A stretch of 64,000 bases of DNA from an uncultured Pelagibacteraceae bacterium (GTDB lineage Bacteria; Pseudomonadota; Alphaproteobacteria; Pelagibacterales; Pelagibacteraceae), in the NCBI GenBank assembly GCA_902582235.1, contig CACHQX010000001.1:190760-254759 (forward strand), read 5' to 3'. A program made the position numbers and the translations under genes. How positions within the stretch are numbered: position 1 is the first letter of the stretch; every line of letters begins with the position of its first letter. Below, piece after piece: positions 1-64,000 of this stretch. Below the pieces are notes generated by a model. It made no database searches. It was not told the origin of the DNA and was given only the letters and a program-made list of their open reading frames with translations.

Positions 1-481
<481 letters not shown>

Positions 482-2056
482 TTAAATTCCTTTTACTTTT
501 TGGTGTTTAATACTTTCATTCATGGCTTTTTTCTCTCGCTTTATTAACATTTTATTCAGAGCATTCAAGTAAGCATTTGCTGAAGCGACTAGTGTATCAG
601 TATCTGCAGATTGTCCAACAGTAGATCTATCATTTTCCTCAATCTTGACACTTACTGTTGCCTGAGCGTCAGTCCCTTCTGTTACAGCATGAACTTGATA
701 CAATAAAAGTTTCATGTCATGAGGATATAGCGCTTTGATACACTTGAATGTCGCATCAACAGGGCCATCTCCTGTCTGTGAAGTTTTTTTAATTTCGCCA
801 AAGACATCCAGTGTCATCTCAGCTTTTTGGGGTTCACCAGTACCTGCGAAAACCTTCAACGATTTTAGGTTGATCGCATTTATTTTATTGTCAATTATTA
901 AGCTATCATCTACTAAAGCAATGATATCTTCATCGTAAACATGCTTTTTCTTGTCAGCCAAAACTTTAAATTTTCCAAATGCTGCTTGTACAACATCATC
1001 TGTTAGGTCTGAATATCCTAAATCACTTAACTTATCTTTAAATGCATGCCTACCAGAGTGCTTACCCATTACTAAAGATGTTTTTTTAACACCAACACTT
1101 TCTGGTGTCATAATTTCGTATGTCTCTCTATTTTTTAACATTCCATCTTGATGAATTCCTGACTCATGCGCAAAAGCATTTTTACCAACTATCGCTTTAT
1201 TAAATTGAACTGGAAATCCAGTAGCATTTGAAACAATCTTTGAAGCTTTACTAATGAGTTCTGTTTTAATTCCTGTTTCGTATGGCATTAAATCATTCCT
1301 TGTTTTAATAGCCATCACAATCTCCTCTAACGCAGCGTTACCTGCTCTCTCTCCAATTCCATTTATAGTGCATTCAATTTGTCTAACACCTGCTGACAAA
1401 CCTGCTAAAGCGTTGGCAACAGCTAAACCTAAGTCGTTGTGACAATGTGCTGATATGATTGCCTTATCAATGTTTGGCACATTATTTTTTATGTGTTTTA
1501 TTGTCCGAGCGAATTCTTCGGGAATTGAATATCCAACAGTGTCAGGAATATTAATTGTTGTTGCTCCACATTTAATTGCCAACTCAATTGTTTTACACAT
1601 AAAATCTAAATCTGTTCTTGTTCCATCTTCACAAGACCATTCCACATCATTAGTAAATTTTCTTGCATAGGTAACACTTTCTTTTATTGCATCTAAAACT
1701 TGATCGTTAGTCATATCAAGTTTATGTTTCATATGAACTGGACTTGTAGAAATAAAAGTATGGATTCTAAATCTTTTTGCAAACTTAAGTGACTCATGAC
1801 ACGCATCTATATCTTTTTTTAATGCTCTTGATAAACCACACGGTATAGAATTCTTGACACTTTTACTTATCTCTGAAACTGCTTCAAAATCACCTGGAGA
1901 CGAAATTGGAAATCCTGCCTCAATTATATCAATTCCCATCTCATCAAACACTCGAGAAATTTGAATTTTTTCCTCAACACTCATTGAGGCGCCAGGTGAC
2001 TGCTCACCATCTCTCATTGTTGTATCGAAGATAAAAACTTTTTCTTTGTCGCTCAT
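482..2056 (-). CDS. leuA: 2-isopropylmalate synthase
   Basis: FDTTMRDGEQSPGASM, HCHNDLGLAVAN, GIGERAGNAALEE motifs; 524 aa. Confidence 0.96.
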   Translation of the reverse strand: MSDKEKVFIFDTTMRDGEQSPGASMSVEEKIQISRVFDEMGIDIIEAGFPISSPGDFEAVSEISKSVKNSIPCGLSRALKKDIDACHESLKFAKRFRIHTFISTSPVHMKHKLDMTNDQVLDAIKESVTYARKFTNDVEWSCEDGTRTDLDFMCKTIELAIKCGATTINIPDTVGYSIPEEFARTIKHIKNNVPNIDKAIISAHCHNDLGLAVANALAGLSAGVRQIECTINGIGERAGNAALEEIVMAIKTRNDLMPYETGIKTELISKASKIVSNATGFPVQFNKAIVGKNAFAHESGIHQDGMLKNRETYEIMTPESVGVKKTSLVMGKHSGRHAFKDKLSDLGYSDLTDDVVQAAFGKFKVLADKKKHVYDEDIIALVDDSLIIDNKINAINLKSLKVFAGTGEPQKAEMTLDVFGEIKKTSQTGDGPVDATFKCIKALYPHDMKLLLYQVHAVTEGTDAQATVSVKIEENDRSTVGQSADTDTLVASANAYLNALNKMLIKREKKAMNESIKHQKVKGI

Positions 2057-2147
2057 AAAATACCAATTTTAATTAGGAGATAATACATCCTCTAGCATAG
2101 ATTGTAAATTAAAGAGTTATCAATTTTTTTAAAAATAAGTATTTTAT

Positions 2148-3185
<1,038 letters not shown>

Positions 3186-3734
3186 TTATTTAAAAACTTC
3201 AGCCCCTCTAGTCATTGCTACAGCACCAGTTCTCGATACACTTACTAAACCAGTCTTTTTAAGATCATTCATTATAGTATCTATCTCTCTTCTTAAAGCA
3301 GTAATTTGTATTACTACTGATTTATTTGTTTTATCTAATACAACGGGATTAAATTTTTTGCAAAACTTAATAGCTTTCTTTCTTCTAATGTTATTGCCCA
3401 CAATCTTTAGTAAAGCCATTTCTTTAAAAATTATTTTCTTATCACCCCTCATAAAATCAGCAACTTTATGAACGGGCACTAATTTTCCTAATTGAAGTTT
3501 AATCTGCTCTATAACTTGTGGTGTACCAGTGGTAACTATTGTAATTCTTGAAATGTTTAATTTAGAGTCAACTTCAGCAACTGCTAAAGACTCGATGTTG
3601 TATCCTCTTCCAGAAAATAGACCAACAACTCTTGCTAAAACACCTGCTTCATTATCAACCCAAACAACAATAACATGTGTATCACTTTTTTGTTTTTTTC
3701 CAGGGATGCTATAAGCTGATTTAGGTTTTGACAT
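3186..3734 (-). CDS. ilvH: Acetolactate synthase small subunit (ACT domain)
   Basis: VDNEAGVLARVVGLFSGRGYNIESLAV; adjacent to ilvB. Confidence 0.96.
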   Translation of the reverse strand: MSKPKSAYSIPGKKQKSDTHVIVVWVDNEAGVLARVVGLFSGRGYNIESLAVAEVDSKLNISRITIVTTGTPQVIEQIKLQLGKLVPVHKVADFMRGDKKIIFKEMALLKIVGNNIRRKKAIKFCKKFNPVVLDKTNKSVVIQITALRREIDTIMNDLKKTGLVSVSRTGAVAMTRGAEVFK

Positions 3735-5500
3735 TAAACTAAAGTTTTTCCTTTTCCAGTAATCTTATTTTCTTTTTGATCATTTGGACCTAACAACATT
3801 TGGTTATGTGGTTTACCAGATGGTATCATTGGAAAACAATTTTCTTCTTTGTCAACTAGACAATCAAAAATAACGGGTTTATTTACATTTATCATTTCTT
3901 TTATTTTTTCATCAAGTTCATCAGGAGTTTTGGCCCTTATACCGACACATCCATAAGCTTCAGCTAGTTTTACAAAATCTGGAAGCGCTGCAGTGTAACT
4001 TTCTGAATAATTTTTTTCGTGAAGAAGTTCCTGCCATTGTCTAACCATTCCCATATACTCGTTGTTTAAAATAAAAATTTTAATAGGTAAATTATATTGA
4101 ACTGCTGTAGACATTTCTTGTATTGTCATTAACACAGAGGCCTCTCCCGCAATATCAACCACCAATTTATCAGGATGTGCAATTTGAACACCAACTGCTG
4201 CGGGCAATCCGTATCCCATTGTTCCTAAACCTCCAGAAGTCATCCATCTGTTTGGTTTATTAAATTTATAATGTTGCGCTGCCCACATTTGATGTTGGCC
4301 TACTTCAGTAGTTATATAAGTATCTTTATCTTTTGTAAGCTCATACAATCTTTGAATAGCGTGTTGTGGTTTTATGGTTTTATCACTGTTTATAAAATTA
4401 AGTGAGTTCACCGATCTCCATTCGGAAATTTTCTCCCACCATTTTGAAGTTTTTTCTTTATTAGAACTTGCAAAATTTGGATTCTTTTTCTTTAGAGTCT
4501 TTATTACCGAAAGCATCACCTCAGAAACATCACCGACAATTGGTAAATCAACTTTTACATTTTTATTGATAGATGATGGATCGATATCTATATGAACCTT
4601 TTTCGATTTTGGTGAAAACTCATCTATCTTTCCAGTTATTCTATCATCAAACCTTGCACCAATGTTAATCATCAAATCACAATCATGCATTGCATTGTTT
4701 GCTTCATAAGTTCCGTGCATACCAAGCATTCCTAAAAATTGATTATCATCCCCAGGATATGATCCTAAGCCCTGTAAAGTAGAAGTTATCGGAAAACCTG
4801 TAAGTGATACTAGTTCTCTTAATAACTCGCTAGCTTTTGGTCCAGAATTAATTACACCTCCGCCAGTATATAATATTGGTCTTGATGAATTTACCATTAA
4901 CTTTACAAGTTGATCAATTTCACTTTGATTAAATTTGCTATGAATTTTGCCATTTAGTTTTTTTCTTTTGATTGAACTAACATATTTTGTTTTTTGAAAC
5001 TGAATATCTTTTGGTATATCAACTAGAACAGGTCCTGGTCTTCCTGTTGTGGCAACTTCAAAGGCCTTATGTATAATTTTTGATAAGTCTTTAACATCCT
5101 TTACAAGCCAATTATGTTTTGTGCATGGCCTTGTAATTCCTGTTGTGTCACACTCTTGAAACGCATCTGTGCCGATTAAATGAGTGGGAACTTGTCCAGA
5201 TATACAAACTAATGGTATTGAGTCCATGTATGCATCTGTCAAAGCAGTAACAGCATTAGTTGCTCCTGGTCCAGAAGTAACCAATACTACTCCAGGCTTA
5301 CCGGAAGACCTTGCGTATCCTTCTGCTGCATGTCCCGCACCTTGTTCATGTCTTACTAAAATATGTTTTATACTTTCGTGATTTTTTAATTCATCATAAA
5401 TTGGAAGAACCGCACCACCAGGATAACCAAATATATATTCTACGTCTTGATCCTCAAGACATTTGAAAACAATTTCTGCACCTGAATATAATTTAGACAT
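3734..5500 (-). CDS. ilvB: Acetolactate synthase large subunit
   Basis: ThDP enzyme: FGYPGGAVLPIYDEL, RHEQGAGHAAEGYAR, DIAGEASVLMTIQEM...NNEYMGMVRQWQ. Confidence 0.96.
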   Translation of the reverse strand: MSKLYSGAEIVFKCLEDQDVEYIFGYPGGAVLPIYDELKNHESIKHILVRHEQGAGHAAEGYARSSGKPGVVLVTSGPGATNAVTALTDAYMDSIPLVCISGQVPTHLIGTDAFQECDTTGITRPCTKHNWLVKDVKDLSKIIHKAFEVATTGRPGPVLVDIPKDIQFQKTKYVSSIKRKKLNGKIHSKFNQSEIDQLVKLMVNSSRPILYTGGGVINSGPKASELLRELVSLTGFPITSTLQGLGSYPGDDNQFLGMLGMHGTYEANNAMHDCDLMINIGARFDDRITGKIDEFSPKSKKVHIDIDPSSINKNVKVDLPIVGDVSEVMLSVIKTLKKKNPNFASSNKEKTSKWWEKISEWRSVNSLNFINSDKTIKPQHAIQRLYELTKDKDTYITTEVGQHQMWAAQHYKFNKPNRWMTSGGLGTMGYGLPAAVGVQIAHPDKLVVDIAGEASVLMTIQEMSTAVQYNLPIKIFILNNEYMGMVRQWQELLHEKNYSESYTAALPDFVKLAEAYGCVGIRAKTPDELDEKIKEMINVNKPVIFDCLVDKEENCFPMIPSGKPHNQMLLGPNDQKENKITGKGKTLV

Positions 5501-5536
5501 TTGGCCAATCTAGCTGAAGTTGAGCTAATTGGTCAA
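5501..5536 (-). promoter_or_regulatory. Imperfect inverted repeat / hairpin abutting the ilvB start codon
   Basis: TTGGCCAATCTAGCT - GAAGTTG - AGCTAATTGGTCAA; arms complementary except one mismatch and one bulge, ending directly at the ATG. Confidence 0.5.
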
Positions 5537-5549
5537 GTTTTAGCAGAAA

Positions 5550-6461
5550 TTATTTTAAAATTTTTTTGAATGGATTTTTTGATTTTGGATCAATTTTGTG
5601 CCAATTAATCATATGACCTCGAGACCAAGTACTCTGTCTTTTGGCGTATTGTCTAGTTTTTATTAATATCTGTTCTTTAATATCCTTCAATTCAGCTTTT
5701 TTACTTAAATAAGAGTTAATCTCTTTAATACCAATCACATGATTAACGGTATTCAGTTTGTTAATTTTAATGAGATTGAATTTCTTTACTTCTTTTATGG
5801 CTCCTAAATCGAACATCCTATCAATTCTTTTTTCGATATTTTTTATTAATTTGTCTCTTGGATAATCCACATAAGTCATCACAAACTCATTCTTATCGAA
5901 AAAGGTCTTTGTTTCTTTAAACCATTTGTATAATGATTTTTTTGTAAGCTTTTTAACTTCGTATGCTCTTATTGATCTATTAACATCATTTGAATTAATA
6001 AATTTTTTAGATACAGGATCTAATTTAACTAATTTTTTATAAAATTGCTCCTGGCCTAATTCGTTGTGAAGCTTAAGTATCTTGTTTTTTTCTGAAAGTT
6101 TGAACTTTGGAATTCTTACTAGCCCATCCACTAAAGCTTTAAAATAAAGACCAGTTCCACCTACAATAATTGGGATCTTTTTCTTTTTTCTAATTAAATT
6201 TATTATTTTGATACATTCTTTGAGCCATTGACCTGTTGAAAATCTTTTTCGTACATCAATAATGCCGAATAAATGATGTTTAATTTTTTTTTGATCTTTT
6301 TCTGAAGGCCTTGCTGTAAGTATTTTAAGCTGCTTATAAACCTGCATACTGTCAGCATTAACGATTTCTCCATTAATTTTTTTCGCTAAGTTGATTGCTA
6401 TTTTTGATTTTCCTGAAGCTGTTGGTCCAGCTATAAGAATGATTTTGGACTTGTAGTCCAT
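5550..6461 (-). CDS. miaA: tRNA dimethylallyltransferase
   Basis: IAGPTASGKSKIAINLA...NADSMQVYK...GGTGLYFKAL. Confidence 0.95.
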   Translation of the reverse strand: MDYKSKIILIAGPTASGKSKIAINLAKKINGEIVNADSMQVYKQLKILTARPSEKDQKKIKHHLFGIIDVRKRFSTGQWLKECIKIINLIRKKKKIPIIVGGTGLYFKALVDGLVRIPKFKLSEKNKILKLHNELGQEQFYKKLVKLDPVSKKFINSNDVNRSIRAYEVKKLTKKSLYKWFKETKTFFDKNEFVMTYVDYPRDKLIKNIEKRIDRMFDLGAIKEVKKFNLIKINKLNTVNHVIGIKEINSYLSKKAELKDIKEQILIKTRQYAKRQSTWSRGHMINWHKIDPKSKNPFKKILK

Positions 6462-6462
6462 G

Positions 6463-7860
6463 TTATTTTAATTTGACACCTATATATCTTTTTTGATTTT
6501 GATCATTAATTACAGCTATTAAAATCGTTTTACTTGAAGTCTTTAGGGCTGCATTTACTAAATTATTAAGTTCTGTTGCACTCTTAATATTTCTTTTTTG
6601 AGCTTCGACTATTAAATCACCAACTTTTAGATAATTAATAGGACTTTCTGTGTCTATCTTTGTTATAACAACTCCAGTTGTGTTTAGTGGAATTTTTTTC
6701 TCTACTAAGTCATCTCTTGTTATTTTTCTTACTTCAATTTTTAAACCGTCTATAAAAGTTGCTTTAGGTTTTGTTGGTTTTTCTGCTTTAAAGTCCTCAG
6801 AAGTCTCTAATCTTCCTAAAGTAATTTTTTTTATAATTTCTTTTTTATTTCTCCAAATCTTTACATTTACGACTTTTCCAACTTTTGTTTGTGCAACAAT
6901 TAATGGAAGTTCTTGCATCTCATTAATCTTTTTACCATCAAACTCTAAAATTATATCACCATCCTTTATCCCAGCTTTATCTGATGGGCTACCCGGTGCA
7001 ACACTTGCAACTAATGCACCTCGAGCTTTTTTCAATTTTTCTACATCTGCTATTTCTTTGGTGACTGTTTGTATTCTTACTCCTAACCAACCTCTTTTTG
7101 TTTCACCAAATTCTAAAAGTTGATCTATTACTAGTTTGGCACTATTTGATGGTATAGCAAATCCAATACCGATGGATCCTGATTGACCTAATATAGCAGT
7201 ATTAATTCCTATTACTTCTCCTTTCATGTTAAATAGAGGACCTCCAGAATTTCCCGAGTTTATAGATGCATCCGTTTGAATAAAATCTTCATAACGCGCC
7301 ATACCAATATTTCTATTTCTTGCTGAAACTATTCCTGCAGTTACAGTTCCTCCTAATCCAAATGGATTTCCAATTGCTATTACCCAATCTCCAATTCTTG
7401 CAGTATCAGAGTTTCCAAACTTTACTGTTTCAAATTTGTCATCTGTAATTATTTGTAGAACTGCAATATCAGATAAAGGGTCAGTTCCTAAAATTTTTGC
7501 TTTATATTCTTTATCACCATTTGCTCTTATGAATATATCTTCTGCACCTTGGATCACATGGTTATTAGTTATAACAATTCCTTTTTTATCAATTATAAAG
7601 CCTGAGCCTAGTGCGCTTGATTTTCTTTTTTGAGGTGTTCCAAACTCTTTAAACATGTCTTCGAAAGGTGATCCTGGTGGGAATTCAAATGGGAAAGGAT
7701 TTACGTTTTTAACAACAGTTGTAGATGTTGAGATATTTACAACCGCTGGCATTAACTTTTCAGTTAAATCAGCAAATGAGGCGGGTCTTTCTTGTGAAAT
7801 TGCTGAGTGACTGAATAATACAAAAACTATGATTGAAAATATCGATCTGAGGTCCCTCAT
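6463..7860 (-). CDS. degP: DegP/HtrA-family periplasmic serine protease with PDZ domains
   Basis: GSGFIIDKKGIVITNNHVI, TDASINSGNSGGPLFN, PDZ GWLGVRIQTVT. Confidence 0.94.
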   Translation of the reverse strand: MRDLRSIFSIIVFVLFSHSAISQERPASFADLTEKLMPAVVNISTSTTVVKNVNPFPFEFPPGSPFEDMFKEFGTPQKRKSSALGSGFIIDKKGIVITNNHVIQGAEDIFIRANGDKEYKAKILGTDPLSDIAVLQIITDDKFETVKFGNSDTARIGDWVIAIGNPFGLGGTVTAGIVSARNRNIGMARYEDFIQTDASINSGNSGGPLFNMKGEVIGINTAILGQSGSIGIGFAIPSNSAKLVIDQLLEFGETKRGWLGVRIQTVTKEIADVEKLKKARGALVASVAPGSPSDKAGIKDGDIILEFDGKKINEMQELPLIVAQTKVGKVVNVKIWRNKKEIIKKITLGRLETSEDFKAEKPTKPKATFIDGLKIEVRKITRDDLVEKKIPLNTTGVVITKIDTESPINYLKVGDLIVEAQKRNIKSATELNNLVNAALKTSSKTILIAVINDQNQKRYIGVKLK

Positions 7861-7865
7861 TATCT

Positions 7866-8051
7866 TTATCCTTTAATAAACCATATTATAAAGAAACCAA
7901 TTAAAACAAATATAATTCCACCTAATCTTAATTGTTTATCGTTAATCATTTTTAATTTTTCTAACATACTTTTCATTTTTGAGGGAAATAAGGCATAAAG
8001 AATTCCCTCTATAAAGAGAAATAAACCTAAAGCGACAATTAAGTCGTCCAT
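7866..8051 (-). CDS. DUF2065-family small membrane protein
   Basis: 61 aa, two hydrophobic segments, between hflC and degP as commonly seen in Proteobacteria. Confidence 0.75.
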   Translation of the reverse strand: MDDLIVALGLFLFIEGILYALFPSKMKSMLEKLKMINDKQLRLGGIIFVLIGFFIIWFIKG

Positions 8052-8055
8052 TCTA

Positions 8056-8922
8056 CTATTGTTTGATTTGTGCTTTTACGTTTCCGAAGAATTTGAAAAA
8101 TTCACTATCGGGTGACATTATAAGTGAAGTTTCACCGCCTATTAATGCTCTTTCATAAGCTTGCATCGCTCTATAGAATGCAAAAAATTCCGCATCTTTT
8201 CCAAAAGCATCAGCAAATATTTTATTACGCTGACCATCACCTTCACCCTTCATGATCTCTGATTTTTTTTGTGCCTCTGCAAGAATTACTGTGACCTCTT
8301 TATCAGCTGTAGATGTAATTGTTACAGCCATCTCTGCTCCTTTTGCTCTAAACTCTTTTGCTTCCCTCTCCCTTTCAGTTTGCATTCTTCTATAAATTGC
8401 ATCACTGTTTGCTTGAGGTAAGTCTGCTCTTTTAATTCTTACATCAACTATTTTTATACCAAAGTTTTGTGCCTCATTATTAACTCCCTCTTGAATAAGA
8501 GTCATTTGTTTATTTCTATCCTCTGATAATAAAGTTTGCAGTTCTTGAGTACCTAAAACACTTCTTATTCTTGAGTTAATAATTGTTGATAATCTTGATC
8601 TAGCAACTCTTTCATTTCCAACAGAGATATAAAATTTTAATGGATCCACAATTTGAAATCTTGCAAATGCATCAACAATTAGTCTTTTTTGATCTGATGC
8701 AATAACTTCCTCTGGTGGAGCATCAAGGTTTAAAATTCTCTTATCTAAAAATACAACGTTTTGTATAAATGGTAGCTTAAAGTTTAAACCTGGCTTCAGT
8801 AAAATTCTTTTTGGATCACCAAATTGAAGAACTATTGCTTGATTTACTTCTTTTACAATGAAGACTGAAAAGAATGCTGTCAAAGCAAGAACACCAATTA
8901 CTGGAAGTATAATTTTTTTCAT
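8056..8922 (-). CDS. hflC: HflC protease modulator (SPFH/band 7)
   Basis: VNQAIVLQFGDPKRILLKPGLNFKLPFIQNV...RRMQTEREREAKEFRAKG. Confidence 0.94.
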   Translation of the reverse strand: MKKIILPVIGVLALTAFFSVFIVKEVNQAIVLQFGDPKRILLKPGLNFKLPFIQNVVFLDKRILNLDAPPEEVIASDQKRLIVDAFARFQIVDPLKFYISVGNERVARSRLSTIINSRIRSVLGTQELQTLLSEDRNKQMTLIQEGVNNEAQNFGIKIVDVRIKRADLPQANSDAIYRRMQTEREREAKEFRAKGAEMAVTITSTADKEVTVILAEAQKKSEIMKGEGDGQRNKIFADAFGKDAEFFAFYRAMQAYERALIGGETSLIMSPDSEFFKFFGNVKAQIKQ

Positions 8923-10023
8923 TTAGTTCGTTTTCTTTTTTAGTTCTGGAAGTGGCAAGTAAGGAACAACCCCTGAACCTGCATTCTTCTCTATTATAAC
9001 TTTATCAATGTCTGCTAAAACTTTTTCCATTGTTTCAAGATACATTCTTTCTTGTGTAACTTGTTTTGCATTTTTGTACTCATCAAAGATAGCTGTAAAT
9101 CTACTTGCTTCACCTTCTGCTTTTGCAACAACTTCTTTTTTATATGCCTCAGCGGCTTGTAAAATTTTTTCAGCTTCACCCCTTGCTCTTGGAATTACAT
9201 CATTAGCGTAAGCCTCAGCTTCGTTTTTAGATCTTTCCATGTCAGCTCTTGCAGCCTGTACATCTCTAAAAGCATCGATTACCTGGTCTGGTGGGTCTGC
9301 TTTTTGTGTTTGAACCTGAGTTATTTGTATTCCGCTCTGATACTCGTCTAAAATATTTTGAATTATCTCACTTGCATCAATTTCTATTTGTGATCTTCCT
9401 TCAGTCAAAATTGGTTGAATATCACTTCTGGCAATTACTTCTCTCATTGCTGTTTCTGCTGCAGCTTTAACTGTTCCTTCAGGATCTTGAATTTTGAATA
9501 AAAAGTTTCCTGCATCTTTTATTACCCAGAAAACTGAAAAATCTATATTAACAATATTTTCGTCTCCCGTTAACATTAAACTCTCTTCTGGAACATCAGC
9601 TACAACACCTGATGTAAAACCTGTATCTCTTTCCGATCTGAAACCAATATCAATTCTATTAACTTTTGTTACTTTTGGAGTTAATACGCTCTCTACTGGA
9701 AAAGGTATATGGTAATTTAATCCAGGTTGTGTAGTAGAAACAAATTTTCCAAATCTTAAAACCACACCTTGTTCATCTGGTAAAACTCTATAAAGTCCAC
9801 TTAGTGCCCAGACAATAATTAAAATTGTAAGACCAAAAACTATTGGTTTACCTCCGCCTGAAGTTCCGCCGGGAAGAAATTTATTTATTTTATCTTGAAG
9901 ATTTTTTATTAATTCATCTATGTTTGGAGGTGTTGGACCTCTTCTTCCAGATCCATTTCCTGAACCTCCTCCTGGGGGTGATCCCCATGGACTTCCACCT
10001 CTACCTCTAAAATCATCAACCAT
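8923..10023 (-). CDS. hflK: HflK protease modulator (SPFH/band 7)
   Basis: Gly-rich N-terminus, LPDEQGVVLRFGKFVSTTQPGLNYHIPFP. Confidence 0.94.
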   Translation of the reverse strand: MVDDFRGRGGSPWGSPPGGGSGNGSGRRGPTPPNIDELIKNLQDKINKFLPGGTSGGGKPIVFGLTILIIVWALSGLYRVLPDEQGVVLRFGKFVSTTQPGLNYHIPFPVESVLTPKVTKVNRIDIGFRSERDTGFTSGVVADVPEESLMLTGDENIVNIDFSVFWVIKDAGNFLFKIQDPEGTVKAAAETAMREVIARSDIQPILTEGRSQIEIDASEIIQNILDEYQSGIQITQVQTQKADPPDQVIDAFRDVQAARADMERSKNEAEAYANDVIPRARGEAEKILQAAEAYKKEVVAKAEGEASRFTAIFDEYKNAKQVTQERMYLETMEKVLADIDKVIIEKNAGSGVVPYLPLPELKKKTN

Positions 10024-10105
10024 GACAATGTATATAATGTCTTTAATGTGAAAAACAAGTTAAGTATGCTAAAACATTGGTATAAATAGTGGACTTAATG
10101 AAGCA

Positions 10106-10903
10106 ATGATTGAAAAACCAAGAGCAAAAACCTTTACTAAAAACCCAATTATAGGTACTAAATTCACAATAGCAGTATCAAGCGCGAAAGGTGGAGTTGG
10201 AAAATCTACCTTCGCATCTAATCTTGCTTTAGCTTTAAAAAAGCAAGGATGTAAAGTTGGTCTACTAGATGCTGATATTTATGGTCCCTCGTTACCAAAA
10301 TTATTCGATATTGGAGACAAACCAGAAAGCGATGGTCAGAGATTAATTCCAATTTTAAAATATGATATTCAGTGTATGTCAATTGGATTTCTTACTGATG
10401 AGCAAACCCCTATGATTTGGAGGGGACCAATGGTCACCAGTGCAATAAAAACATTTACTCAAAAAGTTGCATGGAAAGATTTAGATTTTATTATCGTGGA
10501 TATGCCGCCTGGAACTGGTGATACTCAACTTACTTTTACTCAAGAAGTGAAAATGGATGGAGTGATAATAATTTCAACACCCCAAGAGATAGCCTTACAA
10601 GATGTAAAGAGAGGTATAAAAATGTTTGATAAGCTTGGAACAAAAATAATTGGATTAATTGATAACATGAGTTTTTTCAAAGGGGATGATGGAAAAAAAT
10701 ACTATATATTTGGAGAAGGTGGAGTAAAAAAAACTGCTGAAGAGTTTAAAAAAGATTTTTTGTGCGAAATCCCCCTTGATCCTGAGGTAGGTAAACAAGG
10801 TGATAAAGGAACACCAATTGTTGAAAGCAATCCAGAAAATGAGGTATCTAAGATTTATTTAGAGTTGGCTTCTAAAATTAAATCAATTTATCTTTTAAAC
10901 TAA
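10106..10903 (+). CDS. mrp: Mrp/ApbC/NBP35-family Fe-S carrier P-loop ATPase
   Basis: [44 protein letters not shown]. Confidence 0.93.
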
Positions 10904-11825
10904 AAGCTTCCATTAGTTCATTCCACTCCCTTTTAGATAACCCAGAACTTTCCATATCGATCTTTTCACCTTTTATAAGTTTTTGAATTAAAATTTTACC
11001 TTTTGATGAAACTTCGGTTCCTCCAACTCTATAATCTAAAAAGGCATCATAAGTAATTGGTACCCAGCTTTTTAAAGTATCCAACATAGCATCAGCATAT
11101 GCTCTTATCTCATATTGGGCATGGCTATCTGCTCTTAATCTCAAAAAATTCATTAAATTCAGTAAATCAGTTTTCCAGTACCATTGAGTATAAGTATTGA
11201 GTGTTAAATTCATTCTTGCTAATTCTCTTGCAAGACCATGTTCATTCTCATCGACAACTGATCCATCATATCTTTCATTAAGCATTGTTTCATAGTTATC
11301 ATAAGTTCTCTCAGCATCGTCTCTCAACAAAGATAGAACTTTGTTGGCCTGTTCACCTTCAAGTACCTCGCCTCTTCCTTGCCTATTATTTTTTGATTGG
11401 GCTGCTAAATGTTCTTTTTTTGGTAAGTAAAATTCTTTATCTAAAATTGAATACCTGGCTGAATACTCATTAACATTTGCAGTTCTGTGTCTAATCCATT
11501 GTCTAGCAATAAAGATTGGTAATTTAACATGGTATTTTATTTCACACATTTCAAAAGGTGTGCTGTGCCAATGCCTCATTAAATATTTGATTAGTCCGCT
11601 GTCAGTAGAAACTTGTTTTGTTCCCTTGCCATAAGAAACTCGAGCTGCTTGGACAATTGATGTATCGTTACCCATATAATCTATCACCCTTATGAAACCA
11701 TGATCCAATATTGGTATCGCCTCGTACAATATCTTTTCTAAATTAGGAGCAGTTACTCTTTTAGTTTGATTTTTTTGTGATTGAAGATCTTTGATTTCCT
11801 GTGTTTGTTCCTTAGTAAGTTTCAT
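10878..11825 (-). CDS. thyX: FAD-dependent thymidylate synthase
   Basis: [15 protein letters not shown] ThyX signature; C-terminus overlaps the end of mrp. Confidence 0.95.
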
Positions 11826-11950
11826 GATTTATCAACTGATTCAATAATGTTTATATCTTAGTAATAAAAAAAAAAAATGTGAAAATTTTTTTAATTACTA
11901 TTAAAAGTTGTATGATAATCCTCTAATGAATAAATTAGTTGAATAATTCT

Positions 11951-12670
11951 TTATTTACCATGTTTCTTTTTTTTTAAAAAGTATAGTTTTATCAAACCAA
12001 GCAATGATGAAATAATCAATTTCAGACTAACAGAACTTTCACCCCTTTTTCTATTAACAAAGATTGTGCTTAACTCATCAATTTTAAAATTATTTGACTG
12101 CATAACTACAAGAATTTCTGAGAGTACGATAAATCCACCACCAATTTTTCCACACTCACTAACGACTTTCATGGCTGCTCTTTTTGAATAGAACCTAAAA
12201 CCATTTGTATAATCAGTGCATGGTATTTTTAAAAGTAATCTTGCCAAAAAATTCGATAACAATGAAAATACTCTTCTAAATACACTCCAGTTCATAATTT
12301 TACTACTTTTGGTGTATCTGCTGGCAATTAACATATCTATTTTATGTTTTTTAAAATACTCAATTTTTTCTTTTAATTCATTTGGGTTATGTGAAAAATC
12401 GGCATCCATTTCTATAAATGTATCAATAGACTTGTTTTTTAAGGCTTCATTTAATCCAAATATTACTGCTGTTCCCCTCCCAAGTTTTTGACCTCGGCGA
12501 AAATAATGAACAAAACTTTTATTTTCTAATATTCTTTTTGAAAGATCATTAATTGAGTCATCTACTATAAAAATTTCTGAATTTGGAACAAAAGATTTTA
12601 TTGATTCAACTAATTTTCCAATATTTTCCTCTTCATTGTAAGTTGGTATTATAATTCCAATATTTATCAT
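11951..12670 (-). CDS. Family 2 glycosyltransferase (dolichyl-phosphate mannosyltransferase-like)
   Basis: GIIIPTYNEEENIGKLV...EMDADFSHNP...CTDYTNGFRFYSKRA. Confidence 0.85.
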   Translation of the reverse strand: MINIGIIIPTYNEEENIGKLVESIKSFVPNSEIFIVDDSINDLSKRILENKSFVHYFRRGQKLGRGTAVIFGLNEALKNKSIDTFIEMDADFSHNPNELKEKIEYFKKHKIDMLIASRYTKSSKIMNWSVFRRVFSLLSNFLARLLLKIPCTDYTNGFRFYSKRAAMKVVSECGKIGGGFIVLSEILVVMQSNNFKIDELSTIFVNRKRGESSVSLKLIISSLLGLIKLYFLKKKKHGK

Positions 12671-13500
12671 TTAAATTTATTCAATTCATTAATAAAACTA
12701 TTTTTTGGCTTCCATCCCAATTTAATTAACTTTTTGTTATCAGAAATTAGATATGTAAAACTTCTCGAGCTATTTATAAAAGAGGCTTTTTTATTAAATT
12801 TTTTACAAAAAATTTTAGCGATTGTCTCTAGATGGAATTTTTTACCTGAACCTATATTGTATATACCTGTTCCCTTTTTAATACACAAAACCCTAATCGC
12901 ATTTATTATGTCATTAATGCTCAGAAAGTCTCTAAAATGTTTTAATTCTTTAAAAGAAACTATTTTTTTTTTACTTTTTTTTATTTTGTAAAATAATCCA
13001 GGTGTAAGAAAAGATTTGTTCTGTTCAGGGCTCGTGTAACTAAAAATTCTTCCTATGCAATAATTGATCTTTTGCTTTTTCAACTTTTTTTTTAAATAAT
13101 TTTCTGCCAATATTTTTGTTTTTCCATATTTGCTGTATGGTTCAACTTTTTGATTTTCATCTATCTTAAAAAATTTCTTTCTAATTTGATATACATGTGA
13201 TGTTGAGGCAAAAAAAATATTTTTTGGTTTTTTTTGATATTTTATTAATGAATCTACTATATTTTTAGTTCCATTATAATTTACTTGTTTTGCATATTTA
13301 TAATTTTTTTCTACATCTCTAGTGGGTACGATCGCTGCAAGGTGTATAATAAAATCAAAATTATTAGACTTGATCCAATTATCTACTAATTTTTTTTTAG
13401 TAATATCTCCTTTAAAAATTACAAAATTAAATTTTATTTTTTTAATTATATGGCTACCTAGTAGTCCAGTTGCCCCAGTAATTCCACATCTATACATCAA
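12667..13500 (-). CDS. NAD-dependent epimerase/dehydratase (extended SDR)
   Basis: GITGATGLLGSHIIKKI Rossmann motif; YSKYGKTK (YxxxK). Confidence 0.85.
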   Translation of the reverse strand: MMYRCGITGATGLLGSHIIKKIKFNFVIFKGDITKKKLVDNWIKSNNFDFIIHLAAIVPTRDVEKNYKYAKQVNYNGTKNIVDSLIKYQKKPKNIFFASTSHVYQIRKKFFKIDENQKVEPYSKYGKTKILAENYLKKKLKKQKINYCIGRIFSYTSPEQNKSFLTPGLFYKIKKSKKKIVSFKELKHFRDFLSINDIINAIRVLCIKKGTGIYNIGSGKKFHLETIAKIFCKKFNKKASFINSSRSFTYLISDNKKLIKLGWKPKNSFINELNKFK

Positions 13501-13501
13501 C

Positions 13502-14665
13502 TTAAAAATCTAAAAGATAATTTGTTAATCTTTTTATATCTTGAAGTTTAATCTTTTTAGTGGGTAATCCAATAAAAAAACCTCTATCTTCAATTGCTTG
13601 TGAATTTCTAAAATTTTTTTTTTTCAATTTAAATTTATGTAACTTAATTGCTGGTTGGTTAATAAAATTGCCACTTATTATTGGTCTAGTTTCAATTTTA
13701 TTTTTTTCAAGTTTTTCTAAAAAAAACTTTTTATATTTAAGATATTTTTTGTTTATTAATAATGGAATACTAAACCAGCTCGGTTTTAAATGTTTGCTTG
13801 ACTCAAAAAAAGTAAATTGATCATCCCATTTGGGAGATTTTTTTAGGTATTTAATAATCATGTCGCGATTATATTTCCTTATTTTTATCATTTTTTTTAA
13901 TCTCTTGAGTTGACTCATTGCTATAGATGCAGAGATATCTAGAGGTCTTAAATTAAAACCCTGGTTGACAAAATTAAATGTATTTTTTTTTTTTGAAATT
14001 TCTCTATCCCAACCGTGTGCCCTCAAAGATTGTAAGATTCTGTAATCAAACTTATTATTACAAACAATCATTCCACCCTCACCCGAGGTTAATTGATGAG
14101 AATAATAAAAAGAGAATGAGGAAAAATCACCAAAAGTTCCAAGATTTTTCCCTTTATAAATGGACCCCAAAGATTCACAATTATCTTCAACTAAATAAAT
14201 TTTTTTTTTTCTGGCAAATTGTTTTATTTTGTCAATTTCAGAACAATTTCCTAAAACATTAATTAACATAATTGCCTTTGTTTTTTTTGTAACGTTTTTT
14301 TTTATTATGTCTAAATTTGGTGAAAACGTTTTTAAGTCTACATCGATAAATTTTGGAACTAAACCCGATTGTACTATTGGCCAAAGTGAAGTTGACCAAC
14401 AAAGTGCAGGTATTAAACACTCGTCACCCACCTTTAATTTATTTTTTTTTAAAGGGTTTATCAAAGCAAAAAATGCTAAAAGGTTTGCAGATGAACCGGA
14501 GTTAACCATTAAACAATAATTAGATTTTATAAATTGTGAAAATTTTTTTTCAAACTCCATTGTTTTTTTAGACATAGTTAATCTTCTACTTCTGACTACT
14601 TTAATGGCAGAATTGATGTCTTGATTTGAAAAGGCATTTTCTAGAAGTGGATATTTAAATGACAT
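13502..14665 (-). CDS. DegT/DnrJ-fold PLP enzyme with His at the Schiff-base Lys position: probable ColD/E1-like sugar 3-dehydratase rather than an aminotransferase
   Basis: SFYYSHQLTSGEGGMIV: His where aminotransferases have Lys (as in SFxxxKxxTxGEGG); 387 aa. Confidence 0.75.
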   Translation of the reverse strand: MSFKYPLLENAFSNQDINSAIKVVRSRRLTMSKKTMEFEKKFSQFIKSNYCLMVNSGSSANLLAFFALINPLKKNKLKVGDECLIPALCWSTSLWPIVQSGLVPKFIDVDLKTFSPNLDIIKKNVTKKTKAIMLINVLGNCSEIDKIKQFARKKKIYLVEDNCESLGSIYKGKNLGTFGDFSSFSFYYSHQLTSGEGGMIVCNNKFDYRILQSLRAHGWDREISKKKNTFNFVNQGFNLRPLDISASIAMSQLKRLKKMIKIRKYNRDMIIKYLKKSPKWDDQFTFFESSKHLKPSWFSIPLLINKKYLKYKKFFLEKLEKNKIETRPIISGNFINQPAIKLHKFKLKKKNFRNSQAIEDRGFFIGLPTKKIKLQDIKRLTNYLLDF

Positions 14666-14734
14666 TTATAAGTAATTCTTATAACAAAATTTGTGCTTAA
14701 AAAATAAAATAAAAAGCTATATAACATATATGTT

Positions 14735-15000
14735 TTAACAAACTATGACGATAAACGAATTTCGTAATAAACATTACGGACGTGGGGGCAGTACCCACCA
14801 CCTCCACCATTAATAATTTATGGGGGTGAACTAGGATCGACGGATGTCTAAAGGCTATTTTTTCGTTCGGGATTGTTCCACCGTGACGGGCTATTTATAA
14901 TTGCAAATGATAAATTTGCTCTTGCTGCTTAATTAATTTATTAATTAAGTAACGGGGTTTTGGGGCACCTGGCAACAGAACGCCCCTCTTTTTAAATAAC
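14735..15000 (+). ncRNA. ssrA: Circularly permuted two-piece tmRNA
   Basis: Acceptor piece ending ...GTGGGGGCAGTACCCACCACCTCCACCA (~14812), short spacer, then coding piece starting GGGGGTGAACTAGGATCGACGG (14822). CACCTCC pairs with GGGGGTG. Tag ORF GCA AAT GAT AAA TTT GCT CTT GCT GCT TAA (14903-14932) = ANDKFALAA*. Outer boundaries approximate. Confidence 0.9.
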
Positions 15001-15135
15001 TCATTTTACAGACGCTGAGGAGATCTAAAAAATTTTTTATTTTGTGATTTCAATTCAATGGTTACCTTCTCCAATGATTAAAACTTTTTTTCTTTGCTGT
15101 TCATTTTTTGAATAAATTGATGTATGAGTTCTCTT

Positions 15136-17055
15136 ATGTGTAGTATTCTGGGTTTAATTGATTTTAGTTCTTCAGATAAATTTAAAAATGAAAAAATTTT
15201 TTCTGTTAATAGACTGCTGAAACATCGTGGTCCAGATGATGAGGGTTATTATAATGACAAACTTGTTTCGCTAGCATTTAATAGACTCTCTATAATGGAT
15301 TTAATCAAGGGTAACCAGCCCATTATTAAAAAACATATAATTTCAATTTTTAATGGAGAAATTTATAATTTTAAAGAAATAAGAGCGGAACTAATTAATC
15401 ATGGCCATAAATTTGAAACCAATTCAGATAGCGAAGTAGTTTCTACAGCTTTTTTGCAATGGGGGATTAAATGTGTAGAAAAGTTTAATGGCATGTTCGC
15501 AATTGCGGTGTATGACAAAAAAAATAGTAAAGTTTTTTTAATAAGAGATAGGGTCGGAATAAAACCTCTTTATTTTTCACATCTAAATAATCAATTATTG
15601 TTTAGTTCAGAAATTAAAGGCATAACAAATTATCCTGACTTTGAAAAAAAATTAAATTTTAATGCCTTTTCTTCTTATCTTTTATTCAGATATCCTTATG
15701 GGAAAAATAATGTATTTTATGATAATATTCAAAAAGTTACTCCTGGAACTTTTTTAGAAGTTGATATTTTAAAGAAACAAACAAAGCAAAATACCTATTG
15801 GTCTATACCAGAAATAAATACGAAAATAAGGCATAATGAAGAGTATTATTTTCAAAAATTAGATTCTTTATTGAATAGTTCTATAAAAAAACAGTTGGTC
15901 AGTGATGCGCCGTTAGGGGTTTTTTTATCTGGAGGATTAGACTCATCAATTTTATCCTCTATAGCAGCAAAAAATATATCAGGTAAATTAAAAACTTACT
16001 CTGTTGGATTTAAAGAAAAAAAATATGATGAAACGCCTAAAGCCAGAACTATAGCAAAATATATTAATTCAGAACATACCGAAGTTTTTGTTGGCAAAGA
16101 GGACTTCTTTAATAATATTGAGAAGATAATAGAAGTAAAAGATGTTCCGCTTTCAATCCCTCATGAGTATCCATTATATCTGCTGAGTAAAAAAATGAAA
16201 CAGGATATAAAGGTAGTCTTAAGTGGAGAAGGAGCTGATGAGTTCTTTGGAGGTTATGCAAGAGTTCAAAACTCTCCAATAGATTTTGTTAAAGCAAATT
16301 TCATATTAAAGTTTACAGATAATAGTTTTGTAAAAAAAATATTTTCAGTAGATAAAAAATTTAACTATAAAAAAGATAAGTTTATTGACTTTTTTTTTCA
16401 TCAATATAATTGGTTCTCAATAGGTGAGGTAGACTCACTGCTGCATGAAAATGTAAAAAATCAAATCAACTTAGAAAAAGTTAAGGAACCTTGGACAAAT
16501 GTTTTAAAAAAATACGAAAATTCTAATTACTATAATCAAATATTACTAATGTTTCAGACCAATCATCTTCAGTGTTTACTAGATCGTTTAGACACTATGA
16601 CTATGGCGAATTCTATTGAAGCAAGGGTACCCTTTCTTGACCATGAGCTTATAGAATTTATCAATACTGTTCCGTATAAGTTTAAGATAAAATGGAAATC
16701 TAAATTTTCAAAGTTTAAATCACTTTTTTCAAATAATTTTTCTTATTCTGAAAAATATGACACAAACAAGTATCTACTAAGGAAAGTTGGAGAAAAATAC
16801 TTGCCTAAAAAAATGTCAGAGGAAAAAAAATTAGGCTTTCCTTTACCTATGAATGAGTGGATGCACGATAAAAAAGTCAAAGAAATTCTTTTAGACAAAA
16901 AAACTCTAGAAAGAAACATTTTTAACCAAAAAAAACTTGAAAATTTTTTAGATGATAAAAATACAAAAGATGACAATTATGATTTTAATGGAAAAAAAAT
17001 TTGGATGATGTTGAATTTTGAACTTTGGATGAGAAACAATATGGATCAAAGATAA
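15136..17055 (+). CDS. asnB: Glutamine-dependent asparagine synthetase family (AsnB-like)
   Basis: MCSILG N-terminal nucleophile Cys; GVFLSGGLDSSILSSIAA; LSGEGADEFFGGY. The ORF-track Met at 15124 would bury the catalytic Cys, so start moved to 15136. Confidence 0.9.
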   Translation: MCSILGLIDFSSSDKFKNEKIFSVNRLLKHRGPDDEGYYNDKLVSLAFNRLSIMDLIKGNQPIIKKHIISIFNGEIYNFKEIRAELINHGHKFETNSDSEVVSTAFLQWGIKCVEKFNGMFAIAVYDKKNSKVFLIRDRVGIKPLYFSHLNNQLLFSSEIKGITNYPDFEKKLNFNAFSSYLLFRYPYGKNNVFYDNIQKVTPGTFLEVDILKKQTKQNTYWSIPEINTKIRHNEEYYFQKLDSLLNSSIKKQLVSDAPLGVFLSGGLDSSILSSIAAKNISGKLKTYSVGFKEKKYDETPKARTIAKYINSEHTEVFVGKEDFFNNIEKIIEVKDVPLSIPHEYPLYLLSKKMKQDIKVVLSGEGADEFFGGYARVQNSPIDFVKANFILKFTDNSFVKKIFSVDKKFNYKKDKFIDFFFHQYNWFSIGEVDSLLHENVKNQINLEKVKEPWTNVLKKYENSNYYNQILLMFQTNHLQCLLDRLDTMTMANSIEARVPFLDHELIEFINTVPYKFKIKWKSKFSKFKSLFSNNFSYSEKYDTNKYLLRKVGEKYLPKKMSEEKKLGFPLPMNEWMHDKKVKEILLDKKTLERNIFNQKKLENFLDDKNTKDDNYDFNGKKIWMMLNFELWMRNNMDQR

Positions 17056-17774
17056 TGAAAGCAATAATATTGGCTGCTGGAAAGGGCACTAGATTAAAAA
17101 AATATCATAATTTACCAAAAGGATTGCTGAAGTTTGGAAAAAATAAAATCTCAATCTTGGAACGACTTTGTGCAATATTAAAAAAAAATAAATTTAAAAA
17201 AATTGTAATAATAACTGGTTACAAAAATAAACTTATAGAGAGAAAAATTGGAAAAGTAGCTCAATATATTTATTACCCAGGTTTTAGAAACAATAATAAT
17301 TTACAAACCTTATTAGCTGCAAAAAAAGAATTAAATGAAGGATTTTATTGTTTCTTCGCAGATTTAATTTTTGATGAGAAAATAATTAAAAAATTAATTG
17401 AAAAAAAATCAAATGCTTGTTTAACGATAGATACCAAAAAGATTTTAAGTGGCACCATGAGAATTAAAAAAAAGCAAGATAAAATTATAGGAGTTGGTAG
17501 TCATATACCTACTAAAAATGGGGATGGAAATTTTATTGGTATTGCAAAGTTTTCAAAACCTGGAGCTCTTTTGCTTAAGAGTCATTTGATGAGAGAAAAA
17601 AATAACAAAAAAGACTATTATACTCATGTAATTAATAAGATTATTGAAGAGAAAAAAATAGTTAATTTTTTTGATTGTAAAAGATATTTCTGGAAAGAGA
17701 TTGACACTTACAAAGATCTTTGTGATATGAAAGCTGTTATTAATAAAAAAAAATTTAAATATTGGCCTTTATGA
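17055..17774 (+). CDS. Sugar-phosphate/choline-phosphate-type nucleotidyltransferase (LicC/PntC-like)
   Basis: MKAIILAAGKGTRLKKYHNLPKGLL; start at internal Met 17055, overlapping the end of asnB. Confidence 0.85.
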   Translation: MKAIILAAGKGTRLKKYHNLPKGLLKFGKNKISILERLCAILKKNKFKKIVIITGYKNKLIERKIGKVAQYIYYPGFRNNNNLQTLLAAKKELNEGFYCFFADLIFDEKIIKKLIEKKSNACLTIDTKKILSGTMRIKKKQDKIIGVGSHIPTKNGDGNFIGIAKFSKPGALLLKSHLMREKNNKKDYYTHVINKIIEEKKIVNFFDCKRYFWKEIDTYKDLCDMKAVINKKKFKYWPL

Positions 17775-19072
17775 AGAAAAAAATTGTTTATGTATGTATG
17801 TCAGCAGATATTTTACACGCTGGGCATATAAATATTCTTGAGCGAGCATCTAGGCTAGGAAATGTAGTGGTTGGCCTAATGACTGATCAAGCAATTAGTT
17901 ATTACAAAAAGATTCCTTTTTTAAACTACTATCAAAGAGAAATAGTTATAAGAAATTTAAATATGGTTCATGGAGTTGTTCCACAAAATACAATGGATTA
18001 CAGGCCCAATTTAAGAAAAATAAAACCAGATTATGTAGTTCATGGTGATGATTGGAAGAATGGAGTGTTAAAAGAAAATAGATCACAAGTAATTAAAGAA
18101 ATAAAAAAATGGTCTGGTAAACTTGTGGAATTCCCTTACACAAAAAATGTATCCTCAACAAATCTTAAAGAAAGTTTTTTTAATAAAAACTTTTATTCTT
18201 TTAATTCTAATAGAACCTCTCTTTTAAAAAGAATGATTGAAGCCAAAAAATTTGTTAGAGTAATTGAAGCTCACTCGCCTTTGGCTGGTTTAATAGTCGA
18301 GAATACAAAAGTAAAAAAAAAGACTGGTGATGCGGATTATGATGGAATGTGGTCTTCGAGTTTAACTGAGTCTTTATTACGTGGAAAACCCGATAATCAG
18401 TCAGTAGAATTATCAACTAGAATTAATGCTATTAATGAAGTTTTAGAGATAACAACTAAACCAATGGTCTTTGACGCAGATAACGGCGGAAGAGTTGAAC
18501 ACCTACCTTTCACAATTAAATCTCTAGAAAGACAGGGTGTTTCAGCTATTATTATAGAGGATAAAATTGGTCTTAAAAAAAATTCTTTATTTAAAAATCA
18601 AAAAAATGCAAAACAAGACAGCATAAAAAACTTTTGTAAAAAACTAGAAGTGGCAACTAAATCTAGAAAGTCTGATGATTTTTTGATCATAGCTAGAATA
18701 GAAAGTTTTATATTGGGTAAAGGAATTAATGATGCTTTGAAAAGAGCAAACGCTTACTCTAAGGCAGGAGCTGATGGAATACTAATACATAGTAAAATTG
18801 ATACTCCAAAAGAAATTTTTAAATTTTCAAAAATTTTTAGAAAAAGTAAAAACTTTAAATTTTTAATAGCTGTACCATCAAGTTACTCAAAAACTTACGA
18901 AAAAGATCTTATTAGAAATGGTTTTAGTGTAGTAATATATGCAAATCATATGTTGCGGGCCTCATATTTAGCTATGAACCAAGTTGCTGAATCCATATTA
19001 AAAAATAGCCGATCTGCTAATATAGAAAAAAAAATATCTTCCATAAAAGATTTGCTTAAGTATTCCTTATAA
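17771..19072 (+). CDS. Bifunctional cytidylyltransferase-phosphoenolpyruvate mutase (Fom1-like architecture)
   Basis: N-terminal HAGH and VSSTNLKE cytidylyltransferase motifs; C-terminal EDKIGLKKNS matches PEP mutase signature EDKxxxxxNS. Start probably MKKKIVYV at 17771 (ORF track 17762). Confidence 0.93.
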   Translation: MKKKIVYVCMSADILHAGHINILERASRLGNVVVGLMTDQAISYYKKIPFLNYYQREIVIRNLNMVHGVVPQNTMDYRPNLRKIKPDYVVHGDDWKNGVLKENRSQVIKEIKKWSGKLVEFPYTKNVSSTNLKESFFNKNFYSFNSNRTSLLKRMIEAKKFVRVIEAHSPLAGLIVENTKVKKKTGDADYDGMWSSSLTESLLRGKPDNQSVELSTRINAINEVLEITTKPMVFDADNGGRVEHLPFTIKSLERQGVSAIIIEDKIGLKKNSLFKNQKNAKQDSIKNFCKKLEVATKSRKSDDFLIIARIESFILGKGINDALKRANAYSKAGADGILIHSKIDTPKEIFKFSKIFRKSKNFKFLIAVPSSYSKTYEKDLIRNGFSVVIYANHMLRASYLAMNQVAESILKNSRSANIEKKISSIKDLLKYSL

Positions 19073-19077
19073 ATTTT

Positions 19078-20187
19078 ATGATTGATACTTCTAAATTTAC
19101 AAAACTTTTATTTAAAAAAGGAATTGAATTTTATGCAGGAGTGCCTGACAGTTGCATGAATGAATTTTGTAATGAGATAAATAATAATAAAAAAATAGAA
19201 AACATTACTTCAGCTAATGAAGGAAGCGCTGTTTCACTTGGTGTTGGTTATCATTTAATTACAAAAAAAATTCCTTGTATTTATTTGCAGAATTCAGGTA
19301 TGGGAAATGCAACAGATCCTTTAACTAATTTAGCAAATCCTGAAGTTTATAATATACCTATGTTGTTAATGATTGGCTGGAGAGGAGCCCCGGGTATCAA
19401 AGATGAAGCCCAACATAATATTCAAGGCAGAACAATACATAAAATTTTAAAGTTATATAAAATTAAGTATCTAATACTTAAAGATAATAAAGATTTAAAA
19501 AAAGTATCAAATTTAATAAATTATGCAAAAAAAAATTCTTGTCATGTAGCATTACTAGTAAAACCTAAAACTTTTAAAAATGTAAAAAAAAAAGTAATTA
19601 AAAATAAAGCTGATCAACATTCAAATATTTCAAGAAAAGATGTTGTTTTATCACTCTTAAATAACGTCTCAAAAAGAACGAAAATAATATCTTCAGTCGG
19701 TTTTAACTCCCGTGAAATTTTTCAAATGCGTAAAGAAAAAAAAATTAAAAATGGTAAAGATTTTTTAATGGTTGGTGCAATGGGTCACACAGCGATGGTT
19801 TCTTTGGCTATTAGTAAATTCACAAAAGAAAGTACTATTTGTGTTGATGGTGATGGATCTTTCATAATGCATTTAGGGGCTCTAAGCTTACTTAGCAATC
19901 ATAAGAGAAATAATTTTAAATATTTACTTATAGATAACGAGGCGCATGAGTCTATTGGTGGTCAACCTATAAAATTTCAAAATTTTAATATTAAGAAAAT
20001 ATCAGAGGCAATGGGATTTAAACAAAGCTATCACACAAAAAGTTTAAACAAACTAGAGGTTCTAATGAAAAAATTTATAAAATCTTCTGGGCCTTCTTTT
20101 TTTCATATAAAAATAAATTCAGGTACTCTTAAAAACCTAGTAAGACCTAAGAACTTTTTAGAAATCAAAAAAAAGTTCATGAATTGA
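19078..20187 (+). CDS. Phosphonopyruvate decarboxylase (ThDP-dependent)
   Basis: FYAGVPDSCMNEFCNEI; GDGSFIMHLGALSLLSNH...IDNEAHESIGGQPI; immediately downstream of PEP mutase. Confidence 0.93.
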   Translation: MIDTSKFTKLLFKKGIEFYAGVPDSCMNEFCNEINNNKKIENITSANEGSAVSLGVGYHLITKKIPCIYLQNSGMGNATDPLTNLANPEVYNIPMLLMIGWRGAPGIKDEAQHNIQGRTIHKILKLYKIKYLILKDNKDLKKVSNLINYAKKNSCHVALLVKPKTFKNVKKKVIKNKADQHSNISRKDVVLSLLNNVSKRTKIISSVGFNSREIFQMRKEKKIKNGKDFLMVGAMGHTAMVSLAISKFTKESTICVDGDGSFIMHLGALSLLSNHKRNNFKYLLIDNEAHESIGGQPIKFQNFNIKKISEAMGFKQSYHTKSLNKLEVLMKKFIKSSGPSFFHIKINSGTLKNLVRPKNFLEIKKKFMN

Positions 20188-20214
20188 CATTTTAAATAAA
20201 AAAAGGCTAGTTGA

Positions 20215-21120
20215 TTATATTTTACCAAATTTTTTAAATTCATTAAGTTTTAACAATTCAACGTATGAGTTTTTTATTTGAGGATGCCATAAATCAACAA
20301 TAAAAACTATCCTATCTTTTTTTCCTTTATGAAATACCTCATGTTCGTATGAGTCATCAAAAATAATACATTTGTCTTCAAGCCAAGGCCTTGTTTGATC
20401 TCCAACTCTTATTTTAACCATATCTGGTTCAGGAACATCTATTCCTAGATGATACCTTAACCTTAGATTTGAAGAGCCAGTATGGGGTTTTATATGAGTC
20501 CCTGGAGATAATTTTGAAAAAGCAACAAAGCCATATGTTTCATTGATTGGCATTTTTTTGAGCAAATCAAATGTTTTACCAAAACTATTCTGTAAATTTA
20601 AATTTTTACCTTGTGCTCCAATTAAAGTAATAGAAGACCATTTTCCATTTTCTGCTAACATTTGATTTCCTGGGTGTTCGGTAGTTTTATAATCTGATGA
20701 AAAAAATTCATCTTTAATTACTTTACAGTTCTCCTCTAAATATCTAGACCATTTATCACTTTCAAACCATGGTTTTGAACTTATCTTTTTTAAATTCCAA
20801 ATGCTTGGATTTGAAAAATTTGGCAACTTTTTCTCAATTATTTTGTGATAAATCGACTCCGAACCATAATTTTTTGGATTTTGATATTGATAGTTTTCGC
20901 TGTAAGCCGATTTGCTATTCATTTTTAGAAGAGAGAATAAATTTGAAACTTTTCTTGAGATTCTCCAAACTAAGACTTTTAAAAATCCAAATTTTGAAGA
21001 AGCGAACTTTATAGATAAATCATACCAATATAAATTTTCGGCTAGATCTTCAAACTCACTTTTTTTCAATAGTTCGTTAATTTTTTTTGAATTTAAAAAA
21101 TGCTTAATCCAAGAATTCAT
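20215..21120 (-). CDS. Aspartyl/asparaginyl beta-hydroxylase-family Fe(II)/2-oxoglutarate oxygenase
   Basis: GTHIKPHTGSSNLRLRYHLGI...CIIFDDSYEHEVFHKGKKDRIVFIVDLWHP. Confidence 0.82.
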   Translation of the reverse strand: MNSWIKHFLNSKKINELLKKSEFEDLAENLYWYDLSIKFASSKFGFLKVLVWRISRKVSNLFSLLKMNSKSAYSENYQYQNPKNYGSESIYHKIIEKKLPNFSNPSIWNLKKISSKPWFESDKWSRYLEENCKVIKDEFFSSDYKTTEHPGNQMLAENGKWSSITLIGAQGKNLNLQNSFGKTFDLLKKMPINETYGFVAFSKLSPGTHIKPHTGSSNLRLRYHLGIDVPEPDMVKIRVGDQTRPWLEDKCIIFDDSYEHEVFHKGKKDRIVFIVDLWHPQIKNSYVELLKLNEFKKFGKI

Positions 21121-21180
21121 TTATACAGATTATTATCATATTTATTGTTTAAAACCATTATCACAAAATTCAGAAAAAAT

Positions 21181-21927
21181 TCAATGATTTCGATCTGATG
21201 CAAAAATATTCATACGTATAGAAGACTCCCTTATATGAAAAATTATCATATAAATATTTAATAACGTATGAGAAATGAAAAAATAATATAAAATTATTTC
21301 AATATAATTTGTATTGAGGAAGAAAGGTGAAAAAATAATAGAGAAGTATTGACTATCTTTTACAAATAAAATTATTCTTTTATATTTTGTTTTCCATATA
21401 TAGGGCTTAATTTTATTTCTTGAATTCAAATTTTGCCATCTGGCTAAAGCTGAATATTTATCAAATACAAAGTGTCCAAATGGAGAGACACATGTTGAAA
21501 TGATGCCAAAATAGAATAATATTTCATTATTTAAAGCAAGATTGCAAAAAATAGACAAGCCAAACATTAAAAAAGATTTATCAATTATGCCAAATAATGA
21601 ATCTAAAAATCGTCCGTAAAATGTAGATGTTTTTTTAATCCTTGAGATACTTCCATCCACACAATCAAGTACGTACATACAAAGTAAAGAAGTTATAGCA
21701 ATATTATAAAATAAGAAAGTTGATTGAATAAAAAAAGACATCATTGCAATACTTAACAGAAAGTTAAGATAAGTAGTTGCATTTGAAGAAATATTTAATC
21801 TTAAAAATAAAGGAGTGACGTAGTATGAAAAAAATCTACATATTATAAGAAAAAAAGGGCTGTTGTCTGTTGTATTTACATATTTATCAATTTTTTTTAT
21901 AGTTTTCAAATTTATATTAGAAGGCAT
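21181..21927 (-). CDS. CDP-alcohol phosphatidyltransferase-family membrane protein
   Basis: DCVDGSISRIKKTSTFYGRFLDSLFG aligns to DxxDGxxARx8GxxxDxxxD; last Asp is Gly here. Confidence 0.82.
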   Translation of the reverse strand: MPSNINLKTIKKIDKYVNTTDNSPFFLIICRFFSYYVTPLFLRLNISSNATTYLNFLLSIAMMSFFIQSTFLFYNIAITSLLCMYVLDCVDGSISRIKKTSTFYGRFLDSLFGIIDKSFLMFGLSIFCNLALNNEILFYFGIISTCVSPFGHFVFDKYSALARWQNLNSRNKIKPYIWKTKYKRIILFVKDSQYFSIIFSPFFLNTNYIEIILYYFFISHTLLNIYMIIFHIRESSIRMNIFASDRNH

Positions 21928-21928
21928 T

Positions 21929-22729
21929 TTATCGTAAGTTTTTATAAAATTTTAATTGTTTATCACTGTATTTTCCTAATGATGGATCTGACAAACAAAA
22001 AATATGTTGATCGTTTTTCCGATCATTAATGTACTTCCATTTTCTTAAAAAATGATCTTTTAAAAATTTAGCATTGGCTGCTCTACCATCACAAACTATA
22101 ATGGTACCTGGTGTATAAAAATACTCAAATTTTAAAATATCACAGACCATTGGCATCATATCTTTGTGCCTTGTGCTAATGCCATTTATATCTTTTTTTA
22201 TCTTAAACTGATCAGGCCCATCTAAATATATAAAATCAGGATTGCACAATGGTAATTTTTTATATTGAGTACAAATTCTGTCTTTGAATGTCGTCATTTC
22301 GACGTCAGTTAAAATATAATTTATTTTAATTGGTTTTTTTATTTTTAGGTACTTGTTAAATTTAACAATTCTATTTTTAGTAATATTTAAATATTTTTTT
22401 TCATTTTCTACGACAAATAATTCAAAGGGATTATTTCTTCTTAATGATTTTACCTCATTTGAAAACTTATCTGCTAACTCTTTCAATGCTAAACTCAAAA
22501 TAAGACTTGACCAACCAGAACCAAATTCAAGTATTGTTGTCCTTTTATTTATTAACACATATTGGTACAAATTATAAAGATCACCTAATTCGGGTATGTA
22601 TGGTTCGTTTATTGCCATTTGATTTACTAAAGGTTTCTTCTTTTTAGATAAATTAACTAACAACTTTAAACCCTTTTTAATAAAAAAATTTTTAATTACT
22701 TTTTGGTTTTTTTTTGCTGGCTTTTTCAC
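21929..22729 (-). CDS. Putative SAM-dependent methyltransferase-like protein
   Basis: TILEFGSGWSSLILSLALKEL motif-I-like; PDFIYLDGPDQFK. Confidence 0.55.
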   Translation of the reverse strand: MKKPAKKNQKVIKNFFIKKGLKLLVNLSKKKKPLVNQMAINEPYIPELGDLYNLYQYVLINKRTTILEFGSGWSSLILSLALKELADKFSNEVKSLRRNNPFELFVVENEKKYLNITKNRIVKFNKYLKIKKPIKINYILTDVEMTTFKDRICTQYKKLPLCNPDFIYLDGPDQFKIKKDINGISTRHKDMMPMVCDILKFEYFYTPGTIIVCDGRAANAKFLKDHFLRKWKYINDRKNDQHIFCLSDPSLGKYSDKQLKFYKNLR

Positions 22730-22853
22730 TTACGCATTACATAACATAAAACTACCTTTCCAAAAACCTATATTTTCTGATATAAATTCATTTTGGTCAG
22801 GCAACAAAACGTACCTATCGATAAAGAAATGAGTTAGTCAAAAAAAAATTAAA

Positions 22854-23531
22854 ATGCCACTAATTGAAAAAATAGTTAACCCATTAAGCACCTTTCACCA
22901 TAAAAGAATTTTTATGCACTTAAGGGATTTAGATATTGATAAAATTATTGACATTGGTGCTCATAAAGGTGAGTTTCTTGAAAACATGCTAAAAATCCAG
23001 AAAGTAAACTCTTTTTATGCATTTGAACCTCAAAAAAATATCTTTAAAGAACTAAACAAAAAATTTGCTAGAAACAAAAAAGTAAAATTATTTAATTGTG
23101 CGATCGATAAAGAAATTTCAAATAAAAAATTAAAAATTAATAAAATTAGTATGAAATCATCTTTGGCTGAAGTAAACGAAAATTCGCTGTATTTAAAATT
23201 TATAAATTTTTTGGCACAATCGAAATCAAATTTTGAGGGTGAATACGAAGTTCAAACTAACACGGTGGATAAGATTTTTGAGGGCATAAACTTGCAAAAA
23301 TCATTGCTTAAAATTGATGTAGAGGGTTTTGAAATTAATGTTATCAAAGGATCACAGATGAAACTTGAGGAAATTTCATTTATTTTGTTAGAAAATCAAT
23401 TTGGTAACCATTTTAAAAATAATAATTTTAAAGATATAACAAAATTACTTTCAGAGAAAAATTTTAAAATTTGTAAAAAATTTATTTTTCCCACACTTCA
23501 TTATCAGGATATATTGTTTGAGAAGATTTAG
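22854..23531 (+). CDS. FkbM-family methyltransferase
   Basis: IIDIGAHKGEFLENML...YAFEPQKNIFKELNKKF...LLKIDVEGFEINVIKGS. Confidence 0.85.
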   Translation: MPLIEKIVNPLSTFHHKRIFMHLRDLDIDKIIDIGAHKGEFLENMLKIQKVNSFYAFEPQKNIFKELNKKFARNKKVKLFNCAIDKEISNKKLKINKISMKSSLAEVNENSLYLKFINFLAQSKSNFEGEYEVQTNTVDKIFEGINLQKSLLKIDVEGFEINVIKGSQMKLEEISFILLENQFGNHFKNNNFKDITKLLSEKNFKICKKFIFPTLHYQDILFEKI

Positions 23532-23532
23532 T

Positions 23533-23904
23533 TTATTTTAGAAATTGTTTTAAATTAGGTTTAAAATAGTTAGGTCCTTTCATTACTTTGCCATTCTCAT
23601 TATATATAGGTTTTCCATCCTCACCCAATTTACTCATATTAGAATTTTGAACTTCTTCAAAACATTTATCTAAATTTACTCCAAAGGCATGTCCTGCGCC
23701 ATAAGTGACGTAAAGAATGTCAGTTAATGCATCAATTGTTTCTTTTAAATCTTTTTTACGTATTGCATATTTAAGTTCTTCAAGTTCTTCTTCGATAAGA
23801 TCAACTCTTAATTTGTTAATCTTGTCTGACGAAAAACTAGCATTTGTTTTTATCTCCTGGCCAAATGTTTTCATAAATAAACCTACTTTTTCAAAATTTG
23901 TCAT
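23533..23904 (-). CDS. MazG/PRA-PH-like nucleotide pyrophosphohydrolase
   Basis: LIEEELEELKYAIRKKDLKETIDALTDILYVTYGAGHAFG (EExx...ExxD pattern). Confidence 0.78.
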   Translation of the reverse strand: MTNFEKVGLFMKTFGQEIKTNASFSSDKINKLRVDLIEEELEELKYAIRKKDLKETIDALTDILYVTYGAGHAFGVNLDKCFEEVQNSNMSKLGEDGKPIYNENGKVMKGPNYFKPNLKQFLK

Positions 23905-23961
23905 AATGCTCCTATATGATTCTATTAGCTTTTAATGTATAATATCTAATACAATATCCAA

Positions 23962-25350
23962 ATGAAATTTAGAAAAGAAACAGATAGCATGGGGACCATC
24001 AATGTTGCTGACGACAAATATTGGGGTGCCTCAACAGAAAGATCAAAAAAATATTTCGATATTGGAAAAATATTAGTAAGCAAAACTTTAATAAATGCAA
24101 TTGCTGTAATAAAACTTGCTGCCGCTAAGGTTCATGCAAAAGACAAACAAATTGATACAAAAATTTGCAAGGCGATTATAACAGCTTCTCAAGAAATAAT
24201 TTCTGGTAAACTTGATGGTAATTTTCCCCTGAAAGTATGGCAAACTGGTTCTGGTACGCAAACTAATATGAATGTAAATGAGGTTATAGCTAACAGAGCA
24301 ATTCAAATCTTAGGTGGAAAGAAGGGCTCGAAAAAACCAGTTCATCCAAATGATCATGTAAATAAATCTCAATCTACTAATGATGTTTTTCCTACCGCTA
24401 TGCACATTGCAATTGCCTTAGAAACTAAAAAAAAATTAATACCTTCTTTAAAAAATCTCAGTAAAGAATTAAGAGCAAAAATCAGCAAATTTAAAAAAAT
24501 TGTAAAAGTTGGAAGGACTCATCTTCAGGATGCAACCCCACTAACTTTGGGGCAAGAATTTTCTGGTTATTATTCACAGTTAAATGATTGCATTTTAAGA
24601 GTAGAAAATTCTTTAAAAGAAATTTTTTTTCTTGCTCAAGGTGGTACAGCCGTTGGAACAGGGATTAATTCAAAGAAAAACTTTGATCTGAAAATTTGCA
24701 GAGAAATTAGTAAATTAACAAAAATTAGATTTTATCCTGCAAAAAATAAATTCGCCGCTCTTGCTGCCCATGATGCAATAGTAAATTTCTCTGGTACTTT
24801 GAATACAACAGCAGTTTGCCTTATGAAAATTGCAAATGATATTCGCTTTCTAGGCTCAGGTCCAAGAGCTGGTTATGGAGAATTAATATTACCTGCAAAT
24901 GAACCTGGTTCTTCAATCATGCCAGGTAAAGTAAACCCAACACAATGTGAGGCTGTCACAATGGTTTGCGTAAAAGTTATTGGCAATCATACAGGAATTA
25001 CAATAGCAGGTTCACAAGGACAATTTGAATTGAATGTATTTAAACCTCTCATTGCTCACAATATTCTTCAATCTATTGACCTTTTATCAGACAGCTCAAA
25101 AAATTTTTCTCAATTTTGTGTTAAGGGTATCAAGGCTGACATAAAAAAAATAAATTTTGATTTAAATAACTCGTTAATGCTAGTCACAGCTCTTGCACCT
25201 AAGATAGGTTATGATAATGCAGCCAAAATTGCAAAATCTGCTCTTAAAAACAAAACTACATTAAAATTTGAGGCAATAAAAACAGGGCTTATTTCAGCAA
25301 AAGATTTCGATAAAATTGTTGATCCGAAAAAAATGACTTATCCAGGGTAG
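23962..25350 (+). CDS. fumC: Class II fumarate hydratase
   Basis: [15 protein letters not shown] signature; [18 protein letters not shown]. Confidence 0.95.
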
Positions 25351-26903
25351 CTTGATAAAATCTTATTTATAAAACTCCTCAAACTAATCCAATTGTTGAC
25401 TATAACAGAGTTATTATTAAAACTATAAATCAGATTATCAAGATTATCACTCATCTCAGGTTTATCATCATTTAATGATATAAAAAATATCTTTGTGTCA
25501 GATTTCGATAGATTGTAAATTAATCCAAAATAGACTTTTTCTAAATCTTTTTGATTCTTTTTTGAAACTAAAAATTTTCTATAAAACCTTTTTTTATCAA
25601 AAATTTCAAAACTGAATTTTCCTTTAAAAAAAATATCATTATCCTCTAAATAAATATTTCCATAATCAAGTTTCAAACTTCCAATTTTTTTGTTAAGTAA
25701 CTTTGAATTACTTAATTCAATTTTATCTCCAACGTAATTTGAATTTATTAAAATTTCATTGAAGAAGCTTCCGTTACTTAAATTACCACTTTTAATTGCT
25801 AATTTTCCATTAAAGTTTTCATTTAATAGAAATTCCTGAGAAAAAATTTCGTTAATCATGTTTTTGTTCAGCATGATTTTTTTTAGGTCAAACTTTTGAA
25901 TTTTTGATTCAATTTGAAAATCAAAAGGCTCTAGGTTTATTTTTCCATTATAATCAAATTTATTTGTGCCAAGAAACGAATTATTAGAGTCAATAATTAC
26001 TGAGTCTTCCTCAAAAAAATAATTAGTATTTAGTTTGGATCTTTTGAAACTAATTTTTAGATTTTTTACCTTGTCCCCTTTTTTAGATTTATTTAAAAGG
26101 CTTAACTTTAATGGATTTAACCTAACTTTTGTAATTTTCTCATTTAAATTTTCATCAAATTTCCAATCAAAAGTAAATGGGATATTAAAAATTTTTCCAT
26201 TAGAAATTATAGAATTTTCTTTTTTTAATTCATCATGAGAAATTAAGATGTTTTCAAGAGTGAAAAATGAAACAATCTGACCTTCATTACTTTTATAAAA
26301 AATTTTGCTTTTCAGGATTTTTATATTTTTTTTTGAAAATCCATTATCTAAAAAATTATTAATAAATTTAAAATCAGAGTTTTCTATAAAAAAATTAGCA
26401 TTTTTAATTTCAATTTTTTTTATTACATTATTCATTTTAAAAAAATTGTTTTGATTTATAAAAATTCTTAATTTTTTAATTTGACTTAACTCTTTCTGGT
26501 AACCTGTTTTTTCTGTAAATATTACAACATCATTAATAATATAATGTGGTTTTGGGAGGATAGAATAATTGATGTCAGGGGTAAGTGCAAAGTCTAAGTT
26601 GTATTCTTTTTTTAATTTTTCCTCAAGTTCATTCTGTATATTCTCAGAGATGATCATTCCTGGAATTGAAAGGTATAGAAGATACAGAAAAAATACTATA
26701 CTAAGTATGAATAATGCATAATTAAGTTGAAATTTTTTAAATATATAATCTTCTATGTTTTTTTTCTTAAATTGACTAAAATTTATCTTCCATGTGCCTT
26801 TAGGCATATTGAAAAAAGTGGAAAATTTAATAAACAATTTATTTGGTATACTTTTCTTAGAAAAGTTTTTTTGTAAGAAAGATTGAATTTTAAATTTTTT
26901 CAT
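25338..26903 (-). CDS. AsmA-like envelope protein (low similarity)
   Basis: N-terminal TM segment then long beta-rich sequence; start likely [13 protein letters not shown] at 26903, since the ORF-track start 27047 overlaps divergent uvrD. Confidence 0.5.
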
Positions 26904-26938
26904 TATTCTATAAAATGACTTATAGTGATTTAAAATAA

Positions 26939-28969
26939 ATGATAAACTCTGAATATCTAGAAAAACTAAATAATTTTCAAAAAGAAGCTGTTTTACATAC
27001 TTCAGGACCTCTTTTAATTGTTGCGGGGGCTGGTTCAGGAAAAACAAAGGTTCTTACATCAAGAATTGCAAATATTGTTGAAAAAAATTTAGCATTTCCA
27101 AACGAAATATTGGCTGTAACCTTTACTAATAAGGCAGCGCGGGAAATGCAAAATAGGGTAAGTTCAATATTAAAGAAGAGAGCGGTCGGTCTACCATGGC
27201 TTGGAACATTTCATTCCATATGTGCAAAGATTCTGAGAAAACATGCCAAAGCTGTCAATTTAACACAAAGTTTTACCATAATAGATCAAGACGATCAGCA
27301 AAGATTAATTAAGAATATTTGCAAAAGTAAAAATATTGATGTCAAAAAAATTTCTCCAAATTTCATACTTGCTTTAATTAATAAATGGAAAAATTCTGGT
27401 TGGTATCCAAAAAATGTAAAAATTTCGAGGGGTCAGATTTTAGAAAAAAATATGTTAGAGGTTTATAAAGTATATCAAGAGAAACTCATTAATTTAAATG
27501 CATGTGATTTTGGAGACTTAATCCTTCATTGCGTCAAAATTTTTGAGGAAAATCAAGACATTAATAAAATTTATTCAAAAAAATTTAAATATATTCTTGT
27601 GGATGAATATCAAGACACAAATTACATCCAGAGCAAATGGCTAAAACATTTAACTTTGTTACATAATAATATTTGCTGTGTTGGTGATGATGATCAGTCA
27701 ATTTATAGTTGGAGGGGTGCGGAGATCAAAAATTTTTTAGAATTTGATAAAGTTTATGAGAATACAAAAATTATAAGGCTAGAGGACAATTATAGATCAA
27801 CTCAAAACATTTTAAACGTTGCATCCCATTTGATTTCAAATAATGAAAATAGACTTGGAAAGAAATTGAATTCAAATAAAATTGAAGGAGAGAAAATCAA
27901 ATTAAATTGTTTTAGAAACGGCAAAGATGAAGCTATAGGTGTATCTGATATAATTGAAAACGAGCTTAAAAAAAAGTATTCATACAATAACATTGCTATT
28001 CTTGTGAGAGCAATATTTCAAACCAGAGAATTTGAGGAGAGATTTTTAAAAATAGGCCTTCCATACAGGATACTAGGTGGGACTAAATTTTACGAAAGAG
28101 CCGAAATTAAAAATTGTATAGCTTACTTGCGTGTTGTTCAACACGAGAGAGATGACCTTGCTTTTGAAAGGATAGTAAATGTTCCCAAAAGATCTATAGG
28201 GGAAAGTTCGTTTAAACAAATTAATGAGTACGCGAGGAAAAATAATTTATCGTTAGAAACTGCTTCACAAAATTTAATCGCTCAAAATTTAATTAAACCT
28301 AAGACTAAATTAGGACTTTTGTCTTTTTTGAATATGATCAAGAAATGGAGAAATGACCACTCAATAAAAAAGATAAATCATGTCAAACTTTTGCAAATTA
28401 TATTAGACGAATCTGGATATTCTGCCTCCTTGAAAGATAAAAAAGATTTAGAAAACGAAAATAGACTTGAAAATATCAAAGAGCTTTTAAGCGCAATGAA
28501 AGAATTTGACAATTTAGAAAGTTTTCTTGAGCATGTTTCATTAGCAACCTCCATTGATCAACAATGGGAAGGTGAAAAAATAAATTTAATGACTATGCAT
28601 GCATCAAAAGGTTTAGAATTTGACGCTGTGTTCTTGCCTTGTTGGGAAGAAGGTATGTTTCCTCATCAGAAATCCATAGATGAGAAAGGTCAGAGCGGTC
28701 TTGAGGAAGAAAGACGTCTTGCTTACGTGGGTATTACAAGAGCAAAAGATTTAAGTTTTATATCGTTTTCTTTAAACAGATTTTACCAGGGCGATTGGAT
28801 AGATAGTTTATCATCAAGATTTGTTGATGAGCTTCCAGAAAAGTTTATTGAGAAGAATAATAATTTAGAAAGAGATGATCAAGATTTCGACTTTAATCAG
28901 GATATAGATAATGATAATGAGAATTTTAGAAGTCCTGGATGGATCAGATATCAAAAAAGATTAAAATGA
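26939..28969 (+). CDS. uvrD: UvrD/PcrA/Rep-family DNA helicase
   Basis: VAGAGSGKTKVLTSRIA; VDEYQDTNYIQ; GDDDQSIYSWRGAE. Confidence 0.94.
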   Translation: MINSEYLEKLNNFQKEAVLHTSGPLLIVAGAGSGKTKVLTSRIANIVEKNLAFPNEILAVTFTNKAAREMQNRVSSILKKRAVGLPWLGTFHSICAKILRKHAKAVNLTQSFTIIDQDDQQRLIKNICKSKNIDVKKISPNFILALINKWKNSGWYPKNVKISRGQILEKNMLEVYKVYQEKLINLNACDFGDLILHCVKIFEENQDINKIYSKKFKYILVDEYQDTNYIQSKWLKHLTLLHNNICCVGDDDQSIYSWRGAEIKNFLEFDKVYENTKIIRLEDNYRSTQNILNVASHLISNNENRLGKKLNSNKIEGEKIKLNCFRNGKDEAIGVSDIIENELKKKYSYNNIAILVRAIFQTREFEERFLKIGLPYRILGGTKFYERAEIKNCIAYLRVVQHERDDLAFERIVNVPKRSIGESSFKQINEYARKNNLSLETASQNLIAQNLIKPKTKLGLLSFLNMIKKWRNDHSIKKINHVKLLQIILDESGYSASLKDKKDLENENRLENIKELLSAMKEFDNLESFLEHVSLATSIDQQWEGEKINLMTMHASKGLEFDAVFLPCWEEGMFPHQKSIDEKGQSGLEEERRLAYVGITRAKDLSFISFSLNRFYQGDWIDSLSSRFVDELPEKFIEKNNNLERDDQDFDFNQDIDNDNENFRSPGWIRYQKRLK

Positions 28970-30663
28970 TCTCTGAAAAATTAAAAGAATTAAAAAATAA
29001 ATTTAATCTTCACGAAATAGACGGCTATGTAGTACCTAAAAATGATGAATATTTTTCTGAATTTGCAAAAAAAGATAAACTTAAAACCATTACAGGTTTT
29101 GATGGATCATTTGGAATAGCAATAATATTAAAGAAAAAAAACTTTCTTTTTGTTGATGGTAGGTATGTTGAGCAAGCTAAAATTCAGGCTGGAAAAAAGT
29201 TCAAAATACTGGAGATACCAAAAAAACTTCCCTATCAAGTTTTAAATTCGAACTTAAATTTAGGATTTGATCCCATGATTTTCACTTCTAGAAGTTTGCA
29301 ATATTACTTTAGAGGTAAAATTAAACTTACCCCTATTAATAAAACGATGATAAACTCAAAGACTTTAGATGGTTATAAATCAAGAAAGTTCTACTCGTTA
29401 AACACCAAAGTAGTTGGCGAAACAGTAAACAGTAAGATTAAAAGATTAATAAAAATTTTAAAAAAAGATGGATCGGATCATATTTTTATATCTGCACCTG
29501 AAAATGTTGCTTGGCTTTTAAACATACGAGGAAGAGATAATCCTTTTAGCCCAATACCATATTGTAGAATAATACTTAATACAAAAGGAGAAGTAAGTTT
29601 TTTTTCAGACATAAAAAACTCATCAAGTATTTTCAAAAAGAAAGATTTTTCGAGAACCTCTTTTTTCAAAGATAGTCAAATTGAAAAATTTTTAAATAAC
29701 TTAAACGTAAAAAAAATTATAATCGACAAAAATTCCTGCTCTGTTTTACTTGAAAATTTAATAAGTTCAAAATTTAAGGTTTCTAAGGTTGGAGATCCTT
29801 TATATTTAATGAAATCAATCAAGAACAAAGTGGAAATAAACAATACGATCGAAAGTCACATTTATGACGGGGTAGCAGTTACTAAATTTTTATACTGGAT
29901 CAAAAAAAATCAAAATAAAAAAATTTCCGAAACTGATGCTGAAAAAAAATTAGAGTCTTTTAGAAAACAAAACAAAAATTATCTTTTTCCAAGTTTCAAC
30001 ACTATATCAGCAACAGGAAAAAATGGATCAATCATTCATTACCGTGCTTCAAATAAAACATGCAGAGAGATAAAACAAAATGATGTTTACCTTTGTGACT
30101 CAGGGGGACAATACACATATGGAACCACCGATGTTACAAGAACTATTTCTTTCAAAGTACAGCCCAAAAATATCAAAGATACTTTCACTAGAGTTTTGAA
30201 AGGACACATTGCTGTGGCTACTGCTAATATTTCAAAACAAAAAACTGGATCAAATATTGATAAATTAGCGAGAAAGTACCTTAAGGAAGTCAAAAAAGAT
30301 TTTAGTCATGGTACTGGACATGGAGTAGGTTATTTTTTAAATGTTCACGAAGGTCCACAGGCAATTTCAAAAAGGAATAATATTAAATTAAGAGAAGGAA
30401 TGATACTAAGTAATGAACCAGGATTTTACTTACAAGGAAAGTATGGAATCAGAATTGAAAATTTAGTCTATATCAAAAAAGAAAAAAATAATTTAGTTTT
30501 TAAGAACCTTACATTGGCACCAATTGATATTAATCTAATAAATTTCAAGTTATTGTCCCCACAAGAAAAAAGATATCTAATCAATTATCACCTTGAGGTA
30601 TATTCTAAAATCCATAAATTTTTATCTTTGAGTGAAAAAAAATGGCTTATAAAATCAATTTAA
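28966..30663 (+). CDS. pepP: Xaa-Pro aminopeptidase (M24B)
   Basis: CDSGGQYTYGTTDVTRT; SHGTGHGVGYFLNVHEGPQ; start MISEKLKEL overlaps the uvrD stop (ATGA). Confidence 0.9.
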   Translation: MISEKLKELKNKFNLHEIDGYVVPKNDEYFSEFAKKDKLKTITGFDGSFGIAIILKKKNFLFVDGRYVEQAKIQAGKKFKILEIPKKLPYQVLNSNLNLGFDPMIFTSRSLQYYFRGKIKLTPINKTMINSKTLDGYKSRKFYSLNTKVVGETVNSKIKRLIKILKKDGSDHIFISAPENVAWLLNIRGRDNPFSPIPYCRIILNTKGEVSFFSDIKNSSSIFKKKDFSRTSFFKDSQIEKFLNNLNVKKIIIDKNSCSVLLENLISSKFKVSKVGDPLYLMKSIKNKVEINNTIESHIYDGVAVTKFLYWIKKNQNKKISETDAEKKLESFRKQNKNYLFPSFNTISATGKNGSIIHYRASNKTCREIKQNDVYLCDSGGQYTYGTTDVTRTISFKVQPKNIKDTFTRVLKGHIAVATANISKQKTGSNIDKLARKYLKEVKKDFSHGTGHGVGYFLNVHEGPQAISKRNNIKLREGMILSNEPGFYLQGKYGIRIENLVYIKKEKNNLVFKNLTLAPIDINLINFKLLSPQEKRYLINYHLEVYSKIHKFLSLSEKKWLIKSI

Positions 30664-32670
30664 CATTTCATCTAATGTTTTTTGATTAATTACTTTTATT
30701 TTGTTTTTTTTAGCTAAATCTACTTTTTTAGTGGTAGGTTTTTCTCCTATAACTAAATAATCTAGTTTTTTAGTTACGTTGCTTACAATTTTACCTCCAT
30801 TACTTTCAATCAATGATTTAGCTTCTGCTCTTGAAATATTATTTAGTTTTCCAGTAAACATAAAGACCTGACCTTTAAGTTTTCCTGAGTTGTTACTTTC
30901 TTTAAAACCCTGAATATCTAATGATCTCGATAAATTTAAGATAACATTTAAGTTGACTTTCTCATTAAAAAACATCTTTAATGAATTTATTTGAGTATCA
31001 CCTATTCCATCAATGTTGATCAGCTCTTGAATATATTTTTGATTTTTTAATCTTAAAAAATTTTCTTTTTTTCTTAAAAATTCACTCAATAGCTTTGCAT
31101 TTTCTTGTCCAATGTGTCTTATACCGAGTGAAAATATAAATTTTTCTAGTGAAACTTTTTCTGATTTTTTTATAGATTTTTTTAAATTTTCAACAGATCG
31201 GTTACCCCAACCATCTAATTGTGATATCTTACCATAATCTAGGTTGAAAATGTCATAGGGGAACTTGATTAAACCTAAAGACCAAAACTTTTCAATTACT
31301 TTTTTTCCTAAACCCTCAATATTAAAGGCATCTTTTGAAACAAAATGTTTTAATCTTTCTTTTGCCATTCTATCACAATCAAAACCTCGATCAGGGCATC
31401 TTCTTACAGCATCAAATTTTTTAGTAATTTTATTAAATTCTTTGATCGTTTCAAAGCCACAAGGGCATTTTTTTGGAAAAATAAATTTCTTTGAATTGGC
31501 TTTTCTCTTTTTTAAATCTACCTCAATAACATGAGGAATAACATCTCCTGCTCTCTCAATTTTTACTGTATCTCCAATCCTAATATCTTTTCTTAAAATT
31601 TCTTCTTCATTATGAAGGGTCGCATTTGAAACTACTACCCCACCAATATTCACAGGTTTCACTTTGGCTACTGGGGTTAGTGCCCCAGTCCGACCGACTT
31701 GTATATCAATACTTAAAATTTCACTAACGGAATTGCTTGCAGAAAATTTATGAGCTATTGCCCACCTTGGTGCATTCGTTACGAATCCAAGTCTTTTTTG
31801 AAGTTTAAAATCGTTAATTTTATAAACGATACCATCAATATCATAATTTAATTCAAATCTTTTTTTTTCTATATTTTGGTGATTAGACAATAGGTTTTTA
31901 ATGCCTGAGATTTTTTTATTTAATTCTGAAGTTTTAAAACCCCATTTTTTTAATTTTATCAAAAAATTTGTTTGCTTATCGAAAGTTTCATCTGAAGAAA
32001 ATCCAAATGTGTAAGCAACGAATTTTAAGGGAATCTTTGAAGTTTTTTTTGGATCTTTTTGTCTAAGAGAACCAGAGGCTGCATTTCTTGGATTTGCGAA
32101 ACTATCTTTTATTTTCTCAAAATCATTATTTTGAATGAAAACTTCTCCTCTTACATCGATGTCGTCGGGAAAATCTGTTTGATCTACATAGTGTGGAATG
32201 TCGGATATTGTTTTTAAATTTAAGGTTATATCCTCACCCTCTTCCCCGTTTCCTCTTGATAGACCTCTTACTAATTTTCCAGACTTATAGGTTAGTGAAG
32301 CCGATATACCGTCAATTTTAGGTTCTGCACTATATTCAAATATAAAATTTTTATTAAAATTTAAAAAATTTATTATTTTTTTTTCAAAATTTATTAGATC
32401 TTCTTCATCAAATGCATTTGCTAATGAAAGCATTTTTACTCTGTGGGGATATTTTTCAAAATTTTTGGAAGGTGAAAAACCCAATGTTTTTGAGGGAGAA
32501 TCTTTGTCACTAAAATTGAACTTTTTTTCAATTTCTAAAATTTCTTTTTTTAATAAATCAAAATCTTGATCAGTTACAATTGACGTATTATCTTCAAAGT
32601 ATTTTTTGCTATATTTTTTATATTTTTTTATTTTTTCTTTGTATTCTTTTTTGGCTGAACTTTTTAACAT
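30655..32670 (-). CDS. ligA: NAD-dependent DNA ligase
   Basis: EPKIDGISASLTY, IDVRGEVFI, C-terminal BRCT VFMFTGKLNNISRAEAKSLIESNGGKIV. Confidence 0.95.
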   Translation of the reverse strand: MLKSSAKKEYKEKIKKYKKYSKKYFEDNTSIVTDQDFDLLKKEILEIEKKFNFSDKDSPSKTLGFSPSKNFEKYPHRVKMLSLANAFDEEDLINFEKKIINFLNFNKNFIFEYSAEPKIDGISASLTYKSGKLVRGLSRGNGEEGEDITLNLKTISDIPHYVDQTDFPDDIDVRGEVFIQNNDFEKIKDSFANPRNAASGSLRQKDPKKTSKIPLKFVAYTFGFSSDETFDKQTNFLIKLKKWGFKTSELNKKISGIKNLLSNHQNIEKKRFELNYDIDGIVYKINDFKLQKRLGFVTNAPRWAIAHKFSASNSVSEILSIDIQVGRTGALTPVAKVKPVNIGGVVVSNATLHNEEEILRKDIRIGDTVKIERAGDVIPHVIEVDLKKRKANSKKFIFPKKCPCGFETIKEFNKITKKFDAVRRCPDRGFDCDRMAKERLKHFVSKDAFNIEGLGKKVIEKFWSLGLIKFPYDIFNLDYGKISQLDGWGNRSVENLKKSIKKSEKVSLEKFIFSLGIRHIGQENAKLLSEFLRKKENFLRLKNQKYIQELINIDGIGDTQINSLKMFFNEKVNLNVILNLSRSLDIQGFKESNNSGKLKGQVFMFTGKLNNISRAEAKSLIESNGGKIVSNVTKKLDYLVIGEKPTTKKVDLAKKNKIKVINQKTLDEMLN

Positions 32671-32671
32671 T

Positions 32672-33505
32672 TTAATCGAAAAGTTTTTTGAATTTTTTTA
32701 ACATTCCTTTTTTTTCTTTTTTTAATTCTATTTTTGTCTTGTATTGTTGGTTAAATATCTTGTAAGATTTTTCATACCATTTGCTTGATTGGTAGTTGTA
32801 ACCTAACAATGATGCATACTTTTGTGACTCACTTTCTAAACCGATTGTATAATATAACTCGACCAATCTATGCAGAGCTTCTTCAACATAAATTGTTTTT
32901 TCATATTGCTTTACTACAGTTTTATATCTGTTGATTGATGCAATCCATTTTTTTTTTTTAAAATAGTGCAAAGCAATATACATTTCTTTTGAAGCTAAAT
33001 AATCTTGAATAAGATCAAGTTTGTATTCTGCATCTAACGCATAATCTGTGTCAGGATAATTTTTAATAACAAAATTAAATTTTTCCTGAGCTTGAAGCAA
33101 TGGTCCTAAATCTTTTTTCTCATCTACAATTTGTTCGTAATAACACATTGCAAGTAAAAAGTGTGCATAATCTAAATTAGGGTTTTTAGGATATGTTTTA
33201 ATAAACCTGTCAAGCTCGAACTGTGCATCATAATAATAATCATCTGCATAATATACATATGCTGCCATCAAAGCTGCTTTGGGAGCCCATGATGACTGGG
33301 GAAACAATAATTCAGCTTCATTAAATTTTTTTGCAGCAAAAAGAGAGTCGCCTAACTTAAATTCTTCGTAGCCTTCTCTGAAAGCTCTTATCATTTGTAA
33401 TTCTACATCTTCTTCAACAACTAAAGACGTTTTTTCTTTTTTTGCACAATTTGTAAGAAAAAATGGTACTAAAAAAAATATTATTAAAATCTTTAAAAAA
33501 TTCAT
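32672..33505 (-). CDS. bamD: Outer membrane assembly lipoprotein BamD
   Basis: Lipobox-like FLTNC; TPR-like FNEAELLFPQSSWAPKAALMAAYVYYADDYYYDA. Confidence 0.9.
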   Translation of the reverse strand: MNFLKILIIFFLVPFFLTNCAKKEKTSLVVEEDVELQMIRAFREGYEEFKLGDSLFAAKKFNEAELLFPQSSWAPKAALMAAYVYYADDYYYDAQFELDRFIKTYPKNPNLDYAHFLLAMCYYEQIVDEKKDLGPLLQAQEKFNFVIKNYPDTDYALDAEYKLDLIQDYLASKEMYIALHYFKKKKWIASINRYKTVVKQYEKTIYVEEALHRLVELYYTIGLESESQKYASLLGYNYQSSKWYEKSYKIFNQQYKTKIELKKEKKGMLKKFKKLFD

Positions 33506-33541
33506 AAGTAAGTAACTTTAAGATAATTTATAAAATTAATC

Positions 33542-34462
33542 TTATGCGATAGATTTTAGAATATTCTTGTTCAAAAAGGAATGCGGAATATTTTTCTCTT
33601 TTAGCTCAATAATCGAGAAATTTTCATTTTTACTTAGTAATTTTCTCAGACCTTGATTGGTGATATTATGACCGCCTTGACAAGAAGTGATTTTACCAAC
33701 TATTTTAAAACCTGATAAGTATAGATCTCCAAGACAATCCAAAATCTTGTGATTTACAAATTCTTTTTCATTTCTGAGCTTTTCCTTATTAAGTATTTTG
33801 TTTTCTTTTACGACTATTGCGTTATCTAAAGAACCACCTTTTGCAAGATTTAAATTTTTAAGTTTTTCTATGTCTTCGTATAAACAAAATGTTCTTGAAT
33901 TATACATATCTGACAAATCATCCATATAAATGTTAATTTTGTTTTTTTGATTATTGATTAATTCGTTTTTAAAATTTATTTCAAAATCAATTTCTAAACT
34001 TATTTTACTTGGCTGAAAAGAAATTGATTTTTCCCCTTCTTTGTAAATTATTTCTTTATCGATAGTTATAATCTTTATTGGTTGGTCACTTATTTCAAAA
34101 CCAGCTGAGTCAATTGCCTCAACAAAATTCTTAGAAGATCCGTCTAGTATTGGCACCTCTTCAGCATCAATTTCAATTAATAAATTATCTATACCTTTTC
34201 CATATAATGCTGCCATTAAATGCTCAATAGTTGAGACGGACACACCATTTTCATTTGAAATCTTTGTACAGTACGAGGCACTCGAAACATTGAATACACT
34301 TGGATAAATTATATTATTCGAAACTAAATCAGTTCTTTTAAAATATATTCCAATATTTGGTTTCTGGGGAACTAACTTTAGATTTACCTTTCTACCCGAG
34401 TGAAGACCCACGCCTGATAGCATTATAGCGTTTTTAATCGTTTTTTGTTTTAAAACAGACAT
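33542..34462 (-). CDS. lpxC: UDP-3-O-acyl-N-acetylglucosamine deacetylase
   Basis: GVGLHSGRKVNL, STIEHLMAALYG, HKILDCLGDLYL. Confidence 0.96.
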   Translation of the reverse strand: MSVLKQKTIKNAIMLSGVGLHSGRKVNLKLVPQKPNIGIYFKRTDLVSNNIIYPSVFNVSSASYCTKISNENGVSVSTIEHLMAALYGKGIDNLLIEIDAEEVPILDGSSKNFVEAIDSAGFEISDQPIKIITIDKEIIYKEGEKSISFQPSKISLEIDFEINFKNELINNQKNKINIYMDDLSDMYNSRTFCLYEDIEKLKNLNLAKGGSLDNAIVVKENKILNKEKLRNEKEFVNHKILDCLGDLYLSGFKIVGKITSCQGGHNITNQGLRKLLSKNENFSIIELKEKNIPHSFLNKNILKSIA

Positions 34463-34529
34463 CGATGAAACTTATATTCACACGAGAAATTAAAGAAAAA
34501 ACAACTAATGTTACAAAACAATACAAGAT

Positions 34530-35234
34530 TTAACTAAAAAAATTGAACATTCTCTCAAATAAACCCTGGGTTTTAGCCTTTAAATTGTGTATTTTTACTT
34601 CTAAGGGGTTGATACCATCAATCACTTTCTTGCCAGCATTACAAGGACTTGGATCTTTTTTATCTGCAAACCTACTTGAGTATTGATGGCTTACAATTTT
34701 TTTTAACTCAATATTGCAATCTTTAAGAATTCTATTCAACATTTTGACAGTTGAACTATTAATTGTAATGAAGCTAACGTCTAAAATAAATTCTTTATAG
34801 TCAAGATTTTCTGGAAACTCAAAATATTTTTTACCATCAATAATATATTGATCGACTAATACATGTAATATATGACAGTTTTTATTATTTCTCATTACAA
34901 GTTGTTTAGCATCACTTATTAATCTAACAATATCAGTCTCCTTTATTTGATTAGAGCTGTGTTTACTTTTTAAACTTAAGGAGAATTTATTATACTTTGC
35001 ATCTGTAATTACATTTACTTCTTCAATAAAACTTCCTACATCTTTTTCAAAATCTTTAACTTTTTCTAAAATGAATTTTGTTAAAATTGTTAAATTTAAG
35101 TTATCATCTAAAGAATCCGGCATTAAATATTTTTTTTGATGATTGGAATTGTCCTCTTCAGAACTAAAATAACTTAGATGAAGGTTATGGTCAACTATCG
35201 CAAGATAAAAAGATTGAGATTCCTTATTAGTCAT
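34530..35234 (-). CDS. ftsA: Reduced FtsA-like protein lacking the C-terminal actin-like ATPase subdomains
   Basis: Position between ftsQ and lpxC; SHC/1C-like stretch ILHVLVDQYIIDGKKY...EFILDVSFITINSSTVKMLNRILKDCNIELKKIVSHQYSSRFA; C-terminal amphipathic LKAKTQGLFERMFNFFS; only 234 aa. Confidence 0.7.
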   Translation of the reverse strand: MTNKESQSFYLAIVDHNLHLSYFSSEEDNSNHQKKYLMPDSLDDNLNLTILTKFILEKVKDFEKDVGSFIEEVNVITDAKYNKFSLSLKSKHSSNQIKETDIVRLISDAKQLVMRNNKNCHILHVLVDQYIIDGKKYFEFPENLDYKEFILDVSFITINSSTVKMLNRILKDCNIELKKIVSHQYSSRFADKKDPSPCNAGKKVIDGINPLEVKIHNLKAKTQGLFERMFNFFS

Positions 35235-35919
35235 AAGTGATTACCTTATTAGGAACTCTTAAATCTATAATTTTTGACGCATTAAATAATTTGTCTTCAA
35301 TAAGCCGTAAGCTCAGATTTAAATTATCAATTGTTAAATCAATTGGAAATCTGATTTTTTTTTTATTTTTCAAAATTATATCTATCCTATCACTTGGAAA
35401 AAAAATTATTTTTTTTATATTTCTAATATTAAAGTTAGATTTATTTATAATTTTAATAGTTTCAAAAACTTTTTTAATATCATTGGTTCCATTAACTTCA
35501 GGTATGTCCGAGGGTAAACTTTCTAAGTCAATTATTTTTCCATTATTTCCTAAAATAACTAATTCATTTAAATATTTTATAACACTGATAGCCATAGCTG
35601 ATTCAATATAAACTTTTATATGATTTGGATATATTTTTTTTATATTGTATCTGTTTATTAAATTTTCAGATTTTATAAATTTAAAATACTCTTTATCAAT
35701 TGTAAAAATATTTAATCCAATTAAATCCTTTAATTTTTTTTCTAAAAGTAGATTATCTCTTTCATCTAAACCAACAACCTCAATTTTTTTAACAATAAAA
35801 AAATTGTTATATTTAAAATTTAAATTATGTGTTGATGAAAAGATTAGAAAAATAATTAAATAAAAAAAAATATATTTTTTCTTATCTATTTTTTGAAGCA
35901 TCTTTAATAATCCAGTCAA
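35227..35919 (-). CDS. ftsQ: Cell division protein FtsQ
   Basis: Single TM, POTRA-like FFIVKKIEVVGLDERDNLLLEKKLKDL, position between ddl and ftsA. Confidence 0.85.
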   Translation of the reverse strand: MTGLLKMLQKIDKKKYIFFYLIIFLIFSSTHNLNFKYNNFFIVKKIEVVGLDERDNLLLEKKLKDLIGLNIFTIDKEYFKFIKSENLINRYNIKKIYPNHIKVYIESAMAISVIKYLNELVILGNNGKIIDLESLPSDIPEVNGTNDIKKVFETIKIINKSNFNIRNIKKIIFFPSDRIDIILKNKKKIRFPIDLTIDNLNLSLRLIEDKLFNASKIIDLRVPNKVITYD

Positions 35920-36793
35920 TTAACGAAAAAAAATTCATTCCATGATATAATGCTATTTCTGGAACTAATGAAAGATTAGTCATTCCCGGCTGAGTATTAG
36001 TTTCCAAAAGATAAAACTTTCCATTATAAAATTTAAAATCAGATCTAGTTACCCCCCTACACTTTAAAACTCTATGTGCTTTTAAGGCTATGTTCATCAC
36101 ATTTTGATGATCTTTTGGTTTAATATTTACTGGAATAATATGTTTTGTTTTAGCCTTAGAACTATACTTGGCCGTATAATCATAAAACTTTCTTTTTGGT
36201 CTTAACTCTATAGCACCTAGTTTTTTTTTACCTAGTATTGCAACTTGAATTTCTCTTCCTGGTATAAATTCTTCCACCAAAATTTCATCATAAGCTTTAA
36301 GCTTTTTTAAATTTTTAATAATATTTTTCTCATTACAAATATAAACACCTAAACTTGATCCCTCATTTATTGGTTTAATAACTACAGGAAACTTAATTTT
36401 TTTTTTTAATAATTTTATAACTTCTTTTTTATTAAGATTTGTTCTTATTTTTTGAAATTTCGGAGTTAAAATTTTATTTTTAATAAATAATTTTTTTGAA
36501 ATTTCTTTATCCATTGCCATCATAGAAGATAAAACACCTGAATGGGTGTACCTAACTCCTTTACTTTCTAAATAAGTTTGGATGAAACCATCTTCACCAA
36601 ATCTTCCATGTAAAGCGTTGAAAACAACATGGGGAGAAAACCTGTCAATATTTGTTGTCAAATTTTCGTCAGGTTCAACTATTCTACAATTATATTTTTT
36701 TTTAATACTGTTCTTCACTGCTTTTGCAGTTTTAAGACTAATAGATCTTTCTCCTGAGATACCACCTCCAAGAATAAGAATCCTTTTTTTCAT
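35882..36793 (-). CDS. ddl: D-alanine-D-alanine ligase
   Basis: VVIKPINEGSSLGVYI; LLETNTQPGMTNLSLVP. Confidence 0.94.
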   Translation of the reverse strand: MKKRILILGGGISGERSISLKTAKAVKNSIKKKYNCRIVEPDENLTTNIDRFSPHVVFNALHGRFGEDGFIQTYLESKGVRYTHSGVLSSMMAMDKEISKKLFIKNKILTPKFQKIRTNLNKKEVIKLLKKKIKFPVVIKPINEGSSLGVYICNEKNIIKNLKKLKAYDEILVEEFIPGREIQVAILGKKKLGAIELRPKRKFYDYTAKYSSKAKTKHIIPVNIKPKDHQNVMNIALKAHRVLKCRGVTRSDFKFYNGKFYLLETNTQPGMTNLSLVPEIALYHGMNFFSLIDWIIKDASKNR

Positions 36794-37699
36794 CTATTCT
36801 ATTATTTCTATCTCAAGATCTAAAGATATGCCTGTTTTTTTTTTGACTTCATCTCTTACAAAATTAATCAACTTGTTCATTTCAGAAAAAGAGGCATTTT
36901 TTGAATTGACGAAGAAATTGCTATGTTTAGATGAAATTTTAGCATCTCCAAAACTAATATCTTCAGGCACACTTTCACGAATAAGTTCCCAAACTTTTCT
37001 TTCAGTGCTTTTGACTGGATTTTTAAAAGTGCTCCCTCCAGTTTTGACTCTAAGAGGTTGAGATGATTCTTTTATTTTTTTTAATCTTTCAATTTCTTTT
37101 CTTATTAATTCTTTACTACTCTTTTTACATTCAAATGTTGCACTTAAGAAGATTAAATCATTAGGTAAATTGCACTCTCTATAACCAAAAATAATATCCT
37201 TTGTTCTAATAGAACTTACTTTTCCTTCAAAATCTACTACCTGAATTGAAACTAAAAAGTCTTTAAATTCTGACCCGAAACATCCAGAGTTCATTCTAAT
37301 CCCACCTCCTACGGAGCCTGGTATACAGGATAAAAATTCTAAACCAGATAAACCATTTTCACAAGCAAAGTCAGAAACATTTTTATCTAAAGAAGAACAG
37401 CCAGCAATTAATTTATTATCATCAATTAATGATATATTGCTAAAATTTTTACCTAACTTAATAAAAATTTTTTCCCCCAATGTTTCACTAATTAAAAGAT
37501 TAGATCCCGCTCCTAAAACATGTTTTTTATATTTTGGTACTATTTTTAAAAAACTTATAAGCTCTTTTAAATTTTCTGGTTTAAAAAAAACCTTTGCTGA
37601 TCCACCAATATTCATCCAATTTAAATTTTTAAGAGAGAAATCAAATTTTAGATTAGAATTGTTTTGGTCTTTAAAGATTTTAAATTCTTGTATGTTCAT
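36794..37699 (-). CDS. murB: UDP-N-acetylenolpyruvoylglucosamine reductase
   Basis: MNIGGSAKVFFKPEN; GLEFLSCIPGSVGGGIRMNSGCFG. Confidence 0.95.
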   Translation of the reverse strand: MNIQEFKIFKDQNNSNLKFDFSLKNLNWMNIGGSAKVFFKPENLKELISFLKIVPKYKKHVLGAGSNLLISETLGEKIFIKLGKNFSNISLIDDNKLIAGCSSLDKNVSDFACENGLSGLEFLSCIPGSVGGGIRMNSGCFGSEFKDFLVSIQVVDFEGKVSSIRTKDIIFGYRECNLPNDLIFLSATFECKKSSKELIRKEIERLKKIKESSQPLRVKTGGSTFKNPVKSTERKVWELIRESVPEDISFGDAKISSKHSNFFVNSKNASFSEMNKLINFVRDEVKKKTGISLDLEIEIIE

Positions 37700-39096
37700 T
37701 GTTTAAGAAAATTTTTAAGCTCTTTTAACCATCCAGATATTGATCCAGCACCCATTCCAATTACAATTTCATTTCCTTTTAAATTGTTTTTGAAGAAATT
37801 TACAAGGTCTTGTTTTTGATTAACCATAATTACTAACGCTTTTGAATTTTTTGATATGTCTCTAGCAAATTTTTCATATTTAAATTTCAATTTAATTTTT
37901 TCGCCTGCCTTATAAACAGGGCATAACAATACTTGATCTGAATTTTTAAATGATTTACTAAAATCATTACTTAAATCATTTAGTCTTGAAATTCTGTGTG
38001 GTTGAAAAATAGATATGACTTTTTTGTTTATAAAACTTTTTTTTACACCATTTAAAACTTCTTTAATTTCAGTTGGGTGATGGGCATAATCATCAAAAAA
38101 AGTTACACCATTAAAATCGAAAACTTTATTAAACCTTCTTTCAACCCCTTGAAAATCTTTGAGGCTTTTTTTTATTAAGCTTGTAGATATTCCTATGTGA
38201 GAAGTTAATGCAAATGTTGCAGCCGCATTACTTATATTATGAAATCCAATTAAAGGGATTTCTATATTGTTGACACTTATCTTTTTTTTATTGGGTATTT
38301 TTATAATTAAATCAAAAATTGATCTATTTAATTTATACTTTATTTTTGTAATTCTAAAATTAGAATCTTTATTAACACCATAAGTAAAATAGTTTTTAAC
38401 AAGATTTTTTTTGAGTAAACTTCTATTATTGACGTCATCAATACACAAAAATGCTTTGCCGAAAGAGGGAACGTTTGAAATAAATTTTTCAAAATACTTT
38501 TTTAAATTATCCTCAGATTTATAAAAATCCATATGTTCTCTATCGATATTAGTAATAATTGAATAAGTGAATGGGACCTTAATAAAACTACCATCAGACT
38601 CATCGGACTCAAGTACACACCATTCGCTTTTACCTAATTTAGCTGAGTTGTTAATTGAATTTATCACACCTCCATTTATTATTGTAGGATCTAATTTGGC
38701 TTTTGAAAAAACATTTGCAATCAATGAGGTTGTAGTGGTTTTTCCATGTGAACCTGCAACAACAATATTTTTTTTTAATGAGGTCGTGTGTGCAAGCATG
38801 TCTCCTCTTTTGTAAATTGGTAAATCTTTTTTCTTGGCTGCGTTTAACTCAATATTATTATTCTTAATTGCTGAGGATATGACAATAATATTAGCCTTGT
38901 TAAGATTGGAAATTTTGTGTTTTGTAAAAATTTTAATGTTACTTTTTTTTAGTCTTTCAATGTTTTTATTTACTGAAATATCACTTCCTTGTATTTTAAA
39001 ACCAAGTTGTTTCATTATTAATGCCAATCCACTCATACCAATGCCTCCTATGCCAATGAAATGGATTATTTCTTTTTTTCCTAGATTAATTTTCAT
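37696..39096 (-). CDS. murC: UDP-N-acetylmuramate-L-alanine ligase
   Basis: HFIGIGGIGMSGLA; VAGSHGKTTTTSLIA. Confidence 0.95.
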   Translation of the reverse strand: MKINLGKKEIIHFIGIGGIGMSGLALIMKQLGFKIQGSDISVNKNIERLKKSNIKIFTKHKISNLNKANIIVISSAIKNNNIELNAAKKKDLPIYKRGDMLAHTTSLKKNIVVAGSHGKTTTTSLIANVFSKAKLDPTIINGGVINSINNSAKLGKSEWCVLESDESDGSFIKVPFTYSIITNIDREHMDFYKSEDNLKKYFEKFISNVPSFGKAFLCIDDVNNRSLLKKNLVKNYFTYGVNKDSNFRITKIKYKLNRSIFDLIIKIPNKKKISVNNIEIPLIGFHNISNAAATFALTSHIGISTSLIKKSLKDFQGVERRFNKVFDFNGVTFFDDYAHHPTEIKEVLNGVKKSFINKKVISIFQPHRISRLNDLSNDFSKSFKNSDQVLLCPVYKAGEKIKLKFKYEKFARDISKNSKALVIMVNQKQDLVNFFKNNLKGNEIVIGMGAGSISGWLKELKNFLKQ

Positions 39097-40150
39097 AAAA
39101 AGTTTCTTCTATCATATTAAGGTTTTCAGACCATGATCCTTCAAAAATAAATTTACTCATTTTTTCTACTTTGTTATCTAACATTGTTTTGTTATGAATA
39201 TTTTTTTCATAAAACTGATAGAGATAGTTTTCAAAAATCTCATGTTCATTAATAAGCCAACCAAAATTTTTATCCACATAAAATTTTGCATTAAAATATT
39301 GGTGATCATCTTTTGAAAAGGGAAAAGGAATTGCTAGAAATGGGATCTTTAAAGAGACTAATTCAGACAAAGTAGATGCGCCAGCACGTGTGATTGCAAA
39401 ATCACACAACGACATAATTTCACTTAATCTATCTTCAAAAGTAAAAACTTTGTTAGTAATACTATTTTGTTCATAAAAGTTTTTTAGATATTCCTGGTTA
39501 GATTCACTAGTTTGGTGATATATGGTTAGGTCTATCATCTTTGAGATTTTTAAAATATCTTTAAGAAAAATAGTGTCTAATTTTTTTGCTGTTTGACTTC
39601 CCCCAATTATTAAAACTTTAAGTTCTTTATCAGATGATGAAGTTTTTTTTTGTTTCAAAAATTCTTTTCTAACTATGGGTTTGATTACTTTAAGTTTATA
39701 CAAAAATTTTGAGGGTAAATTTTTTAAATTCGTTTCATACGCAAATATTTTTTTGCAAAATCTTAATATTAATAAATTAGATCTCCCAATTACTAAATTT
39801 GGTTCAAAAAGGAATATTTTAATATTTAAAATTCTTGCTGCTAAGCAGTGTGGAATACTCATATATCCGCCTGTAGACAAAAGCAATTTTGGATTTTCTT
39901 TTTTAAGGAAAAATAAGGATTTTAAAAATGAAGCAATTAAAAAAAAAGGAAATATTAAAATACTAAAATTTTTTTTAAATTGTGGGATATGAATTTCATT
40001 TACATTATAATTTTCTTTTTCAATGAAATTTAGACCTCTTTTATCTGAAATTATTTTTACATTAAATTTTTCCTTAAAATAATCATAAAATACCTTAGCT
40101 GGTATAACGTGCCCTCCTGTCCCGCCAGTGCTTATTATCATGGAGCTCAT
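39086..40150 (-). CDS. murG: UDP-GlcNAc transferase MurG
   Basis: STGGTGGHVIPAKVFYDYF; ITRAGASTLSEL. Confidence 0.94.
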   Translation of the reverse strand: MSSMIISTGGTGGHVIPAKVFYDYFKEKFNVKIISDKRGLNFIEKENYNVNEIHIPQFKKNFSILIFPFFLIASFLKSLFFLKKENPKLLLSTGGYMSIPHCLAARILNIKIFLFEPNLVIGRSNLLILRFCKKIFAYETNLKNLPSKFLYKLKVIKPIVRKEFLKQKKTSSSDKELKVLIIGGSQTAKKLDTIFLKDILKISKMIDLTIYHQTSESNQEYLKNFYEQNSITNKVFTFEDRLSEIMSLCDFAITRAGASTLSELVSLKIPFLAIPFPFSKDDHQYFNAKFYVDKNFGWLINEHEIFENYLYQFYEKNIHNKTMLDNKVEKMSKFIFEGSWSENLNMIEETFYEN

Positions 40151-41253
40151 TTATTTATTTTTCTCTTTGTTAAATTTAAAATTATTCCTATCAATATTGA
40201 GGAACCAATTATAGAGGAACCTCCATAACTAAGGAATGGCAAAGTCATTCCTGTTGTGGGTAAAAATCTAATATTTACTCCAATATGAACTAAAACTTGA
40301 AAAAGAATTAACATTACAGAGCCAACAAGTATTAATTTGAAACATTCATCTTCTATAGTTGATACTTTTTTGAAAACTCTAAAAATAAGACAGAGAAATA
40401 TTAAAATAATTCCTATTATTGATATTATTCCAAACTCTTCAGCTATTACGGCAATAACATAATCTGTATGGGCCTCTGGCACTCTAACATTCAAAGTGCC
40501 TTCTCCGATACCTTTTCCAAAAAAACCTCCATTCATAATTGCTTCTGATGCTCTCTCAGACTGATAATTTCCTTTTGAAGTTAAATCAAAAAATGAATCA
40601 ATTCTAAATTTTATGTAACTCAACTTCGGGATAAAGTTAATCATCAGAAACAAAGTGCATAAACCAATTAATATAAAAAGAATTAAAAATATAAGATTTA
40701 TACCTGAAACAAATATGAGACTTAACCAAAGAGATAATACTAAAAATGTTTGACCAATATCTGGCTGCAAAAATAGTAAAAGGATAATTGGAACGATTGC
40801 GATCAAACTTAAAAGATATCTTGCATACTTATTAGAATATTTTTCAGATGTAAGTATCATTGATAGTATGATTATTAAAAATGGTTTAAGTATTTCGATT
40901 GGTTGGAACCTTGGAAAAAAGAATATATCTAACCATCTTTTGGAGCCTTTAACCTCCACACCAATAATTGGGACTAAAATTAAGGCACAAAATATTATCA
41001 AAAAAGAAACTAGTGACAGTTTATAAAAGGTTTTTTCTTCAAGTAAGGAAAAAAAGAAAATTGTGAAAATTCCTAACAGAGTATAAATAAATTGCTTAAA
41101 AAAAAAGTAATAACTTGTTGTCTCAAGTTTGGTAGATGCAATTAAAGAAGTTGAAACAAGTGAAAAAAAAATACCTAAAGAAATTAGTAGGATTATTAAA
41201 AAAAATAAAAATTTATCAATATCTTTCCACCAATTATATAAAGAAAAATTCAT
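40147..41253 (-). CDS. ftsW: SEDS-family peptidoglycan polymerase FtsW
   Basis: VEVKGSKRWLDIFFFPRFQPIEILKP; LPFLSYGGSSIIG. Confidence 0.93.
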   Translation of the reverse strand: MNFSLYNWWKDIDKFLFFLIILLISLGIFFSLVSTSLIASTKLETTSYYFFFKQFIYTLLGIFTIFFFSLLEEKTFYKLSLVSFLIIFCALILVPIIGVEVKGSKRWLDIFFFPRFQPIEILKPFLIIILSMILTSEKYSNKYARYLLSLIAIVPIILLLFLQPDIGQTFLVLSLWLSLIFVSGINLIFLILFILIGLCTLFLMINFIPKLSYIKFRIDSFFDLTSKGNYQSERASEAIMNGGFFGKGIGEGTLNVRVPEAHTDYVIAVIAEEFGIISIIGIILIFLCLIFRVFKKVSTIEDECFKLILVGSVMLILFQVLVHIGVNIRFLPTTGMTLPFLSYGGSSIIGSSILIGIILNLTKRKINK

Positions 41254-41256
41254 ATC

Positions 41257-42564
41257 TTATTTTTTTCCATTAATGCCAATTTTTCTTAACTGATAATTGA
41301 AATATTTTCCTCTATCCTCAAAATTTTTGAAATCATCAAAAGAAGCTGAGGCAGGACTAAAAAGAATAATTTTTTCATTCGAAATCTGTTCTTTTTTAAA
41401 GTCAATTTTAATTTTCTTTATTGCAGAAATCATATTGTTAAACTTTTGAAAATGAACTTTATCCTTTAGTCTTTTTACAAAAAATTCAGCATTTTTCCCA
41501 AATATATAGGCTCTTAAATTAAAACAATCTTTTTTACTTAATGTAAATTTATCCCCTTTTTTTGGTAATCCTCCTAAAATCCAGAAAGTTTTCTTCTTGG
41601 TGTCTATAAGCTCTTGAGTGGAAGAAAATGATGTCGATTTTGAGTCATTAATTACCTTAATTTTTTTTCCATTTATCACAATTTCATTTCTAAATCTTAA
41701 ACCCTTAAATTTATTTAAAGTAGGTATAATCTTTTTCAAATTAATTTTTAAAAAATTGCAAATATTGAAAATGAAGATAAGATTTTTTTGATTAACATTA
41801 TTATTTAGGTAGTTATTTTTAATTAATTTTTGAAATTTCAAATAAATTTTCTCATCAACTCTTAAAACTTTTGAATTAATCTTTTTTTTATTTAATATTT
41901 TATCAATAATCTTATTTTTATTTTCTATAAAAGCGTAGGAACTTTTATTTTGCATTAAAATAAGTTTAATTTTACTTTTGACGTAATTTTTGAAATTACC
42001 GTGTCTTTCTAGATGATCGACTGAAACATTTAAAATCGCTGCGAAATTAGTTTTATAGTATTTGCTATATTCGATTTGATAAGAAGAAGCTTCAACAACA
42101 AATAATGTTTTTTTGGTAAAATGATAATTTGATAAAATAGATTTTCCGATATTGCCCACTAATTTTGTATGAATTCCTTGAGACTTAAGAACTTGATATA
42201 GAAGTTTGCAAGTTGTTGATTTTCCATTTGTTCCCGTGATTGTGATAAAAAAATTTTCTGGAAAACTTTTATAAAACACATCCAAATCAGAGATGATCTT
42301 TTCTTTATTTTTTATTATTTCATTCGACAATAAACATTTTCTGTAATTTATCCCAGGGCTTAATAAAACGTAGTCAAAATTTCTTACTCTATCACTTCCT
42401 CTAGTAAACTTTTTGTTATAAGGAAGATTTGTTAAAGGTAAATTATCATCAAAAACTTTTAAATTATTTTTTGTTTTTAAAAAGTTAAAAGCGGACTTGC
42501 CAGTTTTGCCATATCCATAAATTAGAATTTTTTTGTTCTGGAAGAATTCCTTTGTAGATTTCAT
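41257..42564 (-). CDS. murD: UDP-N-acetylmuramoyl-L-alanine-D-glutamate ligase
   Basis: ITGTNGKSTTCKLLYQ; LNVSVDHLERHG; start likely MKSTKEFFQ at 42564 (ATGA overlap with mraY). Confidence 0.93.
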   Translation of the reverse strand: MKSTKEFFQNKKILIYGYGKTGKSAFNFLKTKNNLKVFDDNLPLTNLPYNKKFTRGSDRVRNFDYVLLSPGINYRKCLLSNEIIKNKEKIISDLDVFYKSFPENFFITITGTNGKSTTCKLLYQVLKSQGIHTKLVGNIGKSILSNYHFTKKTLFVVEASSYQIEYSKYYKTNFAAILNVSVDHLERHGNFKNYVKSKIKLILMQNKSSYAFIENKNKIIDKILNKKKINSKVLRVDEKIYLKFQKLIKNNYLNNNVNQKNLIFIFNICNFLKINLKKIIPTLNKFKGLRFRNEIVINGKKIKVINDSKSTSFSSTQELIDTKKKTFWILGGLPKKGDKFTLSKKDCFNLRAYIFGKNAEFFVKRLKDKVHFQKFNNMISAIKKIKIDFKKEQISNEKIILFSPASASFDDFKNFEDRGKYFNYQLRKIGINGKK

Positions 42565-43646
42565 CTTAGTTTTAAAGTGGCTAAACCAATCATCGCCAAA
42601 ATAAGAGATATAATCCAAAATCTTATGACTATTGTAGACTCAGCCCAACCTTTTTTTTCAAAATGATGATGGATTGGTGCCATCATGAAAATTCTTTTAC
42701 CTGTTAGTTTAAATGAAATAACTTGCACAATTACTGAAATTGCTTCTAATACAAATAGTCCACCAGTAATAGCCAACACTATCTCATGTTTTGTTGTTAC
42801 TCCAACCGCACCTAAAGACCCGCCTAAAGCCAATGAGCCTGTATCCCCCATAAATATTTTAGCAGGCGGCGCATTGAACCATAAAAAACCAATTGATGCT
42901 CCGATGATTGCTCCACAAAAAACCGCAACTTCTCCAACACCCTCTATGTAAGGAATTAATAAATAGTCTGCAAAAATTATATTTCCTGACACATAACTAA
43001 TAAAACCAAAACAGCCCGCTACAAGTATAACAGGAACGGTGGCTAATCCATCTAAACCATCAGTTAGATTTACTGCATTAGAGGATCCAACAATGACAAA
43101 CAAATAAAAAGGTATAAAAAACCACCCTAAGTTAATTACTAAATTTTTAAAAAATGGAAAATACAAATTAGTTTTAATATCAGAGTCTATAAATTTATAA
43201 AAAATAATTAATGAAATTAGGCAAAGAAAAATTTGAATTGATATTTTTAATTTTGAAGAAATCCCATTTGAGTTATTATTTTTAATTTTTTTATAATCAT
43301 CGAATGCTCCTAAAATTCCAAAAGATAAAGTGATGAATATTAATAACCAATTATATGGATTTAATAAATCAGCCCACAAAAAAACACTAGTGAATAAACC
43401 TACTAATATTAAAACTCCACCCATAGTGGGTGTTCCAATTTTTTTGATCAAATGATCTTCTGGCCCATCAGAGCGAATAGGATTTGTAATTTGTTTTGAT
43501 GAAAAAAAATTTATAAACTTATCCCCAATTAAAAAAACTATGATCATTGCAGTAATCACAGCCAAACCTGTTCTCACAGTTAAAAAATTGAAAAAATTAA
43601 GGAACGAATACGTATCCGAATAGCTTGTAAGTATATTATATAACAT
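42561..43646 (-). CDS. mraY: Phospho-N-acetylmuramoyl-pentapeptide transferase
   Basis: GTPTMGGVLIL; NLTDGLDGLA; FMGDTGSLALGG; MMAPIHHHFEKKGW. Confidence 0.96.
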   Translation of the reverse strand: MLYNILTSYSDTYSFLNFFNFLTVRTGLAVITAMIIVFLIGDKFINFFSSKQITNPIRSDGPEDHLIKKIGTPTMGGVLILVGLFTSVFLWADLLNPYNWLLIFITLSFGILGAFDDYKKIKNNNSNGISSKLKISIQIFLCLISLIIFYKFIDSDIKTNLYFPFFKNLVINLGWFFIPFYLFVIVGSSNAVNLTDGLDGLATVPVILVAGCFGFISYVSGNIIFADYLLIPYIEGVGEVAVFCGAIIGASIGFLWFNAPPAKIFMGDTGSLALGGSLGAVGVTTKHEIVLAITGGLFVLEAISVIVQVISFKLTGKRIFMMAPIHHHFEKKGWAESTIVIRFWIISLILAMIGLATLKLR

Positions 43647-43648
43647 TG

Positions 43649-46471
43649 TTACAAATTTTTTATTATTTTATTTAATCCAGTTGAGTTAGATCCTTTTATC
43701 ATTAAAAAACTGTTATTAGGTAGTTGTTTTTCTATCAAATTCAAAATCTCAAATTTATTGCTCAATATTTTGCCTCTCATTTGTGGTTTTAATTTGTTAA
43801 ATGTATGTTTTGTATAGTTACCATAAACATAAGTTTTATTTATGTGAGATTTATTAATATATTTTGCAATTTTAACATGAAGTTTTTTTGAAAATTTTCC
43901 TAATTCCAGCATATTTCCAATCAGAATAAATTTTTTATTACTACCCTTATATTTTTTGTCAAATCTTTCTAGCGCAAATTTAAATGAGAGTGGATTCGAA
44001 TTATAACTTTCATCAATAATGGTTAAATTTTTTTTTCCTTTTTTATACTTAATAATTGAGCCTCTAGACTGGGAAATTTTGAAATTTAAGAATAAATTTA
44101 CAGGTAATGTTCCTATATTAAAATAATTAGTAATAATACTTATTGTACATAAAATATTTTCTTTGAAATCTATTAAATAATTGGGAATTATAAAAAATTT
44201 TATTTCACCTCTTATCAAAAATTTACATAAAAATTTATTCTTAATTTTTTTTTTACCAAGATAAATAACATCGGCTAATTTACTATTTTTACTGAAAGTA
44301 ATAATATTTAAATTTCTCATTTTTGCTTTTGAAATGAAATAATCGCAGTATTTATCGTCTCTATTTATAATCATTACTCCTGAAGGAAAAATATTGTTTA
44401 TTATTTCACCCTTAGCCTTTGCAATCTCATCTAGATTCTTAAAATTCTTAATATGAGCGTATGAGACATTTGTTATTAAACCAAGATTAGGTCTTATTAG
44501 CTTTGTTAAAGTGTCTATTTCTCCTTTTTTATCCATCCCTACTTCTAAAACTGAGAACTTTGTTGATTGGGGTGAATTTATAATACTTAAAGGCACACCG
44601 TATTTATTATTAAATGAATTTTTTGAATAATATGTTTTATCTAGTTTATTGAGACAAAATCCAGTTAAGTCCTTAACTGATGTTTTTCCTGCAGATCCTG
44701 TTATTGCAATATTATTACTGTCTAAAGACTTTCTATAAACCGAGCTTAATTTATTTAGTTTCTCGAGAGGATTTTTACTAAATATATTTCTAGAATTTTT
44801 AAATCTTTTATTTGTAATTGCTAAAATTGCGTTATTTTTTATCGCCTCAATTCCAAATTTGTTTCCATCAAATTTTTGCCCTTTCACCCCAAAAAATACT
44901 GAATTTTTTTTAACTTTTTTAGAATTTAAAGACACTGAGCTTATTAGAGTTCTTTTATTTAAAATTTTATTATTGAAAGTTTCAATTAAGATATTTGTTT
45001 TAAGTGAGTTCGAAAATACATTATTCTTTTTTCTAATTGCTTTAATAATCTCTAATTTATCCGAGAAAAAAAATCTTTTTTTAAATTCTTGATAATTTTC
45101 GTGTCCCTTTCCAGCAACAATTAAAACATCACCTGAATTTAATTCACTAACAGCTTTTGAAATAGCATCAGCCCGTGAGGAAATTTCAACATATTTTTTT
45201 TTCTTAATTTTCCTCTTTATTTGGTCTCTTATTACACTAGGGTTTTCAAACCTTGGATTGTCGTCAGTTAAATATATTTTATCACAATACTTGTTCGCAA
45301 TACCTCCCATTAAAGGTCTTTTACTTTTATCTCTATCCCCTCCACATCCAAATACTAACGAAATTTTACTTAAAGGGTAATCTTCTTTTATATTTGATAT
45401 AACTGTTTCTAAAGCATCTGGAGTATGTGCATAATCAAGTATTACTCGTGAATTATTCTTTAGTTTACCAACCTGCTCTAGTCTTCCATTGATAGGTTTA
45501 ATCTTACTTATATTTTTTAGAATGGTATCAATTTTAATGCCTGATAAATATGCAGCCAAAACTGCAAAAAGTAAATTTTTTATCTGAATATTACCAATTA
45601 GATGGGAACTGAATGAATAATCTTTCTTTAAAAGGCTAAAATTAATTCTTTTTTTATCGTTGATTTTTTGTATTTTTTTCAAATTAATGAAAGAATTTTC
45701 GCTACCTATTTTATAAGTCTTCAATTTCTTTTTTTTTGAAATCTTTTTAAGTTCTTTTTCTTGAGATATTCCATTTTCAAAAATTATATTTCCTTTATTA
45801 AGTAGCAATTTGTTAAAAAGAATAAGTTTAGAATTCAAATAATCTTTAAATGTTTTATGATAATCTAGATGATCCCTTGACAAGTTTGTAAACAACGCGG
45901 TTTTTAAATTTAATCCATCCAATCTATGTTGTTTTAAACCGTGACTTGATGCTTCTATAATTACATTATCAATATTAAAATTTTTTAATTTCTGTAAAAT
46001 TTGATGCATTTTAATGGGATCTATTGTTGTGTTATTTGTCTTTAATTTAATTTTTTTTGATAAAACACCTAAAGTTCCTATGGCAGCAACCTTTTTTTTA
46101 CTTAAAGATAATATTTGATAAAAAAAATTTGCAATTGAGGTTTTACCATTCGTGCCAGTTAAGGCGATAATATTTTTAGGTTTTTTTTTATAAAAATTGC
46201 CTGCGGCCTCTGCTAATGCTTTTCTTGGATTTTTACTTTTAATAAATAAAATTTTTTCTTTATTAAATCCCTCAAAATTTAGGTTTGAAATAATAATTTT
46301 TGAGCCGTTTTTTATGGCGTCTTTAATATAATTATTTCCTTTTAATTTATTTCCTTGGATTGAAAAAAAAATATCGTTCGTTTTACAATATTTACTGTTA
46401 AATCTAATATTATTAAATTTAATAGATTTATAAGCTGGTTTAATATTTTTAATTAATTCACCCAATAACAT
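43649..46471 (-). CDS. murE-murF: MurE-MurF fusion (two Mur ligases in one 940-aa ORF)
   Basis: Two P-loops, ALTGTNGKTSIANF and AITGSAGKTSVKDL; MurE DDNPRFENP; MurF DESYNSNPLSFKFAL. Confidence 0.93.
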   Translation of the reverse strand: MLLGELIKNIKPAYKSIKFNNIRFNSKYCKTNDIFFSIQGNKLKGNNYIKDAIKNGSKIIISNLNFEGFNKEKILFIKSKNPRKALAEAAGNFYKKKPKNIIALTGTNGKTSIANFFYQILSLSKKKVAAIGTLGVLSKKIKLKTNNTTIDPIKMHQILQKLKNFNIDNVIIEASSHGLKQHRLDGLNLKTALFTNLSRDHLDYHKTFKDYLNSKLILFNKLLLNKGNIIFENGISQEKELKKISKKKKLKTYKIGSENSFINLKKIQKINDKKRINFSLLKKDYSFSSHLIGNIQIKNLLFAVLAAYLSGIKIDTILKNISKIKPINGRLEQVGKLKNNSRVILDYAHTPDALETVISNIKEDYPLSKISLVFGCGGDRDKSKRPLMGGIANKYCDKIYLTDDNPRFENPSVIRDQIKRKIKKKKYVEISSRADAISKAVSELNSGDVLIVAGKGHENYQEFKKRFFFSDKLEIIKAIRKKNNVFSNSLKTNILIETFNNKILNKRTLISSVSLNSKKVKKNSVFFGVKGQKFDGNKFGIEAIKNNAILAITNKRFKNSRNIFSKNPLEKLNKLSSVYRKSLDSNNIAITGSAGKTSVKDLTGFCLNKLDKTYYSKNSFNNKYGVPLSIINSPQSTKFSVLEVGMDKKGEIDTLTKLIRPNLGLITNVSYAHIKNFKNLDEIAKAKGEIINNIFPSGVMIINRDDKYCDYFISKAKMRNLNIITFSKNSKLADVIYLGKKKIKNKFLCKFLIRGEIKFFIIPNYLIDFKENILCTISIITNYFNIGTLPVNLFLNFKISQSRGSIIKYKKGKKNLTIIDESYNSNPLSFKFALERFDKKYKGSNKKFILIGNMLELGKFSKKLHVKIAKYINKSHINKTYVYGNYTKHTFNKLKPQMRGKILSNKFEILNLIEKQLPNNSFLMIKGSNSTGLNKIIKNL

Positions 46472-46484
46472 TTTTTTTAAATTC

Positions 46485-48143
46485 TTAGTATTTTGTGGCT
46501 AAAATAGGTCCTATTTTTTCTATTATTTTTGCTGCTACTTCTACTGAAGTCCACCCAGCAGTATTGAAGGGTGTGCCTACAAATGAACCAGATTTGTTTC
46601 TATAATTATAAACATAACTTTTGGATAATTTAGTATCTTCTAACATAACAATAAAAACATACTTTGGTTCATTTATTGGAAAAATTGATGCAAAAGTATT
46701 TATTTTTTTTTTTGTATATTTTCCGTTTTCAACAGTAAGTGCAGTACCTGTTTTTCCTCCAACATTATATCCTTTCACATCAGCCAAACTTGCTGTCCCC
46801 TCCGTTACAACTCTTCTTAAAATTTGATTTATTTTCAAACTTACATCTTTACTTAAAACTCTCTTTTTTTTTTCATAGCCAATATTTTTATCTTTGATTA
46901 AAGTTGGTGTAATATGATATCCACCGTTTGATATTATTGCATAGCCTTTGGCAAGCTGTATAAGTGTAGTTGTAATACCATGACCAAAAGAGACAGTTAA
47001 TAGTTTACACTTTCCCCAATTAAAAGGTATAGGTTTTCCAATCTCTGGAATATCAAATTCAATATCATTTAGAATACCAACTCGAGTTAAAAAATTTTTA
47101 ATCTTATCGACACCTAATTTTTGGCCTATTTTTACAGAGCCTATATTTCCAGATTTAATCAGAATATCTTCAACTGATAAATTTTGGGATAAATCTTCAT
47201 CATATTCAGAGATAGTTCTGCCGCCACAATTAATTTTTTTTTCAAGATTATTAAACATATCTTTTGGCTCAATTAATTTTTCATCAAATCCTGCTGCTAT
47301 TGTAAATGTTTTAAAAACTGATCCAAATTCATAAACTCCTTTAGTTGCTCTATTGATATACTTTTTATCGGAAATATTATTACGTTTATTAATGTCAAAG
47401 TCAGGTAAAGATACTAATGATAATATTTCTCCATTATTAATATTCATTAAAATACTCGCACTTCCAACATTTTTGAAAATTTTTTCAGAATTGAGAAGTT
47501 CTTGTCTGACAAGAAATTGAATTTCTTTATCTAAAGTCATAGTAAGTGGTTTGGTATTTGTTTTAAGATAATTATCGAAGTTTTTTTCAATACCTGACAC
47601 TCCAAAATTTTCGTCATCTATCTGGCCAATAGTGTGAGAAAATAAATTATTATCGGGATAAATTCTTGTAATTTTTGGTTCAAGAATTAAAGACTTTTCA
47701 CCTAATAATTTTATTTCTTCTGATTTTTGGGGTGTAAGTTTTTTTTTTAAATAAAAGAACTTTTTCTTATCAATTTCATTTTCTATTTTATTGAAATCTA
47801 ATTCAGGAAATGAATATTTTAATTTTAATAAAAACTTTTTTTTGTCATTAATTAAGTCTGGTTTTACTCCAATATTATAAGTTATCACTGATTTAGCAAT
47901 GAATCTTCCATCGACATCAATAATATCAGCACGATAATTCTTAATTTTGTGTGTCATTTGATATTTTTGTTTTGGACTACTTGATCCTAAATATACAATC
48001 TTAGTTGAGTAGAGTAAAAATATGAAAAGAATGAAAAAAAATAAAAATGCAACTCTATTAAAGGAAACTATCCTTTTTTTTTCTGAGAATTTAAAACCAT
48101 CTTCATTTTCAATTATATATATTCTTTTTTTATTATTATTCAT
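46485..48143 (-). CDS. ftsI: Peptidoglycan transpeptidase FtsI/PBP3
   Basis: GSVFKTFTIAAG (SxxK), SGN, GGKTGTALTV (KTG). Confidence 0.94.
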   Translation of the reverse strand: MNNNKKRIYIIENEDGFKFSEKKRIVSFNRVAFLFFFILFIFLLYSTKIVYLGSSSPKQKYQMTHKIKNYRADIIDVDGRFIAKSVITYNIGVKPDLINDKKKFLLKLKYSFPELDFNKIENEIDKKKFFYLKKKLTPQKSEEIKLLGEKSLILEPKITRIYPDNNLFSHTIGQIDDENFGVSGIEKNFDNYLKTNTKPLTMTLDKEIQFLVRQELLNSEKIFKNVGSASILMNINNGEILSLVSLPDFDINKRNNISDKKYINRATKGVYEFGSVFKTFTIAAGFDEKLIEPKDMFNNLEKKINCGGRTISEYDEDLSQNLSVEDILIKSGNIGSVKIGQKLGVDKIKNFLTRVGILNDIEFDIPEIGKPIPFNWGKCKLLTVSFGHGITTTLIQLAKGYAIISNGGYHITPTLIKDKNIGYEKKKRVLSKDVSLKINQILRRVVTEGTASLADVKGYNVGGKTGTALTVENGKYTKKKINTFASIFPINEPKYVFIVMLEDTKLSKSYVYNYRNKSGSFVGTPFNTAGWTSVEVAAKIIEKIGPILATKY

Positions 48144-48402
48144 TTAGATCTATCTTTTTTACATCCGTTGAATCTATTGGAAAAAACTTGTCTTTAAATA
48201 TTTTTTCCTTTAATCCAATTAATCTTTCAGGTGTTGTTAAATAATCTCTTTCCAAAAGTAAAAAATCAAATTTCTCTTCTAAAATTTTCACTTCCTCCTC
48301 CAGTATAAAAATATTTTTTTCTAATTGCCTTGTAGACGATTTGACAATTGATGTTGTGATGATTAGACATACAACACAGAAAAAAATTATATATTTTTTC
48401 AT
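48136..48402 (-). CDS. ftsL: FtsL-like division protein
   Basis: 88 aa, one TM plus coiled-coil, between rsmH and ftsI. Confidence 0.8.
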   Translation of the reverse strand: MKKYIIFFCVVCLIITTSIVKSSTRQLEKNIFILEEEVKILEEKFDFLLLERDYLTTPERLIGLKEKIFKDKFFPIDSTDVKKIDLNE

Positions 48403-49403
48403 AATTTTTCAGAAAACCTTTCAATATTTAATAAATTTTTGTACCTCAAAAATACATTCTTATTATTTTCGTATATATCAATTTTTTTAATTGCTCTTAA
48501 TTTTGCAGATCTAGATGGTGGATTTAATTTTAATTCCTGAGAACCGGGGATGACAGGTTTTTTCGTTATAAGACTAAATGACATTTTTGTCGATTTTTTC
48601 TCTGGTAAGTAACGAGAGACTTTATCTTGTTTTGAAAGATGATTAAAAAAAAATTTACAAATTTTATCCTCTAAAGAATGAAACGAGACTGTTAATATGA
48701 CTCCATTTTTACTGACAATATTTGCAGATTCTTTTAAACCTCTGGTGAGTTCACTTATTTCTTTATTTACAAAAATTCTTAAAGCTTGGAAAACTTTAGT
48801 TGCTGGGTTTTTTTTTGTATAATATTTTTTTTTTGTTCTTTTAACTATAGTAACCAAATCCTGAGTATCTAAATTTTTTTTTTGTCGTTCTAATACAATT
48901 TTTTTGGCTATAAGTTTTGAATTTTTTTCTTCACCGAAATACTTAAAAATTTGCTCTAATTCTTTTTGATCTAACTTATTTATTACATCTTTGGCAGAAA
49001 AATCATTTAGCCCCATTTTCATATTAAGCTCACCTTTGCTATCAAATGATAGACCCCTTGAAAGATCTTTGATTTGATTTAGAGAGTAACCCAAATCAAA
49101 AACTATACCTTTGACCTCATCATCAATTTTCAAGTCCTTTATTTGGCTAAACTTTATATTGTGAAAATAAAATCTATCTTCAAATTTTTTTTTTAAATCT
49201 GATGCAATTTGTAAAGAGTTTTTATCTCTATCAATAGCTATTACTTTAGTGTTTGGGTATTCTAATATTTTTTTTGAGTAACCACCTTGACCAAATGTAC
49301 AATCTATAAAAGTGCCACCATTTTGAGGGGTAATAATATTTATAACTTCATTTAGAAGTACCGGATAATGTAAAGTTTTTTCCGGTAAAATAGTGGCACT
49401 CAT
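48399..49403 (-). CDS. rsmH: 16S rRNA m4C1402 methyltransferase
   Basis: FIDCTFGQGGYSKKIL; VFDLGYSLNQ; RIFVNKEI; SFHSLEDKICK. Confidence 0.95.
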   Translation of the reverse strand: MSATILPEKTLHYPVLLNEVINIITPQNGGTFIDCTFGQGGYSKKILEYPNTKVIAIDRDKNSLQIASDLKKKFEDRFYFHNIKFSQIKDLKIDDEVKGIVFDLGYSLNQIKDLSRGLSFDSKGELNMKMGLNDFSAKDVINKLDQKELEQIFKYFGEEKNSKLIAKKIVLERQKKNLDTQDLVTIVKRTKKKYYTKKNPATKVFQALRIFVNKEISELTRGLKESANIVSKNGVILTVSFHSLEDKICKFFFNHLSKQDKVSRYLPEKKSTKMSFSLITKKPVIPGSQELKLNPPSRSAKLRAIKKIDIYENNKNVFLRYKNLLNIERFSEKL

Positions 49404-49421
49404 TTATTTTTTTGAAGACCA

Positions 49422-50864
49422 TTAATTTTTTTGTCTTCTTAAAAATGCTGGTATTTCTAGTTCGTCTTCTTCATCTGAATCGCTGTCCTCATTTATATTA
49501 GTCTCATGATCAGAGTTTATACTTTGTGTCTCGTCAAATAATTGAGGATCCTCTGCATCTAAATTGAAGTTTTCAAGTCCATTAGACTCATCTCCCGAAG
49601 TATTTACATCGTTATCGCTAAGTATCAGTTTTTCCTCCAACGAATTCTCCTCGTTTATGTTTTCACTTGTAATAGGATTTTCTACTGCCATTTTTTCATC
49701 GACCATAGAAGACATCAAATCATTTTCTGAGACTTTGATATCATTCGTCTCTATTTTCAATGCATTAGCTCCACTTGTGGATAATCCTTTATTCACTTCA
49801 TAAGAGTAATTTGGTCTTAAATTTGAAAAATCTGAATAACCTGGATTTCTGTTTTGTATTCTATGCACCATATTGATTACTGATTTCGATTCAGGTTGTT
49901 GCCCATCTAAAGAAGTTGCAACAATAGATACTCTCAATCTACCTTCTAAAGAAGGATCAATTATGCAGCCTTTAATAAATTCTACCTCAGGATCAACTTC
50001 AGATGTAATCTTTTTAACAACTTCATCAACTTCAAAAAGTGTTAAGTCTTTGCCACCAGTAATATTTATTAATAAACCTTTGGCACCCTTTAAAGAATAG
50101 TCATCAATTAAAGGATTGCTTATAGCTTGTTCGGCAGCATTGATAGCTCTGTTTTCTCCTTCAGCTTCACCAGTACCCATCATCGCTTTACCCATTGAAC
50201 TCATTATAGACTCTACATCCGCGAAGTCTAAATTGACTAGACCGGGACGTACCATTAAATCAGTTACACTTTGAACACCTTGTAAAAGCACGTCGTTTGA
50301 AAGTTCAAATGATTCTTCGAAAGTTGTCTTCTCATTTGCAATCTTAAATAAATTTTGATTTGGAACTACTATTATAGTATCTACGTGTTTTCTTAATTCC
50401 TCTAGACCTTGTTGGGCTCTTCTCATTCTAGATGAGCCTTCATATAAAAAAGGTAAGGTTACAACACCTACCGTAAGAATATTAAGTTCTTTTGCAGCTC
50501 GAGCAATTACATGAGCAGAACCAGTTCCTGTTCCACCGCCCATTCCTGCAGTTATAAAAACCATATTTGCACCTTGCAAACAATTTACTATTTCATTTAA
50601 TGACTCGTCAGCAGCAGCTTGACCAATATCAATTTTTGATCCAGCTCCTAGACCCTTTGTTAAATTTAAACCAATTTGTATTTTTGCCTTTGCTTTACTA
50701 TGGATTAAATCTTGTGCATCAGTATTAACCGCCACAAATTCAACCCCTTGAAGTCCACTCTCAATCATTTTATTAATTGCATTTCCTCCAGCGCCACCTA
50801 CACCTAAAACCAGTATTCTAGGTTTGAGCTCTTTTATCTCAGGTGTTTTAAAATTAATGGTCAT
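49422..50864 (-). CDS. ftsZ: Cell division protein FtsZ
   Basis: GVGGAGGNAINKMI; GGGTGTGSAHVIAR; C-terminal DELEIPAFLRRQKN. Confidence 0.97.
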   Translation of the reverse strand: MTINFKTPEIKELKPRILVLGVGGAGGNAINKMIESGLQGVEFVAVNTDAQDLIHSKAKAKIQIGLNLTKGLGAGSKIDIGQAAADESLNEIVNCLQGANMVFITAGMGGGTGTGSAHVIARAAKELNILTVGVVTLPFLYEGSSRMRRAQQGLEELRKHVDTIIVVPNQNLFKIANEKTTFEESFELSNDVLLQGVQSVTDLMVRPGLVNLDFADVESIMSSMGKAMMGTGEAEGENRAINAAEQAISNPLIDDYSLKGAKGLLINITGGKDLTLFEVDEVVKKITSEVDPEVEFIKGCIIDPSLEGRLRVSIVATSLDGQQPESKSVINMVHRIQNRNPGYSDFSNLRPNYSYEVNKGLSTSGANALKIETNDIKVSENDLMSSMVDEKMAVENPITSENINEENSLEEKLILSDNDVNTSGDESNGLENFNLDAEDPQLFDETQSINSDHETNINEDSDSDEEDELEIPAFLRRQKN

Positions 50865-50880
50865 TATTCCCCCCTCTTTA

Positions 50881-51333
50881 TTAATTTATCTTTTTTTCCC
50901 ATTTAAGACTTGCCCTGTTTAAGTTTGATTTTTTGATAGCTTTTGCCTTAAATTTTTCAAATAATGTTGGTTCCCAAATTTGGAAGGTCTTGCCTAAACC
51001 AACAAATAAAATTCTTGTTTTAATTTTCGAATGTTGAAGAAGTTTTTTTGTTAAAGATATCCTGCCCTCTGTATCAAAAATTAAATTCACACTTTCAGAT
51101 AAAATTGAAGTAGCAAAATAATCCTTTTTTTCTTCAAATGGATTTAAGTTATCAATTGCATCTGATATTTTTTCAATTCGATCTTGAGGCCAAGCTTCTA
51201 AGCATTGTTGATTAAATGAAGGAAAACAAATTATACTATTAAATCCCAAACTGGACAAATGTGATCTAAATTGTGCAGGCACAGATACCCTTCCTTTTTT
51301 GTCTATATTGTTTTCGTACGTCGATAAAAACAT
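50881..51333 (-). CDS. mraZ: Transcriptional regulator MraZ
   Basis: FLSTYENNIDKKGRVSVPAQFRSHL; DTEGRISLTKKLLQHSKI; start likely MFLSTYENN at 51333. Confidence 0.93.
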   Translation of the reverse strand: MFLSTYENNIDKKGRVSVPAQFRSHLSSLGFNSIICFPSFNQQCLEAWPQDRIEKISDAIDNLNPFEEKKDYFATSILSESVNLIFDTEGRISLTKKLLQHSKIKTRILFVGLGKTFQIWEPTLFEKFKAKAIKKSNLNRASLKWEKKIN

Positions 51334-51350
51334 AATCCATAATTGACCCA

Positions 51351-51380
51351 TTTGGGTATTTATGGGAATATATGGGTTTT
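51351..51380. promoter_or_regulatory. Three 10-bp-spaced TGGG direct repeats upstream of mraZ (candidate MraZ operator)
   Basis: tTTGGGTATT taTGGGAATA taTGGGTTTT: TGGG at 51353, 51363 and 51373 on + strand. Confidence 0.5.
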
Positions 51381-51455
51381 TTATGCAACCGTCAATACTT
51401 ATAATTTTAGCCCGATATCGAGATGGAACATTTGAGAAACAAAATTTTAGTGATT

Positions 51456-51807
51456 TGCTAGATAAGCTATAAGCCGGGTTCTGTCATTTAAACTTATCAT
51501 TTATCTAGGCCTTAAGTCGCCTTAAGGCTCAAGCAACTAACCCTGATGACTAGCCAAAGACCGCTTTTAGTTTTCACAATGTCATCTCTACTCAGTTTTG
51601 CTCCCAGTGGGGTTTTCCATGCGTTATCTGTTACCAGACAACCGGTGTGCTCTTACCACACCTTTTCACCCTTGCCTTGATGAGGCGGTTTATTTTCTGT
51701 GGCACTATCCCTAGGGTTTCCCCCGCCAGTCGTTAACTGGCACTGTGTCTTTGTAGAGCCCGGACTTTCCTCTTTAAAAATTAAAGCGATAAGTCACTTA
51801 TCTAGCA
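51456..51807 (-). ncRNA. rnpB: RNase P RNA (bacterial type A-like)
   Basis: Reverse strand: GAGGAAAGTCCGGGCTCTAC near 5' end and ACAGAACCCGGCTTATAG near 3' end; ends pair (TGCTAGATAAG / CTTATCTAGCA) as P1. Confidence 0.95.
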
Positions 51808-51843
51808 ATTCGTTTTTTACAGTAATTTAGGGATTATACAATC

Positions 51844-52572
51844 TTAATTTAATCCGCGTTTTATAAGGTTTTTTGCTATTTCCAAACACTCATTATCAAT
51901 TTTTCCATTAATTATTTTTGACCTAAATCTTCTTTGAAAAGCTTTAATAACAGACTTAGAATTTTTGGCCTTTTTATTTATGAGGCAGTAACCTATTTTT
52001 TTAAGATAAAGATTGAAAAGCTTTTTGTTTTTTTTTGAAACTTCAATATCTTTAAATTTAAGATATTTTTTAGGCAAATTATACCAAATACCTATTTTAT
52101 ATTTAGCTAAATATTTCCATGGAAATTTTTCTCCAGGGTCTTTTTTTCTATTGGGCGCAATATCAGAATGACCCAAGAAATTCTTACTTTTAATGTTATA
52201 TTTTTTTTTTAAAATTTTTGATAATATTAAAAGACTCTTGATCTGTTTTGTTGAAAATTTTTCATATTTATTAGTGTGGCCAGAGTTTTGAATCTCAATA
52301 CCTATTGATCTACTATTTAAATTTTTATGACTCTTCCAACATGACAAACCCGCATGCCAAGCAACAAATTTGTCAGGGACCATATTAATAACTGTTCCAT
52401 CTCTTTTGATGAAATAGTGACAACTTACCTTTGAGCTTTTATTAGCCAGTCTCTCAATTGCCTTTTTTTCAGATACCATTCCAGTATAATGATAAATAAC
52501 GTAAACAATCCCCTTTGATGATCTCTTAAATTCGTCAAAATTTATTGAATAATTTTGTTTAAAAATTTCCAT
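51844..52572 (-). CDS. N-acetylmuramoyl-L-alanine amidase (AmpD/AmiD-like, amidase_2)
   Basis: VIYHYTGMVS; SCHYFIKRDGTVINMVPD; HAGLSCWK; GHSDIAPNRKKDPGEKFPW. Confidence 0.9.
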   Translation of the reverse strand: MEIFKQNYSINFDEFKRSSKGIVYVIYHYTGMVSEKKAIERLANKSSKVSCHYFIKRDGTVINMVPDKFVAWHAGLSCWKSHKNLNSRSIGIEIQNSGHTNKYEKFSTKQIKSLLILSKILKKKYNIKSKNFLGHSDIAPNRKKDPGEKFPWKYLAKYKIGIWYNLPKKYLKFKDIEVSKKNKKLFNLYLKKIGYCLINKKAKNSKSVIKAFQRRFRSKIINGKIDNECLEIAKNLIKRGLN

Positions 52573-52647
52573 TTATGCCTATTTATTAAGGTTTTTTTGA
52601 CAAATTTCTGATTTACTTTGCACTAAGATATAATATACAGAATTTAA

Positions 52648-53421
52648 ATGAATAGAATAATTGTAACATTATTTACGGTTTTATTAATTCAATTGCTAGT
52701 TGTAACAAAGACTTTTAGCGATGAAGGTGAAGTTAAGGACTGTTTTGAAAAGCTTAATAGAGCTACATTTGCCTTAAATATGGGTTTAGATAAAGTGATT
52801 TTTAAACCTATATCTAAAGGGTATAGAAAGCTTCCTTCTCCGATAAGAACTGGAACAGGTAACGCTTTAAACAATTTATCAAATTTAATCACGATCCCAA
52901 ATAATATTTTACAAGGTGATTTTGGATCTGCCGCAAACAATAGTGCTAGACTTTTAATTAACACTACACTTGGTATAGCTGGTATTTTTGATCCAGCTAA
53001 TTCATTTGGATTTGAAAAAACAGAAAAAGAGGATTTTGGACAAACGCTAGGAGTAATGGGAGTTGGGGAAGGTTGTTACTTAGTTTTGCCAGTATTAGGT
53101 CCAACTACTATCAGAGATACTGTCGGATCTCTCGTTGCAATGAATGGTGGGGACGTATGGCATAATATTACTGTGAGAGATGACGAGGAGTATGTAAAGG
53201 AATTTAAGGAGTCCGATTATTGGGCCTCGAGAGTTACGTCAGGTGTAAATTTCAGAGCTAAAAATTTAGAGGCATTTGATGCTATGGAAAGAAATTCAGT
53301 TGACTTATACGCAACAGTAAGAAGTTTGTACTTACAAGATAGAAAGAAAAAAATTAATAATTCGAGTGAGAAAACTGAAGCCATGGATGATGGCGACTGG
53401 GATACTCTAGAAAATCAATAA
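52648..53421 (+). CDS. mlaA: MlaA/VacJ-family lipoprotein
   Basis: FEKLNRATFALNMGLDKVIFKPISKGY; EDFGQTLGVMGVGEGCYLVLPVLGPTTIRD. Confidence 0.93.
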   Translation: MNRIIVTLFTVLLIQLLVVTKTFSDEGEVKDCFEKLNRATFALNMGLDKVIFKPISKGYRKLPSPIRTGTGNALNNLSNLITIPNNILQGDFGSAANNSARLLINTTLGIAGIFDPANSFGFEKTEKEDFGQTLGVMGVGEGCYLVLPVLGPTTIRDTVGSLVAMNGGDVWHNITVRDDEEYVKEFKESDYWASRVTSGVNFRAKNLEAFDAMERNSVDLYATVRSLYLQDRKKKINNSSEKTEAMDDGDWDTLENQ

Positions 53422-53433
53422 AACTTTAAAAGT

Positions 53434-54027
53434 ATGAAGATTTTGAAAAACGTTTTTGTTTCAATCTTAATTTTATTTTTTTTAACAAATAGCTCATGGT
53501 CAAAAAGTGCTTCGGAATTTATTAGTTCCGTAACAATTGAAGCATCAAATATTCTTTCTAGTAAGTTAACCGATGAAGAAAAAATTGTACAATTAAAAAA
53601 AATTGGTGAAAATGCAGTTGATGTAGATGGAGTTGGTCTTTATACTTTAGGTAAGTATAGAAAAACTCTTACTGAAAATCAAAAAAAACAATACAAAGAA
53701 CTTTTTAGAAACTATTTTCTAAAGAGTTTTGCAGGCCGTTTAGTAGGTTATTCAGATGCGAAAATAGCCGTTCTATCCGAAGAGATCAAAAATGAGAAAT
53801 ATACAATTGTGAATACAAAATTAATTGGAACATCAGATAGACCAGAGGTCAAAATAGATTGGAGAGTATACACAAAAGATCCTGAAAATCCTTTAATCAG
53901 AGACTTATCTATAGAGGGGGTAAGTCTAGCTCGAGCTCAAAAGGAAGAGTTTAATTCTATAATATCAAACAATAACGATAATATTGAAGCTTTGTTTGAA
54001 AATCTTAATAAGTTCTTAGAAAATTAA
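53434..54027 (+). CDS. mlaC: MlaC/Ttg2D-like phospholipid-binding protein
   Basis: GVGLYTLGKYRKTLTENQKKQYKELFRNYFLKSFAGRLVGY; follows mlaA. Confidence 0.9.
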   Translation: MKILKNVFVSILILFFLTNSSWSKSASEFISSVTIEASNILSSKLTDEEKIVQLKKIGENAVDVDGVGLYTLGKYRKTLTENQKKQYKELFRNYFLKSFAGRLVGYSDAKIAVLSEEIKNEKYTIVNTKLIGTSDRPEVKIDWRVYTKDPENPLIRDLSIEGVSLARAQKEEFNSIISNNNDNIEALFENLNKFLEN

Positions 54028-54035
54028 AGTTTGGT

Positions 54036-54112
54036 TGGTGGGCCCGCCAGGACTCGAACCTGGGACCAATACATTATGAGTGTACTGCTCTAACCAACTG
54101 AGCTACAGGCCC
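54036..54112 (-). tRNA. tRNA with CAT anticodon (Met elongator or Ile2)
   Basis: GGGCCTG.TA.GCTC.AGTTGGTTA.GAGC.A.GTACA.CTCATAA.TGTAT.TGGTC.CCAGG.TTCGAGT.CCTGG.CGGGCCC.A.CCA; canonical D- and T-loops; CCA encoded. Confidence 0.95.
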
Positions 54113-54160
54113 TTACTAACATTTTTACCTCTTTTTTCTTTTCTATTCAAGAAATGAAGG

Positions 54161-54235
54161 TGGTGGGCCGTGTTGGTTACGCTCCAACTACCCCTGCAAT
54201 GTCAATGCAGTACTCTACTATTGAGCTAACGGCCC
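54161..54235 (-). tRNA. tRNA-Val (GAC) with non-canonical D-loop and T-loop
   Basis: GGGCCGT.TA.GCTC.AATAGTA.GAGT.A.CTGCA.TTGACAT.TGCAG.GGGTA.GTTGG.AGCGTAA.CCAAC.ACGGCCC.A.CCA; acceptor, anticodon and T stems fully paired, D stem with one G-U; CCA encoded. Confidence 0.85.
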
Positions 54236-54257
54236 GAAAATTAAAATACTTATATCA

Positions 54258-55520
54258 TTAATTTTTTTTAAAAAAAATATTAGTTTCCTTATTTATTGCA
54301 TACATTAATGAGAAATTAATCATAAATAATGTAATATTAAAATTATTAAAAAAAGATCCACTTGGTAAAATTGGAACAAAATTTATTAGTAAAAATATAA
54401 GGCACCCTGCCTGAATATAATTCCTTGTATCTATTATTTTTCTTATCAATCTAAAAGCAAGGTAGAAAATTATTCCCATGATAATTATTGTGCCGACAAT
54501 GCCATGCTCAGACAACATCTCAATATAGATTTGATGAGGATGAGTTAAACAATAATACTCATTATGAATTGAATTTTTATCAGTATCGCATGTTTCAACT
54601 CTGTAATTTTTATTACCTACTCCAAACCAAGGGTTGTTTTTAAAAACATAAAATCCTGACTTATATAATTTTATATAAAGACTATTATTTAAAAACTTTT
54701 CTCTTTCATCTTTTGTATTTATTTTTATGTATAGCTGATCAATGTACCTATATTTGACATAATCTGAGAAATTTACAGTTAATAGGAAAATTATAAAAAG
54801 TGTTGAGAAAACTAAAATTTTGTCTCTTAATTTTACGTAATCAATTATTGAAATGAAAATGGAAAATCCTATCAAAGCTTTTAAACCATTAGATCTTTCG
54901 CCTGTAACCATTACTCCAACTAAACAAAAAAAAATAATAAGGAATCCAAGCAGTTTTAATATCTTTTTCGATTTTAAAAAATTTAATACAAATCCTACAA
55001 CTATAAAAGAGAAACCACATAAAAATGCTCCAGGGATTGGTTCTGTTTTAAAAAAACTTACAACTCTATAACCTCGAGTTTGGGCATTAATAGCATTTTC
55101 TATTCCTCCAAAACCTAAAATATTACTCCCAGTAAATCTTTCGATATAAACGTCAATCAGTACTACGAAGAATATTATGCTCCAAATTTTTAGAATGCTT
55201 AAATTTTTCTCATTAATAAAAAAAAGATAGTTTATCATTAGAAAGAATAAGATAAATCTTACAAAACCAAAGTTTCTGTAAATTCCCGACATTATATCGT
55301 TTGAGATAAGAGAATTAAATACAAGATACAAATTGAGAATAATTAAAAGTAAAACTGGTTTAAAATCGTAAATTCTAATATCATTTTTAATAAAATAAAT
55401 TAATATAAAGCATAGACCAAATAACACAGTATTAATCAGTGAAACACTTGAGCCTAAAATTATTGAGATAGGCAAGAAAGATAATAATACTGTTGGAATA
55501 ATTATTTTTATATTATTCAT
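54258..55520 (-). CDS. O-antigen ligase/polymerase-like membrane protein (Wzy_C/WaaL type)
   Basis: Multi-TM; WFGVGNKNYR...HPHQIYIEMLSEHGIVG. Confidence 0.8.
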   Translation of the reverse strand: MNNIKIIIPTVLLSFLPISIILGSSVSLINTVLFGLCFILIYFIKNDIRIYDFKPVLLLIILNLYLVFNSLISNDIMSGIYRNFGFVRFILFFLMINYLFFINEKNLSILKIWSIIFFVVLIDVYIERFTGSNILGFGGIENAINAQTRGYRVVSFFKTEPIPGAFLCGFSFIVVGFVLNFLKSKKILKLLGFLIIFFCLVGVMVTGERSNGLKALIGFSIFISIIDYVKLRDKILVFSTLFIIFLLTVNFSDYVKYRYIDQLYIKINTKDEREKFLNNSLYIKLYKSGFYVFKNNPWFGVGNKNYRVETCDTDKNSIHNEYYCLTHPHQIYIEMLSEHGIVGTIIIMGIIFYLAFRLIRKIIDTRNYIQAGCLIFLLINFVPILPSGSFFNNFNITLFMINFSLMYAINKETNIFFKKN

Positions 55521-56217
55521 GTTTTAATTTAAACTTTTCACACTTAATTCTTTTTGATTTATGAACTGTCAATTTATTTTCTTTGATGACAGACAATCTT
55601 TCGAAAATATTATAAAAAAAGTCTGGTCTTATTGTATCGAAAATAATTTTTGTATTTTCTTTTGAAACAGAATTTAAATAACTAGAGTAAAAATTAAAGT
55701 CATAGTGATAATCAAGCGAGTATAAAGAAATTATTAAATCGTAATTTTTTAATGGAAAGTTTTTTTTGTCAAAATCATAAATTTTATATTGGTTATCATT
55801 GATGCCATTAAGATTAAAAAATTCTTTTGTTGTTGATAAATTGTTATAGGCTTCATTATTTTTATAATCCCATCCATATTTTATTTTATTTGAAACATAG
55901 TTTTTTTCTATTAAATCTATTTTTGTATTAGGAAATTTTTTTAAAATATAAAGCTCTAGACCACCTATTCCTCCTCCAATACTTAAAATTTGTTGTCCAT
56001 CTACTAAGAAACCTTTAATGTTCTCATATTCGTCATTTATAAGTTTGGAATATTTTCCTGATACCTTTATCGTATCTATCAAATATTTTGAAAAAATTTT
56101 TGAAAATAGGTATCTTCCAAATAATTTTCTTATCCTCATTAAAAATTGGTTTGCAAGTTCTATTCTTTGTAGAACCGCTAACTGCGCAATATCTCTTGTA
56201 AATTTAAGTTTTTCCAT
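55513..56217 (-). CDS. Class I SAM-dependent methyltransferase-like protein
   Basis: QILSIGGGIGGLELYILKKFPNTKIDLIEKN. Confidence 0.6.
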   Translation of the reverse strand: MEKLKFTRDIAQLAVLQRIELANQFLMRIRKLFGRYLFSKIFSKYLIDTIKVSGKYSKLINDEYENIKGFLVDGQQILSIGGGIGGLELYILKKFPNTKIDLIEKNYVSNKIKYGWDYKNNEAYNNLSTTKEFFNLNGINDNQYKIYDFDKKNFPLKNYDLIISLYSLDYHYDFNFYSSYLNSVSKENTKIIFDTIRPDFFYNIFERLSVIKENKLTVHKSKRIKCEKFKLKHE

Positions 56218-56342
56218 TTTGAATTTTGGTTTAAATATAATTGTTTACATTAAATAACATAATTTATATGTAAATTTACTAAGTAATATAATTTATTTTA
56301 ATGTATTTTATATGTTATCTTGCAAAATTATAGGAGTTTAAA

Positions 56343-57215
56343 CTGACTCTAGAAAATAGAAAAAAGTGTCCAAGCTGCGGCGAAAAGAATTTTAATGAAA
56401 TTTATTCCTTGCCTTATAGCTCGGAAAAAATGCAAAATTTTTTAACTTCTTATTATAAAGAAAGAATCAATATTAAAAAATTAGAGAAATTTAAGTTTGT
56501 TTTATTAGAATGCAATATCTGTAAAACAATCTTTCAAGAACAAATACCAGATAGTAATTTCTCCTTTGAGTTATATGAGGAAATAATTGATAAAGATGAA
56601 AGTTTGGCGAAAAAAGAAGATTTTGAAAAGAAAAATATAATTAAATTAGATTATGAAATAGGACTGATAAAAGGACTTTTTAAAAAAAATAATGAGGAAA
56701 TAAAAATAATGGAATTTGGCGCTGGGTGGGGTTTCTGGTTAAACTATTTAAAAAAGAATAATTTTAATGTATCTGCTTTTGAAATTTCGAAGTCAAGAAT
56801 AGATTTTATGAAGAATAAAGAAATTAATGTAATATCAGATCTTCTGTCAGTTAAAGAGAACTTTGATTTTATATTTTCAGAACAAACTTTTGAACACATT
56901 TCAAATCCAAGAGATACATTATTTAATTTGTCCAAGATATTGAAATATGACGGTTACATTTTCTTAAGATTTCCTAGTAGTTTCCTTTTCAATTTAAAAT
57001 TAAATAAAAGTTATAAACCAAAAAATGATTGTGTACATCCTCTAGAGCATATAAATTTATTTAGAAAAAAAAGTTTTGAAGCTATGACGAGTAATTCTAA
57101 TTTACAAATAATTAATTTTAGATCTCGATACAATTTTAGTATAATTAATGCTTTAAAAGATATAAAAAATTTTTTTTATTTTGACTCCATTCTTATAAAA
57201 AAAACAAACAAATAA
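56343..57215 (+). CDS. Class I SAM methyltransferase with N-terminal CxxC...CxxC zinc-ribbon; probable CTG start
   Basis: Frame is open from a TAG at 56331; GGAG at 56333-56336 precedes CTG 56343; gives (M)TLENRKKCPSCGEKNFNEIYS...LLECNICKTIF...IMEFGAGWGFWLNYL. Confidence 0.7.
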   Translation: MTLENRKKCPSCGEKNFNEIYSLPYSSEKMQNFLTSYYKERINIKKLEKFKFVLLECNICKTIFQEQIPDSNFSFELYEEIIDKDESLAKKEDFEKKNIIKLDYEIGLIKGLFKKNNEEIKIMEFGAGWGFWLNYLKKNNFNVSAFEISKSRIDFMKNKEINVISDLLSVKENFDFIFSEQTFEHISNPRDTLFNLSKILKYDGYIFLRFPSSFLFNLKLNKSYKPKNDCVHPLEHINLFRKKSFEAMTSNSNLQIINFRSRYNFSIINALKDIKNFFYFDSILIKKTNK

Positions 57216-57310
57216 CTATGAGAAAAAAGTTATTAGTTTCCTTCCTCTCATGAGTTTGTAGTATTGAATAAAATTTTTAGAAATATAAAAAAATTAATAA
57301 ATATTTTTTT

Positions 57311-58462
57311 TTAATTAATATTTAATATCTTATCAAGTGCTAAATAGTGTCTAAACATTGTATATTTTTGTGCATTTCTCTTTAAAATAACTTTATCGGA
57401 AAAAACCTTTTTTTCACTTAAACTACAATAGTTTTTTAAACTATTTGAGAGACTCTTTTTATGATTATTTTTGAATAATAAACCATTTTTTCCATCGTTT
57501 AAAAATTCTTTAGGTCCATTTGGACAGTCACTTGAAATTACATAAGCATTACTCATTGCCGCTTCAACAATAACAAAACCTACTTCTTCCCATAATGAAC
57601 TTAATACAAAAATTTCACAATTTTTCATGTAATTTACAATATCCCTTTTAAAACCGAGTAAAAAAATTTTTTCTTTCAATTTTTTTTTATCAATTAACTT
57701 AACGAGTTTTCTCTTCTCCTCACCCTCTCCCAATATGATTAAAATAAAATCGTTATTTTCTTTTAAAAATTCTGAAAATTCTTCAATTAAATAAGAAAAA
57801 TTTTTTTGTTTTGTTAATCTGCCAGCTGATAAAATTATTCTTTTGTTATTTATTGCTATTAGATCGGCAGGAATTCTATTATTTTTTTCAAAATTTTTAA
57901 TTTTTATTATTGCATCTGGTAAATAATACAAATTTTTTTGACTGAATATTCTTTGATTTTCGAGTTTCTTTTTAAGATCTAAAGTTGGGCACGTTATTAT
58001 CTTAATTTCATTTGAAATAAATTTCCAAAAAATTCTTCTAACTATATTCAACCTTGGGTATCCGGAAATTCTTAAAATAAATTCAGTTTTAAAATTAAAT
58101 AGTTTTAAAAGTAATAATGGAAGTGAGGTTATTAAATGTAATATAATTTTGTTGGGCTTTTGTTTTTTCAACATAAAAATAAGTGGGAAAAATGACAAGA
58201 TGAATATTAAGATATAAGAAATTCTACTACCAAGGAACCCTTTTTTAGGTAGAATTTTGAAATATTTAAAGTTTAAATCAATTAAATTAATTGAGTTTTC
58301 ATCAATGGTTTCTCTATATTCATCCCATTCACCACAGACATTTATAATTGATACATTATAATCTTTATTAAATTGTTTCAACGAAGTTGCCGAATTTATT
58401 GTCGATTTAATAGTTCCCACTGGATTAAGGCATGGAGACCAGTAAAAAATATTTTTTTTCAT
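57311..58462 (-). CDS. Family 4 glycosyltransferase
   Basis: ILSAGRLTKQKNFSYLIEEF...FVLSSLWEEVGFVIVEAAMSNAYVISSDCPNGPKEFL. Confidence 0.9.
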   Translation of the reverse strand: MKKNIFYWSPCLNPVGTIKSTINSATSLKQFNKDYNVSIINVCGEWDEYRETIDENSINLIDLNFKYFKILPKKGFLGSRISYILIFILSFFPLIFMLKKQKPNKIILHLITSLPLLLLKLFNFKTEFILRISGYPRLNIVRRIFWKFISNEIKIITCPTLDLKKKLENQRIFSQKNLYYLPDAIIKIKNFEKNNRIPADLIAINNKRIILSAGRLTKQKNFSYLIEEFSEFLKENNDFILIILGEGEEKRKLVKLIDKKKLKEKIFLLGFKRDIVNYMKNCEIFVLSSLWEEVGFVIVEAAMSNAYVISSDCPNGPKEFLNDGKNGLLFKNNHKKSLSNSLKNYCSLSEKKVFSDKVILKRNAQKYTMFRHYLALDKILNIN

Positions 58463-58501
58463 AATTATATGTTCCTTAATAAATCATACGGATTTAGGTA
58501 A

Positions 58502-59179
58502 TTATTTTTTTACTATAAAATTAAAGCCACTACATTGTTCAATGTTTTTAGTGTCACTCGTAAATTTATCTAATAGAATGTTAATGCCTGTTTTTTCAAT
58601 GTGTCTTTTCCACCTTGGCTGAAATAATATATTTAATGGTGTTGATATTCTGCCCCTAATAGGAAAAATTTCCAAATTTTTAAAATCTTTGAATAAGTAT
58701 GACAAAGCATCTTTTGAGAATCTGAAGTAATCCTGAAATTTTAGATCAGTAGGAGCATGATAATAAAATAGGTAAGGAACATAACCATACAAAACACCGT
58801 TATCTTTGAGCATCATCCTAATATTTCTTACAGCTTGAAAGGGATCATAGACATGTTCTAATACAGCAATACAAATTATTTTATCAAATTTTTTTATTAG
58901 TGTTTCATCCAGCTCACTGCATATATCATAGACTATATCTGGATAATCCCCAAAATCATTTACATCAACAGTCAATATTTTTTTTGCTTTAATTTTTGTA
59001 AATTTATCACGCATTCCTTTTCCAATATCTAAGATATCATCATTAATTTTAATATCTTCAATTATTCTGTTTCTAAAATCTTTTTGATTCTTGATGTAAT
59101 AGTTATTAATTTTTGTTCTTTTTATTAAATCAATTAATTTTGAGTTAGTTTTTTCTGGTTGACCAATTATCTTTTTCAT
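58502..59179 (-). CDS. SAM-dependent methyltransferase
   Basis: IDVNDFGDYPD-like region: DDILDIGKGMRDKF...KIICIAVLEHVYDPFQAVRNIRMMLKDNGVLYGYVPYLF. Confidence 0.75.
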   Translation of the reverse strand: MKKIIGQPEKTNSKLIDLIKRTKINNYYIKNQKDFRNRIIEDIKINDDILDIGKGMRDKFTKIKAKKILTVDVNDFGDYPDIVYDICSELDETLIKKFDKIICIAVLEHVYDPFQAVRNIRMMLKDNGVLYGYVPYLFYYHAPTDLKFQDYFRFSKDALSYLFKDFKNLEIFPIRGRISTPLNILFQPRWKRHIEKTGINILLDKFTSDTKNIEQCSGFNFIVKK

Positions 59180-59197
59180 ATTGTTCCAATTAATTTG

Positions 59198-60298
59198 CTA
59201 GTTTTCTAAAATTTTTTTTACTCTCCACAGCATATTTTCTTTTTTTGCAAACATAAAGGCGTTATACCTTATTTGATTATATCTTTGAAAGTTTTTTGAA
59301 ACATATTTTATTATTTTAAGCCAACTATTAGAATTATTAAAATTTTTAACAAGGATAGAGTTAAAGTTATTTTTTAATACTTCTCTTAATACTGGTAAAT
59401 CTGAACATATAATAAGTTTGCCGTTTATCATATAATCAAAAACTTTTAATGGGGAGGTATATTTAGAAATGTCTCCAACATCACCCGAAACAGTAATTCT
59501 TTTTGTATATGGTAAAATACAAACATCAATTTTTTTAATCTTATTAGATATTTCTTTAAATGGAACGTGGCTATTGATAATGAGATTTTTACCAAAAAAG
59601 GATGATTTTATTTTTTTAACCTCTTTCTTTGTTCCCCCATAGACAATATAGTCATTTTCTTTATTTAGTTTACAAAGTTTCAAAATCATTTCTATTCCTC
59701 TTGATTTATAAATTGAACCAAAATATCCTATTTTAATATTTTTATTATGATTGAATTTAAAACGCGGTTTTAAAGATGTCCCATTATGTAAGACTTGTAT
59801 TTTTTTTTCATTTACATCCCAGTTATCCATAAAATATTTTTTTAAAGTTTCTGTGGTGACTGTAATTTTGATTATTTTTTTAAAATTTAGAAAATTTAAT
59901 TTCCTTTGTAAAATTTTGATGAACCTACCTTCAATTTCAAGTGTATCATGAATTTCAAGTATCACTTTTTTTTTAAATATACTTAATACGAATGCTGCAA
60001 AATAATTTCTTGTAATGAATAAATCTGGATTAAAATTAAAACTTTTAAAAATTGCTATTAAAGAAAATAAATAATACCTTATGCCTGTTGGAAATTTTTC
60101 GAACAATTTAAGTCTTAATATTTTAAATTTCTTATCTATATTGTAAAAATTAAAATAATTTTGACCAGTGCCAGTATTTGGTAATATTAAAGTTACTTTA
60201 TGGTTGAGAATAGAAAGAGCTTCGCATAATTTGGAAACTTGAAGACTGCTGGCATTTTTTGATGGTGCTGCTGAGTTAGATATAATAACAATATTCAT
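59198..60298 (-). CDS. Family 4 glycosyltransferase
   Basis: IGYFGSIYKSRGIEMILKLC...YTSPLKVFDYMINGKLIICSDLPVLREVL. Confidence 0.85.
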   Translation of the reverse strand: MNIVIISNSAAPSKNASSLQVSKLCEALSILNHKVTLILPNTGTGQNYFNFYNIDKKFKILRLKLFEKFPTGIRYYLFSLIAIFKSFNFNPDLFITRNYFAAFVLSIFKKKVILEIHDTLEIEGRFIKILQRKLNFLNFKKIIKITVTTETLKKYFMDNWDVNEKKIQVLHNGTSLKPRFKFNHNKNIKIGYFGSIYKSRGIEMILKLCKLNKENDYIVYGGTKKEVKKIKSSFFGKNLIINSHVPFKEISNKIKKIDVCILPYTKRITVSGDVGDISKYTSPLKVFDYMINGKLIICSDLPVLREVLKNNFNSILVKNFNNSNSWLKIIKYVSKNFQRYNQIRYNAFMFAKKENMLWRVKKILEN

Positions 60299-60379
60299 TC
60301 AAAGCTGTTATTTAACAATATTTAATTATATATATAATCATTAAGTATTTGTAAGGTAATTATATAATTTGTTAAAATT

Positions 60380-61258
60380 ATGTTATTAAAAAAAATAAAA
60401 AATATCGTTATTACCATAGACAACAAGTTCTTAAAATCCTTAATAATTGATACATATTTAAAATTAAAATATTTTTTTAAAATAAAAAGAGCTTACGCTT
60501 CTATTGGAAAAATTAATATTGAAAAAAAAAGAAAACATACCTTGAATAAAGAATTATTAATATCTCTTACATCTTACTCAAAAAGATTTAGAACATTGCC
60601 TTTGGTTTTGTATTCACTCCGAAATCAATCTATTTTGCCTGATAAGATTGAAGTTTGGATAGAAGAAAATGACAAATCTTTACTACCAGACAAAATATAT
60701 AATTTAAAAGATGTGAAGATTAAAATTTGTGAGAACGGTCTTTATTCATACAAAAAAATTATTCCCTCTTTAAGAGAAGATGACAACAGATTTATAGCTA
60801 CCTTTGATGATGATATAATATATCCAGAAAATTCATTGGAAGCTTTAATTTTAAAATCCAAAAAATATCCTAATGATATAATCGCTAACAGAATTCACGA
60901 GATAAAATTGAAAAATTCCTTACCAGACTCATACGATAAGTGGGAAAAAAATTTCTTAGGTGAAAATGATTTAAGTTTTTTTACAAGCGGGGGCGGAACT
61001 CTCTTTCCACCAAAATGTTTTTACAAAGACATTTTTAATAAAAAAAGTTTTATGGAACTTTGTCCATCTGCTGATGATATCTGGTTAAATTGGATGGCGA
61101 AATTGAATGATAAAAAAATAAGACACTCAGGAATAGAAACGAAATATACTTTAATAAAAGTGATAAAATCTGGCCTATGGAAAAAAAATGTAAAACAAAA
61201 CTTTAATGATGTTCAAATAAAAAGAATTATTGAAAAATATGGTTTCCCGTATAAATAA
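60380..61258 (+). CDS. GT-A-fold glycosyltransferase-like protein
   Basis: LISLTSYSKRFRTLPLVLYSLRNQSILPDKIEVWIEEND...FIATFDDDIIYPENSLEAL. Confidence 0.7.
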   Translation: MLLKKIKNIVITIDNKFLKSLIIDTYLKLKYFFKIKRAYASIGKINIEKKRKHTLNKELLISLTSYSKRFRTLPLVLYSLRNQSILPDKIEVWIEENDKSLLPDKIYNLKDVKIKICENGLYSYKKIIPSLREDDNRFIATFDDDIIYPENSLEALILKSKKYPNDIIANRIHEIKLKNSLPDSYDKWEKNFLGENDLSFFTSGGGTLFPPKCFYKDIFNKKSFMELCPSADDIWLNWMAKLNDKKIRHSGIETKYTLIKVIKSGLWKKNVKQNFNDVQIKRIIEKYGFPYK

Positions 61259-61273
61259 ATAAACTTACTTCTT

Positions 61274-61993
61274 CTAAATTTTTTGGAAGGTTTTAAAGTC
61301 TTTTGGAGTGTCAAACTCATGCCAATTAAATTTTTCAGAAATAGCATTTATCTCTAAATTATTTTTTATCAATTCCATCAAAAAATTAGTGAAATCAATT
61401 TTTTTGTTATTTTTAAGTATTTTATTAACAAGTCTTTTTTTTAAATATTTAATTGTTTTTTTTGAAAATTTCGTAATACCCAAAAATCTTCCATCAATAT
61501 TTTCCAAACTAAATGTTTTTTTGCCAAGAGAATAAATTTTACCTTTATTGATTTTAAGAACCTCTAAATCATTTAAAAAATTTGATTTTTTTTTCCATTT
61601 TTTTTTCCAATCTGTATCGATAACAGTGGAAATCGAATGTTTACTTTTTATTATTTTACTTAAACATTTTTTTTCAAATAAAATATCTGAATAAATAACT
61701 ATAGTTTCATCTGGTTTTATTTTTTTCAAAACTTGATTAAATGAATAAACCATATTTGTAGAATTAAAATTTTTATTAAAAATATATTTATATTTATCTA
61801 AAGTTTTATTTTTAATAAGTTTAGACTTAAAACCGGTTGCAAAATAAATTTGATAATTTTTGAAACCACAATTACGTAGGATTTTGAGGTTCTTTTCAAT
61901 AAGCATTTCTCCATCATTAAATTTATATAAACATTTTGGATATCCAAGATTTGTTCTTCTACTTTTTCCAGCACATAATAAAATAATCTTCAT
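61274..61993 (-). CDS. Nucleotidyltransferase; candidate CTP:phosphoglutamine cytidylyltransferase (Cj1416-like)
   Basis: MKIILLCAGKSRRTNLGYPKCLYKF...NSTNMVYSFNQVL...IVIYSDILFE; ATGA-type overlap with the upstream amidotransferase. Confidence 0.7.
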   Translation of the reverse strand: MKIILLCAGKSRRTNLGYPKCLYKFNDGEMLIEKNLKILRNCGFKNYQIYFATGFKSKLIKNKTLDKYKYIFNKNFNSTNMVYSFNQVLKKIKPDETIVIYSDILFEKKCLSKIIKSKHSISTVIDTDWKKKWKKKSNFLNDLEVLKINKGKIYSLGKKTFSLENIDGRFLGITKFSKKTIKYLKKRLVNKILKNNKKIDFTNFLMELIKNNLEINAISEKFNWHEFDTPKDFKTFQKI

Positions 61994-62595
61994 TTAATTT
62001 TAAGTTTTTTTATAATCAAATTTAGTTGATTATAAGTTTTATTTCTTTCAGGATGCCACATTAATCCAAGAATATTTTTTCTTTTGTGCTTAAATATTTC
62101 AACATTTTTATCTTTATCTAAAGCAATTACATCAAATTTGTTAGACATTTTTTTTAATGGAATGCCAAAATTATGAAAACTATTTACATACATAAATTTT
62201 TTACCAAAAATTTTTTTTTCAAAATAAATTCTATGACTATTCTTCATGTGTCCATAAATTCTATTTTGTTTACCTTTAAAAAATAAATTTATTACTTGCA
62301 TGCCTCTACAAATGCCTAAAATTGGAATATTGTTTTTTAACGCATATTTTATAAGTTTAAACTCAACTTTAAGTCTTATCCTTGAGATTTTATTTTTTGA
62401 ATAGACGTCATTACCTCCGGGCAAAATCACTAATCTTATTTTATTTTTAGAAAAATTTTCTTTGTAGTTAGCTATATTTGGTATTAAAAAAAAGGATATT
62501 TTTTTAAGTTTAAAATAACTTATCCAATAGTGATCTATAAAATCAATATATGTTTTATGATATTTTTTATAATTACTGGAAATAATAACACTCAT
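61990..62595 (-). CDS. Class I glutamine amidotransferase/C26 hydrolase; candidate gamma-glutamyl-CDP-amidate hydrolase (Cj1417-like)
   Basis: LVILPGGNDVY; ILGICRGMQVINLFF (nucleophile Cys); GLMWHPERN. Confidence 0.75.
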   Translation of the reverse strand: MSVIISSNYKKYHKTYIDFIDHYWISYFKLKKISFFLIPNIANYKENFSKNKIRLVILPGGNDVYSKNKISRIRLKVEFKLIKYALKNNIPILGICRGMQVINLFFKGKQNRIYGHMKNSHRIYFEKKIFGKKFMYVNSFHNFGIPLKKMSNKFDVIALDKDKNVEIFKHKRKNILGLMWHPERNKTYNQLNLIIKKLKIK

Positions 62596-64000
62596 TAATT
62601 TAAAAAAATTCTATTTTCTTTACAATTCAAAATTACTTGATCTCCTAAAATTAGTTTATCAAAACTTTCATCACCGACCCCTATAGCTGCGGGAATATTA
62701 AGTTCAAGACATCTTATTGACATATGTGAGTTTACACCACCATATTTTGTTACTAGTCCCTTTATCTTATAATTGAAAATCCAATCAAATCCTGGATCTG
62801 CATTTTCAATTAAAACTATTTTTCCATTTATTGCATTGGTGTTTTGTTCTTTTCTTAAATTATAAGTTTTAGAAATCACTTTTTTCTCAGTTATGAAGTT
62901 TGGTTTTGAAATCAAAATCGAGGCCACAAAGAAATCAGAGTTGGTTGTAATAAGATAAGGCAATTTGCAAACTGAATTAATAATTCTTTGATTTTGAAAA
63001 ACATCATCATTAAGTTTTTTTTGAGGGTTTTTAATACTTCTTAAAATATTTTGAACATCAAAATTACACAGTTTTTCAACATTTAATGATCTTCTCTGTC
63101 CCCATTTTTCGATTATTTGAAGATAATCACTTAGTGCTCTAGTAAAAATGAATTTTGAATTTTCTCTAAGTTTTAAAGACAAAACAATATAATTATAAAG
63201 TTTAATGGCGTTAAATTTCAAGTCATTTTTTTTCAAAAATTTGTCAATTTTTTTTATCTCAACTGATGATAGCAGATTTTTTGATACATCTTTAAATGAA
63301 AGAATTGAATTCAAACTACTTATATCTCTTTTTTTAATACTTGGGATAGATCGTTTAACTGTGATATCGTAAGTACCTGGTCTTAAATGAAAAAACAAAT
63401 TTTCAAAAGCTATTTTATTTTCAATATTTTTATTTTTATTTTTAGAATGTGATAGATATTGAGAAGTAATAGTATTAAGTGAATTTAAAATTTTATTCAT
63501 CTTAAATGAATTGATATATTTCTTAGATTTTAATGAAATTAAAATCTTTTTTGCTATAAAAGCATTTCTTGCATATTTTGCAAATGGTACGATCCCATTT
63601 TTTTTTATTTTTGTAAGGAAACTATTCATTAAAGAATTAAAGTTTTTTTTGTTTTTTAAAAAAGTTTCAACTAATAAAATTCTTGATGACTCAAGTTTTT
63701 TTAACTTTTTATTATTTTTTTCAAATTCTAACAGAAAGTTCTTTACCTGATTTTCCGTAATTTGTTTGAGACAAAAAAGATATTTTTTTTTTTCAATTTT
63801 ATTCAGAAAATTGTAATTATCTTTTATTTTATCCTTAGTGAAAGCGTCAAAACTTCCATCAGCAATTTCAAATTCAATTTTATCGTGTAAGTAAGGTTTT
63901 GATATTAAAATTTTTGACCAATAATCAACAATCTTTTTTGAAGTTTTTTCAGAAATATTACCCGGTATGAATGAGTAAAAACTTAACCTCGCATCAATAT
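62595..64000 (-). CDS. PEP-synthase-like kinase with C-terminal phosphohistidine swivel domain; candidate L-glutamine kinase (Cj1418-like); truncated by window edge
   Basis: GLVTKYGGVNSHMSIRCLELNIPAAIGVG. The frame stays open upstream of the ORF-track Met (63629) to base 64000: ...DARLSFYSFIPGNISEKTSKKIVDYWSKILISKPYLHDKIEFEIADGSFDAFFTKDKIKD... Confidence 0.75.
   Translation of the reverse strand, partial: IDARLSFYSFIPGNISEKTSKKIVDYWSKILISKPYLHDKIEFEIADGSFDAFTKDKIKDNYNFLNKIEKKKYLFCLKQITENQVKNFLLEFEKNNKKLKKLESSRILLVETFLKNKKNFNSLMNSFLTKIKKNGIVPFAKYARNAFIAKKILISLKSKKYINSFKMNKILNSLNTITSQYLSHSKNKNKNIENKIAFENLFFHLRPGTYDITVKRSIPSIKKRDISSLNSILSFKDVSKNLLSSVEIKKIDKFLKKNDLKFNAIKLYNYIVLSLKLRENSKFIFTRALSDYLQIIEKWGQRRSLNVEKLCNFDVQNILRSIKNPQKKLNDDVFQNQRIINSVCKLPYLITTNSDFFVASILISKPNFITEKKVISKTYNLRKEQNTNAINGKIVLIENADPGFDWIFNYKIKGLVTKYGGVNSHMSIRCLELNIPAAIGVGDESFDKLILGDQVILNCKENRIFLN

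Follow-up and report, generated by a model that had tools for sequence, protein, structure and literature searches.

A half-length FtsA with a predicted in-frame deletion of domain II in Pelagibacteraceae

In the characterised FtsA proteins, the C-terminal peptide of FtsZ binds to subdomain 2B, and deletion of 2B abolishes FtsZ binding (PMC4281207, PMC8998562); in Escherichia coli this loss is accompanied by filamentation (PMC4281207). Subdomain 1C recruits FtsN and FtsQ (PMC4281207, PMC8998562, PMC7613929), with the cytoplasmic tail of FtsN sitting in the cleft between 1A and 1C (PMC7613929). In addition, self-interaction of FtsA competes with recruitment and its loss favours recruitment (PMC8998562), and the longitudinal contacts of the crystal filament run from 2A to 2B of the neighbouring FtsA (PMC7613929). 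In Neisseria, on the other hand, the contacts with FtsN and FtsQ are carried by 2A/2B and not by 1C (PMC5727935).

The recruiting side of the E. coli protein has likewise been split from its FtsZ side and from polymerisation, in isolated 1C, in 2B deletions and in self-interaction mutants (R286W), although all of these are engineered or point mutants and differ in this from the natural protein described here. The FtsA-like PilM of type IV pili also differs from it, being a full-size protein that binds ATP. In PilM, the 1A-1C cleft accommodates a short cytoplasmic peptide belonging to a bitopic membrane protein (PMC7613929). The 64,000-nucleotide stretch of DNA analysed in this work (the window) comes from an uncultured Pelagibacteraceae bacterium with a draft genome that is 88% complete, and carries in its ftsA slot a gene encoding half an FtsA (half-FtsA). 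A literature search returned no paper on a short FtsA in this bacterial group and no natural protein of such a make-up. We know of none either, and to our knowledge half-FtsA may be the first natural half-actin.

Locus, family assignment and anatomy of half-FtsA

The half-FtsA gene lies exactly at 34530-35234 on the minus strand, as an ORF of 234 aa with an ATG start and zero internal stops. Its start overlaps by 8 nt (ATGACTAA) the end of ftsQ (35227-35919, minus strand; identified by PF03799, a weak POTRA match and its sequence), and most related single-cell genomes show the same ftsQ overlap. The downstream neighbour lpxC (33542-34462, minus strand) fixes the ftsA slot, since the order ftsQ-X-lpxC is conserved in the loci covering the slot and is common to species with short and with full-length FtsA; half-FtsA thus occupies the position after ftsQ that defines FtsA. 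The whole minus-strand cluster reads mraZ-ftsZ-mraW-ftsI-murEF-mraY-murD-ftsW-murG-murC-murB-ddl-ftsQ-X-lpxC-bamD-ligA, X being half-FtsA, with gene names mostly read from the translations. These observations bear out the original prediction of an intact ORF of 234 aa, instead of roughly 400 or more, in the ftsA slot.

Two further regions of the window were recognised by reading. Positions 15124-20187 contain one ORF resembling asparagine synthase and another resembling phosphonopyruvate decarboxylase, as well as nucleotidyltransferases and a PEP-mutase-like fusion, a possible phosphonate biosynthesis cluster judging from these translations. At positions 54258-63998, a series of ORFs similar to glycosyltransferases, methyltransferases and O-antigen polymerases looks like a surface-polysaccharide island.

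The NCBIfam ftsA profile (TIGR01174) matched half-FtsA at 4e-12, with the match confined to profile positions 45-186 of 371 and its score below the curated whole-protein cut-off (45.9 vs 175.85 bits). The Pfam model of the 1C domain, SHS2_FTSA (PF02491), matched residues 93-141 above its cut-off (28.0 vs 25.4 bits; 2.9e-6). In a profile-profile comparison of 14 short with 17 full-length FtsA proteins of the order, the alignment was colinear over positions 1-215 (probability 99.7, E 9e-27). Furthermore, when the short-form profile was compared with solved structures, FtsA alone was matched, weakly (7q6d, E 0.0029; 7q6g, E 0.016); the region matched in 7q6d corresponds to residues 99-195 of E. 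coli FtsA, and the structure-profile alignment revealed a 1C core, LHxxxxxYxID, common to both proteins. An AlphaFold model built from eight close sequences only (the window protein and seven relatives) reached a pLDDT of 35 and a pTM of 0.26; the order of its secondary-structure elements looks compatible with 1A-1C, and at this low confidence the model is not used as evidence.

Alignment with full-length relatives allowed us to assign the parts of the protein, with approximate boundaries. Residues 1-80 (34995-35234, minus strand) correspond to the first part of subdomain 1A, in which the first strand pair is kept and the DxG phosphate-1 motif is missing. Subdomain 1C, of the SHS2 type and inserted in 1A as in FtsA, spans residues 81-158 (34761-34994, minus strand; PF02491 and 7q6d), and is followed by the second part of 1A at residues 159-195 (34650-34760, minus strand). 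From the comparison of the full-length G025 protein with the short G034 protein we infer an approximate deletion junction at residues ~194-195 (34650-34655, minus strand). What is missing with respect to full-length FtsA is 2A and 2B, roughly 135-160 aa, which we take to be "domain II", the second half of the actin fold. None of the phosphate 1, phosphate 2 and adenosine motifs was present in the aligned short sequences (the G012 row of this alignment being without its N-terminus), and all of them were present in full-length relatives.

Past the conserved tyrosine 185, the short proteins have about nine residues and then the last helix, a linker and the membrane helix. In the window protein, residues 196-234 (34533-34649, minus strand) comprise the ancestral last helix, the linker and the C-terminal amphipathic helix (QGLFERMFNFFS). 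The likeness of this tail to that of full-length G025 (CESGLKVIKGQSKQEVVIVPKKIEKKGFFEKLFHFFK in G025 vs CNAGKKVIDGINPLEVKIHNLKAKTQGLFERMFNFFS in the window) was established by eye from identities, automatic alignments placing the remnant helix at the start of 2A instead. F226 and F230 are invariant and the hydrophobic moment is 0.66, so that the C-terminal segment is, like that of FtsA, a predicted amphipathic membrane helix. The original prediction of a C-terminal amphipathic segment can thus be refined: the last ~38 aa contain the ancestral final helix and linker in addition to the membrane helix.

Altogether, the comparisons show half-FtsA to be, as far as sequences tell, an FtsA descendant with an internal in-frame deletion of domain II (2A + 2B), in which domain I, the closing helix and the tail are kept. 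Common descent with the TIGR01174 family is seen in the genomic slot, in 1A and 1C, in the closing helix and in the amphipathic helix, whereas domain II, the ATP motifs and the known FtsZ site are lacking in this protein of 234 vs ~400 aa. Because it has neither the ATP site nor 2B and scores below the family cut-off, three tests that define FtsA, half-FtsA is not filed as an ordinary member. The original prediction had described FtsA descent, an N-terminal strand pair without DxGT, a 1C-like segment and a missing 2A/2B ATP-binding core, all of which agree with these data. Its further claim that both ends of an FtsZ-membrane tether are retained holds for the membrane tail and is not supported for the FtsZ side, since the known site for the FtsZ peptide lies in the deleted 2B.

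Recurrence, selection and number of deletions

Besides the window's genome, 15 species-level genomes of this genus, a group of marine bacteria with small genomes, carry a short FtsA, with a length of 231-236 aa where complete and an open frame in 14 of them. Open short forms occur in G008, G016, G032, G034, G014, G006, G033, G022, G009, G029 and G024, and intact ones also in two closed genomes, with 233 aa in G255 and 232 aa in G341; the short FtsA of G035 is cut by a contig end, and that of the closed G012 is interrupted by a frameshift within a T7-A8 run (L077:16763-17459). One genome (G021) was too incomplete to be classed. In addition, 234-aa versions with 65-94% identity are encoded at seven loci of a second collection, made up of named single-cell genomes (AG-..., labelled "uncultured Pelagibacteraceae"); by its length and position, the AG-404-O17 contig is identical with that of G008, which leaves six further named single-cell genomes beyond the species-level count. 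The survey of relatives suggested with the original prediction thus revealed the same deletion repeatedly. Given 15 further occurrences at species level, two of which are intact copies in closed genomes, the length of this form is not an accident of assembly. Among the window and the seven named loci, dN/dS was 0.215 for half-FtsA, with values of 0.18-0.23 in each part of the protein; in the same set it was 0.23 for the neighbouring ftsQ and 0.05 for lpxC. These substitution patterns show that the intact gene is under purifying selection.

Full-length FtsA proteins of 369-394 aa are present in other members of the same genus (G007, G025, G030, G004, G031, G023, G005, G018, G027 and G013), and these relatives keep 2A/2B with D-G, IDIG and GxGS motifs. 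Some of them (e.g. G025, G007, G030) are the nearest relatives of half-FtsA in the 1A-1C tree and have a very similar tail, the difference being the 2A/2B that half-FtsA is missing. In G010, a full-length ftsA frame contains a single in-frame TAA between domains I and II (L062:2217-3362); this codon, which may be real or a sequencing error, would yield a 183-aa domain-I protein without membrane tail. The closed genomes of the sister genus (G152 and G415) encode FtsA proteins of 400-401 aa, and those of the sister family have about 393-396 aa. Among 386 sampled alphaproteobacterial genomes, nearly all frames in the matches listed were full-length, with 400 aa or more; weak matches were examined for about 30 of these genomes, so short forms elsewhere are possible. 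In two closed 1.5-Mb genomes of another family of the class (G260 and G346), the FtsA profile matched MreB- and DnaK-like proteins only, and FtsA is missing or very diverged there.

The FtsA profile search found neither a second or full-length FtsA nor a detached 2A/2B half in the window's genome and the closed G255 and G341; the full-length copy that the original prediction had named as counter-evidence thus did not turn up there. The other profile matches in these genomes, at positions ~169-346 in ~350-aa frames and ~243-355 in ~650-aa frames, have the length and profile range expected for MreB and DnaK; in the window's genome, MreB was also identified by reading the sequence. The short gene of G341 was too diverged for the profile and was found by its slot, therefore very diverged FtsA copies could escape this search. 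Eleven genomes of the genus without FtsA match were tested for lpxC and it was missing as well, indicating that the region was not assembled.

These data bear on two rival explanations. A truncation by assembly, a gene fission or another protein in the ftsA slot might be suspected from the incomplete draft genome and the low sequence identity to FtsA, but the presence of the form in two closed and in named single-cell genomes, the clear FtsA profile match and the absence of a separate 2A/2B piece refute such an artefact as far as present data go, and we consider it highly improbable. A decaying gene, with FtsA becoming dispensable in streamlined genomes and the short form as a stage of its loss, would fit the identity between groups (20-30% for FtsA vs ~70% for FtsZ), the in-frame TAA in the full-length gene of G010 and the frameshift in the short gene of G012. 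It is already disfavoured, and appears unlikely, in view of a dN/dS of 0.21 that is even across the protein and of a length that hardly varies and a frame that stays open in 15/16 species-level genomes with the short form and in 7/7 named loci; moreover, the G012 lesion falls in a homopolymeric T7-A8 run of the kind where base-calling errors are common.

The number of deletions was approached through trees. In a tree of ten neighbouring genes, the short species form three groups, one of them with the full-length G025/G007/G030 as nearest relatives, and forcing the short species together on these genes was rejected (AU p 0.022 and 0.013). In contrast, the FtsA 1A-1C tree groups the short forms as a single clade (98/97) whose next relatives are G025/G007/G030, although the alternative topology following the neighbours was not rejected by the 1A-1C data (p 0.10); ftsQ was neutral between one and several deletions (p 0.10). 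The trees thus suggest one deletion according to FtsA and up to three according to the neighbouring genes. The spacing across the junction is near-constant among short forms (one additional residue in G016/G032), which favours a single deletion followed by exchange of the gene by recombination, while several deletions in parallel are possible, in which case the loss of the ATP site would have drawn similar sequences together. Locus L081 (AG-914-A09) is a mosaic with respect to the window (98-99% identity in murC/murB, 66-72% in ftsQ/ftsA and 84% in ligA), a pattern that points to recent recombination, with its breakpoint close to ddl.

FtsZ, candidate partners and possible roles

The ftsZ gene (49422-50864, minus strand) lies between mraZ and mraW rather than behind ftsA, and keeps its C-terminal peptide (DELEIPAFLRRQKN). 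This peptide, EIPAFLRRQK-N, is alike in species with short and with full-length FtsA, with variants in the last residue only, and a change of the FtsZ peptide accompanying the truncation was therefore rejected. A moved ftsZ tied to the truncation was rejected as well: the mraZ-ftsZ-mraW placement is also found in full-length FtsA members of both families, and since the sister genus and family share it, it is an order-level trait unrelated to the truncation. Searches for the alternative FtsZ anchors SepF and ZipA returned no family member (0/61 and 0/11 genomes), and FtsX was not detected in family searches; ZapA is present. FtsN was discarded as a partner of 1C, as no FtsN was recognised in the genus. 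The only SPOR-domain proteins found there (L101-L130; L120 being G000:C8 around 10286-10438) resemble RlpA-type lipoproteins of ~250 aa.

With 2B as the FtsZ site, the 1A-1C cleft as the FtsN site and 2A-2B as the filament contacts, half-FtsA keeps the recruiting module and the anchor and loses the FtsZ, ATP and filament side. We propose that an in-frame deletion took domain II out of an ordinary FtsA, and that the resulting protein would be unable to bind ATP or to form actin-like longitudinal filaments, would have lost the known site for the FtsZ peptide, and would, on the membrane, recruit or signal to downstream transmembrane proteins of the divisome. Such a protein may resemble ordinary FtsA in its recruitment-competent state, which is reached only once self-interaction is broken, and it might have no link to FtsZ any more, an indirect one, or one through a new 1A/1C surface. 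We assign a probability of about 0.5 to half-FtsA being a functional, permanently open and non-polymerising membrane-bound 1A-1C platform of this kind. Against it stand the lack of a recognised FtsN as 1C partner and the location of the FtsN/FtsQ contacts on 2A/2B in Neisseria (PMC5727935). In addition, FtsA is fast-evolving in these bacteria and carries lesions in G010 (stop) and G012 (frameshift), which could mean that the need for it is weak.

A further difficulty for the platform is that the FtsZ peptide is kept while SepF, ZipA and FtsX were not found, therefore some FtsZ anchor is needed and half-FtsA is the sole familiar candidate. For the same reason, a half-FtsA that still tethers FtsZ through a re-routed 1A/1C contact, without ATP or filaments, stays a serious rival, even if we hold it only tentatively. 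It is consistent with such a tether that the FtsZ peptide does not differ between species with short and with full FtsA, and that the membrane tail is by dN/dS as constrained as the rest of the protein. However, the sole characterised FtsZ site lies in the deleted 2B, an anchor of a new family would escape family searches, and in other bacteria the FtsZ peptide has further binders such as ClpX, ZapD and MinC. In these marine bacteria, half of an actin fold that has neither nucleotide site nor filament interfaces may even, as the sole FtsA, connect FtsZ with both the membrane and the late divisome by way of a novel FtsZ-binding surface, a possibility that we hold only tentatively.

In the field of bacterial cell division, the purpose of the ATP and filaments of FtsA is still an open question. 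A natural lineage without the ATP-, polymer- and FtsZ-binding half, in which the remainder is under selection, and with close relatives that have the full FtsA, constitutes a ready-made separation-of-function experiment, and half-FtsA asks which job of FtsA is indispensable and how FtsZ is anchored without 2B. If a new FtsZ-binding surface on half-FtsA proved true, the ATP cycle and the polymerisation of FtsA would be dispensable in nature.
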